64,000 nucleotides of DNA from Prorocentrum cordatum (lineage: Eukaryota > Sar > Dinophyceae > Prorocentrales > Prorocentraceae). The DNA lies in NCBI GenBank assembly GCA_963575745.1, contig CAUYUJ010017818.1, positions 159,607-223,606 of the forward strand, in the 5' to 3' direction. The notes under the pieces were generated by a model. It was given only the letters and a program-made list of their open reading frames with translations, did no database searches and was not told the origin of the DNA. Positions 1-64,000 of the stretch are shown in pieces (the stretch's first letter is position 1; every line of letters starts with the position of its first letter). The position numbers and the translations under genes were made by a program.

Positions 1-578
1 TTCGTCTGGGTTGAGCTGTCTGGCGCCCTTGGCTTGGCTGGGAGTCTTCGATGGGACTCGGGTCGACCTGACCTCCTGAGAGCCGTCGGTGACTTCCTTC
101 GAGCAGTCGGCCTCCGGCTCTTCGCGTGCAGCTCTCTTGTTGGGGACCGAAGGTAGTTCCCGAAGTTCGGAGCGCAGCTGGAATGGGTCCTCCTGGCCTT
201 GGGCCTTCCGCTGTTCGAGGACCTCTGCTGTTTGGACGGCTAGTCCCCAGTCGGGGGCCAGCTGCAAGTCGATCCCCTCTTCGTACAGGCGGGCCGCCTC
301 GGCCATCAGGGCCTCGCCGGCTGCTTCGCGGCTGCCTTGTGGCGGTTCGCATCGGAGGCTTCGGGGTTCAGGTCCAGAACTAGCTCCATGCTCTGTTCGT
401 AAATGTCCTCGTAGAACTCCTGAACCGTCCCCAGAGTCTCTGATGACGGAGCTGGGGCTGGGGCCGCAGCCACGGCTGAGGCAGCTGTAGGTGGCGGCGG
501 TGAGGAGGAGCAACCCTCCTCGGCGCTCGACTCGATGACTAGCCAGACCGGGTCGTCGAGGCATGTTTCCGTCGGCAA
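1..578 (-). pseudogene. Unrecognised coding-like fragment with one frame break, open at window edge
   Basis: On the - strand a frame opens near 578 and reads to 306 (Ala/Pro-rich stretch, then acidic FYEDIYEQSMELVLDLNPEA, then ANRHKAAAKQPA). It stops, but the neighbouring frame continues without a gap in sense (GEALMAEAARLYEEGIDLQ, then VLEQRKAQGQEDPFQLRSEL) and stays open to base 1. Codon choice and the mix of charged and hydrophobic residues look like real coding sequence rather than a repeat artefact. One inserted or lost base near 310-330 would join the two halves, so this is a decayed gene or element, or contains an unseen short intron. I do not recognise the family. It may belong to one of the retroelements whose remains lie on the same strand at 2.2-3.75 kb; this is inference only. 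Confidence 0.4.
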
Positions 579-702
579 TTAGGTCGTCAGCTGACGACAG
601 GAGTATGGGATAGCTGGTCAGTGAATGGCCACGCCTCGGGTCCGAAGTGCGGCAGCTTGAGCCCAAGCGGCAGCTGGGTGAGGAGCCCTGACCCTGGATT
701 GG

Positions 703-925
703 CTAGTCGGGGTCCGCGTAGGGCCTCGGAGCCTGGTAGAAGATCTTGTACGAGCCCTTCCCCTCGAGCCTGAAAACCTTGCAGTGGTCCACGTTGTAGG
801 CCTCCTTGTTCACTCGGGCATGGTCGAGGTCCTTGGCGAGATTTCCCCTTGTGATCCCCAGTCTCGTCGAGGTCCTTGTTGATATTTCCTTGGTAGTTCT
901 GGTTCCTAGACAGCTTGTTGAGGCA
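703..925 (-). CDS. Unrecognised C-terminal coding fragment
   Basis: A - strand frame, opening after a TAA near 930 and closing with TAG at 703-705, reads as a plausible protein end: NLAKDLDHARVNKEAYNV, then DHCKVFRLEGKGSYKIFYQA, then PRPYADPD and stop. There is no start codon of its own, so it would be a last exon or a fragment. No family is recognised. It is followed on the same strand by the fragment at 578-1. The upstream side breaks into low-complexity repeats. Confidence 0.35.
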
Positions 926-941
926 CGTAGAGTATAGAGTT

Positions 942-1352
942 AGCGCAGTGGTATTGATATTGGAATTGCCTCCGGCCAGTGCCGCCGATCCTGGGGGCTG
1001 CGGATTTAGTGATCTTCTCGGCTCTGTGGCATCCTCCCTCCTCGATTCTGCCGGTCCTCAGGTCCTCTTTCTTTTTCTTTTTCGACGACGACGGTGACGA
1101 CGACGACGACGGCGGCGGCGGCAGCGGCGGCAGCGGCGGCGCGGGCCGTGCCTCGTCTCGCCGGCCGTGCCTCCGCCCGACGCGCGCGAGGAGGGAAGAG
1201 AGAGGAGGAGGGCGAGGAGGAGAAGGAGGAGGAGCAGGAGGAGGAGGAGAAGGCGCAAGAGGGAGGACGAAGAGGAGGCCGACGAAAAGGAGGAATGTGA
1301 GGAAGCGACGGACAAAACCCGAGAGGGGTCCCGCGCAGTGGTATTGATATTA
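942..1352. repeat. Segment flanked by ~19-bp direct repeats, with GAC/GGC/GGA microsatellites
   Basis: The word gcgcagtggtattgatatt occurs at about 942-961 and again at about 1334-1352. Between them lies mostly simple sequence: GAC and GGC triplets (1084-1140), then GGA- and GAG-rich sequence (1190-1260). The arrangement could be a target-site duplication around an inserted low-complexity element, or a duplicated end left by unequal exchange. The adjacent word cctccggccagtgccgccga (from 969) also recurs near 46047. Confidence 0.45.
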
Positions 1353-1649
1353 TTCGGGGAGGTCGCAGACGATCTCGTAGTACAAGTGGGAATCGTTCTA
1401 GCGTCTCTATCTTGAATTCTTTACGCTTCGCGTATCCCCACCAGCCCATCTCACAGCAGCAACTCTTGCGAAGCATGCCGACAGTCGTGTTTTTCAGGCG
1501 TGTGTCCGCTTGGCCCCGCATATCTCCCCTGTTCCTCCTTCCTCCCGCCTCCTTGCACATCCTCCTTGTGGGGGGAGCGGGAGAAGGACGAGGCGGAGGA
1601 GGAGGGAGAGAAAGCGCTCCTCGTGATTTGAGTCGTTTGGGGTTTCTCG

Positions 1650-2030
1650 TCCTGGTGTGAGTCGTTCGGGCCCTTCTTCCTGGTGTGAGTCGTTCGGGCT
1701 CTTCGTGGTGTGAGTCGTTCGGGCTCTTCGTCCTGGTGTGAGTCGTTCGGGCTTCTCGTGGTGTGAGTTGTTCGGGCCCCTCATCCTGGTGTGAGTCGTT
1801 CGGGCGGTGTGACTCGTTCGGGCTCCTCGTGGTGTCGTTCGGGGCCCGCGTCGTGGTGTGAGTCGTTCGGGCTCCTCGTGGTGTGAGTCGTTCGGGCGCC
1901 TCGTCCTGGTGTGAGTCGTTCGGGCCCCTCCTTGTGGTGTGAGTCGTTCGGGCTCTTCGTGGTGTGAGTCGTTCGGGCCCCTCGTCCTGGTGTGAGTCGT
2001 TCGGGCTCCTCGTGGGGCCTCTTGGGGGCC
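1650..2030. repeat. Minisatellite, unit about 25-28 bp (GTGTGAGTCGTTCGGGC)
   Basis: About 15 imperfect tandem copies of a unit containing gtgtgagtcgttcgggc followed by variable ccctcgtcctg. Read on the other strand it gives long artificial frames rich in ERLTP and RTTHT. No gene is seen here. Confidence 0.85.
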
Positions 2031-2205
2031 TCTTGGAGCCTCTTGGGGCCTCTTGGGGGCCTCTTGGGGGCCTCTTGGGGGCCTCTTGGGGGCCTCTTGG
2101 GGCCTCTGGGGGCCTCTTGGGGGCCTCTTGGGGGCCTCTTGGGCCCATCTTGGAGCCTCTTGGGGGCCTCTTGGGGGCCTCTTGGAGGCCTCTTGGGATC
2201 CTTTT
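2005..2205. repeat. GGGGCCTCTTGG minisatellite array
   Basis: About 15 tandem copies of the 12-mer ggggcctcttgg and close variants (ccatcttgg, cctctgg). This is the densest array in the window of a motif that recurs in at least a dozen places. It creates artificial frames such as GASWGPLGG on one strand and RGPQEAPK on the other. Confidence 0.9.
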
Positions 2206-2600
2206 CAGCAGCCGTACCCCACTCGCGATACAACACATCAAGGTTGAACTGGGTTCTATCAGTGTCGCCATTCTCGGCCGAAACAAGGGCTCGGGAGGCC
2301 ATGCGAGACACTAAATCCCAATCCTTAGATGGTTGGGGCAGGGGACCAGGGGGCCGTTCTTTGGGGGGCGGAGGGGGGCTGCGAAACGTGAGGGCCCGAA
2401 GAGACGCAAGCTGAGGGTGAAGTTTGACCGAGACGGGGTCGTGGGTAGCCAACTCCGAATCCGCGATAACCTTCACGCTCGCAATAGCTTGGGCAACTCT
2501 GGCCTCAACCAACATATAACCGTACATCTTCAATCCTCCAGTAGACCTGCAAGTGCCTAGAACACCCGAGGGAACGCAAAATTCGGCACCAAGGCGGTCG
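2204..2600 (-). pseudogene. LINE-type APE endonuclease, C-terminal fragment
   Basis: Between two blocks of GGGGCCTCTTGG repeat, the - strand carries a non-repetitive frame: GLKMYGYMLVEARVAQAIAS, then VKVIADSELATHDPVSVKL, then a proline-rich stretch and DWDLVSRMASRAL. The pattern (hydrophobic strand, variable loop, then T-H-D-P-V-S-V) resembles the last strand of the endonuclease/exonuclease/phosphatase fold of non-LTR retrotransposons, where a conserved histidine follows S or T and precedes P-V. Only the end of the domain is present and both flanks are repeats, so this is a dead fragment. Assignment is by pattern, without a database search. Confidence 0.5.
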
Positions 2601-2664
2601 GGGACCTCCTGGGGGCCTCTTGGGGCCATCTTGGGGCCTCTTGCAACCTCCTCAGAAGCGCAAA

Positions 2665-2815
2665 GGAGCGCTGCCCCCTGAGAAGGACAACATGAGCCCA
2701 ACACCTGCGTTAAAGCAATGATTTTGCTATGAAGGAAGAGGAGCGCGGCCCCCTGAGAAGGCCAAAATGGAGCCAAAAACGTAGTAAAATCAATGATTTC
2801 TGCTTCAAAGACGAG
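2665..2815. repeat. Tandem duplication, ~75-bp unit (GCCCCCTGAGAAGG ... TCAATGAT)
   Basis: Two copies of a unit that begins gagcgcygccccctgagaagg and ends aatgatttt or aatgatttc. A third copy lies at about 10030-10110. In both places the unit follows GGGGCCTCTTGG repeats and precedes a copy of the ~120-bp GC-rich module, so the three form one composite repeat. Confidence 0.7.
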
Positions 2816-2927
2816 CAGAGGGGCCAAACTCTGCCCCCCCGTCGGGGCCAGAATCCTCGTGAGGGTCGTCGTTTTTTAGCCCTCCCAGGAGTCGAAATTT
2901 ACCCCCTTGAGACCGCTCGGGACTCCA

Positions 2928-3048
2928 TCTCCAGGCCCAGGGGGAGGGGGTAGGGGGAGGGTTAAACCTTCCCCGAAGGGGAAGAAGGGGGGCTGAGGAC
3001 AGAGCGGGCTCTCTAAACCACTCGCGCCCAAAGGGCTGGTGGGATTTG
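2928..3048 (+). repeat. ~120-bp GC-rich module, copy 1
   Basis: First of five copies of a module with the order: tccagg, GGGGAGGGGGTAGGGGGAGGG, taaac, CTTCCCCGAAGGGGAAG, then ctctaaaccac and gagggctggtgggattt. The CCCC/GGGG halves can fold as a hairpin. It lies 3' of the tandem duplication at 2665-2815. Confidence 0.8.
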
Positions 3049-3223
3049 CCCCGTGGGGCCCACACGAGGCTCAAGATGACCCCAGACGCCATATGCCTGG
3101 CTACACACCCCAGAGTGACCCTGTAGACCAAGAAGCGAAACAGGAGCAAGTTGACAAGGTTGGTGGGATCCTGAGTTGTTTCCCGTCAAGGCATGGTCGC
3201 GGTCGGGAGTCTCCACCTGTTGC

Positions 3224-3760
3224 TCACGCCGTCGCTGTCCCTAGAGCAGGGGCAGGCCCCAGTGACCGTTCGGGAGAGCCGTCAGCCTCTCGCGGTGGCT
3301 GTCGCTGTACACCAGGAGGCCGTCGTGCGTAATGTCGGCCGCAGCGGCCTTCAAGTAGTCCAGTCCCAGGAGAGTTGGGCTCGACGTCGGCACCAGAGCA
3401 AACCGCAGGCAATCACCCGGCTCCTTCAGCACCAGGGGGTGGGGTACTCCAGCAACGTCCAAGCTCTTGCCCTGCGTATTGCTCGCGTAGGTTAAAGTGA
3501 TCTACGCGCTCTCGTGGTACTTGATCTCGTCGGAGCCGAGGGCCAGGAGGACCTGCTCCTGGAGGTAGCCGACCAGGTTGACACCGCTCATGGACCTGGT
3601 AGCCCCCGAGTCCACGATCGCGTATCTCACCATGTCCCTCATGGTGAAGAACGCGCGCTGCACGGTCATCGAGCTCATGGGTTCCTCCTCTCCGTCGTGG
3701 CCGTCCCAGTGCGCCACGCAGGTCACGGGGGAGGTCGGCTCGTCTAGCTTTTATGTTGCT
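3224..3760 (-). pseudogene. Retrotransposon retropepsin (aspartic protease), one in-frame stop
   Basis: The - strand reads CVAHWDGHDGEEEP, then MVRYAIVDSGATRSMSGVNL, then VGYLQEQVLLALGSDEIKYH, then ESA and TAG (complement of 3502-3504). It continues in the same frame with ITLTYASNTQGKSLDVAGV, LVLKEPGDCLRFALVP and SPTLLGLDYLKAAAADITH. D-S-G-A-T preceded by hydrophobic A-I-V is the catalytic loop of LTR-retroelement aspartic proteases, and LLGLDYL is the expected second hydrophobic-hydrophobic-G motif. Spacing between the two, about 75 residues, fits the family. The single TAG in an otherwise intact frame marks a recently dead copy or a readthrough design. No reverse transcriptase or integrase is seen beside it, so it is a fragment of a gag-pol polyprotein. 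Confidence 0.7.
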
Positions 3761-3983
3761 CCCATCGTGCATAAGGGCCACATCCCAGAAATGATCCCGG
3801 GCATCCCGAACAGTGCTGAAACCGTGTCGAACAAGTGTGTCCGGGGGCCCGACCCGTGAACACCTTCGAGTTTCGGTATTTTTTTGGTGCTCGAGATTCT
3901 TTCTGGTGACCAGGGCTCAAATAGACTGAAGCGTAAGCTTCTTTCTGGTCGCCAAGGCTAAAGTAGGTCGAAACATAATATTC

Positions 3984-4147
3984 AGGAGGGAAAGAAACAC
4001 ACAGACACAATTAATCGTCGACTTCCAGAAAATATGGGAAACTATGGGGAGTGGGGGGGAAGACAGAAACCCAGAAAACATAGGAAAATATAGGGATTCC
4101 TTTTATTTGTGTGTATTTATTTGCGTGTGTGTCCCAGGGCCCCTTCA
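3984..4147 (+). mobile_element. MITE family C, copy 1 (164 bp)
   Basis: Copy of a dispersed element starting AGGAGGGAAAGAAACACACA, with an inner part of two AATATGGGAAAATATGGG-like blocks around a run of seven G, and ending TATTTGTGTGTCCCAGGGCCCCTTCA (position 4147). Start and end are weak inverted repeats (purine-rich plus ACACAcA). Other copies: 37435, 41568, 44510, 62867. The flanks here (aatattc / aatacgt) are only partly alike. Confidence 0.8.
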
Positions 4148-4326
4148 AATACGTCCAGCTCCTCGACCACCGCGCCCGCCGAGCCAGGCCGCGCGTCGCC
4201 CTCAGTGCTTGTGGGGGGCACTCCGCCGTCCTGCGGGGCCCGCGGCAGCTCGGGCACCTCGCGGGCTGGGCGCCCGGGGCGCTGGCAGCGGCGGGGCCGC
4301 GGTGCTGCCGCGGCCCTGAGCAGGTC

Positions 4327-4531
4327 TGGCGGGCAAGATTCATGTCCATATCCAGTGCCTCTTGGACTTTTTTGGAAGCGGCGCCACAAGGCCGAGGCGC
4401 ACTGGATATGGATAAAAAATCGAGCCTCTAGGGGGCAAATGTTTGCCCATATCCAGTGCGCCTCGGGTTTCTTGGGAAGGGAGCCCGAAACTCCATACTG
4501 CAGTGGATATGGACAGAAGTATTGCCCGCAG
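4327..4531 (+). repeat. ~200-bp element with four inverted CATATCCAGTGC words, copy 1
   Basis: A 200-bp sequence found again at 36754-36951 with few changes. It holds the 12-mer catatccagtgc four times in alternating orientation (near 4347, 4402, 4450 and 4500), so it can fold as two adjacent hairpins. Both hairpins have loops containing ttttggaag or cttgggaag. Ends are gggcaagattcatg and agtattgcccgc, which form a short inverted repeat (gggcaa/ttgccc). Confidence 0.75.
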
Positions 4532-6676
4532 GTTTGGCACGGCCCGCACCCTCACTGGGCCTATGATGTGCGAACTTCCTTTAGCCTTGATCACGAGAGG
4601 CCGTTCGAGAACGCCACGCAGGCGGTCGCGAGGGTCCTCCGAGCTCGGCGCCACCGGCCCTGGCGAGGAACGCCCTGCGAGCAGCAAGAGACGTTCCAAG
4701 CGGATGGCTGGCCCTGCGGACAACCCGGGGTGGCGAGGCGGGTCGAGCGCGCCTGGCGCGCGATCCGAGGCGAGGGCCACCGACCGCCGGTCAGCATCAG
4801 CACGGCGCGCGCTCGAGGCAACGAGTGGATCCGGAAGCCTCGGGGCGCAAGCGATAACCGCTCTGCAAAGGCCGACGCCAGGAGCAAGAGCACGGGCATG
4901 GCCCGCCCGCCGAAGGGCCGGGCCGCGCAAGAGGCCAAGCATGAGACTTCGAGGAGGCAAGCGCTGCAGCGCTTAAGAGCATCCCGCGCCTGCCGCGCAA
5001 GGACGGTCCCAATGGGTGCCGAGCCTGCGTGGCCGATTGGTTCGAGGTGGTCGCGAGCGAGATTTCCTGGCGAGGAGCGCCAATGACCGCGCAGGCAAGC
5101 TTTAGGCACTAGATCTCCAGGGGGCGCCAAGGATCACCAGAGCAAGGATCTAGAGGAGCGCCAAGGATCATCATCCTCCTTATTGTCGTCGTCATCATCA
5201 CCGTCGCCATCATCCTCCGATCTGCCAGGAAAGCGCCCATTGCCCCCCCATGGGCCAATCACTTATTATTCCCAGGTGCTTAATTTCAGGGGTGGTTGTT
5301 TAGGGCCCAAAGAATTTTCGATTGTTTTCCCAAGAGAACCACTGGTTCCCCAATATATCCCGCACGTTTTCTTAATGAGGTCCGGCTTCTGATTTGATTG
5401 GGCTGGGGCTGTCTTGGGGGCTGATTTTGTTAGTTTGGAGCCCTCGTGGAGCTTGCGGGGGGCCTCTTGGAGGTATGCTGGAGGCTTCCGGGGCAATTCT
5501 TGGGACGCGCGGCTAGACTTGTCGGTTCGTATGCCCCCGAGCATTGAGGGAAAACCCCAGGGTTCGTAGTGGCGCTTCCGGAACCGTCGGGGGGACTTCC
5601 GGTCACATGGCCCACTGACCTCGCGAGGCCTTCCGGTGTGCGCTCAACGCGCCCCGAGAGGAAAGTTTCGCTCGTTGTCAAACAGTTATTCCACGATTTC
5701 CGTCGTTGTGCCTTTTCAGTTTTGAGCGCGCCGACCACGGCTTCAAACCCCACTTAAAAAAGGACGAACGAAGCCCAGAAAACAAGGTGACCAACAAGTG
5801 TTCAAGAAAACCCCAGTACGGCTTAAGTGGGGCCACGCGGCGCCTAGGAGTACCGTCGGGCTCAACCATCCCATGAAGGCCCGCATATGGAACAAGAGAA
5901 GCGCAAGGCGGTTCCAATATCGCGATTGGCCAAAAGAGCGCCGAGACGTGCCCAAACGATCCCCCAAAGAGTCGAGGAACCATAACGGCCCCAAGACACC
6001 CCACGGAGGCGCCTCCGGCATGCGTCCAGGAGGCCCCCCCATCCGGCATCCGTACACCCCATATATTTTGGAACGCGTCGCTTCTGATCCTCCAGCGCCC
6101 TTCCTGTTTCACCCTTTGCCTCCTCCATTGTTTCCCGGCAGCGGCAATTATTCAGCGTGCCGCTCGGTTTGTCATTCGCGCCTGGGCGTGTGACAGGCAA
6201 GCATGTTGAGTCGTCTTGCAGTGTCTAGGGGAAAAACAGGCGCATCATCTCTCCCTCTTCCTTCATATCGCCCCACAGTCTCGTTCCGTGTTCCCGCATA
6301 TCGCGTGGCACGCGGCTTAATCGTATTTTATATTTGTTCGCTCCCCGCGTTACCGCCCTTTTCTTGCACCCTTCGTCTCCTGATGTCACTCCCTGTTTCT
6401 CCTCCATCTGCCACCTTGCCGCTTCCCTTCTAAGAGGTCCAACGGGTGCGAAAGTATGGCCTTCATATATTTGGATGTACCCCATCACTTTTTTCATTAT
6501 TTGTTTTCGAGCGCTGGGATCTTCAATTTGTTTCGGGTGATCTCGCCATTCGGCATGCCTTCGAGACGAGACGCCATCGAAGGATCTATGGACTCACCAA
6601 GATGGCCCCACGACGCCAGCGATACCTTTCAACTTCAGCTCTGGCGCCCAAGCTCGTTAGGACTTGAGCGCGCGAC
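4532..6676. other. No gene seen
   Basis: This stretch holds GC-rich unique sequence, a short ATC/GTC microsatellite at 5165-5220, a weak block of GGGGCCTCTTGG words at 5445-5500 and a T-rich part from 6190. The longest frames lack recognisable motifs and overlap one another on both strands, so none is called. Confidence 0.5.
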
Positions 6677-6862
6677 ATACATATATACATACATACGCGC
6701 ATACATGTATGCATACATAGATGTATGCATGCGCATGTGATTAAATGTATATATACATGTGCACATATATATATATATGTATATAGGTGTGTGTCGGTAT
6801 AAGTATATATGTTGATGTGTGCATATGTGTGTATATATATATATATACATATATACAACGGG
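6677..6862. repeat. TACA/TATA-rich microsatellite block
   Basis: A run of (TACA)n, (TATG)n and (TA)n words interrupted by tatgcatgcg. It stands out as AT-rich in a GC-rich setting. A similar block lies at 40545-40745. Confidence 0.85.
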
Positions 6863-6999
6863 GGACCGGGCCCCGGGCCGTGGGGCCCGGACATTACCAC
6901 AAATGTGTGGACCAGGCGCCGAGCGCTCCTTTGGGGTGCCCGAGCTCGCCTCCGAGAGGGGTCGGGCAGCCGTCCAGGCGACCCAGGACTGCTTCGAGC

Positions 7000-8690
7000 C
7001 ATCCTCAAGACGACCTCGAGGGGTCTTAGACAGCTCGCGAAACGTTCCAGACGGCCCCAGAGGCCTCCAAGGCGCCTCCAGGGCGGTCCCAGAGGACTCA
7101 CAAGATCGCCCCGAGAAGCACAACTCGTCACATTCCCTTCGGGGACAAATGGCATGTTTAGCCTATTTCTTTTGTTTGGCCTCAGTATTGCCAACACCCC
7201 AGAAGTATTCCCCGATCGCACCTCAGAAGGCCTGAGAGTTCCCCAGAAGGCCCCAAGATGGGCCCAAGAGGGCCCCAAGACGGCTCCAAGAGGGGTCCAA
7301 GACGGCCCCAAGAGGGGTCCAAGAGAAGGAACGCCAACCGAAAATCCTAGCCTTCCTGTCCAGGAGGCGCCTAGGAGGCCCCAAGAGGCCCCCGAGAGGC
7401 ACCACGAGGTCTGCAAGAGGCCCTCAGGAGCCTTCGGAGTCCCCGATCAAGCCCAAAAGATGCTTCAATAGGCTTCAAAACGGCCCCCACGAGGCTTCCA
7501 AACTGGCCCCCAAACGGCCCTGGGGGGGCCGGGTCCGGGACCCCGACCACAAATGTGCGTACCGGGGACGTGGGCCGATTTTGGGAAACCCAACATCGCC
7601 CCAGAGAGCCATCAAACCGTCGTCGGGGTGGCCCAAGACGACCCAGAATCACTCCCCAGACGGCCTCCATGCATCTCAGACGGTCGATGATAGCCTCGTG
7701 TCGTCAGAAGAGGCGCAGACAGCCCCAGAGGGCCCTCAAGAACGCTTCCGAGAATGCCAAACCATAAAAAAAACCCGAGGGGCATGTATGATCTGCGCCT
7801 ACTTTCCAGACTTTCCTGTTATTACCTTTGATTGTTCAGCGACGGGGAGTTTTCAGCGGTTCCCTCGGTATGTCACTTTCGCGCGGGCGCGTCAGGCTGC
7901 TGGGCCAACTTGCAGGTGACCTCCGCCTGCAGACAGCAGCGCCTGTGCTGCTCAACAAAGGTTTTGTACCCGGATCGGCCCACATGGGCCGAAGAGATTT
8001 GCAGGTGACGTCCGCTTGTTGTCAACGCAACGGCTTCTACATATTTGAGACCAGTAGCTGGTCGCTCGTTTCCTCCCTCCATCCTATCTTCTATTACTTC
8101 TGATTGCTCAGCGACCAGGAGTCTCCAGCGGGTGACTCGGTATGCCACTCGCGCACGGGCTTGTCAGTCTTGTGTGTCGACTTGCAGGTGACCTCCAACT
8201 GCGGACAGCAACGCCTCTGCTGACCAGCAATGGTTTTGCTCTCAGACTGTCCAACATGGAATGGACCGAAGAGGTTTGCAGGCGCCTGTAGTCAGCGCAG
8301 CGATTTCCGTTCATTTCAATCTCTGGAGTTGGGCCCCGAGAGGCCCCCGAGAGGCACCACGAGGTCTGCAAGAGGCCCTCAGGAGCCAATACTGCCAACA
8401 CAACCCACAAGAAATCCCAAATCGCCCCCCGTATGGCCCACGAGTCTCCCTAGAAGGCCTCAGGACGGCCACAAGACGGCCCCAAGAGGGCCCCAAGACA
8501 GCTCTACAACTGACCCACGACCAAGCTCGGGAACGCCAACCGAAAATCGGAGTTAGCCTTCGGTTCCACAGGCGCCCAGGAGACCCCAAGCGGCTCCCGA
8601 GAGGCACCACGAGGTCTACAAGAGGCCCTCAGGAGCCCCCAGAGGCCCCCAGCAAGCCCAACATATGCATCCGACAGGCTTCAAAACTGC
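7000..8690. repeat. CCAAGAGGCCCC arrays, reverse orientation of the GGGGCCTCTTGG motif
   Basis: Blocks at 7010-7120, 7210-7520, 8330-8690 carry variants of gaggccccaagagg and gacggccccaagagg. This is the reverse complement of the motif elsewhere, so arrays occur in both orientations. The repeated phrase cccgagaggcaccacgaggt (from 7389, 8346, 8597) shows larger duplicated units of about 250 bp or more. Confidence 0.75.
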
Positions 8691-8840
8691 CCCCCAGGAG
8701 GCGTTCGCTCGTGTCCATCCTCCATTCTAATTTCCAGACTCTCCTTGCCACTACGTTTGATTGTGCTACGACGGGGAGTCGTCAGCGGATCACTCGGCTT
8801 GCCACTCGCGTACAGATGGTCCAGTCTACCACACACCATC
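7800..8840 (+). repeat. Long direct repeats, unit ~280 bp, 2-3 copies
   Basis: A unit that begins near actttcctgttattacctttgattgttcagcgacggggag continues with tcagcgg, cactcggtatgccactcgcgc and cttgcaggtgacctcc. Copies start near 7809 and 8090; a third, truncated one starts near 8740. The second copy ends in a CCAAGAGGCCCC array, so unique unit plus minisatellite appears to have been duplicated together. No coding function is seen. Confidence 0.65.
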
Positions 8841-9880
8841 GTAGGGGCAATGGCCCTGGCCAAGCACGGTCGTGGTGTATAGTTGCCGTATGCGGATCCT
8901 TGGTGGGCTCGACGGCACAGCGCAATCAACCTGGGATGATGCCAAATGCTGTGACTACTATGGAAGACCTGTCAAGATCGAACTTTTCAATGTACCAAAT
9001 CACCGATTTGTGACTCCAAGGCATTTCTTTTCGCCACGGCTCGATTCCGCGTGACGTTTTGGCCAGAACGCACTATGGGGCATGCCTGGGGGGGTCGACG
9101 TTTCAGGCCCCTCAGATCCAGACTCCAACTGTACACTTTGCCCTCAGATCCGAGGATCGCGATTCGAGGATCGACGTTGTTCACCATTTCTGGGGCCCCT
9201 GGATCGTCCTCGCGAGGCCGTAGCGGTGCGCCAGCCAGCGCCAAGCAGTCATCGCAGGGGGGTCCTCATGAGCTGCCTTGAGGCCGCCTTGGGAGCCTCT
9301 TGAGCCGTCTTGGGCCACCTTGGGCCGTATTGGCATCATGTTGACTACCTTGAAAACCGTCTTGGAGACCATCTTGGCCGTTTGGAGGCTGAAAAGAGCG
9401 CCGGAAAGCAATTCTAGCTGCGACGGTTCGCTGGCGCTGTCAGAATCCCCCTCCTTGCTAGACGACGTCAGCTACGCTTTCGGTCTGCTCATACCCGACA
9501 GACTCCCTGGGCTGACTTTCTCGCACGGAGTCTGGTTCCCACCACCATGCGGTTGTCGGTTGTCACGACCATGACTGGGAACGTACGGCGCGCCATTTTG
9601 GCCGCGTCCGCTTTGCTTCCTGGGTGACTGACCTCTCAGACTCCTTGGGTTGCCGCTTGCACGACCGCCTGGCCTCTCAGACGCCCTGGGTTGCTGCTTG
9701 CCCCGCCGCCTGATCCGCGGCCCCCGCGCGCGCCCGGGAATTCGTCACGGCCGCAGCCCGATTGTGACTGCTCGGCGCCGGCGCTTCCGCCTGCGGCTGT
9801 AAAAAAACAAGTATCCCCACCAGCCCGTCCAGAAACGACGCCCAGGCGAGTAGAGGGTCGTCCTGAGGGGCTTTTCGGCG
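8841..9880. other. No gene seen; scattered GGGGCCTCTTGG words
   Basis: Mixed unique sequence with a weak repeat block at 9285-9390. A 20-bp palindromic word ggcgcgccattttggccgcg lies at 9588-9607 and resembles words at 10331 and 12930. No frame shows a recognisable motif. Confidence 0.4.
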
Positions 9881-9884
9881 TTTT

Positions 9885-10277
9885 GGGTGCCTCGGGGGGG
9901 CCTCTTTGGGCCGTTTGGGATCCTCTTGGGGGCCTCCTGGGGGCCTCTTGGGGCCATCTTGGGGCCATCTTGGGGCCTCTTGGTGCCTCCTGGGCGCTTC
10001 TTGGGGCCATCTTGGAGGAAATCGATCAAAGAAGAGGGGAGCTTCAATTAGTGCTGCCCCCTCTGGGGGCCAAAATGGGGCCAAAACCTTGGTAAAATCA
10101 ATGATTTTGCCTTCCTCGGCGAGGCCGTTTTGGACGCTCTGACCGCTCCCCGCCCCCCCTGTCCAGGTCAGTGGGGAGGGGGTAGGGAGAGGGGTAAACC
10201 CCTCCCCGAAGGGGAAGAAGGAGAGGTGGAAGAGGAAACGCTCTACACCACTGACGCCCAGAGGGCTGGTGGGATTT
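9885..10277 (+). repeat. Composite repeat: minisatellite, ATCGATC spacer, ~120-bp module (copy 2)
   Basis: GGGGCCTCTTGG words (9885-10015) run into ttggaggaaatcgatcaaag, then gccccctctgggggccaaaatgg and aaaatcaatgattttgcc, then the ~120-bp GC-rich module at about 10157-10277 (gtccaggtcagtggggaggg through ggctggtgggattt). The same order of parts is seen at 2600-3048 and 18075-18459. Confidence 0.75.
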
Positions 10278-10330
10278 CTGTGGGGCGAATTCTTGACGCT
10301 TCGAGTACAGCTTCGCTGTCTGTGACCTTG

Positions 10331-10349
10331 CCGCGCCATTTTGGCTGCG
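10331..10349 (+). other. CCGCGCCATTTTGGCTGCG word, copy 1
   Basis: A 19-base word identical to the one at 12930-12948 and close to 9588-9607. It shares the 12 bases gccattttggct with the dinoflagellate spliced leader, but the flanks (ccgc..gcg) do not match the leader, so it is recorded as a repeat only. Confidence 0.35.
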
Positions 10350-10704
10350 TATAGCTCCTTGGTTCAATTCGTGCATCGGCATTGCCCCCAGATCCTGGTC
10401 CTTGTTCAGTCTGCATCGCCCGCCGGCAAGGTTTCGGGCTCCGCCCCGCTTCCTGGCACCACCTCGCGCAAGCCGGCAGCTCAGGCAGCTTAGGCAGCTT
10501 AGGTTCGGCCGTCGGTCCCCGTGCGCTAGGCAATTAGGCTCGCGCGTAGCCCGCCCGACCTCTGACGCTGCTGGCGCGCTCGCCTGGCCGCGACGGAAAA
10601 AAGCATCCATTAAGAAGCAGGTATTCAGACCGCTGGGCCACGCAGTTTCGTGACGACGCCTGGCGTAACCAGAGTGAGCGCACGGGAAACGACGGGATAT
10701 TCAA

Positions 10705-11260
10705 TCATGGCAAACGGGTACCTTTTTTCCCATAAAACACCTGACCATCCACGAGCCCAAGAAGAACGACGGGTCCAATATGTACAAGGCACCAGTGCGC
10801 ACGACCGACGCACAATACCCCCGGGGAGTCCGACAGCGCTTTCGTCTCCAGGATGCAGAAGGAATTAGGCAGCATGTTCAGCGACCTGTGGGTTGCACGC
10901 TGTGCCAAAACCTGCCGCACGAACGCCCAGCCGACTTTCGACCCGGCACTGCAGCCGCCAGGCGTGTGCCGAAATTTCATCCACGCGTGGAGCACTGAAG
11001 GCTACGACGATTACCGCGCTGGCCAGTTCATGCGCACCGAGGCCAACGTTCGCAGCTCAACTGACCGGGCCACGGCAGTCAGTAACGCCTCCAGCTCAGG
11101 CGCTGCCAGCAGCAGCGGGGCCGCCGCCACCAGGTTCCACGCAGCGGGAGAGCACCCGAGCAAGGGGAAAGGCAAAGCGAAGGACGGACCCGATTCACCA
11201 GGCAAGGTTGGGAAGAGGAACCAATCAACCGAAAGCCCATGGACCGAGAAACGGCATTGA
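10705..11260 (+). pseudogene. Hypothetical coding fragment, probable frameshift near 10820
   Basis: The + strand reads IHEPKKNDGSNMYKAPVRTT, then DAQYPRG in one frame. It then passes to the next frame as ESDSAFVSRMQKELGSMFSD, LWVARCAKTCRTNAQPTFD, PPGVCRNFIHAWSTEGYDDY and RAGQFMRTEANVRSS, followed by an Ala/Ser/Gly-rich linker, a KGKGKAK basic patch and a TGA stop at 11258-11260. The 3' two thirds forms one open frame from an ATG at 10853 (135 codons). Codon use favours G or C at third positions as in real genes of such genomes. I do not recognise the family; a basic Lys/Gly tail is common in element-encoded and nuclear proteins. It could be an expressed gene, if the frames are joined by a short intron, or a decayed element. 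Confidence 0.35.
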
Positions 11261-11448
11261 CAGTAACATTCAGTGTGGGGCACCACCCAGTTTCGCTGAG
11301 ATGCGGTTTTGACATCACACCAGGTATGTGGTGCACCTAGTAGCGCCACCCGCCTACACTGCTAACTTTCTTTCCTACGCGTGCGGCGGTTAGCCGCGTT
11401 CCCCTGCTCTCCTTCTATTTCTGCCTCCTACGCAATCACTGCGGCTCA

Positions 11449-11754
11449 ATGGCTGCTTCAGACTGGCAGCCCGCCGCGACTGCCCCTGCCAAGCGTCCCA
11501 TTGAAGAGCGCCCGGAATGTTTCATCGACGGCACCTCTTTGCGGGCTCTTGCAGTAAGTAGCGCGTGGCTAAACAAGAAAGCGCGCATTGCCTACACCCG
11601 CTGGCGCATACGGGGCGGTGTGCTAGCCCAACGGAAGACTTCAACATCCGCGATTGCTCGCTATTTCGCGGCTGAAAGAGCCCACCAGCTTTATCCGGGA
11701 TTTCGTGCGAATAACAACGGCAAGCCGGTGCCAGTGGCGGGTTTACTGAGGTAA
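11449..11754 (+). CDS. Hypothetical 101-residue protein
   Basis: An ATG-started frame of 101 codons with a balanced composition (MAASDWQPAATAPAKRPIEE at the start, YTRWRIRGGVL in the middle, YPGFRANNNGKPVPV near the end). No domain, signal peptide or membrane segment is visible. It lies 190 bp downstream of the fragment ending at 11260 on the same strand, separated by a pyrimidine-rich stretch. It could be an exon, an element remnant or chance. Confidence 0.25.
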   Translation: MAASDWQPAATAPAKRPIEERPECFIDGTSLRALAVSSAWLNKKARIAYTRWRIRGGVLAQRKTSTSAIARYFAAERAHQLYPGFRANNNGKPVPVAGLLR

Positions 11755-11859
11755 GCTTCGATACAGAGCGCCTGGCGTGCGCGTCAGTGTACACAGGGTT
11801 TTGGTGAGCTCTCCTCCTTCTTCTCCTTTTGCTTCAGCGGTTCGCTGACTCTCCCTCTC

Positions 11860-12720
11860 TTGTTTCACTGGGATCTTCCCTCGCGGCTGGGGTTGCCGCC
11901 AATACCGCCGCCGGATGGTGCTCCGTCAGCTTGGATATCACGCACAGTTTCACACTGGGAGTGGGCGGCGAGGTGCCCAGTGGCTGCCTCAGGCCGGTGC
12001 CACCCCCCCTGCTGATGGCCGAAGGGGTTCAGTTGGATTTCGATGCGCTGCGGACAGTTACGGTGCAAGGACTTCGAGTTCGGCAAGTGTCGTTGCGAGC
12101 GCTCACTTTCCACATGAGCTTAATTGGCACAGTCTGGGTTGGTTTGCCACGGCTGTCACAGTCAGGTTTGGCATCGTCAGCGCGGAAGAAAATTGCACAG
12201 CCACGATTGGCACAGTCAGCAGCAACTGCTCGAGTTTATGTTTCTCCCCCCCTCCTCCCGCACCGTGTGCCTGTCGTGCACTTCCTTCCCACCCCTCCTG
12301 CATCCTGATGCTGCAGCGGCCAGCTGCCACACCGTGGTGCCTACCGCGCTTGGCGTGTACTTCCCCTCCTCTCCTCTTACATACTTATGCCACAGCGGTC
12401 AGCTGTTCCACCAGGGTGCTTTCCCTCCTGTCTCACAAGGTTCTTCCCTGGCGGCTGGGGCTGCTGCCCAATACTGCTTCCTGAAGGCGTTCAGGCGGTC
12501 TGGATTGTATGCAAGGGTTCACGCAGGGAACGGTGCTGCGTCACACTCGCTGAGGTCAGGTGCCCCCGTGGCATGCTCATGGTTGGTGTCGGCCCCCACT
12601 GATGACAGGGAGGTTTCAGTGGGACTTCCGCTAAACTGCGTACAGTACCTGGACCTCGGGTTCGGCAAGTGTGGCTTTGTTCGTTCGTTGGCCGGCGTGT
12701 TCCTGCAGGGATTTCGCTTT
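11860..12720 (+). repeat. Diverged tandem duplication, ~565-bp period
   Basis: The segment from about 11870 (ggatcttccctcgcggctgg, then aatac) to about 12110 matches the segment from about 12436 (aaggttcttccctggcggctgg, then aatactgc) to about 12690. Shared words include gaggtgccc/caggtgccc, cccccctgctgatg/cccccactgatgaca and cgagttcggcaagtg/cgggttcggcaagtg. The copies are well diverged. No conserved frame was seen in both copies. Confidence 0.5.
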
Positions 12721-12929
12721 TGACAAATGTTACAGGTTTTGCTGCCGTTTGCAGGCTTGTCGGTGATGAGGTTGCCCCTTTTTCATTTTTGTGCCGACAC
12801 GTTGTTTTTGGCACTTGTGTCGCCTACTTCCCGGACGTCGTCGGGGTATGTCTGTCGGTATAGTTCGTCTCTGACGGTGCTGTTGGCTCACACCGAGCGG
12901 TCGACCTCTGCGTGTTTATGGTCGCGCCG

Positions 12930-12948
12930 CCGCGCCATTTTGGCTGCG
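12930..12948 (+). other. CCGCGCCATTTTGGCTGCG word, copy 2
   Basis: Identical over 19 bases to 10331-10349. The inner GCCATTTTGGC is self-complementary at its ends. Confidence 0.35.
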
Positions 12949-13194
12949 CTTACTTGGTGGTCGCCACCGTGGTTTCCAACGCCACCGGGTTTGGGAGTAT
13001 CGGTTCTGGTTCTCTTTATGAGTGGCTGTCCGCTCGCTCGCTTCGCTTGCCTTTCTTTCCCTACTGCCTGGTCGCGGCCCGACTAGTGTTCGGACGGCTT
13101 TCGACCCGCCTCGCGAGCCTGTTGACCAACAGTATCTATTCAGAAACAATTTGCCAAGTGTGTGGAAGCGTGGGCATTATTGATGTCCTTTTTG

Positions 13195-13708
13195 AGGTCC
13201 TCTTGGGGCCTTGTTCGGGCTTTTTGGGGGTCATCTTGGGGCCCTCTTGGGGCCCTCTTGGCCCCCGTAACTCAAAAGGAGGGGGTACTCAATTCAAGCC
13301 CCACCCCTCGGAGGCTCACACATTGCCTCTTGGGGATGTATTACGGCGCTCTTGAGGTGCTCTTACGCGTTCGGGGGGCCCTCTTGGGCCCGTCTTGGGC
13401 CTTTCTTGGGCCGTCTTGGGGCCAGCTGGAGACATCGGAGTGCCATAAGAAGCGAAAGTGTGAGAACGCACAAAGCCGTAATCTCCCCCAGTTGTTGGAG
13501 CCATTTTGGTTTCTTGGGGGGGGGAGGGCTCGGAGTGCGCTTGAAACCATTTCGGGGCCGTCTTGGGGCGTCTTCGATGTATGTGAAAGGCTATAGTGAG
13601 CCATCTTCAGATATTTTTTGTCATCTTGGCGACCATACTGGGCTGTCTGAGGCCGCGGGGCCATATTGGGCCATCTTGGCCGCTCTAACGCCTCGCGGTA
13701 CTCCCCTC
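13195..13708. repeat. GGGGCCCTCTTGG arrays
   Basis: Loose arrays of cttggggccctcttgg, gccgtcttgggg and gccatcttgg words at 13195-13265, 13375-13430 and 13545-13690, split by unique bits. They run directly into the ~120-bp module at 13709. Confidence 0.75.
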
Positions 13709-13828
13709 CCAGGTCCAGGGGAGAGGGTAGGGGGAGGTGGGGGGGAGCCCCTCCCCCGAGCAGGAGAAGGAGGGTTTCTGGAAAGAGCGAGGACAAAACT
13801 CGGCAAACCACCTATGCCCAGAGGGCTT
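13709..13828 (+). repeat. ~120-bp GC-rich module, copy 3
   Basis: Starts cccaggtccaggggagaggg, contains ccctcccccgagcaggagaagg and ends cagagggcttgtggga. It is the most diverged of the five copies and is preceded by ggccgctctaacgcctcgcgg, a lead also seen in front of copies 2, 4 and 5. Confidence 0.7.
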
Positions 13829-14117
13829 GTGGGACACACGGAGGAGTGCCTCCTGGAAATTGCGCGATGTGCCGCGTACATCTGGCATGCAACACAACCC
13901 ATATGACGTCGGGGCCCACGCTGGCATCCATGCCAGGAATAATAGATGCCCCAACAATTGTGTGCGCACTCGCGGACATCCCACCATTACCACAGGGTGC
14001 GTTCGGCCACTCGGTCAAGAGGAGCCATGCGAACCACGCGCGCGCATGCCGAACATATTCAACAAGCATCGTGCCTGCGCCACCTGAGCCAAATTCGGCG
14101 GCGAGCCCGATGGGGAA

Positions 14118-14262
14118 GTGAGAAGGGGCGGGCCTTTTCAGAATGCCCGGAAGTCCCCAGACATTATGAGGATATTTCTGATCTTTCCCCGAAGACGCAG
14201 AAAACCTCAAAGAAGGCTGGAGGCCTTCTGAGAAGTCCCGTCGCCTTCTGGAAGTTTCCCCC
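14118..14262 (+). repeat. Dispersed repeat with CTTCTGAGAAG words, copy 1
   Basis: Runs from gaagtgagaaggggcgggcc to ccttctgagaagtcccgtcgccttctggaag. It is homologous to the reverse complement of 32757-32895, including the shared word cttccccgaagacgcaga (or ccccgaagacgcaga). Palindromic cttctgagaag words lie at one end. Confidence 0.65.
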
Positions 14263-16085
14263 CCCTCGCTCGCAGCCGAAAGCGGGCCACGCACGCATCC
14301 CCCAGGGCGCGCATGCCGAAACCATTGCAACAGCACGTATGTTTCAAGTATTCCGCACAGCTTCTGGCCCGCCCCCCTCGCGTCTTGTGCAGGGCGTCGT
14401 CGTCGTCGTCGTGGTCGTCGTCTGTTCGTTGGCCGGCGCCAGGGGGGATGAAGTAGCAGGAATTTGAACGTCCTGGGATGCGAAACTGGCAAGTTTAAGC
14501 AATATTCCAATACGTTCGGGGTACAGGGCCGCCTTGTTCCTCCGTTGCCAATTGTGGACCTTTGGGCCAGCATGTCCTCTGCCCCTTTCGGATGCCAACC
14601 TGCTGGATCACCCAGGGGCGTGAGGTGAGGATGGCGTCATGTTTGACGAGTGGATCTGGCAATTCGGATGCGGAGCATCGCATTGTGTTCTCCATTAGGC
14701 TATTAAGACACCATGGATAAGACCCATGCCAGGAAACACCCTGCTTGCCTCCATGGTGTCCTGGGTTTCTTGGGTTGCGATGGTCTTTCGATGCTCAGCG
14801 TGACGTTCCCACACTAAGTATCAGTGGACGTCTTGGGGTCTCAGGGTGGGGTTTCTTGTGGAGGGTCTCTTGTGGCCTGGCCTCTGCTGTACTCGTTGTC
14901 CACCGCCTTCGGACTCGTGACCGCGGTCTCCCATTCACCAGGCCCCGTTCCCTTGTGGGCTCGCGTGGTAGGGGCCCTCGCGGGAGGAGTTGGCGTTGCC
15001 CAGTGATCTCAGGAAGGGGGATTTGCCCCGCCACACAATCCGCTGCACGGTCGTTGGCGGATCAGGGTTGGCGTCTCCGCGTGGCCTCGGCTCCAGATGA
15101 TTTCGCGTAAGTGGGCCCGCGTTCCCAAACTTGAACGGCCGATTGTCCTTTGCACCCCGAGTTTCCGTTCGCAGCCAGCATGTCGTGGCCCCGCCTCTCC
15201 AGTCTTCTTTTGGCTCGGTACGTTTGTCGAGAGACTTTACAAAAACTCATTAGCTGACCGTACCGTCACATCACGCTTGGAAGGCAGTTGGGAAGGCAGC
15301 AGTTTGTGATGGATTTCTTGCAAAGTGGGCGTTTGATGGTATCACCATTTGTCCAAAGCATGGGCGCCGCGCTTGACAGGCGATGGCAGCGGGATAACCA
15401 TGACGCTCTCGAGCGCACAATTGGACGATCGTTCAAACGCCAGTGCTCGATACTAGTAATGTAACGGTCATTCGCGGCGCGTCAGAGTCGACCAGTCTGA
15501 GACAGACACGTTGTGGGCAGGTCTCTTCAGACATGTGCGATGGTGGCGACCTCATGGCAGTCACGCATTCTAGTGGGAGGGTCCCCATCCAGACGAGAAC
15601 CAGTGGCATCGTTGATTTCTTCAGTGGATGATCCGACTACAAGTTGTTTTCCGGTGACAGTGACAAATGCTGGGTTGGAAATGTTATCCAGCAGCGTCCA
15701 GCGACATCGAGTTGCAGTTTGGCCCCATGAACGTTGGTGATCAAACAGGGCACGACATGCATCAAAGTTTCAAGTGGCCAGCGAACCTGATCTTTCCATA
15801 CCTTTCTGCGTATATCTGTTTACATATGTGTATAACTATATGTCGGCCGTGATCCAAGAGACATCGGAGACAGTGATCATGATGGTCGCAGTCTCACATC
15901 CAGTGGTCACGACAATGGCCTGTACTTACGCGGCAGGTAATTGTGCCAACGAGTATACTGGCGAGTGGTGATGCAAAGACCGTCACGCGCCACATTGGGA
16001 CGGCCATTGCGACCGACTCAGAAATAGACCTTCATCTGATACATGCATTCTGTAGTACCAGTGCAAAAGGCTTTTGCCTGCCATG
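14263..16085. other. No gene seen
   Basis: A short (GTC)n run at 14397-14432 is the only simple repeat. The remainder is less GC-rich than its surroundings and its frames are short and motif-free on both strands. Confidence 0.45.
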
Positions 16086-16144
16086 GAGTTCTCAGACATG
16101 CCCTCCAGCTTTCCGCGAGGCTTTCCGCCGGGGTGGCAAGCGAT

Positions 16145-16320
16145 CAACCCCACACCAAGCCCCGCGCTCAGCCCAACGCCCAGCCCCCTTCGCCAAGCCC
16201 CACGCGCAGCCCCATGCCAAGCCCGACGGCCAGCCCCGCACCTGGCCCCGCGCCACGCCCCAGTCGAATCTCGACGGCCCGCCCCGATGCCGTACCCGAC
16301 GCCGTCCCCGACGGCCTTGC
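16145..16320. repeat. Minisatellite, unit ~12 bp (GCCCCACGCCAA)
   Basis: About 14 imperfect copies of ccccacgccaag or cccagccc-type units. The + frame gives a Pro/Ser-rich stretch (TPSPALSPTPSP), the - frame Gly/Val-rich sequence. Treated as a repeat, not as a gene. Confidence 0.7.
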
Positions 16321-17090
16321 CGTCGGCGCACCCGGCTTCGAGCCCAACGACTCCCATGGCGAACTCCGTCTCCGCACGGGCGATTTTCACTTGGCCAGCG
16401 TGCACGGCCAGCAATTCTCTCCAATATTCTATTCTCTCCAATATTCTATAACTTGGGGTGCACGCGCTCATCTGGATCCCGAAGTCAGTAAGACAGAGGA
16501 TGGTGCTGCTCGTGCTGGCGAGCGCGACTCGCCTGGGGGCAGAGTACGCCGAATTGTATTTCACGAAGATCAACATCACAAACGCATGAACTCGGCAGCG
16601 CCGAGGGGCAGTTCTGCCTTGGAACGCCGACCGCCCGAAGTGGCACACGTTCAACAAGGTCAGCGTGAAGTTTGTGGCGGCCTCCTCGGCGAGGACGATC
16701 ACACAATTGCGCATCGGCAACCGACGGCCCCTACGTTCGTCCTCCCTTCTTCCTCCTCTCTTTATTCTCAATCCGGGTACGTTCTGCAGTGTCTGCGGCG
16801 GACCCTCAGCCCATCGCAGAGTTGTCAATCCGCTCGATGCCGGTTCTTTCCGATGTTGCTGATGTGGACTTGGGCCGCCACTGGAGGATTGTCCGTGCCT
16901 ATGTGCCTTCTCCCTGGACTGTGTCCTTGAATTGCTTGTTGCCTGGCGCAACAAACAAAAGATAGATCGCAAGCCTCGACGTCTCGTCGGTTCGGCCAGC
17001 ATCCGCCAGGGTCCAGACGCCCCCTCGCTTGGCTCATGGCCGAGACTCGGAATGAAGGAAACACTTGCTGTCAGAGGAGAGGGGCGTATT

Positions 17091-17252
17091 CGAAGTCGGG
17101 CGGGTCCTTCTACAGGAGGAATGCTCTAAAGCAGTCAATCCATAGTCTGGGGACGTTTTCTTGTTTTCTTTTTAGAAATGTGTGCGATCAGATTTTGACT
17201 ATTTTGTATGTTTCGTCCAAGCTCCGCCCGTAGGGGGACATGCCCGACCTAA
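17091..17252 (+). mobile_element. MITE family A, copy 1 (162 bp)
   Basis: Left end gaagtcgggcgggtccttct with acaggagga; right end ccgcccgtagggggacatgcccgacctaa, which is its near inverse. The interior is T-rich (tttcttgttttctttttag). The 8 bp on either side (ggcgtatt / gcttagcc) do not match, so the target duplication has decayed or the copy was rearranged. Confidence 0.75.
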
Positions 17253-17378
17253 GCTTAGCCGACGTTCCCCCCCCCCCTTACGTGCAAGAGGGGCACAGCG
17301 ACGAGAGCGAGTCGAGAGGAGGTCCTCGGTACTCCGTGGGCAAAAACGTGCCCTGGGGCCCCCGATGGGATAGCCTTT

Positions 17379-17560
17379 ACACTCCAGATTTCGTAATAGA
17401 AAGGGAGGGGGGTCTCATTTCGGGGGGGTCTCTTCCAGGCTATCTTGGAGGGCCTGGGGGGTCTGGGGACGATGTTTTGGAGGGTTCTCCCACGGGGGAG
17501 GTCTGAAATGGCGTGTCTTGGAGGGTCCAGACCCCCTCCCTTTTATTACGAAATCCGGAG
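17379..17560 (+). mobile_element. MITE family B, copy 1 (182 bp)
   Basis: Terminal inverted repeats of about 35 bp: left acactccagatttcgtaata with gaaagggagggg, right the inverse, ending ccctcccttttattacgaaatccggag. Both sides are followed by tagccttt (17371-17378 and 17561-17568), an 8-bp target duplication. The interior is made of gggggtct and cttggaggg words. Family A copy 2 begins at 17567, touching the duplication. Confidence 0.85.
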
Positions 17561-17566
17561 TAGCCT

Positions 17567-17721
17567 TTCAGTCGGGCGCGTCCCTCTACAGGAGGAATTT
17601 TCAAAATCGTCAAAAAATAGTCGGGGAATTATTTTTTGAGTACGTGTGGCTATTTTTCCAAGTTGTTGTTTTTCGTGTTTCGCCCAAAATCCCCCTTGTA
17701 GGGGGGCCATGCCCGGCCTCA
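17567..17721 (+). mobile_element. MITE family A, copy 2 (155 bp)
   Basis: Left end ttcagtcgggcgcgtccctc with tacaggagga; right end ccttgtaggggggccatgcccggcctca. Flanks gagtagcc / ggatagcc agree at six of eight positions. It sits immediately beside family B copy 1, so one element inserted next to the other's target duplication. Confidence 0.8.
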
Positions 17722-18074
17722 GGATAGCCAGCGGAGGCCCCTGGTGATAAAGACGACCACCACAATCTGGCCAGACAAATGAACGCACAGCTGCAAAGAA
17801 ACAGCGCCGACGATGGCAACGCCGATAGTGAAATCCCAAGGAGGGGACACTGTGGACCCCCCAATGGCACCCCTACGTTCCACGCCCCCTTTTTTTCACC
17901 GCCCCCAAGGTAATTCTTGACGCTTCGCGTATCCCCACCAGCCCATCCTACACCAGGCACTCGGACGAAGAGCGCCGATGATCGGCAGCTGTTCTCCTCC
18001 CCCTCTTCTTCCTTCTCCTCCGCCTTCTCCTCCTCCTCCCTTCCTCCTCCTCCTCCTCCTCCGCCTCTTCCTCT

Positions 18075-18459
18075 TCCTTGGTGGCGTCTTGGAGGTATCT
18101 TCGAACGTTTTGGTGGGCTCTTGGGCCTCGCGGGCGGGCGGGCGGCGCTCCGCCCGCCCGCGCGCAGGGCGCAAGAAGAGAGTCCGAGACGTCTCTTGAG
18201 GCCCTCTTGGAGGACATCGATCGCAGAAGGGGGAAGCATTTTTTAGCGTCGCCCCCCTGGGGGGCACGATCCTCGTGAGGGGTGTCGAATTTCAGCCCTC
18301 CCAGGGGTCGTTCTTGGACGCTAATTGCCCGCGGCCCCCCCTGTCCAGGTCAGTGGGGAGGGGGTAGGGGGAGGGGTAAACCCCTCCCCGATGGGGAAGA
18401 AGGAGGGGTGGAAGAGGAAACGCTCTAAACCACCGACGCCCAGAGGGCTGGTGGGATTT
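18075..18459 (+). repeat. Composite repeat with ~120-bp module (copy 4)
   Basis: Order of parts: cttggaggtat and cttgggcctcg words, ctcttggaggacatcgatcgcagaag, gtcgcccccctggggggcacgatcctcgtgagg, then the ~120-bp module from about 18338 (ctgtccaggtcagtggggaggg) to 18459 (ggctggtgggatttct). Shares its middle part (atcctcgtgaggg .. agccctcccagg) with the composite at 2850-2890. Confidence 0.75.
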
Positions 18460-18469
18460 CTCAATGGCG

Positions 18470-19181
18470 TGAGGCAGACTCTTGAGGTTTCTTGGGAACT
18501 TCTTGGGAAGCTATTTTGGGAGGCTTGGGCTCCTCTTGGACCCGTCTGGGCGCCCTTGAAGGCCCTGCTGGGGCGCTCTTGGGGCAATCTTGGAGGGCAT
18601 CGGTCAAGGAAGTAGGGTTGCTTAATTAGAGCCCCCCCCCCCCCAGGAACTCCAAAAATCGTTTCCTGCACCGCTCTGGGACCGCTCTTGGAGCGCTCTT
18701 CGGCGCTCTTGGCGCCGTCACGGGGCTTTATTGGGCCCTTCTGGGAGCTATCTTGAGCCATCTTGGAGCCATCTTGACGCCTCGGATGTGCATCGCAAGC
18801 GAAAAAGTGAGAACACCAAAAACATTGATTTTCCGCAGGGTTTTGAAGCATTTTGGCCTCTTGGATGCATCCTAATGATGCTCTTGTGGGCACTTGGAAC
18901 CGTCTTGGAGAGTTCTTGGAACGTCTTGGAACATCATGGGGACCATCTTGAGGCATCTTGCGCTATCTTGAGCCATCTTGGAGGGTATCTTGGGCTCCCG
19001 GAGGCCCTCTTGGAGCCGTCTTGGGCCATCTTGGGCGCTCCAACGCGCCGCGGAACCCCCTGTCCAGGTCAGTGGGGAGGGGGTAGGGGGAGGGGTAAAC
19101 CCCTCCCCGAAGGGGAAGAGGGAGGGGCGGAAGAGGAAACGCTCTAAACCACCGACGCCCAGAGGGCTGGTGGGATTTGAA
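18470..19181 (+). repeat. CTTGGNNCC arrays ending in ~120-bp module (copy 5)
   Basis: Loose arrays of cctcttggacccgtct, gcaatcttggagg and gccatcttggag words fill 18480-19050. A second ttggagggcatcggtcaagg spacer lies at 18590. The module copy at about 19060-19181 is almost identical to copy 4 (ccgaaggggaagagggaggg; ctctaaaccaccgacgccc). Confidence 0.75.
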
Positions 19182-19544
19182 TGAGATGCCCCTCGCCACT
19201 CATTACCCCCCCCCGCACATCACAGTGCGCTTGGTCCGTGGCTCACATCCGACTGGCGGCTTGGTTGTCGGGGTGGCTGTATACGGCAATTTCGCATGTG
19301 TAGTGAATTTGCCAGGCAAGCAGATGCCCGCGGTCCCGATCGATAAAGGGACCCTCTTCTGGATCAGAGGGGCCTCTCGCGCAGCATTCGTTGCAGGAGA
19401 CAGTTTTTCCCAACCCTCCCTTGGTTGGATTCTCGTTTTGGATAGAGCAGTGGGGCGCCAACTCCCTTTTTCCTTCTCCTCCCGCCCTCTGTCCTCCTCT
19501 CGCCTGCGTGCATCTGCCTGCTTGCATCCCTCGGGGGCCGGAGA

Positions 19545-20295
19545 GTGTGCACCACTCGCCATGTTCGAAGGTTGCTGGGGGGGGGGGGGAGCATAGTGCT
19601 GTCGTACGCATATCCAAACGGGACGTCGCAATTCCGTACGGGGGCTGCGATATGCGAAATTGTCGCCCTTTTCGAGGGATGCTGGGGCGGACAGCATAAT
19701 GGGTGCCGGCGGCCGATTCAAAGTAGACCTCGACGCCCCAGGGGGGCCGCGATCTGCAAAATGGTTGCCACTTTCGAGGGCTGCTGGCGGGTGGGGCAGC
19801 ATGGTGAGTGCCAGCGGCACGTTCAAATCAGACCTCGGCATCCGTCAGGGGGCTGCGAGGTGTGAATATGTCGCCGCTTTTGAGCGCTGTTCGGGGGGCC
19901 ATCGTAGTGGGTGCTGACGGCTGATTCAAATTAAACCTCGACGTCCTTGGGGGGCTGCGACGTGTGAAACTGTCGCCGTTTTCGAAGGCGTCTTTGGGGG
20001 GTAAACATGGCGGGTGCCTACGGCGGATTCAAATTTGACCTCGACATCTTTTGGGGGCTACGAAGTGTGACGCTGTCGCCACTGTCGAACGCTGCTAGGG
20101 GGCCAGCACAGTGTGTGCGTACGGCAGACTCAAATATCCCCAGGGGGAATGCGATTTGCGAAATTGTCGCCACATTCGATGGCTGCTGGGGCATAGTGGG
20201 TGCCCACGGCGGATTCCCATTAGCCCTCGACATTCCTGGGGGGGCTGTGAAGCACGAGGTTGCCGCCACTTTTGATGGCTGCTGGGGGCGGGGGG
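19545..20295 (+). repeat. Tandem repeat, ~100-bp unit, 7 copies
   Basis: Seven diverged units, 92 to 107 bp apart, each with ctgcgatntgcgaaattgtcgcc, then ttcgagggctgctgggg, then gggtgcctacggcggattcaaat, then agacctcgac. Anchor positions are near 19646, 19746, 19853, 19957, 20057, 20147 and 20245. In some units the + frame reads ICEIVATFEGCWGG and GGFKFDLDI, so the unit could once have been coding, but frames are not kept between units. A run of 13 G (19578) and other G runs accompany it. Confidence 0.75.
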
Positions 20296-20299
20296 GAGG

Positions 20300-21590
20300 G
20301 CCATCATAGAGGCCATGGGCGGAAACGACGCGGAGGCGGAGGGGCAAAGGGCGAGACGGCAAGACGGGGGCCGGGAAAGTGGGCGGATCCCACTGTTTGC
20401 ACGGGCGAGTTCGACGCGCAGGCCGGGGGCCTCATGACCACGCATTACGTCGATGCTGACGACAATTCGAAGTACAGGACGGGCCTGAGGGGCGATTTGC
20501 CCGCGGAGCGCGCGGTGTCTCCCCGCGCGTTGGGTCGCGCTCGTTTGGTCGAGGTCGGCCGCGGCGACGCGGGCGAACAAGGGCCCGCTGCCTCGACGGC
20601 CTCGGTCGCGCTGGAGAAGAGGGCTGCGGAGGACGTAGACTGTGCGGCGCTGGTTGGGGCCCTCGCTGTCCTGGGCGGCGGCGCTGCTGATGCCGTGGGG
20701 ATCTGAGAAGTGCCTCAGCTGGTGCTTGTTCGATCGTGCGGTCGCTGTCGGAGGTCGCGCGGCGGCAGATGAGGCGTTCGCCAGTGTCGGGGAGGGCGGG
20801 TTCGAAGCGCCTTGGCGCCCCCCCCCGCCGTGGCGTGCCTCGCTAAACGTGGTGGACAGATTGTGGAGCTCCAAAAAAGGTTCGAGGCGCTGGGCGACGT
20901 CGGGAGGGGCAGACTGCTCCAACGAGCCCCAGCGTCGCGCCAGGTGATGTCCGCAGTGGAGGGGGGGGGGGGGGGCGCGGCAGCTGCCGTGGCGAGCTCA
21001 GCAGATCGCGATCGGCCTCGCGCAGCAGGGCGCAGCAGGGCGCAGACGGCGCGGCGCGTCCCGACGACGAGGTCTCGATCGGAGAGGTTTGCGCGGCCGC
21101 GGCAGCGGCGGGCGCGCCGACGCGCGCGCCGACAAAGCTGCAGACGCAGTCGCAGCCGAACGACGTCAGAGAGAGCGCGCCCGGAGGCGCAGAGGCTCGC
21201 GCTGCCCAGGTCGCCGCCGCCGGCAGCCGAGGCGCGCGCAGCTGCGAGTTCCCATTGAAACCGCGTTGTGCAGCTGGCGGGTACTTGCCCATTGCGAGGT
21301 CTGCCGATTTCTGCCATTGCGACGGCGCGTGGGGCTTCGAAAACCAGCCCCACCCGTCGCCCATTACCGAGTGGATCGCCGCGTTGTCGCGCGGGGAGGA
21401 GCTCGAGTGCACTCTGCCTGGCGAGGAGCGGCCGCGCGATGCGGCCATGGCCAACCGCTCCCGACTCCCACGGCAGACGCGGCGCATGGCGCATTCGTTC
21501 TGGCGGGCGAACCGGGCCACGAGGAGCGCGCGCGCGCGGGTTTGGATACGCTCGCATCGCATGCGCGCGCAAATCAAATCTCCAGCACCT
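20300..21590 (+). other. GC-rich region leading into the Helitron; no domain recognised
   Basis: Several + strand frames look partly coding (LMTTHYVDADDNSKYRTGLR near 20430; NQPHPSPITEWIAALSRGEE near 21340), but none can be assigned. They lie just upstream of a Helitron Rep-like domain and may be its decayed N-terminal part. G-runs at 20950-20970 break the frames. Confidence 0.3.
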
Positions 21591-22340
21591 CATCCCGGAA
21601 GACATCGCGAACGCGCGTCTCAACATGCACGAGACGGGCAAGAAGTCATCGCTGCAGGGCTTGATGAGCACCAAGGACGCCCCAAAAATGCCGCAGACCG
21701 CGCTGGCCTCCATACAGCGCAGCACCTATGGCACCCCCATATCCATCGGCCACCGCGAGCTCCTGCACCGCGAGGGCGCTGGATGCACGGTGCGCTTCGG
21801 CCCGCCGACGGTCTCTGCGACTCCCGACTTGGCCGGCGCAAAGCTGGCGCTGCTGTTGGCGGCGCGGCGCAAGGGGGGGTCACTCCGCGAGGCGCGATGC
21901 AGACCTGGGCCCTTCCCGCGGGGGGGGGGTCGAGAGGCTCGCGCGAGACCCCGTCGGACAGACCATGGTGTTCGAACTGATGATGCGTTTTTTCTTCGCC
22001 CGCGTCCTGGGTTTCCGCTCCGACGCGGTGGGCTGGCGTCGCCGCACGGATCGCGAGAGTTTGGGGCCGGGTTTCTTCGACGGCTGCGCGGCTGACTCCT
22101 ACGAGGTCGAACTTTCGGTGCCATCGAGGCGCAGGGCCGTGGCCCTCCCCATCCTCGCGTTCGCGTTTGGCTCGTACTCATCTCCACGCGAGAGCTGCTG
22201 GGCACTGTGATGAGAGACTCAGCAACCTTCAAGGGACGCTTGGAATTGACGATGCTCGAGCTCGCGCGCGCGGCGGCGCCCGCGCAGGAGTCGGCGGTCG
22301 CTGAGTTCGCGGGCTTCTGGCGGAGCGACATTGCAGGCCC
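21590..22340 (+). pseudogene. Helitron Rep-type N-terminal (Helitron_like_N) domain, frameshifted
   Basis: Reading through two frame changes, the + strand gives RLNMHETGKKSSLQGLMST, then KMPQTALASIQRSTYGTPIS and IGHRELLHREGAGCTVRFGP, then PTVSATPDLAGAKLALLLA, then (next frame) VERLARDPVGQTMVFELMMR, FFFARVLGFRSDAVGW, FFDGCAADSYEVELSVPS and RRRAVALPILAFAFGS. The order 'G-P-P-T ... L-A-x-D-P-V-x ... F-x-x-x-x-R-F-F ... L-G', ending in a strand that should lead to H-x-H, is that of the Helitron N-terminal domain. The expected histidines are lost (VALPILAF), as fits a dead copy. Runs of G (21877, 21919) coincide with the frame changes. Confidence 0.6.
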
Positions 22341-22608
22341 GCTGCCGCTCGAGGTGGAGGTCGGCGAACTCCCCGCGGGCCCGAGAGAGCGAGGGCAGTT
22401 TGGCGCCGCGGGGGAAGCGGGGCCCCGCCCCGGCGGAGTGCCGGAACACGGGCGAGAGCTAGGGCGAGCAGCCTCCGCATTTCTTTTGCCCAGACCAGGA
22501 GGAAGCAGATCAGCGGCAGGAAGCGGGGCGGCCGATGCCGGGCCTTTTCGACGACGCCGGGCAAGGAGGTCGCGGGCAAAGGCGCCCTGTCGGCGGAGCA
22601 GAAGGAAG

Positions 22609-22862
<254 letters not shown>

Positions 22863-25269
22863 GAGATCGCGGCACGCCACTGAGCGATTTTACCACGGGA
22901 CAACTGCCGCCCTTCCGTCTCGGGCACAGCGCGCAGAGCCCCATGGGCGAATTCCGACGGGCCATGCCGCCTGGCGACTTCATCTGGAGGTTGGCCGAAG
23001 ACGCCGACGATCTCGCGTCTGGCCTCGCTGCGCGCGTCTGCCGCCCGTCGCGCTCCAAGGGCCGCCCCAAACGCCCCTCGCAGATCGGCCGCCGTAACTT
23101 CTTCCGCGCGGCGAATCTCCGCGGCCCGGGGGCCGACCAGGGGGCGCGCGGCCGGCGGCGCGGCGAGGCCCTGCGCGGATGCCTCGGCATCTTCCGCGAG
23201 ACGACGCGCGGCGCGTTTGGAAGGATCATCGCCGTTCGAAAGCACCCGGGCGAGTTCTCCACGCAATGCGCGGGCATGTCTGCTATCCGCTCGATCTTGG
23301 ACCTGCGAGACCTGAGACGCGCGCTGCCGTCCAATCTCTGGTGGGACCCGTCCGGATGCGAACCCCTGCCGACGCCTCCGCGTCTGCGCCAGACTACTCC
23401 CGCGGCGCCTGCCCGCTGCGACCCCGCGACCTCGGCATCGGCGAGCAGGGGGGCCGGGGTTGGATGCAACGCCAGGGGGCCACGGGACATCGTCGCCGTG
23501 CCGTCGCGGCAGACTGGCTGCCCATCGGGCCCAGGTCACCCAATCCGACGATGGGCACTGTGCTCGAGGACATGCTCGACGGCGCGCGTCGCCTGACCGA
23601 CGACTAGTGCGAGGCCGACGCGGCGCCGCCTGTGGAGAGCGAGAATGGAGTAAAAGCGCACCGCCCGCCCAGTTCCTCGCGCGCGCGGGGCCGCGCTTCC
23701 ACCGTGCCTCCTTGAAGTCAGAACATAAAAAACATGCACGCAAAGGGTTTTATTTGTTTTACGCCGGAAGGGGGCGTCGTTGAGAGGGCGCCTGGCACGG
23801 ATGCGGGGATCGGGGTGGACTCGGTGTTTGGCGCTGGCGGTTTGCGCGGCAAGCGCGTTTAGTTGGTCGCATTTGCTCGGAACGCGTGACGGTTGGAAAG
23901 GCCGCCCACCAGCAACTGGCAGTCGTTTGCCTGCGGGCCAGAACAAATCGCCGCGGGCTCGCAACAGGGCGCAGGAAAGGGAGTTGGGAAGAGAGAAGCC
24001 CCTTCGATATGCAGCCAACAGTTCTTTTTCTATTCATCTGCCGAACGGCCAACCGAACGAACGAACAATTGTCTCGGCGCGCAGCGTTAGCTTTTCTTGC
24101 GCGCATCATGGCTTCCTGCCGTTGCTTCCTACGCTTCTTTCTCGCCCTCCTCTTCCTTTCCCTCTTCCCTTGCTTTGCCTTGCCCCGCCCCCCCTTCCAG
24201 CTCGGAGCTGCCGCCGCGCGCGAAGAGCGCAGCCCAAAGGGCGTTGCTGCAATTCCTTTGTGTGCCACGAAGTCTCGCGCAATTCCTTCGCGCACGGTCT
24301 GGTTGCACTGCCGGCGCGGGGGGCGCGCGAACCCCCACAAGAGGACACGCCATTCCTTTGCGTGGAGCTTGCTCTCCCGCCTCGAGGAGCGCGCGCGGCC
24401 CGGCGCGCAATCGCAAGGCCGCGGCGCCTGGCAGCGCGATGCAGCTGCGCCGGATTCTACGCCCAAAACGATCCTACGTGGACTTTGGCTCTTCTGCCGA
24501 ATTCGCGCTGGCAGGTGGCCAGCCGCGTCGCCGGCCCTGCGCGCCCGCGCGCGCTACTGCGTTCTGCTGCCGCGACGCGTGCTGCTGTCAACGGATGAAC
24601 AAACTGACGTTGCACGGTGGTTTGGCTGTGCCAAACCACCATGGAATGTTTGTTGGTAGCGGATCTTGGGATCTTGTCGCCGCCGGCAGCTTTGCCACGC
24701 CATGCGTCTCAACTGCGTCCTAGGGCACGGCCGTGCATCAACCCTGGTTCGGATCGGTGGGGATCCAGTGGCATGTGTGCACATGCGTTGCACCGTTGGT
24801 GGTGCCAAAACCCTTTGTGCGAAATTCCTTTGCGTGCTTGTTTTTCTGGCTCCTAGGAAGAGCGGGGCGGAGATGATGGCCCCCTTGCTAATGGAGGACG
24901 CGACGTTCGTCGCGCAGCGCAAGAAAGCGACAGCTGCCATCTGGCATGCGGGCTCGGCCTGGCGAGTTCTTTCCGGACACCTGGAGGCGCAGGAGAGGGA
25001 GGGCGAGCGCCGCGCTGCCGGCCCAGCTGCGCCTGTTCGGACGGGGCCGAGGTCGCCCTGCCATTCGACTTGCGGTGCACGGCGCGGGACGGCTGGCGCT
25101 TTGCGCCAAACCCGACGGCGAAGTGCGCGCTTCTCTGGATCTCCTCAAAGTCAAAGAGACGCTCAAGTCGCAGGTGCGCTCGGGGCAGGCGAGCGCCAGC
25201 CTCGGCGCGGCCTTCCAGGCGCTCAACACATTTCCATGGAAGTAAACGAGGGCGTCGTCGAGGACGATG

Positions 25270-25760
25270 TCGCAGCGCCGATCCTGTAGGCGGCGATGGT
25301 GCTTCCAGCGCAGATGCCTCTCGGAGCAGGTCTACCATGCTGTCGTGGTTCAGCTGGGCGACGTGCTGCATCGCGGCACGGGCCCCATTATGCGCGACAT
25401 GAACTTGTGCGTGCACAGCATGTTGGTGCACCGCGTCAAGAGGAACCTCGCCGCGCGGGAGGAATCGCCTGGCAGTCCGTGGTTCGTGGACATGGAGTTC
25501 GACGAGGGTTGCCCGTGTCGGAACACTTCCGCGCGGCGACCCGCGTTTGGGCCGCGCGTCCCGATGCCCAAGGGCATTCGTTTCATCTCCGAGAGTGCAT
25601 GGCGAAGGCCATCATATCCCGCCCCGCGCGCCGATGCCGCGATCGGCGAGGTAGACTTGACCAGGGAAGCGCGCCCGCAGCATGCCGACTCGGCGACTCG
25701 CGCGGCGCCGCCCGGGGGGGGGGCCGCAGCCCGCGCAGAACTTCGGGTCGGATAACCCAG
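25270..25760 (+). pseudogene. Unassigned coding-like part of the Helitron remnant
   Basis: A + strand frame runs coherently: QVYHAVVVQLGDVLHRGTGP, IMRDMNLCVHSMLVHRVKRN, LAAREESPGSPWFVDMEFDE and PMPKGIRFISESAW. Composition and codon bias look real. It lies between the Rep-like part (22 kb) and the helicase part (27 kb) on the same strand, which is why it is placed in the same element. I do not recognise the domain. Confidence 0.35.
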
Positions 25761-27093
25761 GGCCGTTCCAGCGTGGTTGGGCGGTCTTCCACGGAGAGCA
25801 GGAGAAAGCGGCGTCCGAGGCACGGCGAAAGAACCGCCCTGCGGCCGCAGTGCCCAGCCTCTGGCGGACCGTCGAGGCGCGCGGGCGGCTATTCCAGATC
25901 GGTGCCGTGGGAGAGAACGGCGAGGAGACCGACGACGCGCGCTTGCAGGGGGGGGGGGGCGTCGCTGCCTTCCGCGCGAGAATGCATCGCGGCCGTCACG
26001 GCGGTGACTTCTTCGAACGTCGAGCGCATTGCCTGGGCGCGCGCGAGGCCAGGCAGACGAGGGACGCAGCGGCTGCGCCCGAGGTCATCGCCCACCATGG
26101 ACGAGAGGGCGACGGCCAGGCGGGCGGCCAGATCGAAGTGGCCGCCCTGCGCGCGACGGCTGGCCTGGCCCCACCCGGCTCGGACGCGAGGAGCCTTCGC
26201 CGTCTTCTTCCGGGGGTCTTGCGCGAAGGCATTCGCCTCGAGACGGCGGGCGTGACCTAGAGATTCGCGAGGAAACTCATGGCCGCGTCTGCGACGACCT
26301 TCGACGACGGCGGTCTGTCCGCGCCTCGACGCCGCGCGGGGGGCGCCGACCAGCGCGCGTCACGCGTGAAGTAGGGCGCTTTCAGGAGCTACGACGCGCT
26401 CGCGCACTATGGCCCAGACGCGCTGAAGTCCTGGAGCTGCAAGGAGAGCGCCGAGGAGGAGCTGCCAGTCCAGGTCTGCCCCGCGCCTTCTGCGAGAGAG
26501 ACAGGAAAGCGGCTGCCCTTGGGGCCCGCGAGGGGAAGGCGCCATGCAGCCCTCGCGCCGAGGCCCCGAACCGAAGGCGCACCTCGCGCCCAGCGACGCG
26601 CGGCGCAGCCCAATGCGCGGCGCATCTCACGCAGAAGTTCGAGGATGGGCCTCTCGACCCGATCGCTAAGAAGCGAGTTCCGCGCGCGCTGAAGTGGGGC
26701 CAGACGCTGTTCCTAGCAGCGCCTTCGCCACGCCAGCCAGCAATGCCGCGCGGGAGGGCGAGCGGGAAGGCAAGCCCTGGGGGCGTTGGCAGAGCTTCCA
26801 GATGCTGGCGTTGAGTCAGGGCAGCTCAGGCAGAACGGCGATCGCGCCGGAGATCGCGCCGCCTGCCACGCACGCCCTCTTCGGGCAGGATGCCTCCAAT
26901 ATCGTCTGCGCCAAGTGCTCCCAGGCCGAGCAATGCAAAGCGACCGCGTGCCGCGGCGCCGCGCAGATGGGCATCGGGGAGCGCCGATGCTGCTCGCTGC
27001 CTGCTGCCGACGTCCTGTCGCAGATGACCGGTGCGACTGGCGATGCTGCCCGCTGCCGGTGCCCGGGCACGACTTAAGAAGAATTGAGCGCAC

Positions 27094-27260
27094 GTGCGGG
27101 TGTTCGCCATCGAGGAGATCAGCATGGCGTCGCCGAGCCTTCAAAATGCTCGCCCACCGCGCGCGCCTCCCACGCCGGGCGAACGGAGTGCTACTTGCAG
27201 CCGCCACGATCTACTTCGGGAACTTCGGGCCCGGGCGCGCCATTGCTTTCCGATCAGCTG
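27094..27260 (+). pseudogene. Helitron helicase Walker B segment
   Basis: VFAIEEISMASPSLQN (27100-27147) is a clear match to the Pif1/RRM3-type helicase motif II in Helitrons (hydrophobics, D or E, E, I-S-M-x-S, then L). The adjoining frame continues MLAHRARLPRRANGVLL and FGNFGPGRAIAF, consistent with the stretch that follows motif II. No Walker A (G-x-x-G-x-G-K) could be read upstream in 26.8-27.09 kb, so the ATPase is not intact. Frameshifts lie on both sides. Confidence 0.6.
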
Positions 27261-27726
27261 TCGGCCGCGCCCGACAGTCGCAGGGAGGGGCCGCCCGTCG
27301 AGCATTGGACGGCGAGGGAAATATTCCGCGAAGTTGGTCTGCGCGTCGAGCCCCAGCCACGGCGCTTCGTGGGCCCCGACCTCGCCGACCTCATGAACCT
27401 TGGAGGGGGCGAACTGGGCCATCCAGGGGGTGGATGAACAAGTGGGCCGTTCATCGGGTGGATGGAAGCGCGGTGGTGCGAGAAATCACAGCTGGGATTG
27501 CGGATGGCTCGGCCGTCCACTTTCACCTCGTCCCTCAACCATCTTTGCTGGAATCAGCTCCTGCCAGCTAGACAGCCCTGGGCCCTCTCGACTGTCTCCA
27601 CTTCTCTTGCGTATTTAATGGTCCCACTGGCTTTCGATCTCTTCTCCCTTCATGTTTTCTCAGTGTCCTCCACACCTGTACTGCTGCCCTTCTAGACGCG
27701 GTGCACTCGCCTCGACGTTGGGTTGT

Positions 27727-28075
27727 CAAAAAAAGGGGGAGGAGGAGGGGAGGAGGAGGAGAAGGAGGAGAAGGAGGAGGAGGGAGAGGTGATAATGGGA
27801 TGAATGAGGGAGGAGGAGGAAAAGGAGGTTCATAAGGATGAGCATGGAGGACGATGAGGGAGGAGGGCGGGAGCAGGATTGCGGAGGATGATGGAGGAGG
27901 AAGGAGGGGGGGCGGAAGGATGAGGACATGTGAGGAGGAGGAGGAGGAGGAGGAGGACGACGACGACGCGGGGCGAAAAGGGAGAAAAGGGACGACGAGG
28001 TGCGGGGCGAGAGGGCAGGAATGCTGGCGGGAGGGAGGGATGGAGGGAGGCATGGGAGCAGGAGAAGGGGAGGGA
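27727..28075. repeat. GGA-rich low-complexity block
   Basis: Imperfect ggaggaggaggag, gatgaggg and gaggaggagg words, with (GAC) triplets at 27956-27968. Inserted between the Walker B and C-terminal helicase parts of the Helitron. It yields long artificial serine/proline frames on the - strand. Confidence 0.8.
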
Positions 28076-28194
28076 GAGGCGGGGTGGTTTGGGATCGGTG
28101 CAAGGGCGCCCTGGGTCGCGGGAGCCAAGGCGGCCAGGCGCGCGAGTACCCTTCCCCCGAGGCGCGGAACGCCTTTCCGAGGGAGCTCTGGGAA

Positions 28195-28520
28195 GGGGTT
28201 CCATGAGCCGGGTGGATGGCCCACTTGGGGCCTCGGAGCATCAGCCGGACGGATGGCCCACTTGGGGCCCTGGACCAGTGCAGGGGTACTGGGTGCCCCG
28301 GTGTGATGTTCCATGAGCCGGGTGGATGGCCCACTTGGGGCCTGGGGGCGGCGAGGGGGTTGCGCGCAGGGCGTGCGAGGGTCGGGGGCGTGCATGAGCC
28401 GGATGGATGGCCCACTTGGGGCCTCGGGGGGGGCGGCCTCCAGGAGCCGGGTGGATGGCCCACTTGGGGCCTCGGAGCATCAGCCGGACGGATGGCCCAC
28501 TTGGGGCCTGCATTCGGCCT
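28195..28520 (+). repeat. Minisatellite, core GGATGGCCCACTTGGGGCC
   Basis: Seven copies of the 19-base core ggatggcccacttggggcc, each preceded by agccgggt or agccggac; spacings are 38 to 76 bp. It is followed at 28528-28580 by a 31-bp tandem duplication (cggaacagcgttcgggaagg). Inside the Helitron remnant. Confidence 0.85.
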
Positions 28521-28828
28521 CCGCGGAACAGCGTTCGGGAAGGGCTGCGCGCCTTCCCGGAACAGCGTTCGGGAAGGGCTGGCGGCGGAGGGAATGGGGA
28601 GGGGTGGGAGCGGGAGAGCACGAGGTTGGAAGAAAGGGGCAAATGGAGGGAGGGAAGGGGAAGGGGACGGGGGAAGGCGAAATAGGACAGGGGAGCTGGG
28701 GGAAGGGAGGGGGAGGGGGGGGGGAGGGATGAGGGAGGCAGAGTGCGAGAGAAAATGGGCGCGGTTGGCAGATGTAAGTAGCGGGCTAGCATCAGTGAGG
28801 CGCTGAACGACACTGGTGTGGGACGCGG

Positions 28829-28830
<2 letters not shown>

Positions 28831-28864
<34 letters not shown>
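28831..28864. repeat. (GAC)n microsatellite
   Basis: Eleven perfect copies of GAC. Within the Helitron remnant, preceded and followed by purine-rich sequence. Confidence 0.9.
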
Positions 28865-28866
<2 letters not shown>

Positions 28867-29269
28867 GGGCGAAAAGGGGAGTGAAGGGAGAAAAGGGGAG
28901 GTGGCGGCGGAGGGGGCAAGGGGCTGCGCGGTGGGCGGAGGCAGGGGGAGGGCCAGCACGGGAGCGTGCACGGGGCAGACCAGGCGAAGTGGCCACTTCG
29001 GCGCCACAGAAAGGGCGCGGCGGTCGACGGGCACACCTAGGACGAGAAGGAGAGAGGGTGGCAGAACAGCAATTCCAAGGCTGCCCCTCGCAGACAATTT
29101 GGCTTCACTCGCGCGGCCTGATCCCGCTTCGAGGTGTCTCCATGTCGACGCGGTAGCGGGCCGTGGGCCGAGGCGACCGAACTGCTCCGAACGCTGGGCG
29201 GAAAGGCGTTCCAGAAATCTTGGAACGCCTCCCCGAAAGCCGTTCCATGCACCCTTTCGACGGCCCACC

Positions 29270-30260
29270 TTCTGGATGGCCCTGTTCGCCCCGCCTAATG
29301 AACCTCGCGCGGAGGCCCCTCGTAAGATCGCGAAGACCTGGCAGCGCATCCAGATGAAGCCCAACAACAAGCGGCTAAGCGAGGAGCGGTTCCAGACGGG
29401 GCGCATGATCGCTTGATTCTGGGGCACCGTGGCCTGGTGAATGATTCTGCGCGCAAGGAGAGGTGCCGCGTCTCTGGGGCAGGGTCTTTACCTCGCCCAG
29501 GCTGCCGCCTCGTCCACGCCTCAGTTACCTGTCGATTTGGCCGCTAAGTTGGCGAACCAGGCGCATTCTGCGCCTCGCTAGCGGCGTTCACAGGGCGTTG
29601 CCTTGGCGAGTCGGCGCGCGCGCGCGCTCCTGCTGGAGCACTGAGGCCTCGAGAAGGGGACTCGTGGAGGACGCCGAGGGCGGGGTCGCGCGCGCGGCCG
29701 TCCAAACCGCGGGCGAGGGCGAGGCGGGGGCAGCGAAGGCCGAGCGACGGCCCGCTCACCCGCGCTGCATGCTTTGCGGGGCGCGGGCGCGCATGAGCAG
29801 ATGCAGGGTGGGCCGCGGCGGCGAAGGGCTTGCGGGGCTCGGCGCTTGCATCGATGCCGCTGATGCGGCGGGCCTCAGCTCGTTTTCATCGGGCTGCAGA
29901 CCTCGAGCCCGTTCGGGTTTCGCAGGCGCGAGGTCGCGCGCGCAGGGCGGGTCGTTTCGCGCGCCGAGGTCCTCGTGTGCACGGCCTTCCAGGGCCAGGC
30001 CATGCGCGGCGGAGTCGTCTTTGACGCTGGGCGCCGGGTGCAGGGGCGCGGGCGATTCGGGCGCGCTCTGGCTGCACCTCTTACGTGATGCTCTCGAGTG
30101 CGACCGCGGTGAACAACCTGCTGATGATGCGCGACCCTGGGTTTGATTTCCCTTCCCGCGGCAAGGCCGCAGACCTGGCCGCGCGCCTGCGCGCGTTTGG
30201 TGCTCGCGTGAAGAGGCGCAAGGGGGGGGCGGAGAGGCTGGCTGGCGGGCGAGCTAGGCC
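29270..30260 (+). pseudogene. Helitron helicase C-terminal part, decayed
   Basis: Readable pieces in order: WQRIQMKPNNKRLSEERFQT and GRMIA, stop, FWGTVAW, stop, MILRARRGAASLGQGLYLAQ, then VDLAAKLANQAHSAPR (one frame, 29330-29581, with TGA at 29414 and 29435). Then HRALPWRVGARAR and RGLVEDAEGGVARAAVQTAG (next frame), then FRRREVARAGRVVSRAEVL, VCTAFQGQAMRGGVVFDAGR (about 29910-30045), then SYVMLSSATAVNNLLMMRDP, GFDFPSRGKAADLAARLRAF and GARVKRR (30079-30225). The T-A-F-Q-G-Q-x-M-R-G-G-V-V-x-D stretch is helicase motif VI and Y-V-M-L-S-x-A-T is the closing SF1 motif. The order of these blocks is the one expected for Helitron helicases. At least three frame changes and two in-frame stops show it is dead. 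Confidence 0.7.
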
Positions 30261-30831
30261 TTCGTGCTTCCCGAGAGTAATCACAGGAGCTTTCAATTTT
30301 CCCAAGCGCCGCAGCAACGCAGCGCGCTGGCCGCGCGTTGCCCATGCTTCATCATCGCGCTGCTGCTGCTGAGGTGGTTGTCCCCCCCCCCCCGATGTCT
30401 TCCTTTTGCTCCCCCACTCCCCTTGCAATGCCTCCCGTTGTTTTGCGTCTGTTCTGCGAGTCGGCCGCGCGCACTTAAACCCTCTGTTGCAGTGATTTTG
30501 TCACGCGATTGCCGCCGCACCTTATATTTTCTCTTGTCTCCGATGGGTTGGGCACGTCGCGTGGCAATTTATCCCCCCGCGATAACGGCCGCAGCCGCGG
30601 GTGGGGGGGATGGGAGGACGGGTCTGGTCACATCACGATTCGCGCTGGCGCCGTTTGGGGTATTTCAGAGTGTCAAATTGCCGGACGGCGCCGGCGCGAT
30701 TCGGGACGTGACCAGGGGTGGGGTGGGGACGGAGGGTGGGCGGGGCCATTCTTGGGCGTCATCGCGAACAATAGATAGAAGCATGTGGTGTTTGATACTT
30801 CTTTGTTTCTTTGTCATTCTCGTTCGACCAG

Positions 30832-30882
30832 GTGCCATCGAGGGCAAGAACGCGTTTGTCAAGTTTCTCGCACCCTGGTGAG
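30832..30882 (+). CDS. PDI-like gene, exon a: strand before the active site, ending in TGA G
   Basis: Preceded by a good pyrimidine tract and CAG (ctttgtttctttgtcattct, cgttcgaccag). Reads (x)GT, then AIEGKNAFVKFLAPW, then TGA at 30879-30881 and one G. The next intron begins gcgacg. N-A-F-V-K-F-x-A-P-W directly before C-G-H-C is the hallmark of PDI thioredoxin domains. A GT donor (GTGAGG at 30878) would break the frame with exon b, and a GA donor (gaggcg at 30880) would give W-C-H-C, one residue short of the CxxC spacing. Only the GC donor keeps both frame and spacing. Confidence 0.8.
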
Positions 30883-33800
30883 GCGACGCCCCCCGACCGA
30901 TTGCGGATTGTCGCCACCGATTCCATGACAGTTTGAGAGAGAAACGGCATTGATTTTTTCAGGATGCAGGAGGGGGGGAAGGAAGGATAAGAGAGGTTGG
31001 CATAAGGATCGAGGAGGGAGGCGCGATAATTGGTGAGGAGGGTGACCTGGCCATGGTGGGCAACCTGGTGAGTATTGGGCGTTCCCGCAGCGTTTCAAGA
31101 ATTTGCGGGGATGGCAGCGACGTCGGGCAATTTGATATGACGCCAGCGGTATTTCACGCATGTGACTCCAAGTGCACCCATTCCTCACGTCGTTTTGCTT
31201 TCAGCTTGGGCAGTATGGAAGTGCGGAGTGGGCGAAGGCGAGCGCAGGAATTCGCCGTCAGCTGATGCGATGCGAAATGTTACGTACCTCCGCCGCTCGC
31301 TTGTGTAATGCCAGGATGGGCACGTCCAGTTCGATTTTCATGCTCCGAGTGCCGCTGTCTTTTTCCACTCCCCGTTTCGAAGCTCCTTCCCCCATCCCAA
31401 TCCCCCTGAATCCACTTCCTACGCCCGGTCCCCCCCTCTTCTCCTCCCTGGTTGCAAATCTCGCCCCCGTCGCTCCCGGTTACCATCCCTTCTCTGTCGC
31501 GAGCGCGGAGAGCCACGTGGCGAGAGGTGGTGGAGGAGGTGGAGGAGGAGGAGGGACCAATGCGGAGGAGTGAAGGGAGGGGAGGAGGGGTGGAGGAGGA
31601 GAAGGACGGAGGAGAACGCAGGAGGGAGGATGAGGACGGGCGGCAACGATCGGCAACTTGGCGAGTTCTCGGCACACCCCCGCAGACGGCAACGGGAGGC
31701 GTGTGGCGAATCTTCGGCACGCTGACGCAGCGCACGAGGCGGGCAACGGGCGGGCAACGGGCGGCAGCGTGGCGCATCCGTCCCTACACGCGGCAACGGG
31801 CAGCAGCGTACTCCGCGAATGCCCAGCATACGCACAAGCGGCAACGGGTGGCAACAGGCGGCAGCGCGGCGAACCTTCGGCATACCCCCGCGGGTGGCAG
31901 CGGGCGGCAGCGCGGCGAGCCCTCGGCATCTCCACGGCGCGCGAGGCGGCAACGACGCGGCTACGAGGCGGCCACGGGTGGCAACGGGCGACAAGCGAAT
32001 CTTCGGCATACCACAGGCGACAGCGGGCGGCAATGCGGCGAATCGTCGGCGCAAGGAAGAAAGCCGGAGTATCAGCACTGTCTGGGGACACGGGGCCACC
32101 CTGCTTCAACAGCTGACCGAGGCCGCCTTGTCATTGGAGCCGTCACCTGGTGAGGCTGCGCAGTTGGGATGCGATGTCGAGTTGGAAAACCGATCCCAGC
32201 GCTCCGCATGATTGTTCGATGACCGAGGGCTCCACAGCCTCCACTACCCAAACAGCACCAGAGTGCTCCACAGCCTCCAAGCACTGCCCCTCCTCCCCTT
32301 GCTCCCAATATGCCTTCCTTGTGCCTGTCTGTATACTCCTGCCCTCGGGGACGAAGCGCTGTCCTGCTGAGCCGTTTCACGCAGTTTCGCACTCGCGGGG
32401 CCAGCCGTGTCCATACCGTCTCGCTCCCCCCGTCTAGCACCCGACGCTCGGGCCAGCAGCCGGCTCGGCCTCGCCAGCTTTCGGACGAGAACGACGCCGA
32501 CGGATGTGACGCGGTCAGTGCGCCGCTGGAGGAGACACCAGTCGGCGGCGAGCGAGGGGGGGAAGTGAGAAGGAGAAGGTCCTCTCTCGGAGCGTGAATT
32601 ACCTACCCCGGTTTCGCTTCCAGGCAAAACCAAGTCATACCGCGCGCCTCCTCGTCAAGCGGCCTGACCAGTACAGGCCGTAGTTTGGCATCGTTTGGTA
32701 TCTCTTGGAAGCGAGGGTGGTCAAAAGCGAGGTAGGTTTGTTTTCCCCCTACTCTCAGAAGGTGGCGGGGATTCTCAGATGCCCTCCGGACTTCTGAGAG
32801 GTGCTCTGCGTCTTCGGGGCAGGCTCAGGCAACTTCTGAGAAGGCCGGGCGACTTCCGAGCCTTCTGAGAAGGCCCGCCCCCTCTCACTTCCATCCTCGC
32901 TCGCCGACGATCCAAGAAAGTGATGGCAGTTGCGTGGTTGGCAGCGCCCAAGAAGGGAGGTATTGATGTGGATTCGGATGGGACCGTACTTCGCTGAACC
33001 CCACCTCAGGCTCAAGAAAGTGACGGGGGTTGCGCAGCTGGCTATTCTCTTGGATTCGTCCTCTGTCCTCCTCGTCACCCGTCGTCCTCCTCCTCTTTTT
33101 CCTCCTCCTCCTCTTCCTGCTCTCGACTCGACTCGAGCGGCGTTCCCAGAGAAGCTTCTGGGCACGTCGAATCGGAAGTTCATTGATATGCTTCTTGGAA
33201 CATCGATTCTAAGGTCAGGACGCTCACCCAAGATCGGAGTGCTACGTTCGTCGATTTGTGGCCTGCAGGGCGGCCTCTTGGGGGCCAATTGAAGGTGGCC
33301 TGAGGGGGGTAGTCATGTTTTGGAGCCGAATGATGCCTTACTACGTTGGACCCCCTGTGAGCTCACAAAGGCGACCCCAGCTTCGCAGTCGGCACCGCCT
33401 AGCAGGAGCCCGTGGGACGCAGGAGGACGTAGGAGGCAAGATGAGGTAGGCGCTAGGAAGAGGGAGGGTGCGGAGAAAGGAGGGGAGCAGTGGGCTCCTA
33501 GTCGAACAGATTGCCCAACCAACGGCGGGTTGAGAAATGCATCAAAGTAGAATAGGGGGCCACATGCGAACCCTACCCCTACCCCCCACGATTTCTGAGG
33601 GGTAGGGGTAGGATCCGCATGTGGCCCCCTGCAGAAAGAGCCTAGACGGTAGGACTCAGAACCAAGCGACGGATCACATCGGCGTTGGAGCCTTTTGGGT
33701 CGGACACTCGTCTGGGTCGTTGTCGGCAGCCCGACCATGTGACCATGTGCTCAGATTACAGTAAAACATATCGCGATGGCCACCCCGATTGAATCGAGTG

Positions 33801-36800
33801 TACAGCGACTCGAGTAGGCGTTCTGGCGTTCTAGAGTGTGGTCGAAACACCTCGTTTGAACTCAACGATGGCAGACCAACTAAACCGATTGGAATATCAT
33901 TACACCCTGCGACGTGGAGACCCGACACACCGTGCAAACATAGCATCCACGGTGTTACTACTTATACGTACCAGTTTTGCTCGAGGACTATAGCATGATT
34001 GGCATACGTTAGCAGTTGTACCCCCATATGCTAACTAGAGAAGCCATCTGTTGTTCACCGTGCCACCAAACGAGGTATGGACGACAGCTGGCATTACAAC
34101 TTGCACGCGGGATTCGAGGAGGGAAGCGAGGTGGAAGCAAAGTAAAGACGGAGAAAGGGGGCGTTCTTATGTCCAAGGGGGGGAAGGGGATCCCCCGGCG
34201 CCCAAGGCGGTAGGAAGAGCGGGGCTTCCTCTGTTTGTCGCCCCCCCCCCCCCTGTCGCCGTCGCCCTCATAGGTCTCCTCGTGTCGGAGGTTGATAGAC
34301 CTCCTACCTTGACACGTTGATCAGCGAATTGGCCGTTTTCGGTTCGCGAGAGGGCGCCGCGTCCGTCATTTTTGCGGGTCCAGGTCCGTCGGTTTCGGTC
34401 CTGGGCCGTTTTCATTTGAGGGTGGTTCACTACAGGGAGGTTTGTCCACCGCCGAGCGTGATCTCCATCTTCCGACAGCCGTCCCCTGCGCCTCCACATC
34501 CGTTCCGCTTCTGTTGCGAGTCTGCAGATTGCATGTCGCCACCTCCTCCGTGCGCCGCCGCGGAGGCCACTGCGCGAAGCTGAAGCCCGATTGGGACAAG
34601 CTGGCGAATGATTTCAAGAGTTCCAGGCCCGAGGAGAGGGAGCAGACGGAGGAGGAGGGGGGGTCAGACGGAGAGGAGGAGGAGGAGGAGGAGGAGGAGG
34701 AGGAGGAGGAGGAGGAGGAGGACGACGACGACGACATCGACGTTCAAGAGGACGGGGACGGCGACGAAGAGGAGCGAGGAGGACAGGGAATTCAAGGATG
34801 AGCAGGTCGGACAAGCTAGGTGCGCTCGCGCCTCCTCTGTCATCCGATCCCTCCCTCCAATCACTCCCATTGGTGCTGATATGTCTCTGTCCGCCGACGC
34901 GTGGCATAGCCTACCTGCGACTCACGGAACGACCAGCTCATGCTATGCACAATCAGAAGACAAGGGGAGCTGCGTGCACAGGAGGAGAAGGAGGAGGAGG
35001 AGGAGGAGGAGGTGGCGGGTGAGCAGGACACGCGGGGGACAAGGATGAGGACGAACAGCACCTGGAATTAAAGCGGAAGGATCGGGAGGGAGAGAGGACA
35101 AGGTAAAGGCGGAGGAGAGGAAATGAGTTGGCGACCACGATTGAGTAAGTTCCGTAGTCAGAAAAGTGGCCCGCGGTGGGGCGAGAGCAGCAGCAGCAGC
35201 AGGAATTCATGGACATGACGCAGGGGTACTACAATGAAGCAAGACTCAGATCCAGTTTCCTGGCATCGCTCGGACGTGTGCATTTTTCCTTCGGCGAGGA
35301 CCATCGAGGAGCATCCTTGATCATTTGGCGAAAAAACCACGCACGGAACGGAAAAAACACAGGGAATTGACGTCCGAGCGATGGCGAGTGTAGTGGCCCG
35401 CGCTTGGGCGAGAGCGCCGTTCTGAACGGCGACAGCAATGCGCCGATCCGAACATGAGGCCCACCACGCTGCAGCGGGAGCACCACAGTGAAACATCGAG
35501 AACGACCCGATTGTACAGCAACATATGACAGACAGGCCTCGGAACAAATTAGCGAACAGTCATGCCACATTCATGTGTCAACGGCTCCCCCTCCCCCCAA
35601 TGTTCAAAGTTGACGGTGGGTCTGATGAGATGCACTTCGACGGCAGTCTCCCCCGCGCGTGCCAACAGTGAGGTCGGGGGGGAGGGGGAGTGTTCAGTAA
35701 TTGTTTCCGGGAACATGTGCAATGCAATGTGCTAGAACAACCACGAGGAATGGGCGGGAGATTTGCTGGACAATTTCAAGGGAGGAGGGAGCGCAGTATT
35801 TATATTGTTTACCTGTGGAGAGGGGGAGTTCGCAGAGAGGAATAGGGCGAAGGGTAAACGGATAGGGGAGAGAAGAGTGAATGGGGGCATGGAGAGCGAA
35901 AGCACAGGGGGAATAAGTGCATCGACGCGAGAGATGGGATGAGCGACAAGCAGCAGAGCGCGCAAAAGGGGGCAAAAAACGAGTGCGTGAGGAAGACGGG
36001 GAGGGCGGGCTGGGGGCTTGAAGCAGGGGTTGGTGGGTAGAGGCTTGCCAGTCCAGACCGCCTGCTCTGCCAAATTGAGAAGGCCAGAGCCCTTCAGCCT
36101 CCTCTTGCTCGCTCCTCATTCCTGCTCCTCTCTCCTGCTCCCTCCGCTTCATCCCCTCATCACGCCATTTCCTTCCCATCGAAGGATTCCGATCGGAACG
36201 CGTTTGACAAGGAGTTTCTGCATTACCCGAAGTTTTACATTGGTTTTCAAATTCGTCCTTTTCTTCCCGCTAGTCATACTCCTCCTCACCCTCTCCACAT
36301 CCCCCCCTGCGCATTCCCCGTTATCCGACGATTTCCCCTCCTTGCACTCCCGCTTCTCTTCATCCCTTCGTGCTCTCTGCTCCTTCTCTCTTTCTCTCCG
36401 CCAGGGCACGTTGCCCGTGCGCAGCGCAAAGTTGCTCGGTCGATTGCAGCATGGGCGACGAAGGGCATTCGTCCTCTCCCCCGCAGTCCGCGCCCTCTTG
36501 CGCCACCCTCGTTGGCTTCCAAACGGTGCGGTGACCACACCGTGTGTGATTCGGGTCGACCGCACGGTTTTGGGACCGGCGATGGGGGCTTTCAGGGTCA
36601 CAAAATCGTGCGGTGACTGACCGTGCAGTGAGGTCGCTCGCGATTGCGAGGTCGCCGCACGGTCTGTCTTTGCACCGTTTCGGGCCCCCCCGCCCCCTCC
36701 AGCGGACAAGGCCAAGAGAGGAGGCCAGGCAGGCCTGGCGTCCTCCCCCATGTGCGGGCAAGATTCATGTCCATGTCCAGTGCCTCTTGGACTTTTTTGG

Positions 36801-39800
36801 AAGCGGCGCCACAAGGCCGAGGCGCACTGGATGTGGATAAAACTCGAGCCTCTAGGGGGCACACTTATCCATATCCAGTGCGCCTCGGGTTTCTTTGGAA
36901 GGGAGCCCGAAACTCCATACTGCAGCGGATATGGGCAGAAGTATTGCCCGCCTCATGCTGCCCCTCCCTGGCGTGAAGCAGGAGGAGCAGAAGGAGGAGG
37001 AGGAGGAGGAGGAGCAGGAGGAGGAGGAGGAGGAGGAGGAGGAGAAGGAGAAGGAGCAGGAGCAGGAGGAGGAGGAGGAGGAGGAGGAGGAGGAGGAGGA
37101 GGGCCGGCGGCGCATCGTGGAGCAGCCGCCGTCGGCGGCCGGCGGCGGGCTGAGCCCCCGGCGGCCGTTCATCACTTCCCTCCGCGGCGGCGCCGTCGCG
37201 CCCGGCGGCGCCTGGTGGTAAAACGACGCGAAGATCGGGACAAAATCGGATCGGGATAATTCGAAATCTCTGAGAATCGGCGGGTTTGGAGGATGTATTG
37301 GGCGCCGCGGCCGCTCCAGAGCGGTCCGGAACGCTCTGAGAGCGCTCCGGAACGCTTTGGAGCGATTTATCCCGATCTTAGCCATGTTTTAGGTGGAGCA
37401 TCGCGCCCCCAGCTGGCTCAGGAGCGAAGGAATCAGGAGGGAAAGAGACACACAGACACAATGAATCGTCGATTCCCAGGAACATGTGGGAAAATATGGG
37501 GAGTGGGGGGGAAGACAGAAGCCCAGAAGGTATACGAAAATAGGGGGAATCTTTTTATCTGTGTGTATTTATATTTGTGTGTCCTGGGGCTCCTTCATTC
37601 CCTCCGAGGCGGCGCCGTCGCGCCCGGCGGCGCCTGGTGGAGCATCGCGCCCCCAGCTGGCTCAGGAGCGAGAGAAGGACGTCCACGTGCACGAGAATCC
37701 ACGCTGGCTTCGAGAGTTCGCAGTGCGCTGGTGTTCGTACAACGCGGCCAGTCTCGCGGATCGAGGGGCCGTCTTCGTGTTCATAGCTGGGCGCGTGCGT
37801 CCTCTGTGGGCTCTCCGACGCTGGCGGCCCCCCGGCGGCGGGCGGCGCCCCCAGCGGCGGGGCGCCAGGACGGTCCTGGTCGCCGACGTGGACTGCACCG
37901 CCGAGGGCAAGTCACTGTGCAGCAAGCACGGCGGGGCGGCGGGGCGGCGGGGGGGCGAGGGAGGGGCCGACCACGGAGACGACGAGGCTGAAGAGGGCCT
38001 CCTCCTCCTCCTCCTCCTCCTCCTCCTCGACCTCCTCGCGAGGAAGATAAGCGTAAGAGTTTGAACCCTTGCGTGCCCCAGGGGGGTGGGGAGGCGAAGA
38101 GACTGTTTCCCGACTGTCAGGGGAAGAGACGGTACCGATGCCGCTGCCCTCGCCTCGTTCTCGCCGGTTTGGGCCAGGCCCTACTCGATGCCGCCGGATT
38201 CGCTTCGGAATTCAAGCCAAAACGCACTCCGGGAGAGGTCCGGGGAGTAGCGATATCGATACCTTTTGTTTTCCTCATGGGGGGTGACGAGGGTCCTAAC
38301 ATAGGCGCAAAAGGATCAACAAAAAGTGGACTGGGAGCCCGAGGCCGCCTGCTCCCGCAGCGGTCTGGCAGTCGTTTCGCCTGAGGCTTCTCCGTGGTCT
38401 AGTCAGGAAGTGCGCTCTCGCCTCCGTGCGGGCTACAATTGTGGCCCGGAGGCCTGCGATCTCAAACATACAGTGGGGTATGTGCGGTCGTGCTCCCACC
38501 GCTGTCTCCGTATAGCCGACCTCCAGCTCCTCGACCCGCTTCTTCACCGTTGCTTCGCTCTTAGGGCGTCTTTACCCTGTGGCGCGTAGTGGTCGTCCCC
38601 CCCCCCCCCCCCCTGTGGGGGTATCGCTAGCGAGAGTGGGCAGGGGCGCGACCCAGGGGGCTGGACCCCCCCAACACATGCCAGGGCTCGCGCGCATACT
38701 ATGGCGATCGCAGGGCACCCCCGCCTCGACGTGCCCCACCCCGCCCCATCGTTCACCACCCACCAAACCACCCCAACCCAACCCGAAGGTCTCGATTTGC
38801 CCTCCATTTCCAGTTGGGGGGGGTCGAGGAACATCGAGAAAACACATATGGAACCCGTACCCCCCCAAATCCGAAATTCGGATCTTCGGGTTGGGTTGGA
38901 GTGGTCTGGTAGGTAGTCAGTCGTTACTGATGCCCAGGGCCCCAACTGCCTTTTGCCCTTGGGTGGCGAGCGTCGCCGACCTTGGTAACATCTTCTCGAG
39001 GCGCTCGGGGCAGCTGGCCTTTGCACACATCGGGGAAAGAGCAATGGCATAAGCAGAAAGACTCGGAGGTCCGCGCGGATTGTTCGGATCGGCGCTGCAC
39101 CCCCCTCTGAGGCGCGCGGAGCGCGCCAGGGGCGGCGCCGCAGGCGCCGCCAGGGGGTCCAGCGCGGATCCGAGAAACCTGCGCGGACCTCCGAGTTTTT
39201 TAAATGTTTGTGTGATTGCTCGGTGTCTAACACGGGGAGGGGGGGTCTTGCCAGCATGGAACACATCCCTACCCCTATGCTGGGCACCTCCTCATCACGA
39301 GGCCAATCTTAGGGATTCCCTTATTTTTTGAGGGCGAATCCCTAAGATTGTCATCGCCTTTTGGCGTGTCAATCTTAGGGATAGGGATACGTTCGAGGCT
39401 GGTAAGATTGCTCGGTTTCTAACACAGGGAGGGGGGGTTCGGGGGGAGATAGATAGGAGGTAGCTGGCGGAGAGCAGAGGAGGGGTGGCGCAAGGAGGGC
39501 AGCCCTTCAAGCAGCAGGCCGCGCGGGGGGGGGCTTCCAGGGCGGCAAGGTGGCTGCTCGGGGGCCGCCCCGGTGGCGGCCTGCCTGTGCGCAGCCCCGT
39601 TGCCTTCTCCAAAGCCCCCCCCCTGTCGCCTTCTCAGGAGGTCGCCGCCCTCGCGCGGACCCTCGTCGCGCGCCGCCAGGGGAGGGCGGGGCCTGCGGGG
39701 GCAGCTGCGAATCGTGCCGTGTGCGCGCGACGGGCGGGGTATGGGATCCCAGGGCCCGTATTGTTCAACCGATCCCACCCCCATCCCCATCCCCATCCGG

Positions 39801-42800
39801 GGCCCCACCATCTCACCACCCCAGCTTCGGACACACCCCTGGGAGCCCGAAAGGAACGACACGTCTCTAAGTTGTCAGTCGATCGAGGAAACCAAACCAG
39901 GCTTACGACACGGCGCGAATGATCGGCAACCATGATCGCCAGGATTGTTGCGAACCCGTACTTTTCTTTTGATCTCCACAGGTGCTAGCCGTTTTTCATC
40001 CGAAGCGCTCTGGATACTTCATGGCGACCTTGGCACATAACATTGCGGCGCGAAGTGTGATTTGTTTTTCCCAAACCGTGCTTGCATGTAGGGCTTCCTC
40101 TTTCTTGTGAACGGACCTGGGTGTGGTTGTTGTTCTGGCGTCTGTGTATACAGTCGCCGTCGCGCCTCGCCGCCGCCCGTCGTCTAGGCCTGTCTGTTGG
40201 TCCGACAGTCATGTAGCCGACGCCGCCGCCTCGTCGCTGCTGCTTTTGGGCCTTGTTGTCGGTTGCCGCGCTTGTTGTCGCCATCGCCGCCCGCTTGCAT
40301 TGCATTGCACTGTCTTCTGTTTATTTGCATGGCTTGTCACTGCTTCGTGTTTAAACGCTTTGCAGTGTTTGCGTCGCATAACATCGATCCCACCACATCT
40401 ATTGCACAGCATATATTGTACAACACCAGCTGCACAACACATACCTATATGTTAGATGATATCGCGGGTCATGTGATCCATGCGTTGGATTAGATATACA
40501 TATACGCATGACTAAACATTGGTTGTCGATACACCGTTACATAACATTATGTACAACACGCGTATATACATACATACACACATACATTCATACATGCATA
40601 CATACACACATACACATACACATATACGCATGTATATATATATATATATGTATCATGTAATGGTGTACGTATACAAGCCATACATACATACAAACGTACG
40701 TACGTGCATGCATACATACATACATACACATTATGTATACATATACGCTGCCAGGGCGGGGGCCTCTGAGAGCCGTCCCAGAGGGGCCAAGCGCGGCCCT
40801 CACTAACCAAAATCTTGCCCAAGAGGCCCCAAGGACCGAATTCCATACTCTTCTCCAGGGTTTTCGATGGATTTTCACGCGTGCGCGTGTCCAGCTTGTT
40901 TGCAATCAGGAACGACCCCAAACGCCCGAGAGTACGCGCTTGGATGGCCCAGAGGGCCCTCAGACCTCCCATGAAACCGCCAACCAGCCCCTCAGACCTG
41001 CCCGACACGATCCAGGGAGCTCTCCTTGCCAAAATAGCGGCTCAGATGGCTGTGAGTCAAAAGTGGGCAGGTACGTAGCCAAGGGAGCCAGGACTCATGA
41101 ACAGAGGGCGCCTCGCGCTGGCCAGGCGGGCCTGGAGCCAAGCGGGCAGGTGCACTTGGGAGCAAGAGCAATCAAGGAACAAGCGGCTGGCGCAGTGGCG
41201 CGCCCGGCGGTCGAGCGGGCGCGTTTTGGCCTGCGATCAGGCCTCGAGCGGGCGCGCGGGGCCGCGCTTGGCGGGAGTCCCCGTCGCTTGCTGTGAGCTT
41301 CCTGGCAAGGTGCGCGCTGGGCAGCAGCGCCGGTGGCGCGATGTGCGCCACGAGCGCCACCAGCGAGCGAGGCACGCTCGGAGGGAAGGTCCCTGCCTGC
41401 ATCATGGCAGCAACATTGGGCGCGCCTGCAGCGAGCTTCTTCGCAGGTCTCCTGGCAGCCAAGCTGGCGGCGTGATGTGCGGCGCAAGGGAGCGGGCACG
41501 CCCGGAGTGGACATCCAGGCCAGAGCGCTGGGCCACGCGATGTGCCCGTCCCGCGAGCGTCTAAATCAGGAGGGGGAAAAAACACACAGACACAATTATT
41601 CGTCGATTCCCCAGAAAATATGGAAAAATATGGGAAGTGGGGGGGAAGACAGAAACCCAGAACATATGGGAAAATATGGAAATCCTTTATTTGTGTGTAT
41701 TTATTTGTGTGTCCTGGGGCCCCTTCACTAAAGGAGCCCCTGGACAGGTAAATGTTGGTCGTGCTGTGTGCGTTTGAAGCGAGCGGACACGCTCGAAGTG
41801 AGCTCCCTGGTCTGCTGTCGGCGAGCGGGTTCGCTTGGAGTGGTGGTCCGAGCGAGTTAGCTGACATCCACGCTGGCAACTTGATTCGCTCCGCAAGTGA
41901 GCGGGCACGCTCGGAGAGCCCGCATCAACGCCGGTCATGCGATGTTGGGGGTGAACACAAACAACACATTTGGCACACTTTGGGGGCCCTTTAGGGGCCC
42001 TTTGTTGCGGTGTGCACCTTTTTAGAAACGTCTCACGCTGCGACTGCGAGAGCGGTCCGTTGCGCACTGGGAATTGCGCGCGAAGCGTCTGACATTATCG
42101 GGCTAAGAGAGCAACGACTGAGCGCGTTCAAATCGAGCAGCATACCATACGTGAGGGGTTGCGCCTCCAATTGCCTCGTTTGGGAAACGCGCGTTCCTCC
42201 CTCCATTCGCGTCCCCCCATTGACTTTCGCCTGAGAAGCGAGCGGTCGCGCTTGGAGTGAGTCTCCTGGCGTTTGGCAAGTTTTCTAGTAAGAACGCCGG
42301 TATCTCGTTGTGGCCGTAATCCGGTGGTCACGCTCCGTATCAGTTTCCTGGCATCAGCGCTGTACACAATGGCTGTCGGACGCGAGCTGGCACGCGTTGC
42401 AAAGATGAGGGCGGAGGGACGGGGAGCGGGAGAGCAGGAGCAGGAGGACAACGAGGCCAAGGATGATGGTAATTAGGACGTGGATGGGAGCAGGGCGAGA
42501 AGGAGGAACACACGATGATGGCGAGGAGGCGCATGAGCAAGGGCTCCCCCGAGGGCGCGAAGTTATTCGCGCTTCGCGCTTCGCGGTCCTCGTTCCTTCT
42601 CCCCCCTCCTCCTCGTCCTCCTTTTCTCCCTTTGGGGGGGCGGCGCGAGAGCGCGAAGTTATTCGCGCTTCGCGCTTCGCGGAGCGCGAAGCGCGAAGTT
42701 GGGAGCCCTAGATGAGTAGGAGGAGGATGAGGGAGGAAGAAACAAACAAAAACGGCATGATGACGCATGCGCGGAGCGGAGGCGTGCAGGGCTATCCGAC

Positions 42801-44393
42801 CATCAAGGTCTTCAAGAAGGACGGCAGCCCCAAGGGGGAGGACTACAACGGCCCGCGAGAGTACAGCGGCCTCAAGAAGTTCGTCGAGGCAGGTGGAGGT
42901 GGAGGACGGCAAGGAGGTAACACTGATGAGGATGATGTGGACGACGAGAAGGCAGAGGACGAGCAGGCAAGGAATGACGATGGTACCGACGAGGAGGCCG
43001 TTTGAAGACTCCATCCAGGACGCTGGAGTAAGGGCACTGTGGTTCTGGAAGGGGCTCCAGGCCCCACAAGTTTTAAGTCGGGCCTGTCCCTCTACAGGAA
43101 GAATATTCCAAACTAGTCAAAAAATAGTCAGGGGAGGATTTGTTGAATATGTTTGGGTGGAACATGTTTGGAGTATTTTTTTATTTTTCGTCCAAAATCC
43201 ACATGTCGGGGGAAATGCCCGACCTAACACAAGTTCTCTCTGTGGTCTTTCTATCAACGCCTCTCGCAGTTGCGTCCGCAACCGGGGCCCCAAAGCCACT
43301 TCGCTCCTTGCTGAAGGTCCTTCCTGATTCAACTGCCGTGGCACCTGCGAGGGAACAGGGGACGAGGCGGGGAGGGAAGATATCGAAGACGCCCACGGCG
43401 AACCACCCCCGCCCCCTGCCTTTTGGAAGCGCCTACTTGGCCGAACGTTGGTCCGAAGTCTCGCCAAGCTATTTAGGCAACGCGCTCTCCCAGCCGGTGT
43501 GGAACACGTTGGTGGAACTTTGGGGGTAAGAAGAGGGAGAGGGAGCATGAGGAAGAGGATGAGGAGGAGGAGGAGGAGGAGACGGAGAACAAGGTGGAGG
43601 CCGATGAAGAGGCGACCTCTTGTGGGCCTCTCGTGGGCCTCTGAGGGCATCTTGGGGCCCCGAGGATTCGTTGAGGCCGCTTGAGCCGTCTGAGGGCTAT
43701 CTTGGCCCGTCGGGCGCTTTCGGATGTCATCCTGGTGGCTTCTTGCGGCGTGGTAGGGCCGTCTTGAGGGTCTCTTGAGCTGTCTTGAGGACCGGTTTGC
43801 CCGTCTTAGGGCCTTCCCGGGGGCCTCTGGGCCTTCTTGGGAATATTTTGGCATTTCGAACCGTCTTCGGCTGTCAGAAGCCCGAAAGGGTAGATGGCGA
43901 ACCGATGTCAAACATTTCAGGGGGGCTTCTGCGACCGTGTTATTTCATCCTCGAGCCATCTGAGACCCGCTTTGGGCTATCTTTGCCGTGTGGCGGACTT
44001 CTGCGGACCGTCGCGGAAACCATCTTGGGCCAGCTCAGGCGGGAAAGGCGGCGGGAGCGGGTTTTCACGAAGGCCATTGGGTCCCTATCGGAATGGCACA
44101 ATCATCTTTTGGTCATCTACCGAGCAAGCTTTGAGCAATCTTGACAGTGCAAGTGGGGCCTGCGGAGGGTGTTCTTGGACAGTTATCTCACACTACTGAA
44201 TCCGATACCCACCAACAGGACCACCCGTTGGGTGAGAAGGGGTGGAGGGTGGAAGGGACAGAACCAATTGCTGGACATGCGATGGGTGTGATGATGACGA
44301 TGCTGACGACGCGCCCTCGAGATAGCCACGACGCGTGAAGACGATGTCCAGTCAGACTGGAGCTGCGCGTCTGTCCAGCAGGTCCCGCACTCT

Positions 44394-44467
<74 letters not shown>

Positions 44468-47400
44468 TACGACCCCCGCGGGAGGCGGCCCCTCGGGGGG
44501 GGGGGGTCAAGAGGAGAAAAAGCACACAGACACAATTAATCGTCGATTCCCAAGAAAATATGCGAAAATATGGGAAGTGGGGGTGAAGACAAAACCTCCA
44601 AAAATATAAGAAAATATGGGGAAACCTGTTAGTTGTGTGTATTTATTTGTGTGTCCCAGGGCCCCTTCAGGGGGGTGCGGCGGTGCGAGGCCAACTTGGC
44701 CGGCCCGGAGTGCAGCCTGGAGGACAAGGAGGGCTGCTCCCCGGAGGAGCTCGCGATCCTCGAGGAGCCCACGCCGACGGCGCGGCCACGCGGTGGGCAC
44801 TCCCCGCTCGCTCGCTTTCTTATGTTGAGAGATTCGGATCTGGATTTACTCGTCGTGCGGGTTCCGTACCGCTTCCGTATTCGAAACACTCGCCGACGTG
44901 TGTGACCCAGGTACGATCAAGAAGCCATGTGGGAATAGTGAAGTCGGGTCGCGTCCCTCGGCACTTCCAGACTTCATCTGTGTCCCAATTCTTGTTGGTT
45001 GGTTAACCAGGGTCCGTCCCGAGGGCGCATAGCACGGCCGCGTTCAGCCGTGGCCACCACGAGGACACTGCGGCAGGAGGCCCAGGAGGGGACGCAACCG
45101 TCCAGAATCCTAGGACCCCCCAGGAGGCCCAGGAGGGGAGCACGGCGTCCAGTGGCCGAATCTTCTCGCCCCCCCCAGCGGCGACCGACGACGGCGAACG
45201 ACGACGACCACGGCGATTGACCGACCGACCGACTGACCAACGACGACGAACGACGACAAGGACGGACGCCGTCGCCAAGCTCTAGAAGACCGACCACGGC
45301 TGGCCGGAGTAGAATTCTAGATATCTGTACGTGGCAGCATGACCCGCACGGGCGCTCGAGTTGTCGGGGGCACGCGACCAATTAAAAAGCTAGAAAACGT
45401 GCACTGGATCAAATTCTGAAGTCTTTCCACCTCAGATTCGAGTAGGGGATCGACTACAGAATTGATTTACCCCAAAATTGGTTTTCTCGTCGAATCTGAG
45501 AAAATTTGCAGAAGTCTCAGTATATTGCTGAACATTCCAGGTCTTCGTCGTAGATTCGATGGAGAATCCATTTTGGGGTAAATCAATTCTGTAGTCGATC
45601 CCCTACTCGACAGGTCGGTGTTCGATGCAACCCCCTCCTCCCCCCCCCCGGGCTCCGGTCTCCCCCAGAGGGGGTGGGGGGGGCGGCCGCGGGCCAGCGT
45701 CAGCCGATCGCCAACATGGATGGAGGGGGCGTGGATCAGCGACGGGCCCGGTTTCCATGGGAGATCGCGGATCCCCGCCGCCGACCAAGGCGGCACCGGA
45801 TCGCGAATCCATGCCTGCGCGCCCCCGGCAGCGGCCGCGAGAAGCTGCAGAGCCCTCTGCCGCACCTCACGGGAGTTGGCGTGCTCCCTCTCGGTCGCAC
45901 GGGTGAGGCGGCTCTGTGCGGCGGGCTCGCGGTCGAATGCAACTCTTGGGAGGGTACAGGCAGCATCAACGCTGATCTGCTCTAATCTCCATCCCCCTTA
46001 GCCTTCTAGTTCCGTTCAGTCCGGCTCAATCTGATTGTAGTGGCCTCCGGCCAGTGCCGCCGATCCGGGGCGCTCCAGATTCGCGTCAAAATGGACGACG
46101 ACTGAGACGACGCTCCTCCTTTTCATCCTCCTTTTTCTTCCACTTCCTCCCTTGAAGGCATACTGGATGCTTCTGGGGGCTTCTTTGGTGCCTCGTGGGA
46201 GCCCTCTTGGGGCTCTCTTGGGAGGCATCTACTCTATTTGTGGGGGATGTTGCAACTTGTCCCTCTTGGGAGCCCTCTTGGAAGCTTCTTCGGGCGTCTT
46301 GGAAGATCCTTGGGCGGTATGGAGGCCAGCTTTGGCGACTTGGACCGATCGTTTGACGACTCGGGGCCCTCCTGGGGTCGTCTTGGGAGCCTATTGGGGT
46401 CCTCTTGGCCCGCGTTGGGGCTCTCCTGTGCCCGAAGGAGCCCCTCCCTGGAAAGAGTACATCCCTTCCCTCCTCGACCCTTCCCCAGCAAAGCCACCCT
46501 GGCACCCACCCCAGCATAGCTGAAGCTCAGGCCGCAGCTGTTGTAAACTCACACGCCGGATCGGCGGATTTAATAACCGACTGCCCCGGATGATAAAACA
46601 TACTCCCCCTTTATCGGGTATAGCCAGGACCCCAGGTAAGGGGACCCGGTTAGTGGTAGGACCCTGGAGCCCTTGAGTTGACGAAACCAGGTATGCTGTA
46701 GTTGGTGATTTTTTGGGTGACGGCAGTTCTGGTTAGTGGAACGGTGCGGGGGGCGTCCCCACTAAACCAGGTACCATTAAACCCAGTTCTGCCACCGCTC
46801 AACCTTAACCCCTTTTATTGTTCATCCCGGTTCCATAGGATTAAATTGTGGAGATGGGCGCGGAGGCCGAATTTGATAATCCAAGGTGGAAGTTGCGAAT
46901 CGAAGTTGCTAGCAGCTCATGTTGACTAGCAACAACAAAAACGCTGAGCATGGCCATGGTGGTCTCATCATATCTGCTCCCGCAATCACGAGCGTGTGGC
47001 AGGGCTGTGGGACTCTCACCAGTTCAGTTTTCCCAAGTCACGAACGTGCGGCAGGGCCATGGGATTCTCACTTTCTCATCCGTTCCCGAGTCAGAAACGT
47101 GTGGCAGGGCCATGGGGACCGATCGGATGTCGGTTTCACATGTGATTTTTCGAGCAGGCAGAACATTGGATGGAGCTAATTGCTTCTTAGCGCATTCCTC
47201 ACACGGTTCGTGGCCCTTCGTCCTCCTCCTCTACCCCCGCTACTGCCCAGGCCCGAGCTTCCCCGAGTCTCCGAGACTCCAAGCTTTCGGGCCTCTTCGA
47301 GGCGCCGAGCCATGTCGCCCCAGGGGCACCGATAGGGGGGTAGGCATTAAGGGACACATCGATCCCCAATCACCTTCCCCAGGAAAATCGTTGATTCTCC

Positions 47401-50400
47401 CCGCACGACCCCTGCAATTTATTATCCCAGGGTGATGATTATCCGGGGCCGTGGGTTCTTGGGCTTAGTCGTAGTGGTTTCTTAATCGGGCTCAACCGCC
47501 TTCACTCGTACTGGCGAAGACATCCCAGGAACTGGGTTCCCATAAGTGGACGAGGCCACTTCATGCCAAGAGGGCGGGTGGTGCGCGATGTTGGCGGCGA
47601 TGTTAGCGTCGGAATTGGTGGGTGGTGGTGAGAGGCGGCAGTGGTGGAGGGAGCGCCGGTGCCTGGGTGTGGGGTGGAGTGGCCAATGGGTGCAGGGCCC
47701 ACCCTCTCCTTCCCTTCCCGTCCCACCGCCCGCCTCCTTCCCCCTCATCATCCCCCCCATTTTCGATCGAGTTGTTCTCGCGCGTCTGGTCCTCGTGCTC
47801 CACTCCTCTTGTTGATTCTTTTGTCTGCTCCTCGTCTCCCCTTGTCTTCCTCCTCCTCCTCTTCCTTCGCCTTGCCTCCAGTTTCCCGGTTTGCAACTTC
47901 CTTTCGCCTCCGAATCGTCATGTATTTATGCAACCTCGTCGTACATGTGCTGATCTACCGCTACTTGTACGTCGATATGATGTCCCGCCTCCGCTTCTTC
48001 GACATCATACCACCCGTGCTCCTTCAACGGTCTCCGATTTTTCACCACCCTCCTCGTATTCGTGTTTTTCCCGCTCCGATTCCGCCTCCTCCTCCCCTCG
48101 AATTACCAAGTTCTTTCCTCCTCTGCATTTTGCGCACGCTCTTCATATTCCCCATCATTATTTGCCGGTTCCCCGCTGGTTCCCCCCACGTCTACATGTT
48201 GGTTGTTCCTTGCCGCTGTTTGCATAACTTTCTATCCCCTGCTCACTAATCTTTTCGTTCCTACCGTCATTTTCTCTTCCATTCTCTCTTCTAGCTCATA
48301 TTTTCTCCCGCCCCTCCTCCATGGCCGATGACGGGCGCAGGGTGTTTGCTGTTTTGGCCCCTACTCTCGCGGCTTTCGACTGTTCAGAGTGCCGTGGCCC
48401 CTTGGGTCGGAGCTGGTCAGGGCGGCTGCAGCTGGGAAGGGGTCTGAGCTGGAATCGCCTCTGGCTGGTTACCGCCTGCAACGCGAGCTGGGCTATGGGC
48501 GGTTTGGGTTTGTCGTGGGCTCTTGCTGGGCCCACCGACGGCCGAGGTGTCCATAGTCTCGCCGTCGTCCACGGTTCAGCTTGCCTCAGCGCTCTGAGTC
48601 GGGAGTGGTGCAGGGATGGGCTTGGGCTGGTTACCGCTGACCACCCAGGCAGATTGATGCAGGCGTTGCGTGGATATGCTGGTGACCTCCTCCTCCTACT
48701 TTTCCTCTTCTTCTTATCATTCAAAGCATTCGCATTCTTACTCGTAGTTTGAATTGTATTAAGATCTATCCTCCTCCTCTTCCTCCTCCTTTTTCCCTCC
48801 CTCCCTCCATCCATCCATCCCTCCATCTCTCGAGCTCCCTCGCATCCGCATGCAGCACGTGTTGGGTCATCCAGCTTCCAGGTCGTCTATTCAGGCTTTC
48901 GGCTTTGCGAAACCGTTTGGGTAGCGATCGATTTTGGATTTGGATCTAGTTTGGCATGTTTTCCAAGGAGTTGCCCATGAGACTGGGCCTATGTGAGGGA
49001 CCTTGTGTTGTCGCCAGTGGCGAGAACAGCCGTTCGAAACCTTGTGGGGTCTCTAGGGATCTTCGCGCGGTTCCCTTTTTGCCTCTGGGACTTCTTGGGG
49101 GCCTGCTTGGGGCATCTTAGGGGCAGGTTGGGGATCGTGAGAGTCATGTTTGCGGCGGGGGCTCCCGGGGTATCTTGCGTCCCCCTTTCTTCACTGCGCC
49201 CTCTCAGGGGGGCTCGTGGCTGCTTCGGGGCTCTCTTTGGACTGCCCGATGGTCCGCTCGCAGAGCTTTCCCAGGAGTCCAGGACAGCGCCGGGAGGCCA
49301 GCGAGGGCCAACCTCGTGGTCCATACAGTCGGGGCGCTAAACAAGGAACCCTTTTCGTTGGGGAGGGGCTCCGTGTTCCTTAATGTTTCGCAGCTTGCCT
49401 TATGTTGTCCTTAGGTCTTCGATTGGGAATCGAAGTTTAACTTATTACAAAAGAAGGGGCCTCGTTCCTTATTCAGGGTTCCTTAGGTCAACGCCCCGAC
49501 TGTATGGCTTTCCTTGCTCGTGGCCCTCCAAATCTTCACCCCGTCCGCCGGGTGAGCCCGCGCCCCCGACCCCGGGGGGAGCTCCCCCCCCTCCCACGCG
49601 TAGTCTGGGGTCCAGTGGGGACGACCATTTGGGGGGGTGGGGACAGTAGCACTCACCTGGAGATTCCAAAGTGATCATGAGTCCGTACCCCCCCTCTGCC
49701 TCCTTTTCTTCCTCATCCTTCTCCCTCTCTCCCTCTCCCTCTGTCCCTCTCTCTGTTCGGCTTTGTTGTTTCTTTGTGTTTTGTTGTTTGATTTGTATTA
49801 TCCCTCCCTCTCTCTCTCTTTCTCTCCCTCTCTCGCCTCTCTTCCTCCCTGTCTCTTCTGCCCCGCCCTTTCTCCTTCCCATTCTCCGCGTGCGTTTCGC
49901 TGCTGGCTTCGCCCGTCGCCATTCGGCCGCTTACTTTTATTTCATCGCTTCGATCAGTCCGTCGGCCCGTATTGTGCCATCGCAGGCGTTTGCCTGCGCG
50001 TTCGTGGCCTCTTGGGGGCCGTTTGGGGGCCTCTTGGAGCCTCTTTGTGGGCCTCTTGGGGGCCTCGTGGGGCCTCCAGGGGGCCTCCTGGGCTCTTGCG
50101 GGCCTCTTGGGGCAGAAGGCTCCAATTGGTGGTTTGTGTTCCCCGTCTTGAGCTCCTCTTGGGGCCGTCTTGGGGCCCTCTTGGGCGATCTTGGGCGCCT
50201 CTCGGGCCGTGTTTGGGCCCTCTTGGACCGTCACGGGGCCCTCTTGGGGGCCTTTCGGGTTGTCTTGGGGCGGTCTTGGGGGCCTCTGGGGCCATCTTAG
50301 AGTGTCGGACCCCCGGAAAGGCGAGAAGGCTGAAAACATTTGAAATACCGAAAGAAAATCAATGATTTTCACTTCTCAGGGACCTCTCGGGAGGCCTCTT

Positions 50401-53400
50401 GGAGGTCTTTTGAGGCGTCTTGGGGGCCTCGTGGGCCGTCTGGAAACTATCGTGGGTGTCTCGGACGGATTGTTGGACGACTCGGAGCCCTCTTGGACCG
50501 TCTTGGGCGCCTCTTGGGGTCCACTTGGAGCGCTCTGGGGCGCCTGAAAGCCGCGCCCAGGAGGAACACCATCTCTGATTCGCACCGCCCTGGAACCTGC
50601 CAGGGTACTTCTCTTCGCGTGCGTTTCGCTATTTGCTTCGCCCGTCGCCATTCGGCCGCTAATTGTTGGGGCCTTCCTCACTCGTCCTCTGGGCCCCGTC
50701 CTGTGCGACTCTAGACACTCGGGCCTTCTTTGAGATCTGCGGTCTCAGTCGCCCGGAGCGCCAGCCTCGCGGTATCTGGCCTTCCCCCGCCCTGCCGCTC
50801 CTTGTTCTCCTCTGGCTCCTCATCTTCGAACGCGGAGGGTCGGTCCCGCGCAGAAGGGGGTTAGGCGGAGAGGGGGAGGGCTTCTTTGGAAGCACCCCTG
50901 TTTCTGAGAAGGCACGGGCCTGAATATAGATGTGAGGCCCGCGCCTTCCAAGAGGCAGCCTCCTGAGAAGCCTCCCCCCCTCCCCCATACCCCCGTGTGC
51001 GCGCCGCCGAGAGGAGTCGGAGAAGATGTCCGTGGCGGAGCGCCGGGAGAAGTTCAGCCAGATGGAGAAGGAGGTGCAGGAGCCAGCACGCAGGGGCCCA
51101 ATGGGGGGGGGATATCTGGGAGGCGGGCGGGCCGCCGACGTTGGCCGTTTTTTTTATCAGTGGCATTCGGTCGGGTATGTCCCCCTACAGGCGGATTTTG
51201 GGTGAAATATCATCAATACCCCAAACATATTCCCAAATAGTCAAACAATCAGAAAATCGTTCCCGTATTGTGCATTTTTGAATTTCCTCTTGTAGAGGGA
51301 CAGGCCCAAATTTCACAGTGGCAGGAGGGTGGCCAGGAGTCGGAGCCGGATCTGGATCCGAGGTGGCCCAGCATCGGTTCCGAGACGCAGGGAAAGCGAG
51401 CAGGTTCGCGGTTCCGGATGCGGAAAGGTTTCTTGCCTCTCTGGGAGCTGTGTTCGGGCTCTGGGACCGCGATGACGGATCCAGAGTGAAAATCTGCACC
51501 AGACGGATCCCAGAAGGGTTCCGGGGACCGATTTTGAGCGGACTTGGCCTCGTCCCCCCTCCTGACCTCCACGTATGGTTACGCCGGGGTGTTGCTTGCG
51601 ATCAGCGTCGTTGGGGCTTGGGGGGCGCCACGTTGCCCTCCTCGTCGGGCCTCGTCGGGGCGCGGTGGAGGACTCCGTCGAGGTCCTCGCCCGACTCCCA
51701 GGGGTGCGGGCTGCAAACCACACTGCTTGCCATCCGCGCCCGTCGGAGTCGCCGAGCGGAGGACGGGGCGGGGGAGGCGCGGGACGGCATGGGCGCGGCG
51801 GGGCGCACATGGCCATTCGGCTGGGGCTCGGAGCGGCGCGGCGGTGGCGGTCGTCGTCGTCGTCGCGCGTCGGGCGTCGGACGTCGGACGTCGACGTCGA
51901 CGTCGACGTCGGGACGCGGCCAACGGGCACGGGCGTGCGGTCGTGCCCGGCGTGGGGCGCGGTGCTTGGAGCACTCACCGCCGCCCGCCGCCAGTCGCTC
52001 GGGCGGAGGCCGCCAGGCTTACCAGCTCGAGACAGGTATTTGGCGAAGCGCCCCTCTTCTCCTCCTCCTCCTCCTCCTCCTCCTCCTCCTCGTCCTCCTC
52101 CTCGTCCTCCTCCTCGTCCTAGATGCCATACTGGTGCAAGCCTCTTCTTTCATTCTGGCATTTTGCTCTCTCACTTTTCCACGAGGAACGCGGGTCCTCA
52201 CGTTGATGGTTGCCTTTCTCGCTTACATCTTCTTGGGACCGACTCTGATGACAGCCGCGCAGCCCTCGGCCACGCCCCAGGCCACCCGTCTACGCGTCGC
52301 CCAGTATAATTCTCAAGCGCTGCCTCTGCATCGGGGGCTACGAAAGGTTTTGGACGGTCTAGACACCTGCCATGTGATAAGTCTTACTGGAACAAGGCAG
52401 GCGATGGCTCGGGCATCATTTGACGGCACGTTGAAGGTTCTATCGCCCCGTGTGGGCAAGTATGTCGTCTGGCAGTGGCCCACGTCGGCTACGAGAAAAC
52501 TTCGCAAGCAGGAGAGGAGCAAGAACACAGACGGGACGAACACGAGCACTGGATGCATGTTGGCCCTCGATGCGAAGAAGTTCCGGAAGCAAAGATTTCT
52601 GCAGGCCTGGTGTCCACCCGATCAGATCCAGGGACGTGGGGGAGCCATTCGATACCGCTGGTCGGGCCACTACGATTTCTGTTTTATTACCGCATATGGT
52701 ATGCTGTTGCCAAAGCCGGAAGCAGATCAAAAACACTGTCATGCTCTATTAGACTGGATTAGTAAGGTTCTCCCTCAGCTTCCAGCCATATGTACCCCGA
52801 TATTGATGATGGATGGTGATTTTCATTGTGGGCTTCAGAATGTGGGTGGGCAATGGGTACACATGCACAATACGAGCCAACAGGATGCGATAGGCCCTCG
52901 TGGGGCTGCCAAGGAGGATCCGCACGCACCGCGCTGGCGCATGATGTTGAACACACACCATATGTGTCTGGCAAACACGTACTTTAGGGAGGGATATGGG
53001 GCCACGTATTTCAGAGGCTCGACCATGTCAAGGAACGACTACATTGCTATTCCGAAAGCCATGATGGCCCAAGTTCAGACGTTACGTGTTTGGCGACGAA
53101 CTGGACGACTTTTACAACTCTCACATGCTAAAGGTAACGCAGATCACGCTCCCTTGGTGATGGATTTCATGACCCGCTCTTGGCATGAACCGAAGTCGGA
53201 CTCAAATTGCACATGGGATTATGACAGATATATGCAGGCTTGGCTGAAAGGTGGACCCCATATATGATGGCTTCATTCGGGATCTGGACGCATGGGCCGA
53301 TCACCCAGATACTATGACACAGACTCGTTTTCTGCAAGATTCTCTTGATGTCGATGGTTATTGGAACTTTCTTCAAGCTGGCCTACGAGAGCAGGCTGAG

Positions 53401-56400
53401 ATCTATTTCACTCGCCATCCTGGGCAGACTCGAAGAGGTGAGGACACCGGCACTGCCCGTCTACGCGAGAAATGCAAAGATGCTCGTGCACGACTTCAAG
53501 CAGCTGATCACGTTACCCAAGAGATGAGGGACACATGTATGTTATTTCAGTAATTCCTTCGCAGATTTCGACGGCGAGAACTTCGACGTATGCGAGACAC
53601 CTGGTCGATGGAGTTGGAGCGAGCCCAGCAGCAAAATGATTGGCATCAAGTGTGGGTTCTTTCACGTCTGATAGGTGGCACGCGACTGGGGCCCAAGAAG
53701 AGACGATTTCAACTGGCGGCGACATTCCCTCCCACAGTCGATGAGTGGATTCAGCATATGGGCCAGGAGGGGCCGAGCGGAGGTATGCAGGCTCGGGCCA
53801 TTAGTATTGGAAGTCACGAAGAAGCGCCCTGTATAATGGAGCAGGCGATGGCGATCCCACCCGACACCGCGGGGCGCACCGAGTACATCGCACAGCGAGC
53901 TGATCAACTTCAACGGCGACTACGATCTGCAGATGTAGCAGCAGGAATATCAGACTCAGTGGTCTCTGGCGGTGTCTTCTCAACAAAAATGACAGAGACG
54001 CGCGCCGATGCCTCCGAGATTACCCATCGAGCAGCGGAACAGGCACTCATCCAGCACGACACGCAGAACATGGATTTCGATGGCCGACCCTTTTATGTAC
54101 GAGCGCAGGAGGACTACCATGGTATCTTATATAGACTTCGAACAGCTAAAGCGCGACGTGCCGTACCACCGTAGTCAGTACCTCGAGAGGCCTGGCTTCT
54201 TGCCGTGGCGAAGCCGAAGCATTGTGAACGATCTGGTCCCTCTCAGCAGCGACTCCAACAGTTTCTTTATATTAGAAGACGGCTTCACATGCCGCAGATT
54301 TGGGCGGTTAGTTCTGGTTGCAGGGTGCAGAAAGGTAAAAACAAGGAGAAGTGCAAGGCCGAGCGCGTCGTTCACCTACTGGACCCGATCGGCAAAGCCT
54401 TCGCAGGACAATTGTGGCCACGACGCACAGAGCATGGCCCCGACAGCCCATCAGGCTTCAAACCCCGACGGCGGCGCGAGCAGACAATCCTGCAGGTGAA
54501 GATTGCTCGATGGCGCCTGGCTCAGCATCAACGTACCTGGGTGGCCCCGTTGTATGATCAGGCCAGCGCTCTCGCGTCCGTGGATCATGAGGCGCTAAAT
54601 GCTGTGGTACGCGCGGCACTCCCTCCTGGTGACGCCGAACTACTGCTGCAGAGACGCACGAGGGCCTTCTGCGTTCTACGAGCGGACTCAGGTGACTGGG
54701 CACTGATGTCACTTGGATGCGGGGACCTGCAGGGGGACGTGGCTGCTCCAGATAAATTCATCAATGTACTTGACCCACGTGTAGACAGATGGGCAGCCGC
54801 AACGGAGACGGAGGAGGATCGTAACTTTTTCCACGTGCTGGAACCGATAACTCAGACGCACATCAACTTCAGCCACGGGGCGTATGCGGACGACATGTTT
54901 CGCATGGTTCTGAGTGAGGACGCGGGGCAGGCGAGTTCCCGAGTGCAAGACTGGGACTAGGCACTTGCTGCGCACGTCAGCGAGCCGACGGGACTGCAAC
55001 AGAATCGAGATAGCAAAGGTCCTTTTCGAGCATGCGGTCGTGGATCCCACCAGAAAATGCAGCAGTTCTACAAACAACAGAACATCACCTTCGAGGGGAA
55101 CCCCATCATCTGTCTGAGGCACCTGGGAGCATGGCACCATTTCGACGGCCACGAGACCTGGGAGCTCAAAAAACTTCAGGATGCGGCCCGTCTTGGGTGG
55201 AACGCCATGGGGAAGTTCTGGACTAGTCGTGCGCCTCGGAAAGTAAAAAAGACTGTTCCAGGGGATGGTCGTCAACGCGTATCTCTCGGGTGGGGAGACT
55301 TGGCCCCTGTCTGATCGGGCGGCAGAACATATTGATGGCTTTATTGCACAGCACGCGCGTGTACTTCTGATGGGGGAGGGGACTAACAAGCAGAGCGGCG
55401 AGCGGGGGAACGTCACGTATTGCCGCACCATATCTAACTATGAAGTAAGACGACGACTCCAGCTATATACTACTCAGAGTATCTTGAGATATCGGAGACT
55501 TAGATGGATACACCATATGGCACGTTTTCCTCGGGATCATCGCGTGCTGCTAGGTGTGCTTACGGGCGCAGTGAACGGCAAGAATCAGCTGGCGGGGCGG
55601 GGGAAACCTCAACATAGATGTAATCCGTGGCTTAAGCAGTTCGGAGCAGATCTTAATGAACTTGGTCGACATCATAGGCCGGCCCAGGACGCCCTTCGTG
55701 CTCGTGGTTGGTTTTCGATTTTCGAGGATCTTGAGACTTTCGCCCCTCCTGAAGATATCATGGACTTTGGAGCTCCTCCTCAGGCCTCATCTTTGCCTGC
55801 GTTGCCAAGTTCGGGGTCGCGTCTGTTCAAGTGTGAGGTTGTCGTCGCTGTGCACATTCTTATGATACCATAAAACAGCTACGTGTTCATGAATATCGCG
55901 CACATGGGATAAGCAATGACTATAGACGTGCCCCCATCACGAATCAATGCCCATGGTGCTCGAGAGTATTTGCCAACATCACAAACGCTCGTCTTCGCAG
56001 TCAGGCTCGCGGGAAGAAGATCCCCCCAGCTTGTGCTAAGAGACCTGGCCCACCGTCGGGATTTCTTTCGGCTCTGGATCTTCCGACAGATATCACGTGC
56101 CCCTTCTGCAACACCCGTTTGATACCCTTGAGAGTGCACATCGTCATATTCGCACACAATTTCTCGGCCAAGAGAGCGATGGGAGGGACGGGGATGGAGC
56201 AGCTGGCGACAGCAACGCAGATGGAGGGCGACTGGGCGAGGAATACCCGCCGCGCTGTGGGCAGCGCAGACAACGATCAGCTCAAGCAGCTGGCGATAGC
56301 GACGGCGAAGACGGTGGTGGGCATGGGCGCGATGCAGCGCAGACTCCAGGGCTGCCTGGAGACGACGGCGCTGGCGCGAGAAGCTCATCCACACTTGAAG

Positions 56401-59400
56401 GGCCTTCAGGACACGGGCAAGTCTTACGACGCAGAGCGCAAGGCCTTCAAGGAAGCGAACAAGTACGAATATATGAAGAAGATGACGCCGAGTCACGAGC
56501 GCTGCTGGATAGCTTTGATCAGTATGATTGCAAAAGGCGAGAGTGTGCCGAAAGAGAAGAAGACGCAGCTCCTAGTGTACTCACAGAAGGTGTCGAGTGT
56601 TTCGGGCCAAATGCTGACATGCATGCAGAAAAGGTGCCATCGCCAGAAAGCTTGGTCGGAGGATCGCTGGAGGATCAACCTGATGGTGGTGCCAGAGCTG
56701 AGGGCGGTGCAGATGGAGGCGATGGCAGCTATCGGGGCGAAGCCGCAAGTGGAGGTGAAAGCGGGCGCCCCAGCTCGCAATCCGAATGTGCGCTCGGTGG
56801 TCAGCACGCTGGTGGAAATGGGGGAGTATACGGCGGCGAACCAGGAGGGATGAGGCCGCCCGCTCATGAGCCGCCTGCCGCCGCTGCCCTTCTTTTCTCC
56901 TCCTCCTCCTCCTCCCCCTCCCCCTCCCCCCCTGGTACTAGTTCGAATGAGGTTTCAGACAGGCCCGATCTCTTTGAGTTTTCCTCTCGGGATGGTTTCA
57001 AGGGCACGACTTAAAAGTACTGGTTTTCGGGACCGAAGGTGACTCCGATTATGATCAGAGTGCCCCGCTGTCCAGTGGTGGCACGGTTGCGCGCCTAGAG
57101 GCCATCCAGTGACAGTATTGGGTGCCAGTGCTCCGCCGTGCTCCCTTGAAGTCCTGACTGAGAGTTTTTGCACGTTGGGAGACAGCGGTCTCTTGAAGTT
57201 GCAAATTTCGAGGCCGTTTGCACCCCGCGACCATAGGGCCCAGCACGCGCCACTCTGAGCTTAGTTCACTATTCGGCACGCAGGGGACGCAATGGGGTAG
57301 AATAGAATAGAATATTCATCGTCCTCCTCCTCCTGGGCACCGCAAGGGATTTTGCAAATCGTACCCAACGGGCGATTCGACGTTGGCCTCCTTATGCGGA
57401 TGTCCTGTCCTGTCCTGTCCTCTTCTTCTTCCTCCTCCTTCTCGCTCCTCCTCCTCCTCCTCGCTCCTCGCTCCTCGCTCCGCATCATCATCACAATCCT
57501 CATCCTCATCCTCATCCTCGTCCTTCTCCTCCTGCCCACCCGGCCACTGCCCTCTGAGAAGGCCTGGCCCAGTGCCGATGGATGTCGTTGATTGGCGAAG
57601 CGTCCTGGCTTGTCTGTATATGCCCACCGAAGAGTGTTCTGATAACCTCTTTGCACGACATGCTCTTCGAACATGTCTGGCTTAGGCTGCTTTGTTTTCA
57701 TACATCGGTTCGCATGACATGTGGTTTATTATTCAAGCATGCTCTGGTTCTAGAAGCATTTCGTGGCAGGCCTACAGGAATGCCGGGACCTGCCGTCCCT
57801 GCTCGAGTCTGGCAGCGCCTTCGGTGTTGATCTTGAGGATTGCCTCGGCTTCTGAGGGCACACCCCTCAAACCGTATTCCTCTGAGCTTGCCGATCTTAG
57901 GGATAGGGTCGGGGACCAAGCAGCTACATCAGCACAACTCTGGTTCCGAGAGAAGAATCCCATGGGGACAGTAAAATGTTTGGGGTCCTGGGAGGTAAAT
58001 ACATTACAGTCAACCATGACAGTAAGGATGGGACAACTTTCCAAGGCTATCCTTGCATCCTTGCCCCTTCGGTATTCGACATCCTTCGGCATTCTGCTGT
58101 GCTCCGCACGGGAAACGTCAACATGGCATTCCAAGGCCCTTGCATCCTTACCGCGCATCCTTACTATTCTGGTCGAGTGTATTTCCTCGAGATATCGATG
58201 TTGGGATGTCTGGATCGGTGTTTAATGACCTCCAAGGTGATCTCCGAAAGACTTCCCAGAGGGCCTGTTTCTGGAGTTGGATGATCAGCCGCCAGGGGGC
58301 CCCAGCGCCGATCGGAGGAAACCGCGCGGACCTCCGAGTTTTTCTATTTCTGTCACTGTTGTTTCCCTCTGGGTGACGCGCGGCGGGTATCCTGGACGTC
58401 GTCCTGGCGGAGAGGTGAGGGGTCCCCGGGGCGAAGCAGGAGGAGCTGGCCGGGTTTTGCGAGGGCAGTCCCGGGTCCATCTCGATCCGACCGGCGCGAA
58501 TGTCGGGTTTGGGCAGCCCGATCCGATTCGACTCCACGAGCCTCGGCCACGCGCAGAAGGGGTGTACATAGGGGGCCACATGCGAACCCTGCCCCTACCC
58601 TCCACGATTTCTGAGGGGGAGGGTGGGGTTCACTTCGTTCGGGAGCTCCCGAGCGGAGTGACCCCCCCCCTCAGAAATCGTGGGGGGTAGGGGTAGGGTT
58701 CGCATGTGGCCCCCTATGTATAGGGAGAGGAGGGAGGGGTTCTGAGAAGCACCCCATCTTCTCAGAAGGCGCGAGCTTTAACTGCAGCTGTCAGGCCGTG
58801 GCCTTCGAAGACGCAGCCTCCATCTATTAGCAGCCCTCCCCCATCCCTGCACCCCCTTTGTGCGCGCCGCCACGTCGATTCCGGCCGGTGCGATCCGAGT
58901 CGGCCCTTCGACGCCACGAGCCGGTGCGGCCCGCTGCCTGCACGGCGCTAATTATTGGGAAGCCTGGCGCGACCGATCTGCTGCGATGTCGGTTCCGTGC
59001 CGCTGCAGTGCGTTGCAGCGCAGATTTCGATGCTGTCCGATGTCCCGGTTCGGTGCCGACTGAGCCGTCGTGCCATGCCTCCATCGGGGGCGGAAAAGAG
59101 GGGGGTGATGACTAGGGGGGGGGGATGTCATGGCGTGGGCCATGATATTTCCCCAGATCTCGTGGCGCCTCTTCTGATTTCACTACGTCCCTGGCCCCCC
59201 CCGCTGGGCCGCGCACGTGCCGCCGGTCATGATTTGCACCCCCCCCTCTTGGACACCCCCCTCCTGGCCGCTCCCGAGTCGTGCCAGGCCTCCATGGTGG
59301 GGTCGGAGGGAGGTGGGGTCGGCAAATTCCGCCGCACCGGTGCGGCTCGATGTTTACCAGCCTCGAACGTATCCCTATCCCTAAGATTGACACGCCAAAA

Positions 59401-62400
59401 GGCGATGACAATCTTAGGGATTCGCCCTCAGAAAATAAGGGGATCCCTAAGATTGGCATCGTGATGAGGAGGTGCCCAGCATAGGGATAGGGATATGTTC
59501 CAGGCTGGTAAGATGTGGCTCGATGTGGAGCCCGATGTTCTTCACGTCCATGACGCCGATGCACCTCTGACCTCGCGGATGCATCGCCGATGCATCGGCG
59601 ATGCATCGGCCATGCGGATCCCTTCTCTCACCTCCCTCCTCCTTTGCCCCGTCGTTGGCAGGAGGAGGAAGAGAAGGAGGAGGTCGAGGATGGGTATGAT
59701 GATGATGAGAAGGAGGAGGAGGAGGAGGACGCGGAGACGACGACGGCGTCGATCACGACGACCAAGACGACGACGAGGGTGGGAAGCAGGAGGATCAGTA
59801 GGAATGAGGAGGGATGAGAGAGGAATGAGTAGGAAGAGGAGGGAGGAAGGGAGAGGACTGAACAACAAAACAAATCTTTCAGGTCTCAGCAATCCCCTCC
59901 TCTGCGTCTAGCTGTCCATCGCAGACCTTTGCATATCCACGGCATGGTGTCCGGTCTGCCGTACCCAGATCCCGAAAGGTATTTGGTGTCCGAGTTTTTC
60001 AGTTGTTTTTAGGCATTCCCAGACGGCGCCGGCCTGTCACGGGCGCTCTTTCGAATAGCGAAGAAGCTTGCTCCATTGGGGAGCTTCCTAAAAAACCTAA
60101 GCCGCTAGGCAAGGGGCCGAGCGCAGCGCGCAGTCGACCAGCGTGCGCAAAGGGGGAGCGCAGTCGCACCAACACACACACGAGCAGCGGAGTCCAGACG
60201 ACCGAGGATGCCGTGCGCCTGCTGGAGATGGGAGGCAGCACCTCGGCATCCGGGCGTTGGGGTGCAATGATCTCGGCCGCTCGCCACTTGCCGCCCTCGA
60301 GTGCTGCCGCTACAACGCATCGCAGCTGTTCTTGCCCGTATTTCGTTTGGAGTGGTGGTGATAGCCCGCTTGAGGGGAAGCGGACTCAGTTCGATATCGG
60401 TGCTGGGGCTGAAACTGTTTGGTGTTTGCGGTGGAAAAAAATGATCGCGGTGCGCGGTGGGAGGCATCGTGAACAGCATGGGGGCCTTTGTGAACAAGAT
60501 CACAGCTGGCCCAGCGAATGTGTGGCGCGATGGCGGAATGAAGAAGGCTGTGAACTGAGCGAGATTTTCAGATGGACCCTAGACTGGGGTGCTGGCGCGG
60601 CAGACGGGCGAGTGCAGCAAGGGGGGAGCTGGCAGCGGCAGGGGGAAGAGAGGTGGCGTGGAGGAGGTAAGCCATTTTAGGGCGTCGATAGGGGGGGATC
60701 GGCATAGGGGGGGCGCATCGCCCCCCCGTCGTCCATCGATCGCCGAGAGGCGCCCGGTGGCCCCACCCCGCCCAGGAGTGTGCGGATCCACTATCGGAGG
60801 CCCATCGCCGATCCATCGGCGATGTGTATCTGTCGCCGATTCCAGGTCGATGCATCCCCCCCCCATGCCAGTCCCCCCCCCCTATCTTTGCCCCTCGGCC
60901 CAGGGTGGCGAGAGCTGCACGCGCCCGCTGCCCACGGCCAGGCCCCTCCTGGCCCCGGGGAGCGAGGGTGCGACTGTGCGCCCCCCTCGGCTTGGCCAGG
61001 GGGGCATTTGCACCGAGCGTGGGCCCAGGATGGGCCTGGACTTGCGTCGGGCCTGTCCTTCTACAGGAGGAGTTTCCAAGAATGGTAAAACACAATAGTC
61101 TGGGGACGATTGCAAAACAAAATAGTCTGGGGAGGATTGTTTGACCATTCGTTGTCTATTTCGGCGTATTTCTGGGGCATTTCAAATTCTTCGTCCAACA
61201 TCCGCCTCTAGGAGGGCACGCCCGACCTAAGCCTGGACAGGGGTCGTGGATGTGTGGACGTCGTCGCCCAACCATCGATGGTCGGGTCGGGCGAGAGGGG
61301 TGACAGGAACTCCGTCGCACGCGGCTGGATTGGGCTTCGCTGCTGGGCGCCCCCCCCTCGAACCGGGGAGGACGAGGGGGAGGTCCAGTCGATCCCCTCA
61401 CAATTTCCGTTTTCATCGAGGGTGGACAGAACCCCCAACAGTGACACGTCGATTAGGGAACTGTCCGTTTTCGGTTCTCGAGAGGGCGCCGTGGCCGTGA
61501 TTTTCCAGTTTTGCGCCCGCCAGGTTTGGGCCTCAGGTCGTTTTCACTAAATCACGTTTTACTAAAGGGGGGTCTGTCCATGCCCGATTTTAGAGAGCAC
61601 CAGCATCGACCAGCATTGGGCCAACGACGAGATAGCGCCGACTTAGCGTCGACGAGCGTCGATTTGTACTGCAGATTTCGTAATGAAAGGGAGGGGTCTC
61701 AACCCTCCCAGACGAGAAGTTTTAGACCCCCCAGACCATCCATGAAAGGGCGGCCCTTTGCCCAGACCCCCCCGAACCCTCCAAGACAGCTCAAATCAGA
61801 CCCCCCCAAATGTGACCCCCCCGACTTTATTACGGAATCCGGAGTATCGATTTAGCGTCGATGTAGTGTCGATTCGCAAGAGCCGGCAAGATGGCATGGA
61901 GGGCTCCCATGAGTTGCCACAGAAGGTGAGGAAGATTGGGGAGGTTGGAACCGAGGCCTCCAGAGTGTTTCGAGGAAGTGCGAGCGCATGGATTTGCGAC
62001 GGGTCCCGTTCCCACGTCGGCGAGCACCGTCGCCAAGCCAGGCGGCAATTGCTTCCCCCACACCCACGCCAAGAATCAACGGATATGAAATCCATGTTCG
62101 CGTGTGTCGGGGTTCTGAGCAAGCATTTTCGTTGTCACGTGGGCCGTCCCCTGTCCCTGGGGTCGTCTAGAGTTCATCGCGGGATTAGATAGTTGCTCCC
62201 AAGAAGCTGCCGAGAGGTCCAGGGCCGCGTATGTTAAAAGAGTCAAGGCGTTGGAGCCACTGCCCAGAAGGCCGCCTTTCATTGGGCCCCTTCGGTCCCA
62301 GCTGTACGCTGGCGTTAAGGCCGAAGCACCCGAGCTTTTGAGCTGGCTATGCTCCTGGCTGCTCCCCTCTACCACCCTCCTCGATTTCAAACCTCCCAGT

Positions 62401-63253
62401 CCCAATCCCTTATTAATCGTCCCCATTGTCCGGTTTTTTAAGGCGCCTTTTTTGTAATTGGGGGGTCGGGTTTATTAGGGCTTTTTCTTTGGATTGGAGC
62501 TTAGGGGGTCCGGTTTATTTAGGCGCCCCGTCGAAGAGGGGGGTCCGGAATTTTAGGTCGCATTTGGAGGGGGGTCCGGTTTTTTCGGGGGGTCGATTAG
62601 TAAGGGATTTGGAGTACCTCCACGTTTGCCACTTCCACCTCCCCCAACCGTGGGAGGAGAAGGAGGAGGAGGAGGCGGAGAGAAGGAGGAGGAGGAGGAG
62701 GAGAAGGAGGAGGAAAATGACTCCCCCCTGGGCCTCCACCTCTGCCGCCACCGCCGCCTTGTGTGTGTGTGTGTGTGTGTAAGCGTGTGGCTTCTAAGTT
62801 CCTCGTCCTCCCCTGCTCGGCCGTGCTCCCTCCCGGTTGCCCTCCTCGACCTGCTCCACCAGTTCCAGGAGGGGAAGAACACAAACAGACACGATTCATC
62901 GTCGATCCCCCAGAAAATATAGGAAAATATGGGAAGGGGGGGGGAAGACGAGCATCCAAAAGATATAGAAAATATTGGGAATCCTGGGATGTGTGTGTGT
63001 ATTTATTTGTCTGTCCCAGGGCCTCTTTACAGTTCCGTGTTCTCTCGTATGTCTTCTCTTCTCTCCTTTCACCCGTGTGCGCTGTTTGTTTCTGTTCCTT
63101 CACTGGGTTCGCAGCCTTGCCCCAGGCACAGTGCGACCAATCGCGCTCGATTGTCATGACGGCCGCGCGCTTCTCGACGCCACTCTCCGACCCTCCCCCC
63201 CGTCCGGCCAGGATAAGAAAAAGGAGGCCAAGAAGCTCGAGAAGGAGGCCAAG
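30832..63253 (+). CDS. PDI-family thioredoxin-fold protein, seven exons found, partial at both ends; predicted selenoprotein
   Basis: A protein disulfide isomerase-like gene whose product would form or isomerise disulfides in the endoplasmic reticulum. Seven exons join in phase: 30832-30882, 34566-34626, 37869-37930, 42782-42888, 44690-44764, 51014-51079, 63212-63253. The joined product has one thioredoxin fold: hydrophobic strand NAFVKFLAPW, active site x-GHC, amphipathic helix AKLKPDWDKLANDF, strand TVLVADVDC, helix TAEGKSLCSKH, cis-proline loop VQGYPTIKVF, and KKDGSPKGEDYNGPREYSGL with KKFVEA closing the fold. A Cys-rich link (two Cys) and a charged, probably coiled tail follow. The first active-site residue is encoded by TGA (30879-30881). 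Missing: 5' exons with signal peptide, 3' exons, stop and 3' UTR. Introns are 1.8 to 12.1 kb, full of mobile elements. The family is secure; the selenocysteine reading is inference. A nonsense mutation in a dying copy is the alternative. Confidence 0.8.
31640..32060. repeat. Irregular minisatellite GGCAACGGGCGGCAGCG / GCGAATCTTCGGCATACC
   Basis: About ten copies of a 36-60 bp unit containing ggcaacgggcggcagcg followed by gcgaaccttcggcataccc. Lies in the first recognised intron of the PDI-like gene. Gives artificial Arg/Ala-rich frames. Confidence 0.75.
32757..32895 (-). repeat. Dispersed repeat with CTTCTGAGAAG words, copy 2
   Basis: Reverse-complement relative of 14118-14262. Contains cttctgagagg, gtcttcggggcaggc, aacttctgagaagg and ccttctgagaaggc. 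Shorter related pieces with the same palindrome lie at 50875-50985 and 58735-58830. Confidence 0.65.
33553..33630. mobile_element. Foldback element family F, short copy (78 bp)
   Basis: Almost entirely an inverted repeat: tagggggccacatgcgaacc and ctacccctacc on the left, ggtaggggtaggatccgcat and gtggcccccta-like on the right, with cacgatttctga between. It forms one strong hairpin. The longer relative is at 58569-58716. In the first recognised intron of the PDI-like gene. Confidence 0.8.
34311..34445 (+). repeat. Dispersed ~135-bp repeat M, copy 1
   Basis: Starts tgacacgttgatcagcgaat, contains ccgttttcggttcgcgagag and ends ggaggtttgtcc. A diverged copy lies at 61441-61579. It ends about 120 bp before exon b of the PDI-like gene. 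Confidence 0.65.
34566..34626 (+). CDS. PDI-like gene, exon b: GHC and first helix
   Basis: Acceptor ccgcggag; reads (G)GC, HCAKLKPDWDKLANDFKSS, then AG. The second active-site cysteine (34571-34573) is present. K-L-K-P-x-W-D-K-L-A is typical of the helix that follows CGHC in PDI. The donor is GC (gcccga) after AG. The direct repeat CCAGG is shared with the acceptor of exon c. Confidence 0.85.
34674..34735. repeat. (GAG)n/(GAC)n microsatellite
   Basis: About 14 GAG triplets followed by GAC triplets, 45 bp downstream of exon b, in the intron. It extends the exon frame artificially as poly-Glu then Asp. Confidence 0.9.
35045..36750. other. No gene seen
   Basis: Intronic sequence between exons b and c. 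It holds scattered purine- or pyrimidine-rich words and a pair of words gcacggttttgggacc / gtgcggtgac near 36530-36660 that recur in inverted form (aaatcgtgcggtgactgaccgtgc), but no motif-bearing frame. Confidence 0.4.
36754..36951 (+). repeat. ~200-bp element with four inverted CATATCCAGTGC words, copy 2
   Basis: Second copy of the element at 4327-4531, about 90 percent alike by eye. The first word is catgtccagtgc here. It is followed directly by the purine-rich GAG block. Confidence 0.75.
36977..37102. repeat. (GAG)n-rich block
   Basis: About 40 GAG/AAG/CAG triplets. Intronic; gives a poly-Glu frame. Confidence 0.9.
37219..37391 (+). mobile_element. MITE family D (173 bp) with 5-bp target duplication and empty site
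   Basis: Terminal inverted repeats of 26 bp: taaaacgacgcgaagatcgg plus gacaaa, and the inverse of ttta plus tcccgatcttagccatgtttta. Flanked by ggtgg on both sides (37214-37218, 37392-37396). The interior holds gagcggtccggaacgctctg palindromes. The duplicated copy of the flanking sequence at 37597-37677 lacks the element and has a single ggtgg. Confidence 0.85.
37435..37597 (+). mobile_element. MITE family C, copy 2 (163 bp)
   Basis: Starts aggagggaaagagacacaca, holds the double tatgggaaaatatgg core and ends gtgtcctggggctccttca. Flanks do not show a clear duplication. Located 270 bp before exon c. Confidence 0.8.
37869..37930 (+). CDS. PDI-like gene, exon c: central strand and helix
   Basis: Acceptor gcgccag; reads (AG)G, TVLVADVDCTAEGKSLCSKH, then G. 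V-L-V-A-D-V-D-C-T-A is diagnostic for PDI thioredoxin folds, where the buried strand is followed by a helix. The donor is GC (gcgggg). Phase joins exon d to restore the codon GGC. Confidence 0.85.
38060..39060. other. Possible remnant of a coding fragment on the - strand; nothing assigned
   Basis: The - strand from 38550 to 38300 reads KKRVEELEVGYTETAVGA, then PHCMFEIAGLRATIVARTEA and RAHFLTRPRRSLR, which looks partly coding and helical, but has no recognisable motif. A run of 17 C lies at 38596-38612. The rest is unique intronic sequence. Confidence 0.25.
39061..39196 (+). mobile_element. MITE family H (136 bp)
   Basis: Ends actcggaggtccgcgcgg and its inverse ctgcgcggacctccgagt. The inner part folds as gcgccaggggcggcgccgca with ggcgccgccaggggg. 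No target duplication seen. A half copy is at 58283-58339. Confidence 0.7.
39251..39402 (+). mobile_element. MITE family G, copy 1 (152 bp)
   Basis: Ends ccagcatggaacacatccct and inverse agggatacgttcgaggctgg. The inner part has inverted caatcttagggattc / gaatccctaagattg words. Flanked by longer direct repeats: gattgctcggtgtctaacac (39213) and gattgctcggtttctaacac (39406). Copy 2 has the same length and lies in the opposite orientation at 59357-59508. Confidence 0.8.
40545..40745. repeat. TACA/TATA-rich microsatellite block
   Basis: (ATAC)n and (TA)n words with cgtacgtacgtgcatgcatac. Same type as 6677-6862. Confidence 0.85.
41568..41727 (+). mobile_element. MITE family C, copy 3 (160 bp)
   Basis: Starts agggggaaaaaacacacaga and ends gtgtcctggggccccttca. 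Flanks ctaaatc / ctaaagg share five of seven bases. In the intron between exons c and d. Confidence 0.85.
42570..42705. repeat. GCGAAGTTATTCGCGCTTCGCGCTTCGCGG repeats, inverted
   Basis: The 29-base word gcgaagttattcgcgcttcg with cgcttcgcgg occurs at 42557 and 42654 in direct orientation; the second is followed by agcgcgaagcgcgaagttgg, its inverse, giving a strong hairpin. Located 80 bp before exon d. Confidence 0.7.
42782..42888 (+). CDS. PDI-like gene, exon d: cis-proline loop and last strands
   Basis: Acceptor gagcggag; reads (G)GC, VQGYPTIKVFKKDGSPKGED, YNGPREYSGLKKFVE. G-Y-P-T-I-K carries the cis-proline that faces the active site, and G-x-x-x-x-x-Y-x-G-x-R is the usual closing hairpin. 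The donor is GC (gcaggt), not the GT four bases further, because only the GC choice joins exon e in frame (FVE|ANLAG) with a 6-bp repeat cgaggc at both ends. Confidence 0.9.
43073..43227 (+). mobile_element. MITE family A, copy 3 (155 bp), perfect 8-bp target duplication
   Basis: Left end ttaagtcgggcctgtccctc with tacaggaag; right end catgtcgggggaaatgcccg with acctaa. Both flanks are cacaagtt (43065-43072, 43228-43235). The interior is AT-rich with gtcaaaaaatagtca. It lies 180 bp downstream of exon d of the PDI-like gene. Confidence 0.9.
43610..44060. repeat. GTCTTGNGG / GGGCCTCTNGGGC loose arrays
   Basis: Words such as tgtgggcctctcgtgggcct, gccgtcttgagggtctcttg and ggccttcttggg. Diverged form of the GGGGCCTCTTGG motif, in the intron between exons d and e. 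Confidence 0.65.
44394..44467. repeat. (GAC)n microsatellite, ~24 copies
   Basis: Pure cgacgacgac run, ending gactacgac. It is followed after 40 bp by MITE C copy 4. Confidence 0.95.
44510..44669 (+). mobile_element. MITE family C, copy 4 (160 bp), 20 bp from a splice acceptor
   Basis: Starts agaggagaaaaagcacacag, ends gtgtcccagggccccttca. The acceptor of exon e (44688-44689) lies 20 bp downstream, so the T-rich right half of the element (tgtgtgtatttatttgtgtg) provides or replaces the pyrimidine-rich sequence before the exon. Confidence 0.85.
44690..44764 (+). CDS. PDI-like gene, exon e: Cys-rich link after the thioredoxin fold
   Basis: Acceptor ggtgcgag; reads ANLAGPECSLEDKEGCSPEE and LAILE. 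The pattern C-S-L-x-x-K-E-x-C-S/D, followed by a helix L-x-x-L-E, is what I recall of the segment that follows the thioredoxin fold in single-domain PDI-like proteins of protists. The two cysteines may pair. The acceptor is only 20 bp from the right end of MITE C copy 4. The donor is taken as GA (gagccc), giving a 6-bp repeat gaggag; a GC donor 15 bp downstream (acg|gcgcgg) would also keep the frame. Confidence 0.8.
45438..45610. mobile_element. Inverted-repeat element family I (173 bp)
   Basis: Terminal inverted repeats of about 50 bp with very few mismatches: tcgagtaggggatcgactac, agaattgatttaccccaaaa on the left and the inverse ttttggggtaaatcaattct, gtagtcgatcccctactcga on the right. Additional gattcga/tcgaatc words lie inside. 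No clear target duplication. AT-richer than its surroundings. Confidence 0.8.
46150..46440. repeat. GGGGNCTCTTGGGAG loose array
   Basis: Words like ggagccctcttggggctctcttggg and ctattggggtcctcttgg. Preceded at 46047 by cctccggccagtgccgccga, the word also found near 969. Confidence 0.7.
46985..47125 (+). repeat. Tandem repeat, ~60-bp unit, 3 copies
   Basis: Units start cacgagcgtgtggcagggct, cacgaacgtgcggcagggcc and cagaaacgtgtggcagggcc, each followed by gggactctcac or gggattctcac. Intronic. Confidence 0.7.
47126..49080. other. No gene seen
   Basis: Intronic stretch with pyrimidine-rich blocks (47700-48130, 48690-48830). A 143-codon + frame at 48321-48752 lacks motifs and includes a leucine/phenylalanine run from a pyrimidine-rich repeat, so it is not called. 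Confidence 0.4.
49321..49507. mobile_element. Inverted-repeat element family J (187 bp)
   Basis: Ends ccatacagtcggggcgctaa with acaaggaaccc and the inverse gggttccttaggtcaacgcc with ccgactgtatgg; about 30 bp of inverted repeat. The interior has cttcgattgggaatcgaag. No clear target duplication. Confidence 0.75.
49990..50560. repeat. GGGGGCCTCTTGG arrays
   Basis: Dense arrays at 50010-50290 and 50385-50530, separated by cgaaagaaaatcaatgattttcac, a spacer seen in the composites at 2.7 and 10.1 kb. They give artificial GASWGPLG / RGPQEAPK frames. Confidence 0.85.
51014..51079 (+). CDS. PDI-like gene, exon f: charged helix
   Basis: Acceptor gccgagag; reads ESEKMSVAERREKFSQMEKE and VQ. Highly charged, heptad-like spacing suggests a coiled coil. 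It joins exon e as LAILE-ESEKM and exon g as KEVQ-DKKKE. The donor is GA (gagcca) with the repeat cagga shared with the next acceptor. Not recognisable alone, but phase, splice-site type and charge pattern all fit. Confidence 0.65.
51166..51315 (+). mobile_element. MITE family A, copy 4 (150 bp), perfect 8-bp target duplication
   Basis: Left end ttcggtcgggtatgtccccc with tacaggcgg; right end ttgtagagggacaggcccaaatttca. Flanks cagtggca (51158-51165, 51316-51323). It begins 86 bp after exon f. Confidence 0.9.
51890..51920. repeat. GACGTC short repeats
   Basis: ggacgtcggacgtcgacgtcgacgtcgacgtcggg, a short palindromic run in GC-rich intronic sequence 5' of the LINE. Confidence 0.7.
52055..52123. 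repeat. (CTC)n microsatellite
   Basis: ctcctcctcctcctcctcct and cgtcctcctcctcgtcc words immediately upstream of the LINE endonuclease. Confidence 0.9.
52200..53267 (+). pseudogene. LINE APE-type endonuclease domain
   Basis: From RLRVAQYNSQALPLHRGL (about 52288) the + frame follows an endonuclease/exonuclease/phosphatase fold: CHVISLTGTRQ (position of the catalytic Glu, here Gly-Thr), GCMLALDAKKF, WSGHYDFCFITAYGML, ILMMDGDFHCGLQ (G-D-F-N/H), MCLANTYFREGYGATYFRGS, RNDYIAIPKAMMAQVQTLRV and NADHAPLVMDF (final D-H). The frame stops at 53265-53267, and the sense continues in another frame (DPIYDGFIRDLDAWADHPDT). The missing catalytic Glu and this shift show it is inactive. The first 250 codons of the open frame (from 51318) are GC-rich low-complexity sequence, not part of the domain. 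Confidence 0.75.
53251..54174 (+). pseudogene. LINE linker region between endonuclease and reverse transcriptase
   Basis: One frame, interrupted by TAA at 53551-53553: DPIYDGFIRDLDAWADHP, QTRFLQDSLDVDGYWNFL, then stop, then FLRRFRRRELRRMRDTWSME, QNDWHQVWVLSRLIGGTRLG and PKKRRFQLAATFPPTVDEW. The sense resumes in the same frame directly after the stop, so only a point change separates the halves. A further TAG ends it at 54172-54174, again with sense continuing. Linker segments of this length with R/W-rich helices are usual in dinoflagellate LINE polyproteins as I recall them. Confidence 0.6.
54175..55310 (+). pseudogene. LINE reverse transcriptase domain
   Basis: Same frame as the linker. KAERVVHLLDPIGKAFAGQL is the entry motif; SGFKPRRRREQTILQVKIA the R-x-x-x-x-I helix; VAPLYDQASALASVDHEALN motif A (conserved Asp in YDQAS); LGCGDLQGDVAAPDKFINV motif B (Q-G-D-x-x-x-P-x-x-F); HGAYADDMFRMV motif C with YADD (about 54882-54893); then VQDWD and TAG at 54958-54960. 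Sense resumes in the same frame: QQFYKQQNITFEGNPIICL and RHLGAWHHFDGHETWELKKL (thumb). A +1 shift near 55255 follows. The catalytic YADD is intact. Confidence 0.85.
55258..55870 (+). pseudogene. LINE region after the RT thumb
   Basis: After a frame change the + strand reads GMVVNAYLSGGETWPLSDRA (Y-G-x-E-T-W motif after the thumb), NYEVRRRLQLYTTQSILRYR, RLRWIHHMARFPRDHRVLLG (R-R-L-R-W-x-x-H-x-A-R) and RRPAQDALRARGWFSIFEDL. These are the usual blocks C-terminal to reverse transcriptase in this LINE type. Another frame change near 55830 leads into zinc fingers. Confidence 0.75.
55836..56110 (+). pseudogene. LINE C2H2-type zinc fingers
   Basis: CRRCAHSYDTIKQLRVHEYR and AH is one C2H2 finger (C-x2-C, then H-x4-H). 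Then ITNQCPWCSRVFANITNARL with RSQ is a second, with C-x2-C but the first histidine replaced, and DITCPFCNTRL begins a third. Three spaced fingers after the reverse transcriptase suggest RNA or DNA target binding. A frame change inside the third finger (about 56120) is needed to reach the next part. Confidence 0.7.
56119..56853 (+). CDS. LINE C-terminal domain, open frame
   Basis: A 244-codon frame: GTGMEQLATATQMEGDWARN, NDQLKQLAIATAKTVVGMGA, MQRRLQGCLETTALAREAHP, YEYMKKMTPSHERCWIALIS, GQMLTCMQKRCHRQKAWSED and RWRINLMVVPELRAVQMEAM, ending in TGA at 56851-56853. It is mostly helical with a late Cys/Lys-rich patch and follows the zinc fingers. It is the longest unbroken coding frame of the element. 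I recall similar tails in dinoflagellate LINEs but cannot name a domain. The overlapping Gly/Asp-rich frame on the same strand is a shadow. Confidence 0.6.
   Translation: MIPLRVHIVIFAHNFSAKRAMGGTGMEQLATATQMEGDWARNTRRAVGSADNDQLKQLAIATAKTVVGMGAMQRRLQGCLETTALAREAHPHLKGLQDTGKSYDAERKAFKEANKYEYMKKMTPSHERCWIALISMIAKGESVPKEKKTQLLVYSQKVSSVSGQMLTCMQKRCHRQKAWSEDRWRINLMVVPELRAVQMEAMAAIGAKPQVEVKAGAPARNPNVRSVVSTLVEMGEYTAANQEG
57410..57540. repeat. TCC/ATCCTC pyrimidine-rich microsatellites
   Basis: (TGTCC)n at 57403-57420, ctcctcctcc words and (CTCATC)n at 57490-57520. Confidence 0.8.
57541..58282. other. AT-richer unique stretch; no gene assigned
   Basis: The - strand holds a 128-codon frame (58158-57772) with a natural look (SCPILTVMVDCNVFTSQDPK, HFTVPMGFFSRNQSCADVAA) but no motif; a + frame of 102 codons overlaps it. 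Tandem ccttgcatccttgcc/ccttgcatccttacc words lie at 58050-58150. Left unassigned. Confidence 0.3.
58283..58339 (+). mobile_element. MITE family H, half copy
   Basis: gccgccagggggccccagcg through ccgcgcggacctccgagt matches the right half of 39061-39196. The left end is missing. Confidence 0.6.
58569..58716. mobile_element. Foldback element family F, long copy (148 bp)
   Basis: Inverted arms of about 50 bp: tagggggccacatgcgaacc, ctgcccctaccctccacgat, ttctgag on the left and their inverse on the right (aatcgtggggggtaggggta, gggttcgcatgtggccccct, a). Centre cttcgttcgggagctcccga. Flanks gtaca and tgtata: a TA duplication around GGGGGCC..GGCCCCC is possible. Confidence 0.8.
59357..59508 (-). mobile_element. 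MITE family G, copy 2 (152 bp)
   Basis: Ends ccagcctcgaacgtatccct and inverse agggatatgttccaggctgg. Same length as copy 1 at 39251, opposite orientation. Flanked by tgcggctcgatgt (59341) and tgtggctcgatgt (59513), a 12-of-13 direct repeat. Confidence 0.8.
59655..59800. repeat. GAG/GAT/GAC-rich microsatellite
   Basis: Purine-rich triplets (aggaggaagagaaggaggag, gatgatgatgagaaggagga, ggaggacgcggagacgacga). Preceded by a (GATGCATCGGC) triple at 59578-59610. Confidence 0.8.
60425..60560 (+). other. Short exon-like stretch, not assigned
   Basis: Reading GGIVNSMGAFVNKITAGP and ANVWRDGGMKKAVN then TGA on the + strand (about 60451-60556) looks like natural protein, but it has no recognisable motif and does not fit the phase of the PDI-like exons. 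Recorded as a possible remnant. Confidence 0.2.
61042..61230 (+). mobile_element. MITE family A, copy 5 (189 bp), perfect 8-bp target duplication
   Basis: Left end ttgcgtcgggcctgtccttc with tacaggagg; right end cctctaggagggcacgcccg with acctaa. Flanks gcctggac (61034-61041, 61231-61238). Longer than its relatives because cacaatagtctggggacgat is tandemly repeated inside. Confidence 0.9.
61441..61579 (+). repeat. Dispersed ~135-bp repeat M, copy 2
   Basis: tgacacgtcgattagggaac through ccgttttcggttctcgagag and ggtctgtcc; relative of 34311-34445. Confidence 0.65.
61667..61846 (+). mobile_element. MITE family B, copy 2 (180 bp)
   Basis: Left end tactgcagatttcgtaatga with aagggaggggtct; right end ccccgactttattacggaat with ccggagta. 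Flanks tcgatttg / tcgattta agree at seven of eight positions (61659-61666, 61847-61854). The interior is made of agaccccccaga and cagacccccc words. Confidence 0.85.
62398..62615 (+). mobile_element. MITE family K, copy 1 (218 bp)
   Basis: Ends agtcccaatcccttattaat with cg and the inverse cgattagtaagggatttgga with gt. The interior is built of ggggggtccggttttt words and gcgccccgtcgaagaggggg. Flanked by acctcc on both sides. Copy 2 is at 63500-63713. Confidence 0.75.
62867..63029 (+). mobile_element. MITE family C, copy 5 (163 bp), 7-bp target duplication
   Basis: Starts aggaggggaagaacacaaac, ends gtctgtcccagggcctcttta. Flanked by cagttcc on both sides (62860-62866, 63030-63036), the cleanest duplication of the family. 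Located 180 bp before exon g. Confidence 0.85.
63212..63253 (+). CDS. PDI-like gene, exon g: charged helix, end uncertain
   Basis: A pyrimidine tract (ctctccgaccctcccccccg) and ccag precede DKKKEAKKLEKEAK. Lys/Glu alternation continues the helix of exon f in phase 0. A GC donor (gctagc) after AAG at 63253 is the consistent choice; a GT donor at 63273 (gtgagg) would add 20 bases. Later exons must lie beyond the right edge. Confidence 0.55.
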
Positions 63254-63499
63254 GCTAGCAACCCCTCGACGGGTGAGGGGGGAGAAGGGAAGATGAGGAC
63301 GTGAAGACGAGAGCCATGATGTTTTGGCTTTCCAGATTCCAATCTACTTTTCAGCGCTCTCCTACTTCAATGATCGAGTGGCTTCACCTTTTCCGTCCTC
63401 CTTATTGGGGCGGACGGACACCCAAATCTATTTCCAACGCCTTCCTACTTCATGTTTCTACCTACTACTTCCGACCGGTGGGTACTCCAAATGCATTAT

Positions 63500-63713
63500 T
63501 ATAGTCCCCCGGGTCCGGTTTTTTTATAAGGCGTTTTTTTGTAACTGGGGGGGCCCGGTTTAGTGGGCGTTCTCTTAGGATTGGAGTTCAGGGGATCTGG
63601 TGGTTTGTGAATGCGCCCCGTCGAAGAGGGGGGTCAGACTGTGAGGTCTGAGGTCGCATCTGGAGGGGGGTCATGTTTTTCAGGGCGGGGTCGATTCATA
63701 AGGGATTTAGAGT
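63500..63713 (+). mobile_element. MITE family K, copy 2 (~214 bp)
   Basis: From about actccaaatgcattattata (63484-63503) to cgattcataagggatttaga with gt. Shares cgccccgtcgaagagggggg and gaggtcgcatctggaggggg with copy 1. The ends are more diverged and no duplication is seen. Confidence 0.65.
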
Positions 63714-63944
63714 AAGAGGGGCGAGGGAGAAGGGTCGCTCGGGCCCAGGACCTGAACATCTGTCGCTCCGGAGCACTCCGGGTCCCTCTCCGAGCGCTCC
63801 GCGCTCCGGAACGGCCGCGGTGCCCCGGAACATCCTCCAGAGCCGCTGGAGCTCAGAAGTCCTCGATGTTGCCATCGTCTTGCCTTCGTCTCGGAGGAGG
63901 GACGAGGGAAAGGCAGGGAGGATCATGAATGACAAACGATGGTA

Positions 63945-64000
63945 AGGAGGAGGAGGAGGAGGAGGAGGAGGAGGAGGAGGAGGAGGAGGAGGAGGAGGAA
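63945..64000. repeat. (GAG)n microsatellite at right window edge
   Basis: About 18 GAG triplets, cut by the end of the window. Confidence 0.9.

Follow-up and report, generated by a model that had tools for sequence, protein, structure and literature searches.

Analysis of a 64,000-nucleotide stretch of the Prorocentrum cordatum genome (the window; contig C16969, positions 159607-223606) revealed a gene for a predicted ER-type protein disulfide isomerase (PDI) with a single thioredoxin domain and a PDIA6-like C-terminal domain. An in-frame UGA at the first active-site position of this enzyme is predicted to encode selenocysteine (Sec), giving W-U-G-H-C, and we put the probability of this reading at about 0.92. 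The first-pass annotation had proposed a selenoprotein here, and the proposal gained support from paralogues, from Cys/Sec exchange, from relatives whose predicted sequences start past the site, from purifying selection, from tRNA-Sec genes in the genome, and from a splice junction that conforms to the rules.

The genome searched comprised 4,128,499,153 bases in 21,875 contigs; the P. cordatum CCMP1329 genome has been described as 4.15 Gb in 22,724 scaffolds, with a GC content of 59.7% and a mean intron length of 4709 bp (PMC10666404). The GC content of the window, taken in 2-kb steps, was 54 to 69%. Seven exons of the single-thioredoxin, PDIA6-like protein were placed on the + strand between 30832 and 63253, with boundaries set from the frame, the match to relatives, and the GT/GC/GA-AG rule. 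Exon a (30832-30882) follows the acceptor ccag/G (slashes mark exon boundaries), encodes (G)AIEGKNAFVKFLAPW-U-(G), the first half of the thioredoxin active site, and ends at the GC donor TGAG/gcgacg. Exon b (34566-34626; (G)HCAKLKPDWDKLANDFKSS) lies between the acceptor ggag/GCC and the GC donor CCAG/gcccga. Direct reading placed the predicted selenocysteine codon, a TGA where the first active-site Cys would be, at 30879-30881 in exon a and the codon of the second active-site Cys, TGC, at 34571-34573 in exon b, exactly where both had been reported. Exons c (37869-37930; TVLVADVDCTAEGKSLCSKH) and d (42782-42888; from GVQGYPTIK, which holds the cis-Pro, to LKKFVE) end at GC donors, and exons e (44690-44764; ANLAGPECSLEDKEGCSPEELAILE) and f (51014-51079; ESEKMSVAERREKFSQMEKEVQ) at GA donors. 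Exon g (63212-63253; DKKKEAKKLEKEAK) is the last exon seen on this contig and ends at a GC donor, only its donor side being known. The introns from a-b to f-g measured 3683, 3242, 4851, 1801, 6249, and 12132 bases. When exons a-g were joined, the frame was open with the TGA at 30879-30881 as its sole stop codon; the remaining domain codons were intact over the seven exons, including the second Cys and the cis-Pro of GYPTIK in exon d, as the first-pass annotation had described them. No convincing candidate for an N-terminal exon was found in the 64-kb window. The 12-kb f-g intron also contains two + strand ORFs of 649 aa (51318-53267) and 305 aa (56097-57014), neither of which had a Pfam match at E 0.01.

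The 3' UTR lies outside the window, as anticipated, and the contig terminates at window position 64000. Of the 111 residues of exons c-g, 110 agree with the database protein P0008, and P0008 from residue 140 onward mapped to a second contig, C13652, at 129627, 132780, 141442, 142970, and 144167, with further matches, located as places only, at 154485 and 159465; residues 112-139 were not located in the genome search. We infer that the gene continues from exon g onto C13652 (L049-L051, L053, L055) and that the two contigs hold one gene, whose C13652 part ends with DGTPIVEEEL followed by TAG. The first C13652 exon sits 129 kb into its contig, and the two parts would therefore be separated either by a break in the assembly or by a very long intron. 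No second copy of either gene part at >51% identity was present among the best candidates scored.

From exon a onward, the product comprises about 318 residues and ends in EEEL; a charged linker connects its thioredoxin domain to the PDIA6-type domain at the C-terminus. The joined exons a-e matched PF00085 with an E value of 4e-22 (Cys written at the TGA). P0008 matched PF24541 with 30.8 bits against a cut-off of 27, the matching exons being on C13652, and a phmmer search against PDB matched chain A of 8cpq, named Protein disulfide-isomerase A6, with an E value of 1.4e-27.

The exon ends agreed with the first-pass annotation: exon a closes with GCACCCTGGTGAG/gcgacg at 30882, and exon b opens with gcggag/GCCACTGC from 34566. 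The join was likewise in frame as claimed, reading AIEGKNAFVKFLAPW, the TGA, and GHCAKLKPDWDKLANDFK, and open through exons c-g; it corresponds to a GC-AG intron (TGAG/gcgacg...gcggag/GCC) and leaves W-TGA-G-H-C. Ten other donors were placed in the gene (those of exons b-g in the window and four on C13652): six GC (exons b, c, d, and g and the exons at 132780 and 142970), four GA (exons e and f and the exons at 129627 and 141442), and no GT, with G as the last exon base in 10/10. The exon at 144167 may end at GT and was left out of this count. Reported donor frequencies in P. cordatum are 51.4% GC, 23.8% GA, and 24.7% GT, with 79.7% AGG acceptors (PMC10666404). Judged by its bases, the a/b junction fits the splice rules of both the gene and the species.

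Other ways of joining exons a and b were also considered. A five-base micro-exon restoring the Cys through TGC or TGT, which the first-pass annotation had raised, is absent from the a-b intron, where none of the six + strand GTGYG words is directly preceded by AG. The GT donor CTG/GTGAGG gave no usable product with the exon b acceptor because the frame shifts. Pairing of GT/GC/GA donors near the end of exon a with AG acceptors near the start of exon b produced seven in-frame combinations, two of which escape the TGA without another stop: TGGT/gagg with ggag/GCC, giving W-C-H-C at near-normal length, and one with a 15-residue longer insert. An introner origin of the a-b intron was rejected, the longest exact inverted match in its 40-nt ends being 5 nt only; inverted matches of introners are taken as 8-20 nt in the text of PMC10666404. 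The ends of this intron carry the direct repeat GAGGC.

Two database searches returned 607 and 2255 matches, and the best 120 of each comprised 160 different proteins, known as predicted proteins whose nucleotides were seen only indirectly. Among the matches listed, 122 belonged to the PDIA6-type class, of which 115 start after the site and the other 7 have Cys there in a full-length sequence; the single-thioredoxin class had 38 members among those listed, with Cys in 16, Trp in 11, Gly in 1, and no site in 10. Homologues with Cys at the site, as sought for Cys/Sec exchange, were present in both classes, and Cys was also found in the genome itself, at three sites in two loci (two in L041, one in L045). 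The starting points of the 115 predicted proteins were concentrated at 6 or 7 residues past the site (76 proteins), the rest being 10 to 51 residues past it. The predicted ORF of P0008 begins at VDCT, which is the first ATG/GTG/TTG past the TGA in the sequence of the window, and the Noctiluca scintillans protein P0111 also starts past the site. The seven full-length PDIA6-type relatives are 329-350 aa long, and most of them show, by eye, a hydrophobic leader at the start. In a quick maximum-likelihood tree, these seven Cys forms were nested among forms starting past the site, with three changes, at least two of which were forced by starred branches. This nesting fits repeated Sec-to-Cys exchange.

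Twelve other loci in the genome carry an uninterrupted TGG-TGA-GGN-CAY-TGC. A genome search with a thioredoxin model gave at least 75 matches, at least 12 of them with one TGA and, among those counted, none with TAA or TAG; 10 of 12 TGA-holding matches were WUGHC and 2 were WUPPC, and W-TGA-GHC was uninterrupted at 10 loci from this search. The search with P0008 yielded 24 loci (L029-L052), and the motif was found in the fetched flanks of 14, with TGA in 12 (the 10 already found plus L034 and L037, both exon-sized matches) and Cys in 2 (L041 and L045). Four of the 10 loci without the motif are exons of the window's gene, and in the 6 others the active-site exon was not seen in the fetched flanks. 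The first-pass annotation had judged it unlikely that a stop would fall by chance on just this codon, and the data agree: because TGA recurs at 12 other loci and the thioredoxin matches counted hold no TAA or TAG, its position is more than chance would give.

Four pairs drawn from 7 of the 12 loci were used to estimate dN/dS. The values after the TGA were 0.059 (L011/L012), 0.138 (L013/L021), 0.100 (L014/L016), and 0.176 (L013/L015), and these estimates demonstrate purifying selection after the TGA in the paralogues. Before the TGA, where the ends are short and partly non-homologous, the values in the same pair order were 0.086, not computable (dS saturated), 0.359, and 0.342. When the TGA was passed over, the reading of 5 of 10 paralogues ended in the -EL end of the family followed by TAA or TAG, which is weak support, given the script's way of reading, against UGA being read as another amino acid. 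Two further loci, L017:3904 (+) and L019:3907 (-), are thioredoxin-type genes with W-TGA-P-P-C and apparently encode Sec-containing thioredoxins.

A search for tRNA-Sec, one of the checks that the first-pass annotation had named, revealed two RF01852 matches over the cut-off, at L026:1501-1586 (64.4 bits) and L027:1501-1585 (59.7 bits), in which the loop was read as a UCA anticodon; the cut-off is also passed by 5 of 14 control genomes. ARAGORN in bacterial mode listed neither match.

The proposed search downstream of the window succeeded for the end of the gene, found on C13652 (EEEL, TAG), but not for the SECIS: in the 2.2 kb past the TAG, the best pattern score was 35.4, compared with a control 95th percentile of 35.6 and a maximum of 40.6 (62 windows), and two stricter pattern scans past the stop found none. 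An intron in the 3' UTR could conceal the SECIS of this gene. The patterns, in four versions, were home-made rather than those of SECISearch. With the last version, L012 scored 54 and was the only one of ten paralogues above control; L011 reached 34.8, a value inside the control range, and the remaining eight, with scores of 24 to 29.2, did not exceed the control median of 29.4. The L011 score is not independent because this version was loosened after the L011 island had been missed. Under the first version, L012 scored 17.5, and 0 of 74 control windows reached 12 or more. BLAST comparison of the 2.5 kb past the Sec codon in L011 and L012 revealed, past the coding part, one similar stretch of about 110 bases with 78% identity (L011:4944-5041, L012:4844-4960). 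Eukaryotic SECIS elements have a TGAC facing GGA between a lower and an upper stem. In the fold of each island, TGAC and GGA likewise lie opposite each other, flanked by a lower stem of six pairs and an upper one of seven to nine. The L012 island is a strong SECIS candidate and is conserved in L011. An Rfam scan of five paralogue loci gave chance-like matches with no SECIS listed, and the common fold of the L013 and L021 3' regions had no SECIS-like form. Beyond the stop, the 3' flanks of L011, L013, and L022 contain similar inverted-repeat-like elements, which in L011 comprise GCGGATTTCTTGGAT and its complement.

Splicing could in principle remove the TGA altogether. Use of the GA donor three bases upstream (TGGT/gagg) would give the mRNA TGG TGC CAC TGC, encoding W-C-H-C; this product stays in frame, and GA donors are in use at 4 of the 10 other donors of the gene and in the species (PMC10666404). 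However, this donor is preceded by T, compared with G in 10/10 others, and W-C-H-C loses the Gly of CGHC. The uninterrupted TGA at 12 other loci and the start of P0008 only past the TGA also argue against such splicing, which we regard as very improbable. GA and GC donors are both used elsewhere in the gene, and the choice between the two, three bases apart, might switch one enzyme between its Cys and Sec forms (W-C-H-C versus W-U-G-H-C), perhaps tied to selenium supply; we give this idea similarly little credence.

The TGA could instead be a nonsense mutation, in either a pseudogene copy or a gene for a truncated protein starting past it, which would agree with a SECIS score not above control and with the starting points of most predicted relatives (115 of the 122 PDIA6-type proteins listed). 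Such an explanation appears extremely unlikely, however, when set against the intact state of the other codons of the seven exons, the near-identical spliced sequence P0008 in public data, the recurrence of the TGA at 12 other loci, with dN/dS values past it of 0.06-0.18 (4 pairs), and the nested position in the tree of forms that have Cys here. Insertion of another amino acid, through general reassignment of UGA or read-through without selenium, seems just as implausible. Trp occupies the site in 11 of the 38 listed single-thioredoxin relatives, perhaps through a gene caller's TGA-as-Trp, but the TGAs of the thioredoxin matches fall at redox Cys positions (10 W-TGA-GHC, 2 W-TGA-PPC) and not at random codons, and the genome has tRNA-Sec genes. 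The endings of 5 of 10 paralogues (-EL, then TAA or TAG) and the TAG of the window's gene point the same way, although weakly.

If the UGA is read as selenocysteine, splicing of the 3.7-kb GC-AG intron would join TGAG to GCCACTGC, the mature mRNA would keep the TGA, a SECIS would sit in its 3' UTR, and Sec would be inserted at the UGA. By analogy with PDI chemistry and with the UGHC of the algal protein EhSEP2, the enzyme would then exchange disulfides in the secretory pathway, with the selenolate as the attacking group and the second Cys as the resolving one.

P5 has two catalytic thioredoxin domains and ends in KDEL. The window's gene shares the C-terminal thioredoxin-like domain of PDIA6/P5 (PF24541; PDB 8cpq, 9wzl), whereas it has one catalytic thioredoxin domain in the joined exons, as have the seven full-length relatives (by eye; the N-terminal exon of the gene was not found), the predicted Sec for the first Cys, and the end EEEL. 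EhSEP2 of Emiliania huxleyi has been described as PDI-like, with UGHC, and is among the 75Se-labelled proteins (PMC6254913). Going by that description, both proteins have one thioredoxin domain with UGHC at the PDI active site, its Sec being predicted for the window's gene, which differs in its PDIA6-like C-terminal domain and its kilobase GC/GA-AG introns. Algal Sec-PDI groups a-e are described in PMC7539508; of these, PDI_a to PDI_d are similar in having one Sec in a PDI-like thioredoxin domain and Cys homologues in other algae. By sequence, the window's gene falls within a type of selenoprotein already known from algae, and the case is less remarkable because the UGHC-containing EhSEP2 had already been described.

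The combination of Sec with a PDIA6-type architecture, the occurrence of this combination in many database relatives, and the intron one base past the Sec codon may be new; a dinoflagellate selenoprotein of the PDIA6 type was not reported in the open-licence papers searched, taken without supplements. The gene adds this architecture to the Sec-PDIs. Together with the 12 other loci, it points to a large family in one dinoflagellate-like genome, which is relevant to the selenium requirement of algae that form blooms. Automatic annotation will miss a Sec codon one base from a kilobase non-canonical intron, since 115 of the 122 listed PDIA6-type relatives are predicted without the first half of the active site.

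Tandem arrays were observed in the window at 1617-2197 and 19640-20093, their repeat units being 28/53/81, 11/64, and about 103 bases long. By eye, the pre-acceptor ends of two introns of the PDI gene (window 44600-44690 and L055:200-310) are very similar (AAAATATGGGGAA, TTGTGTGTATTTATTTGTGTGT, GGGCCCCTTCA) and look as if they belong to one introner-like family.
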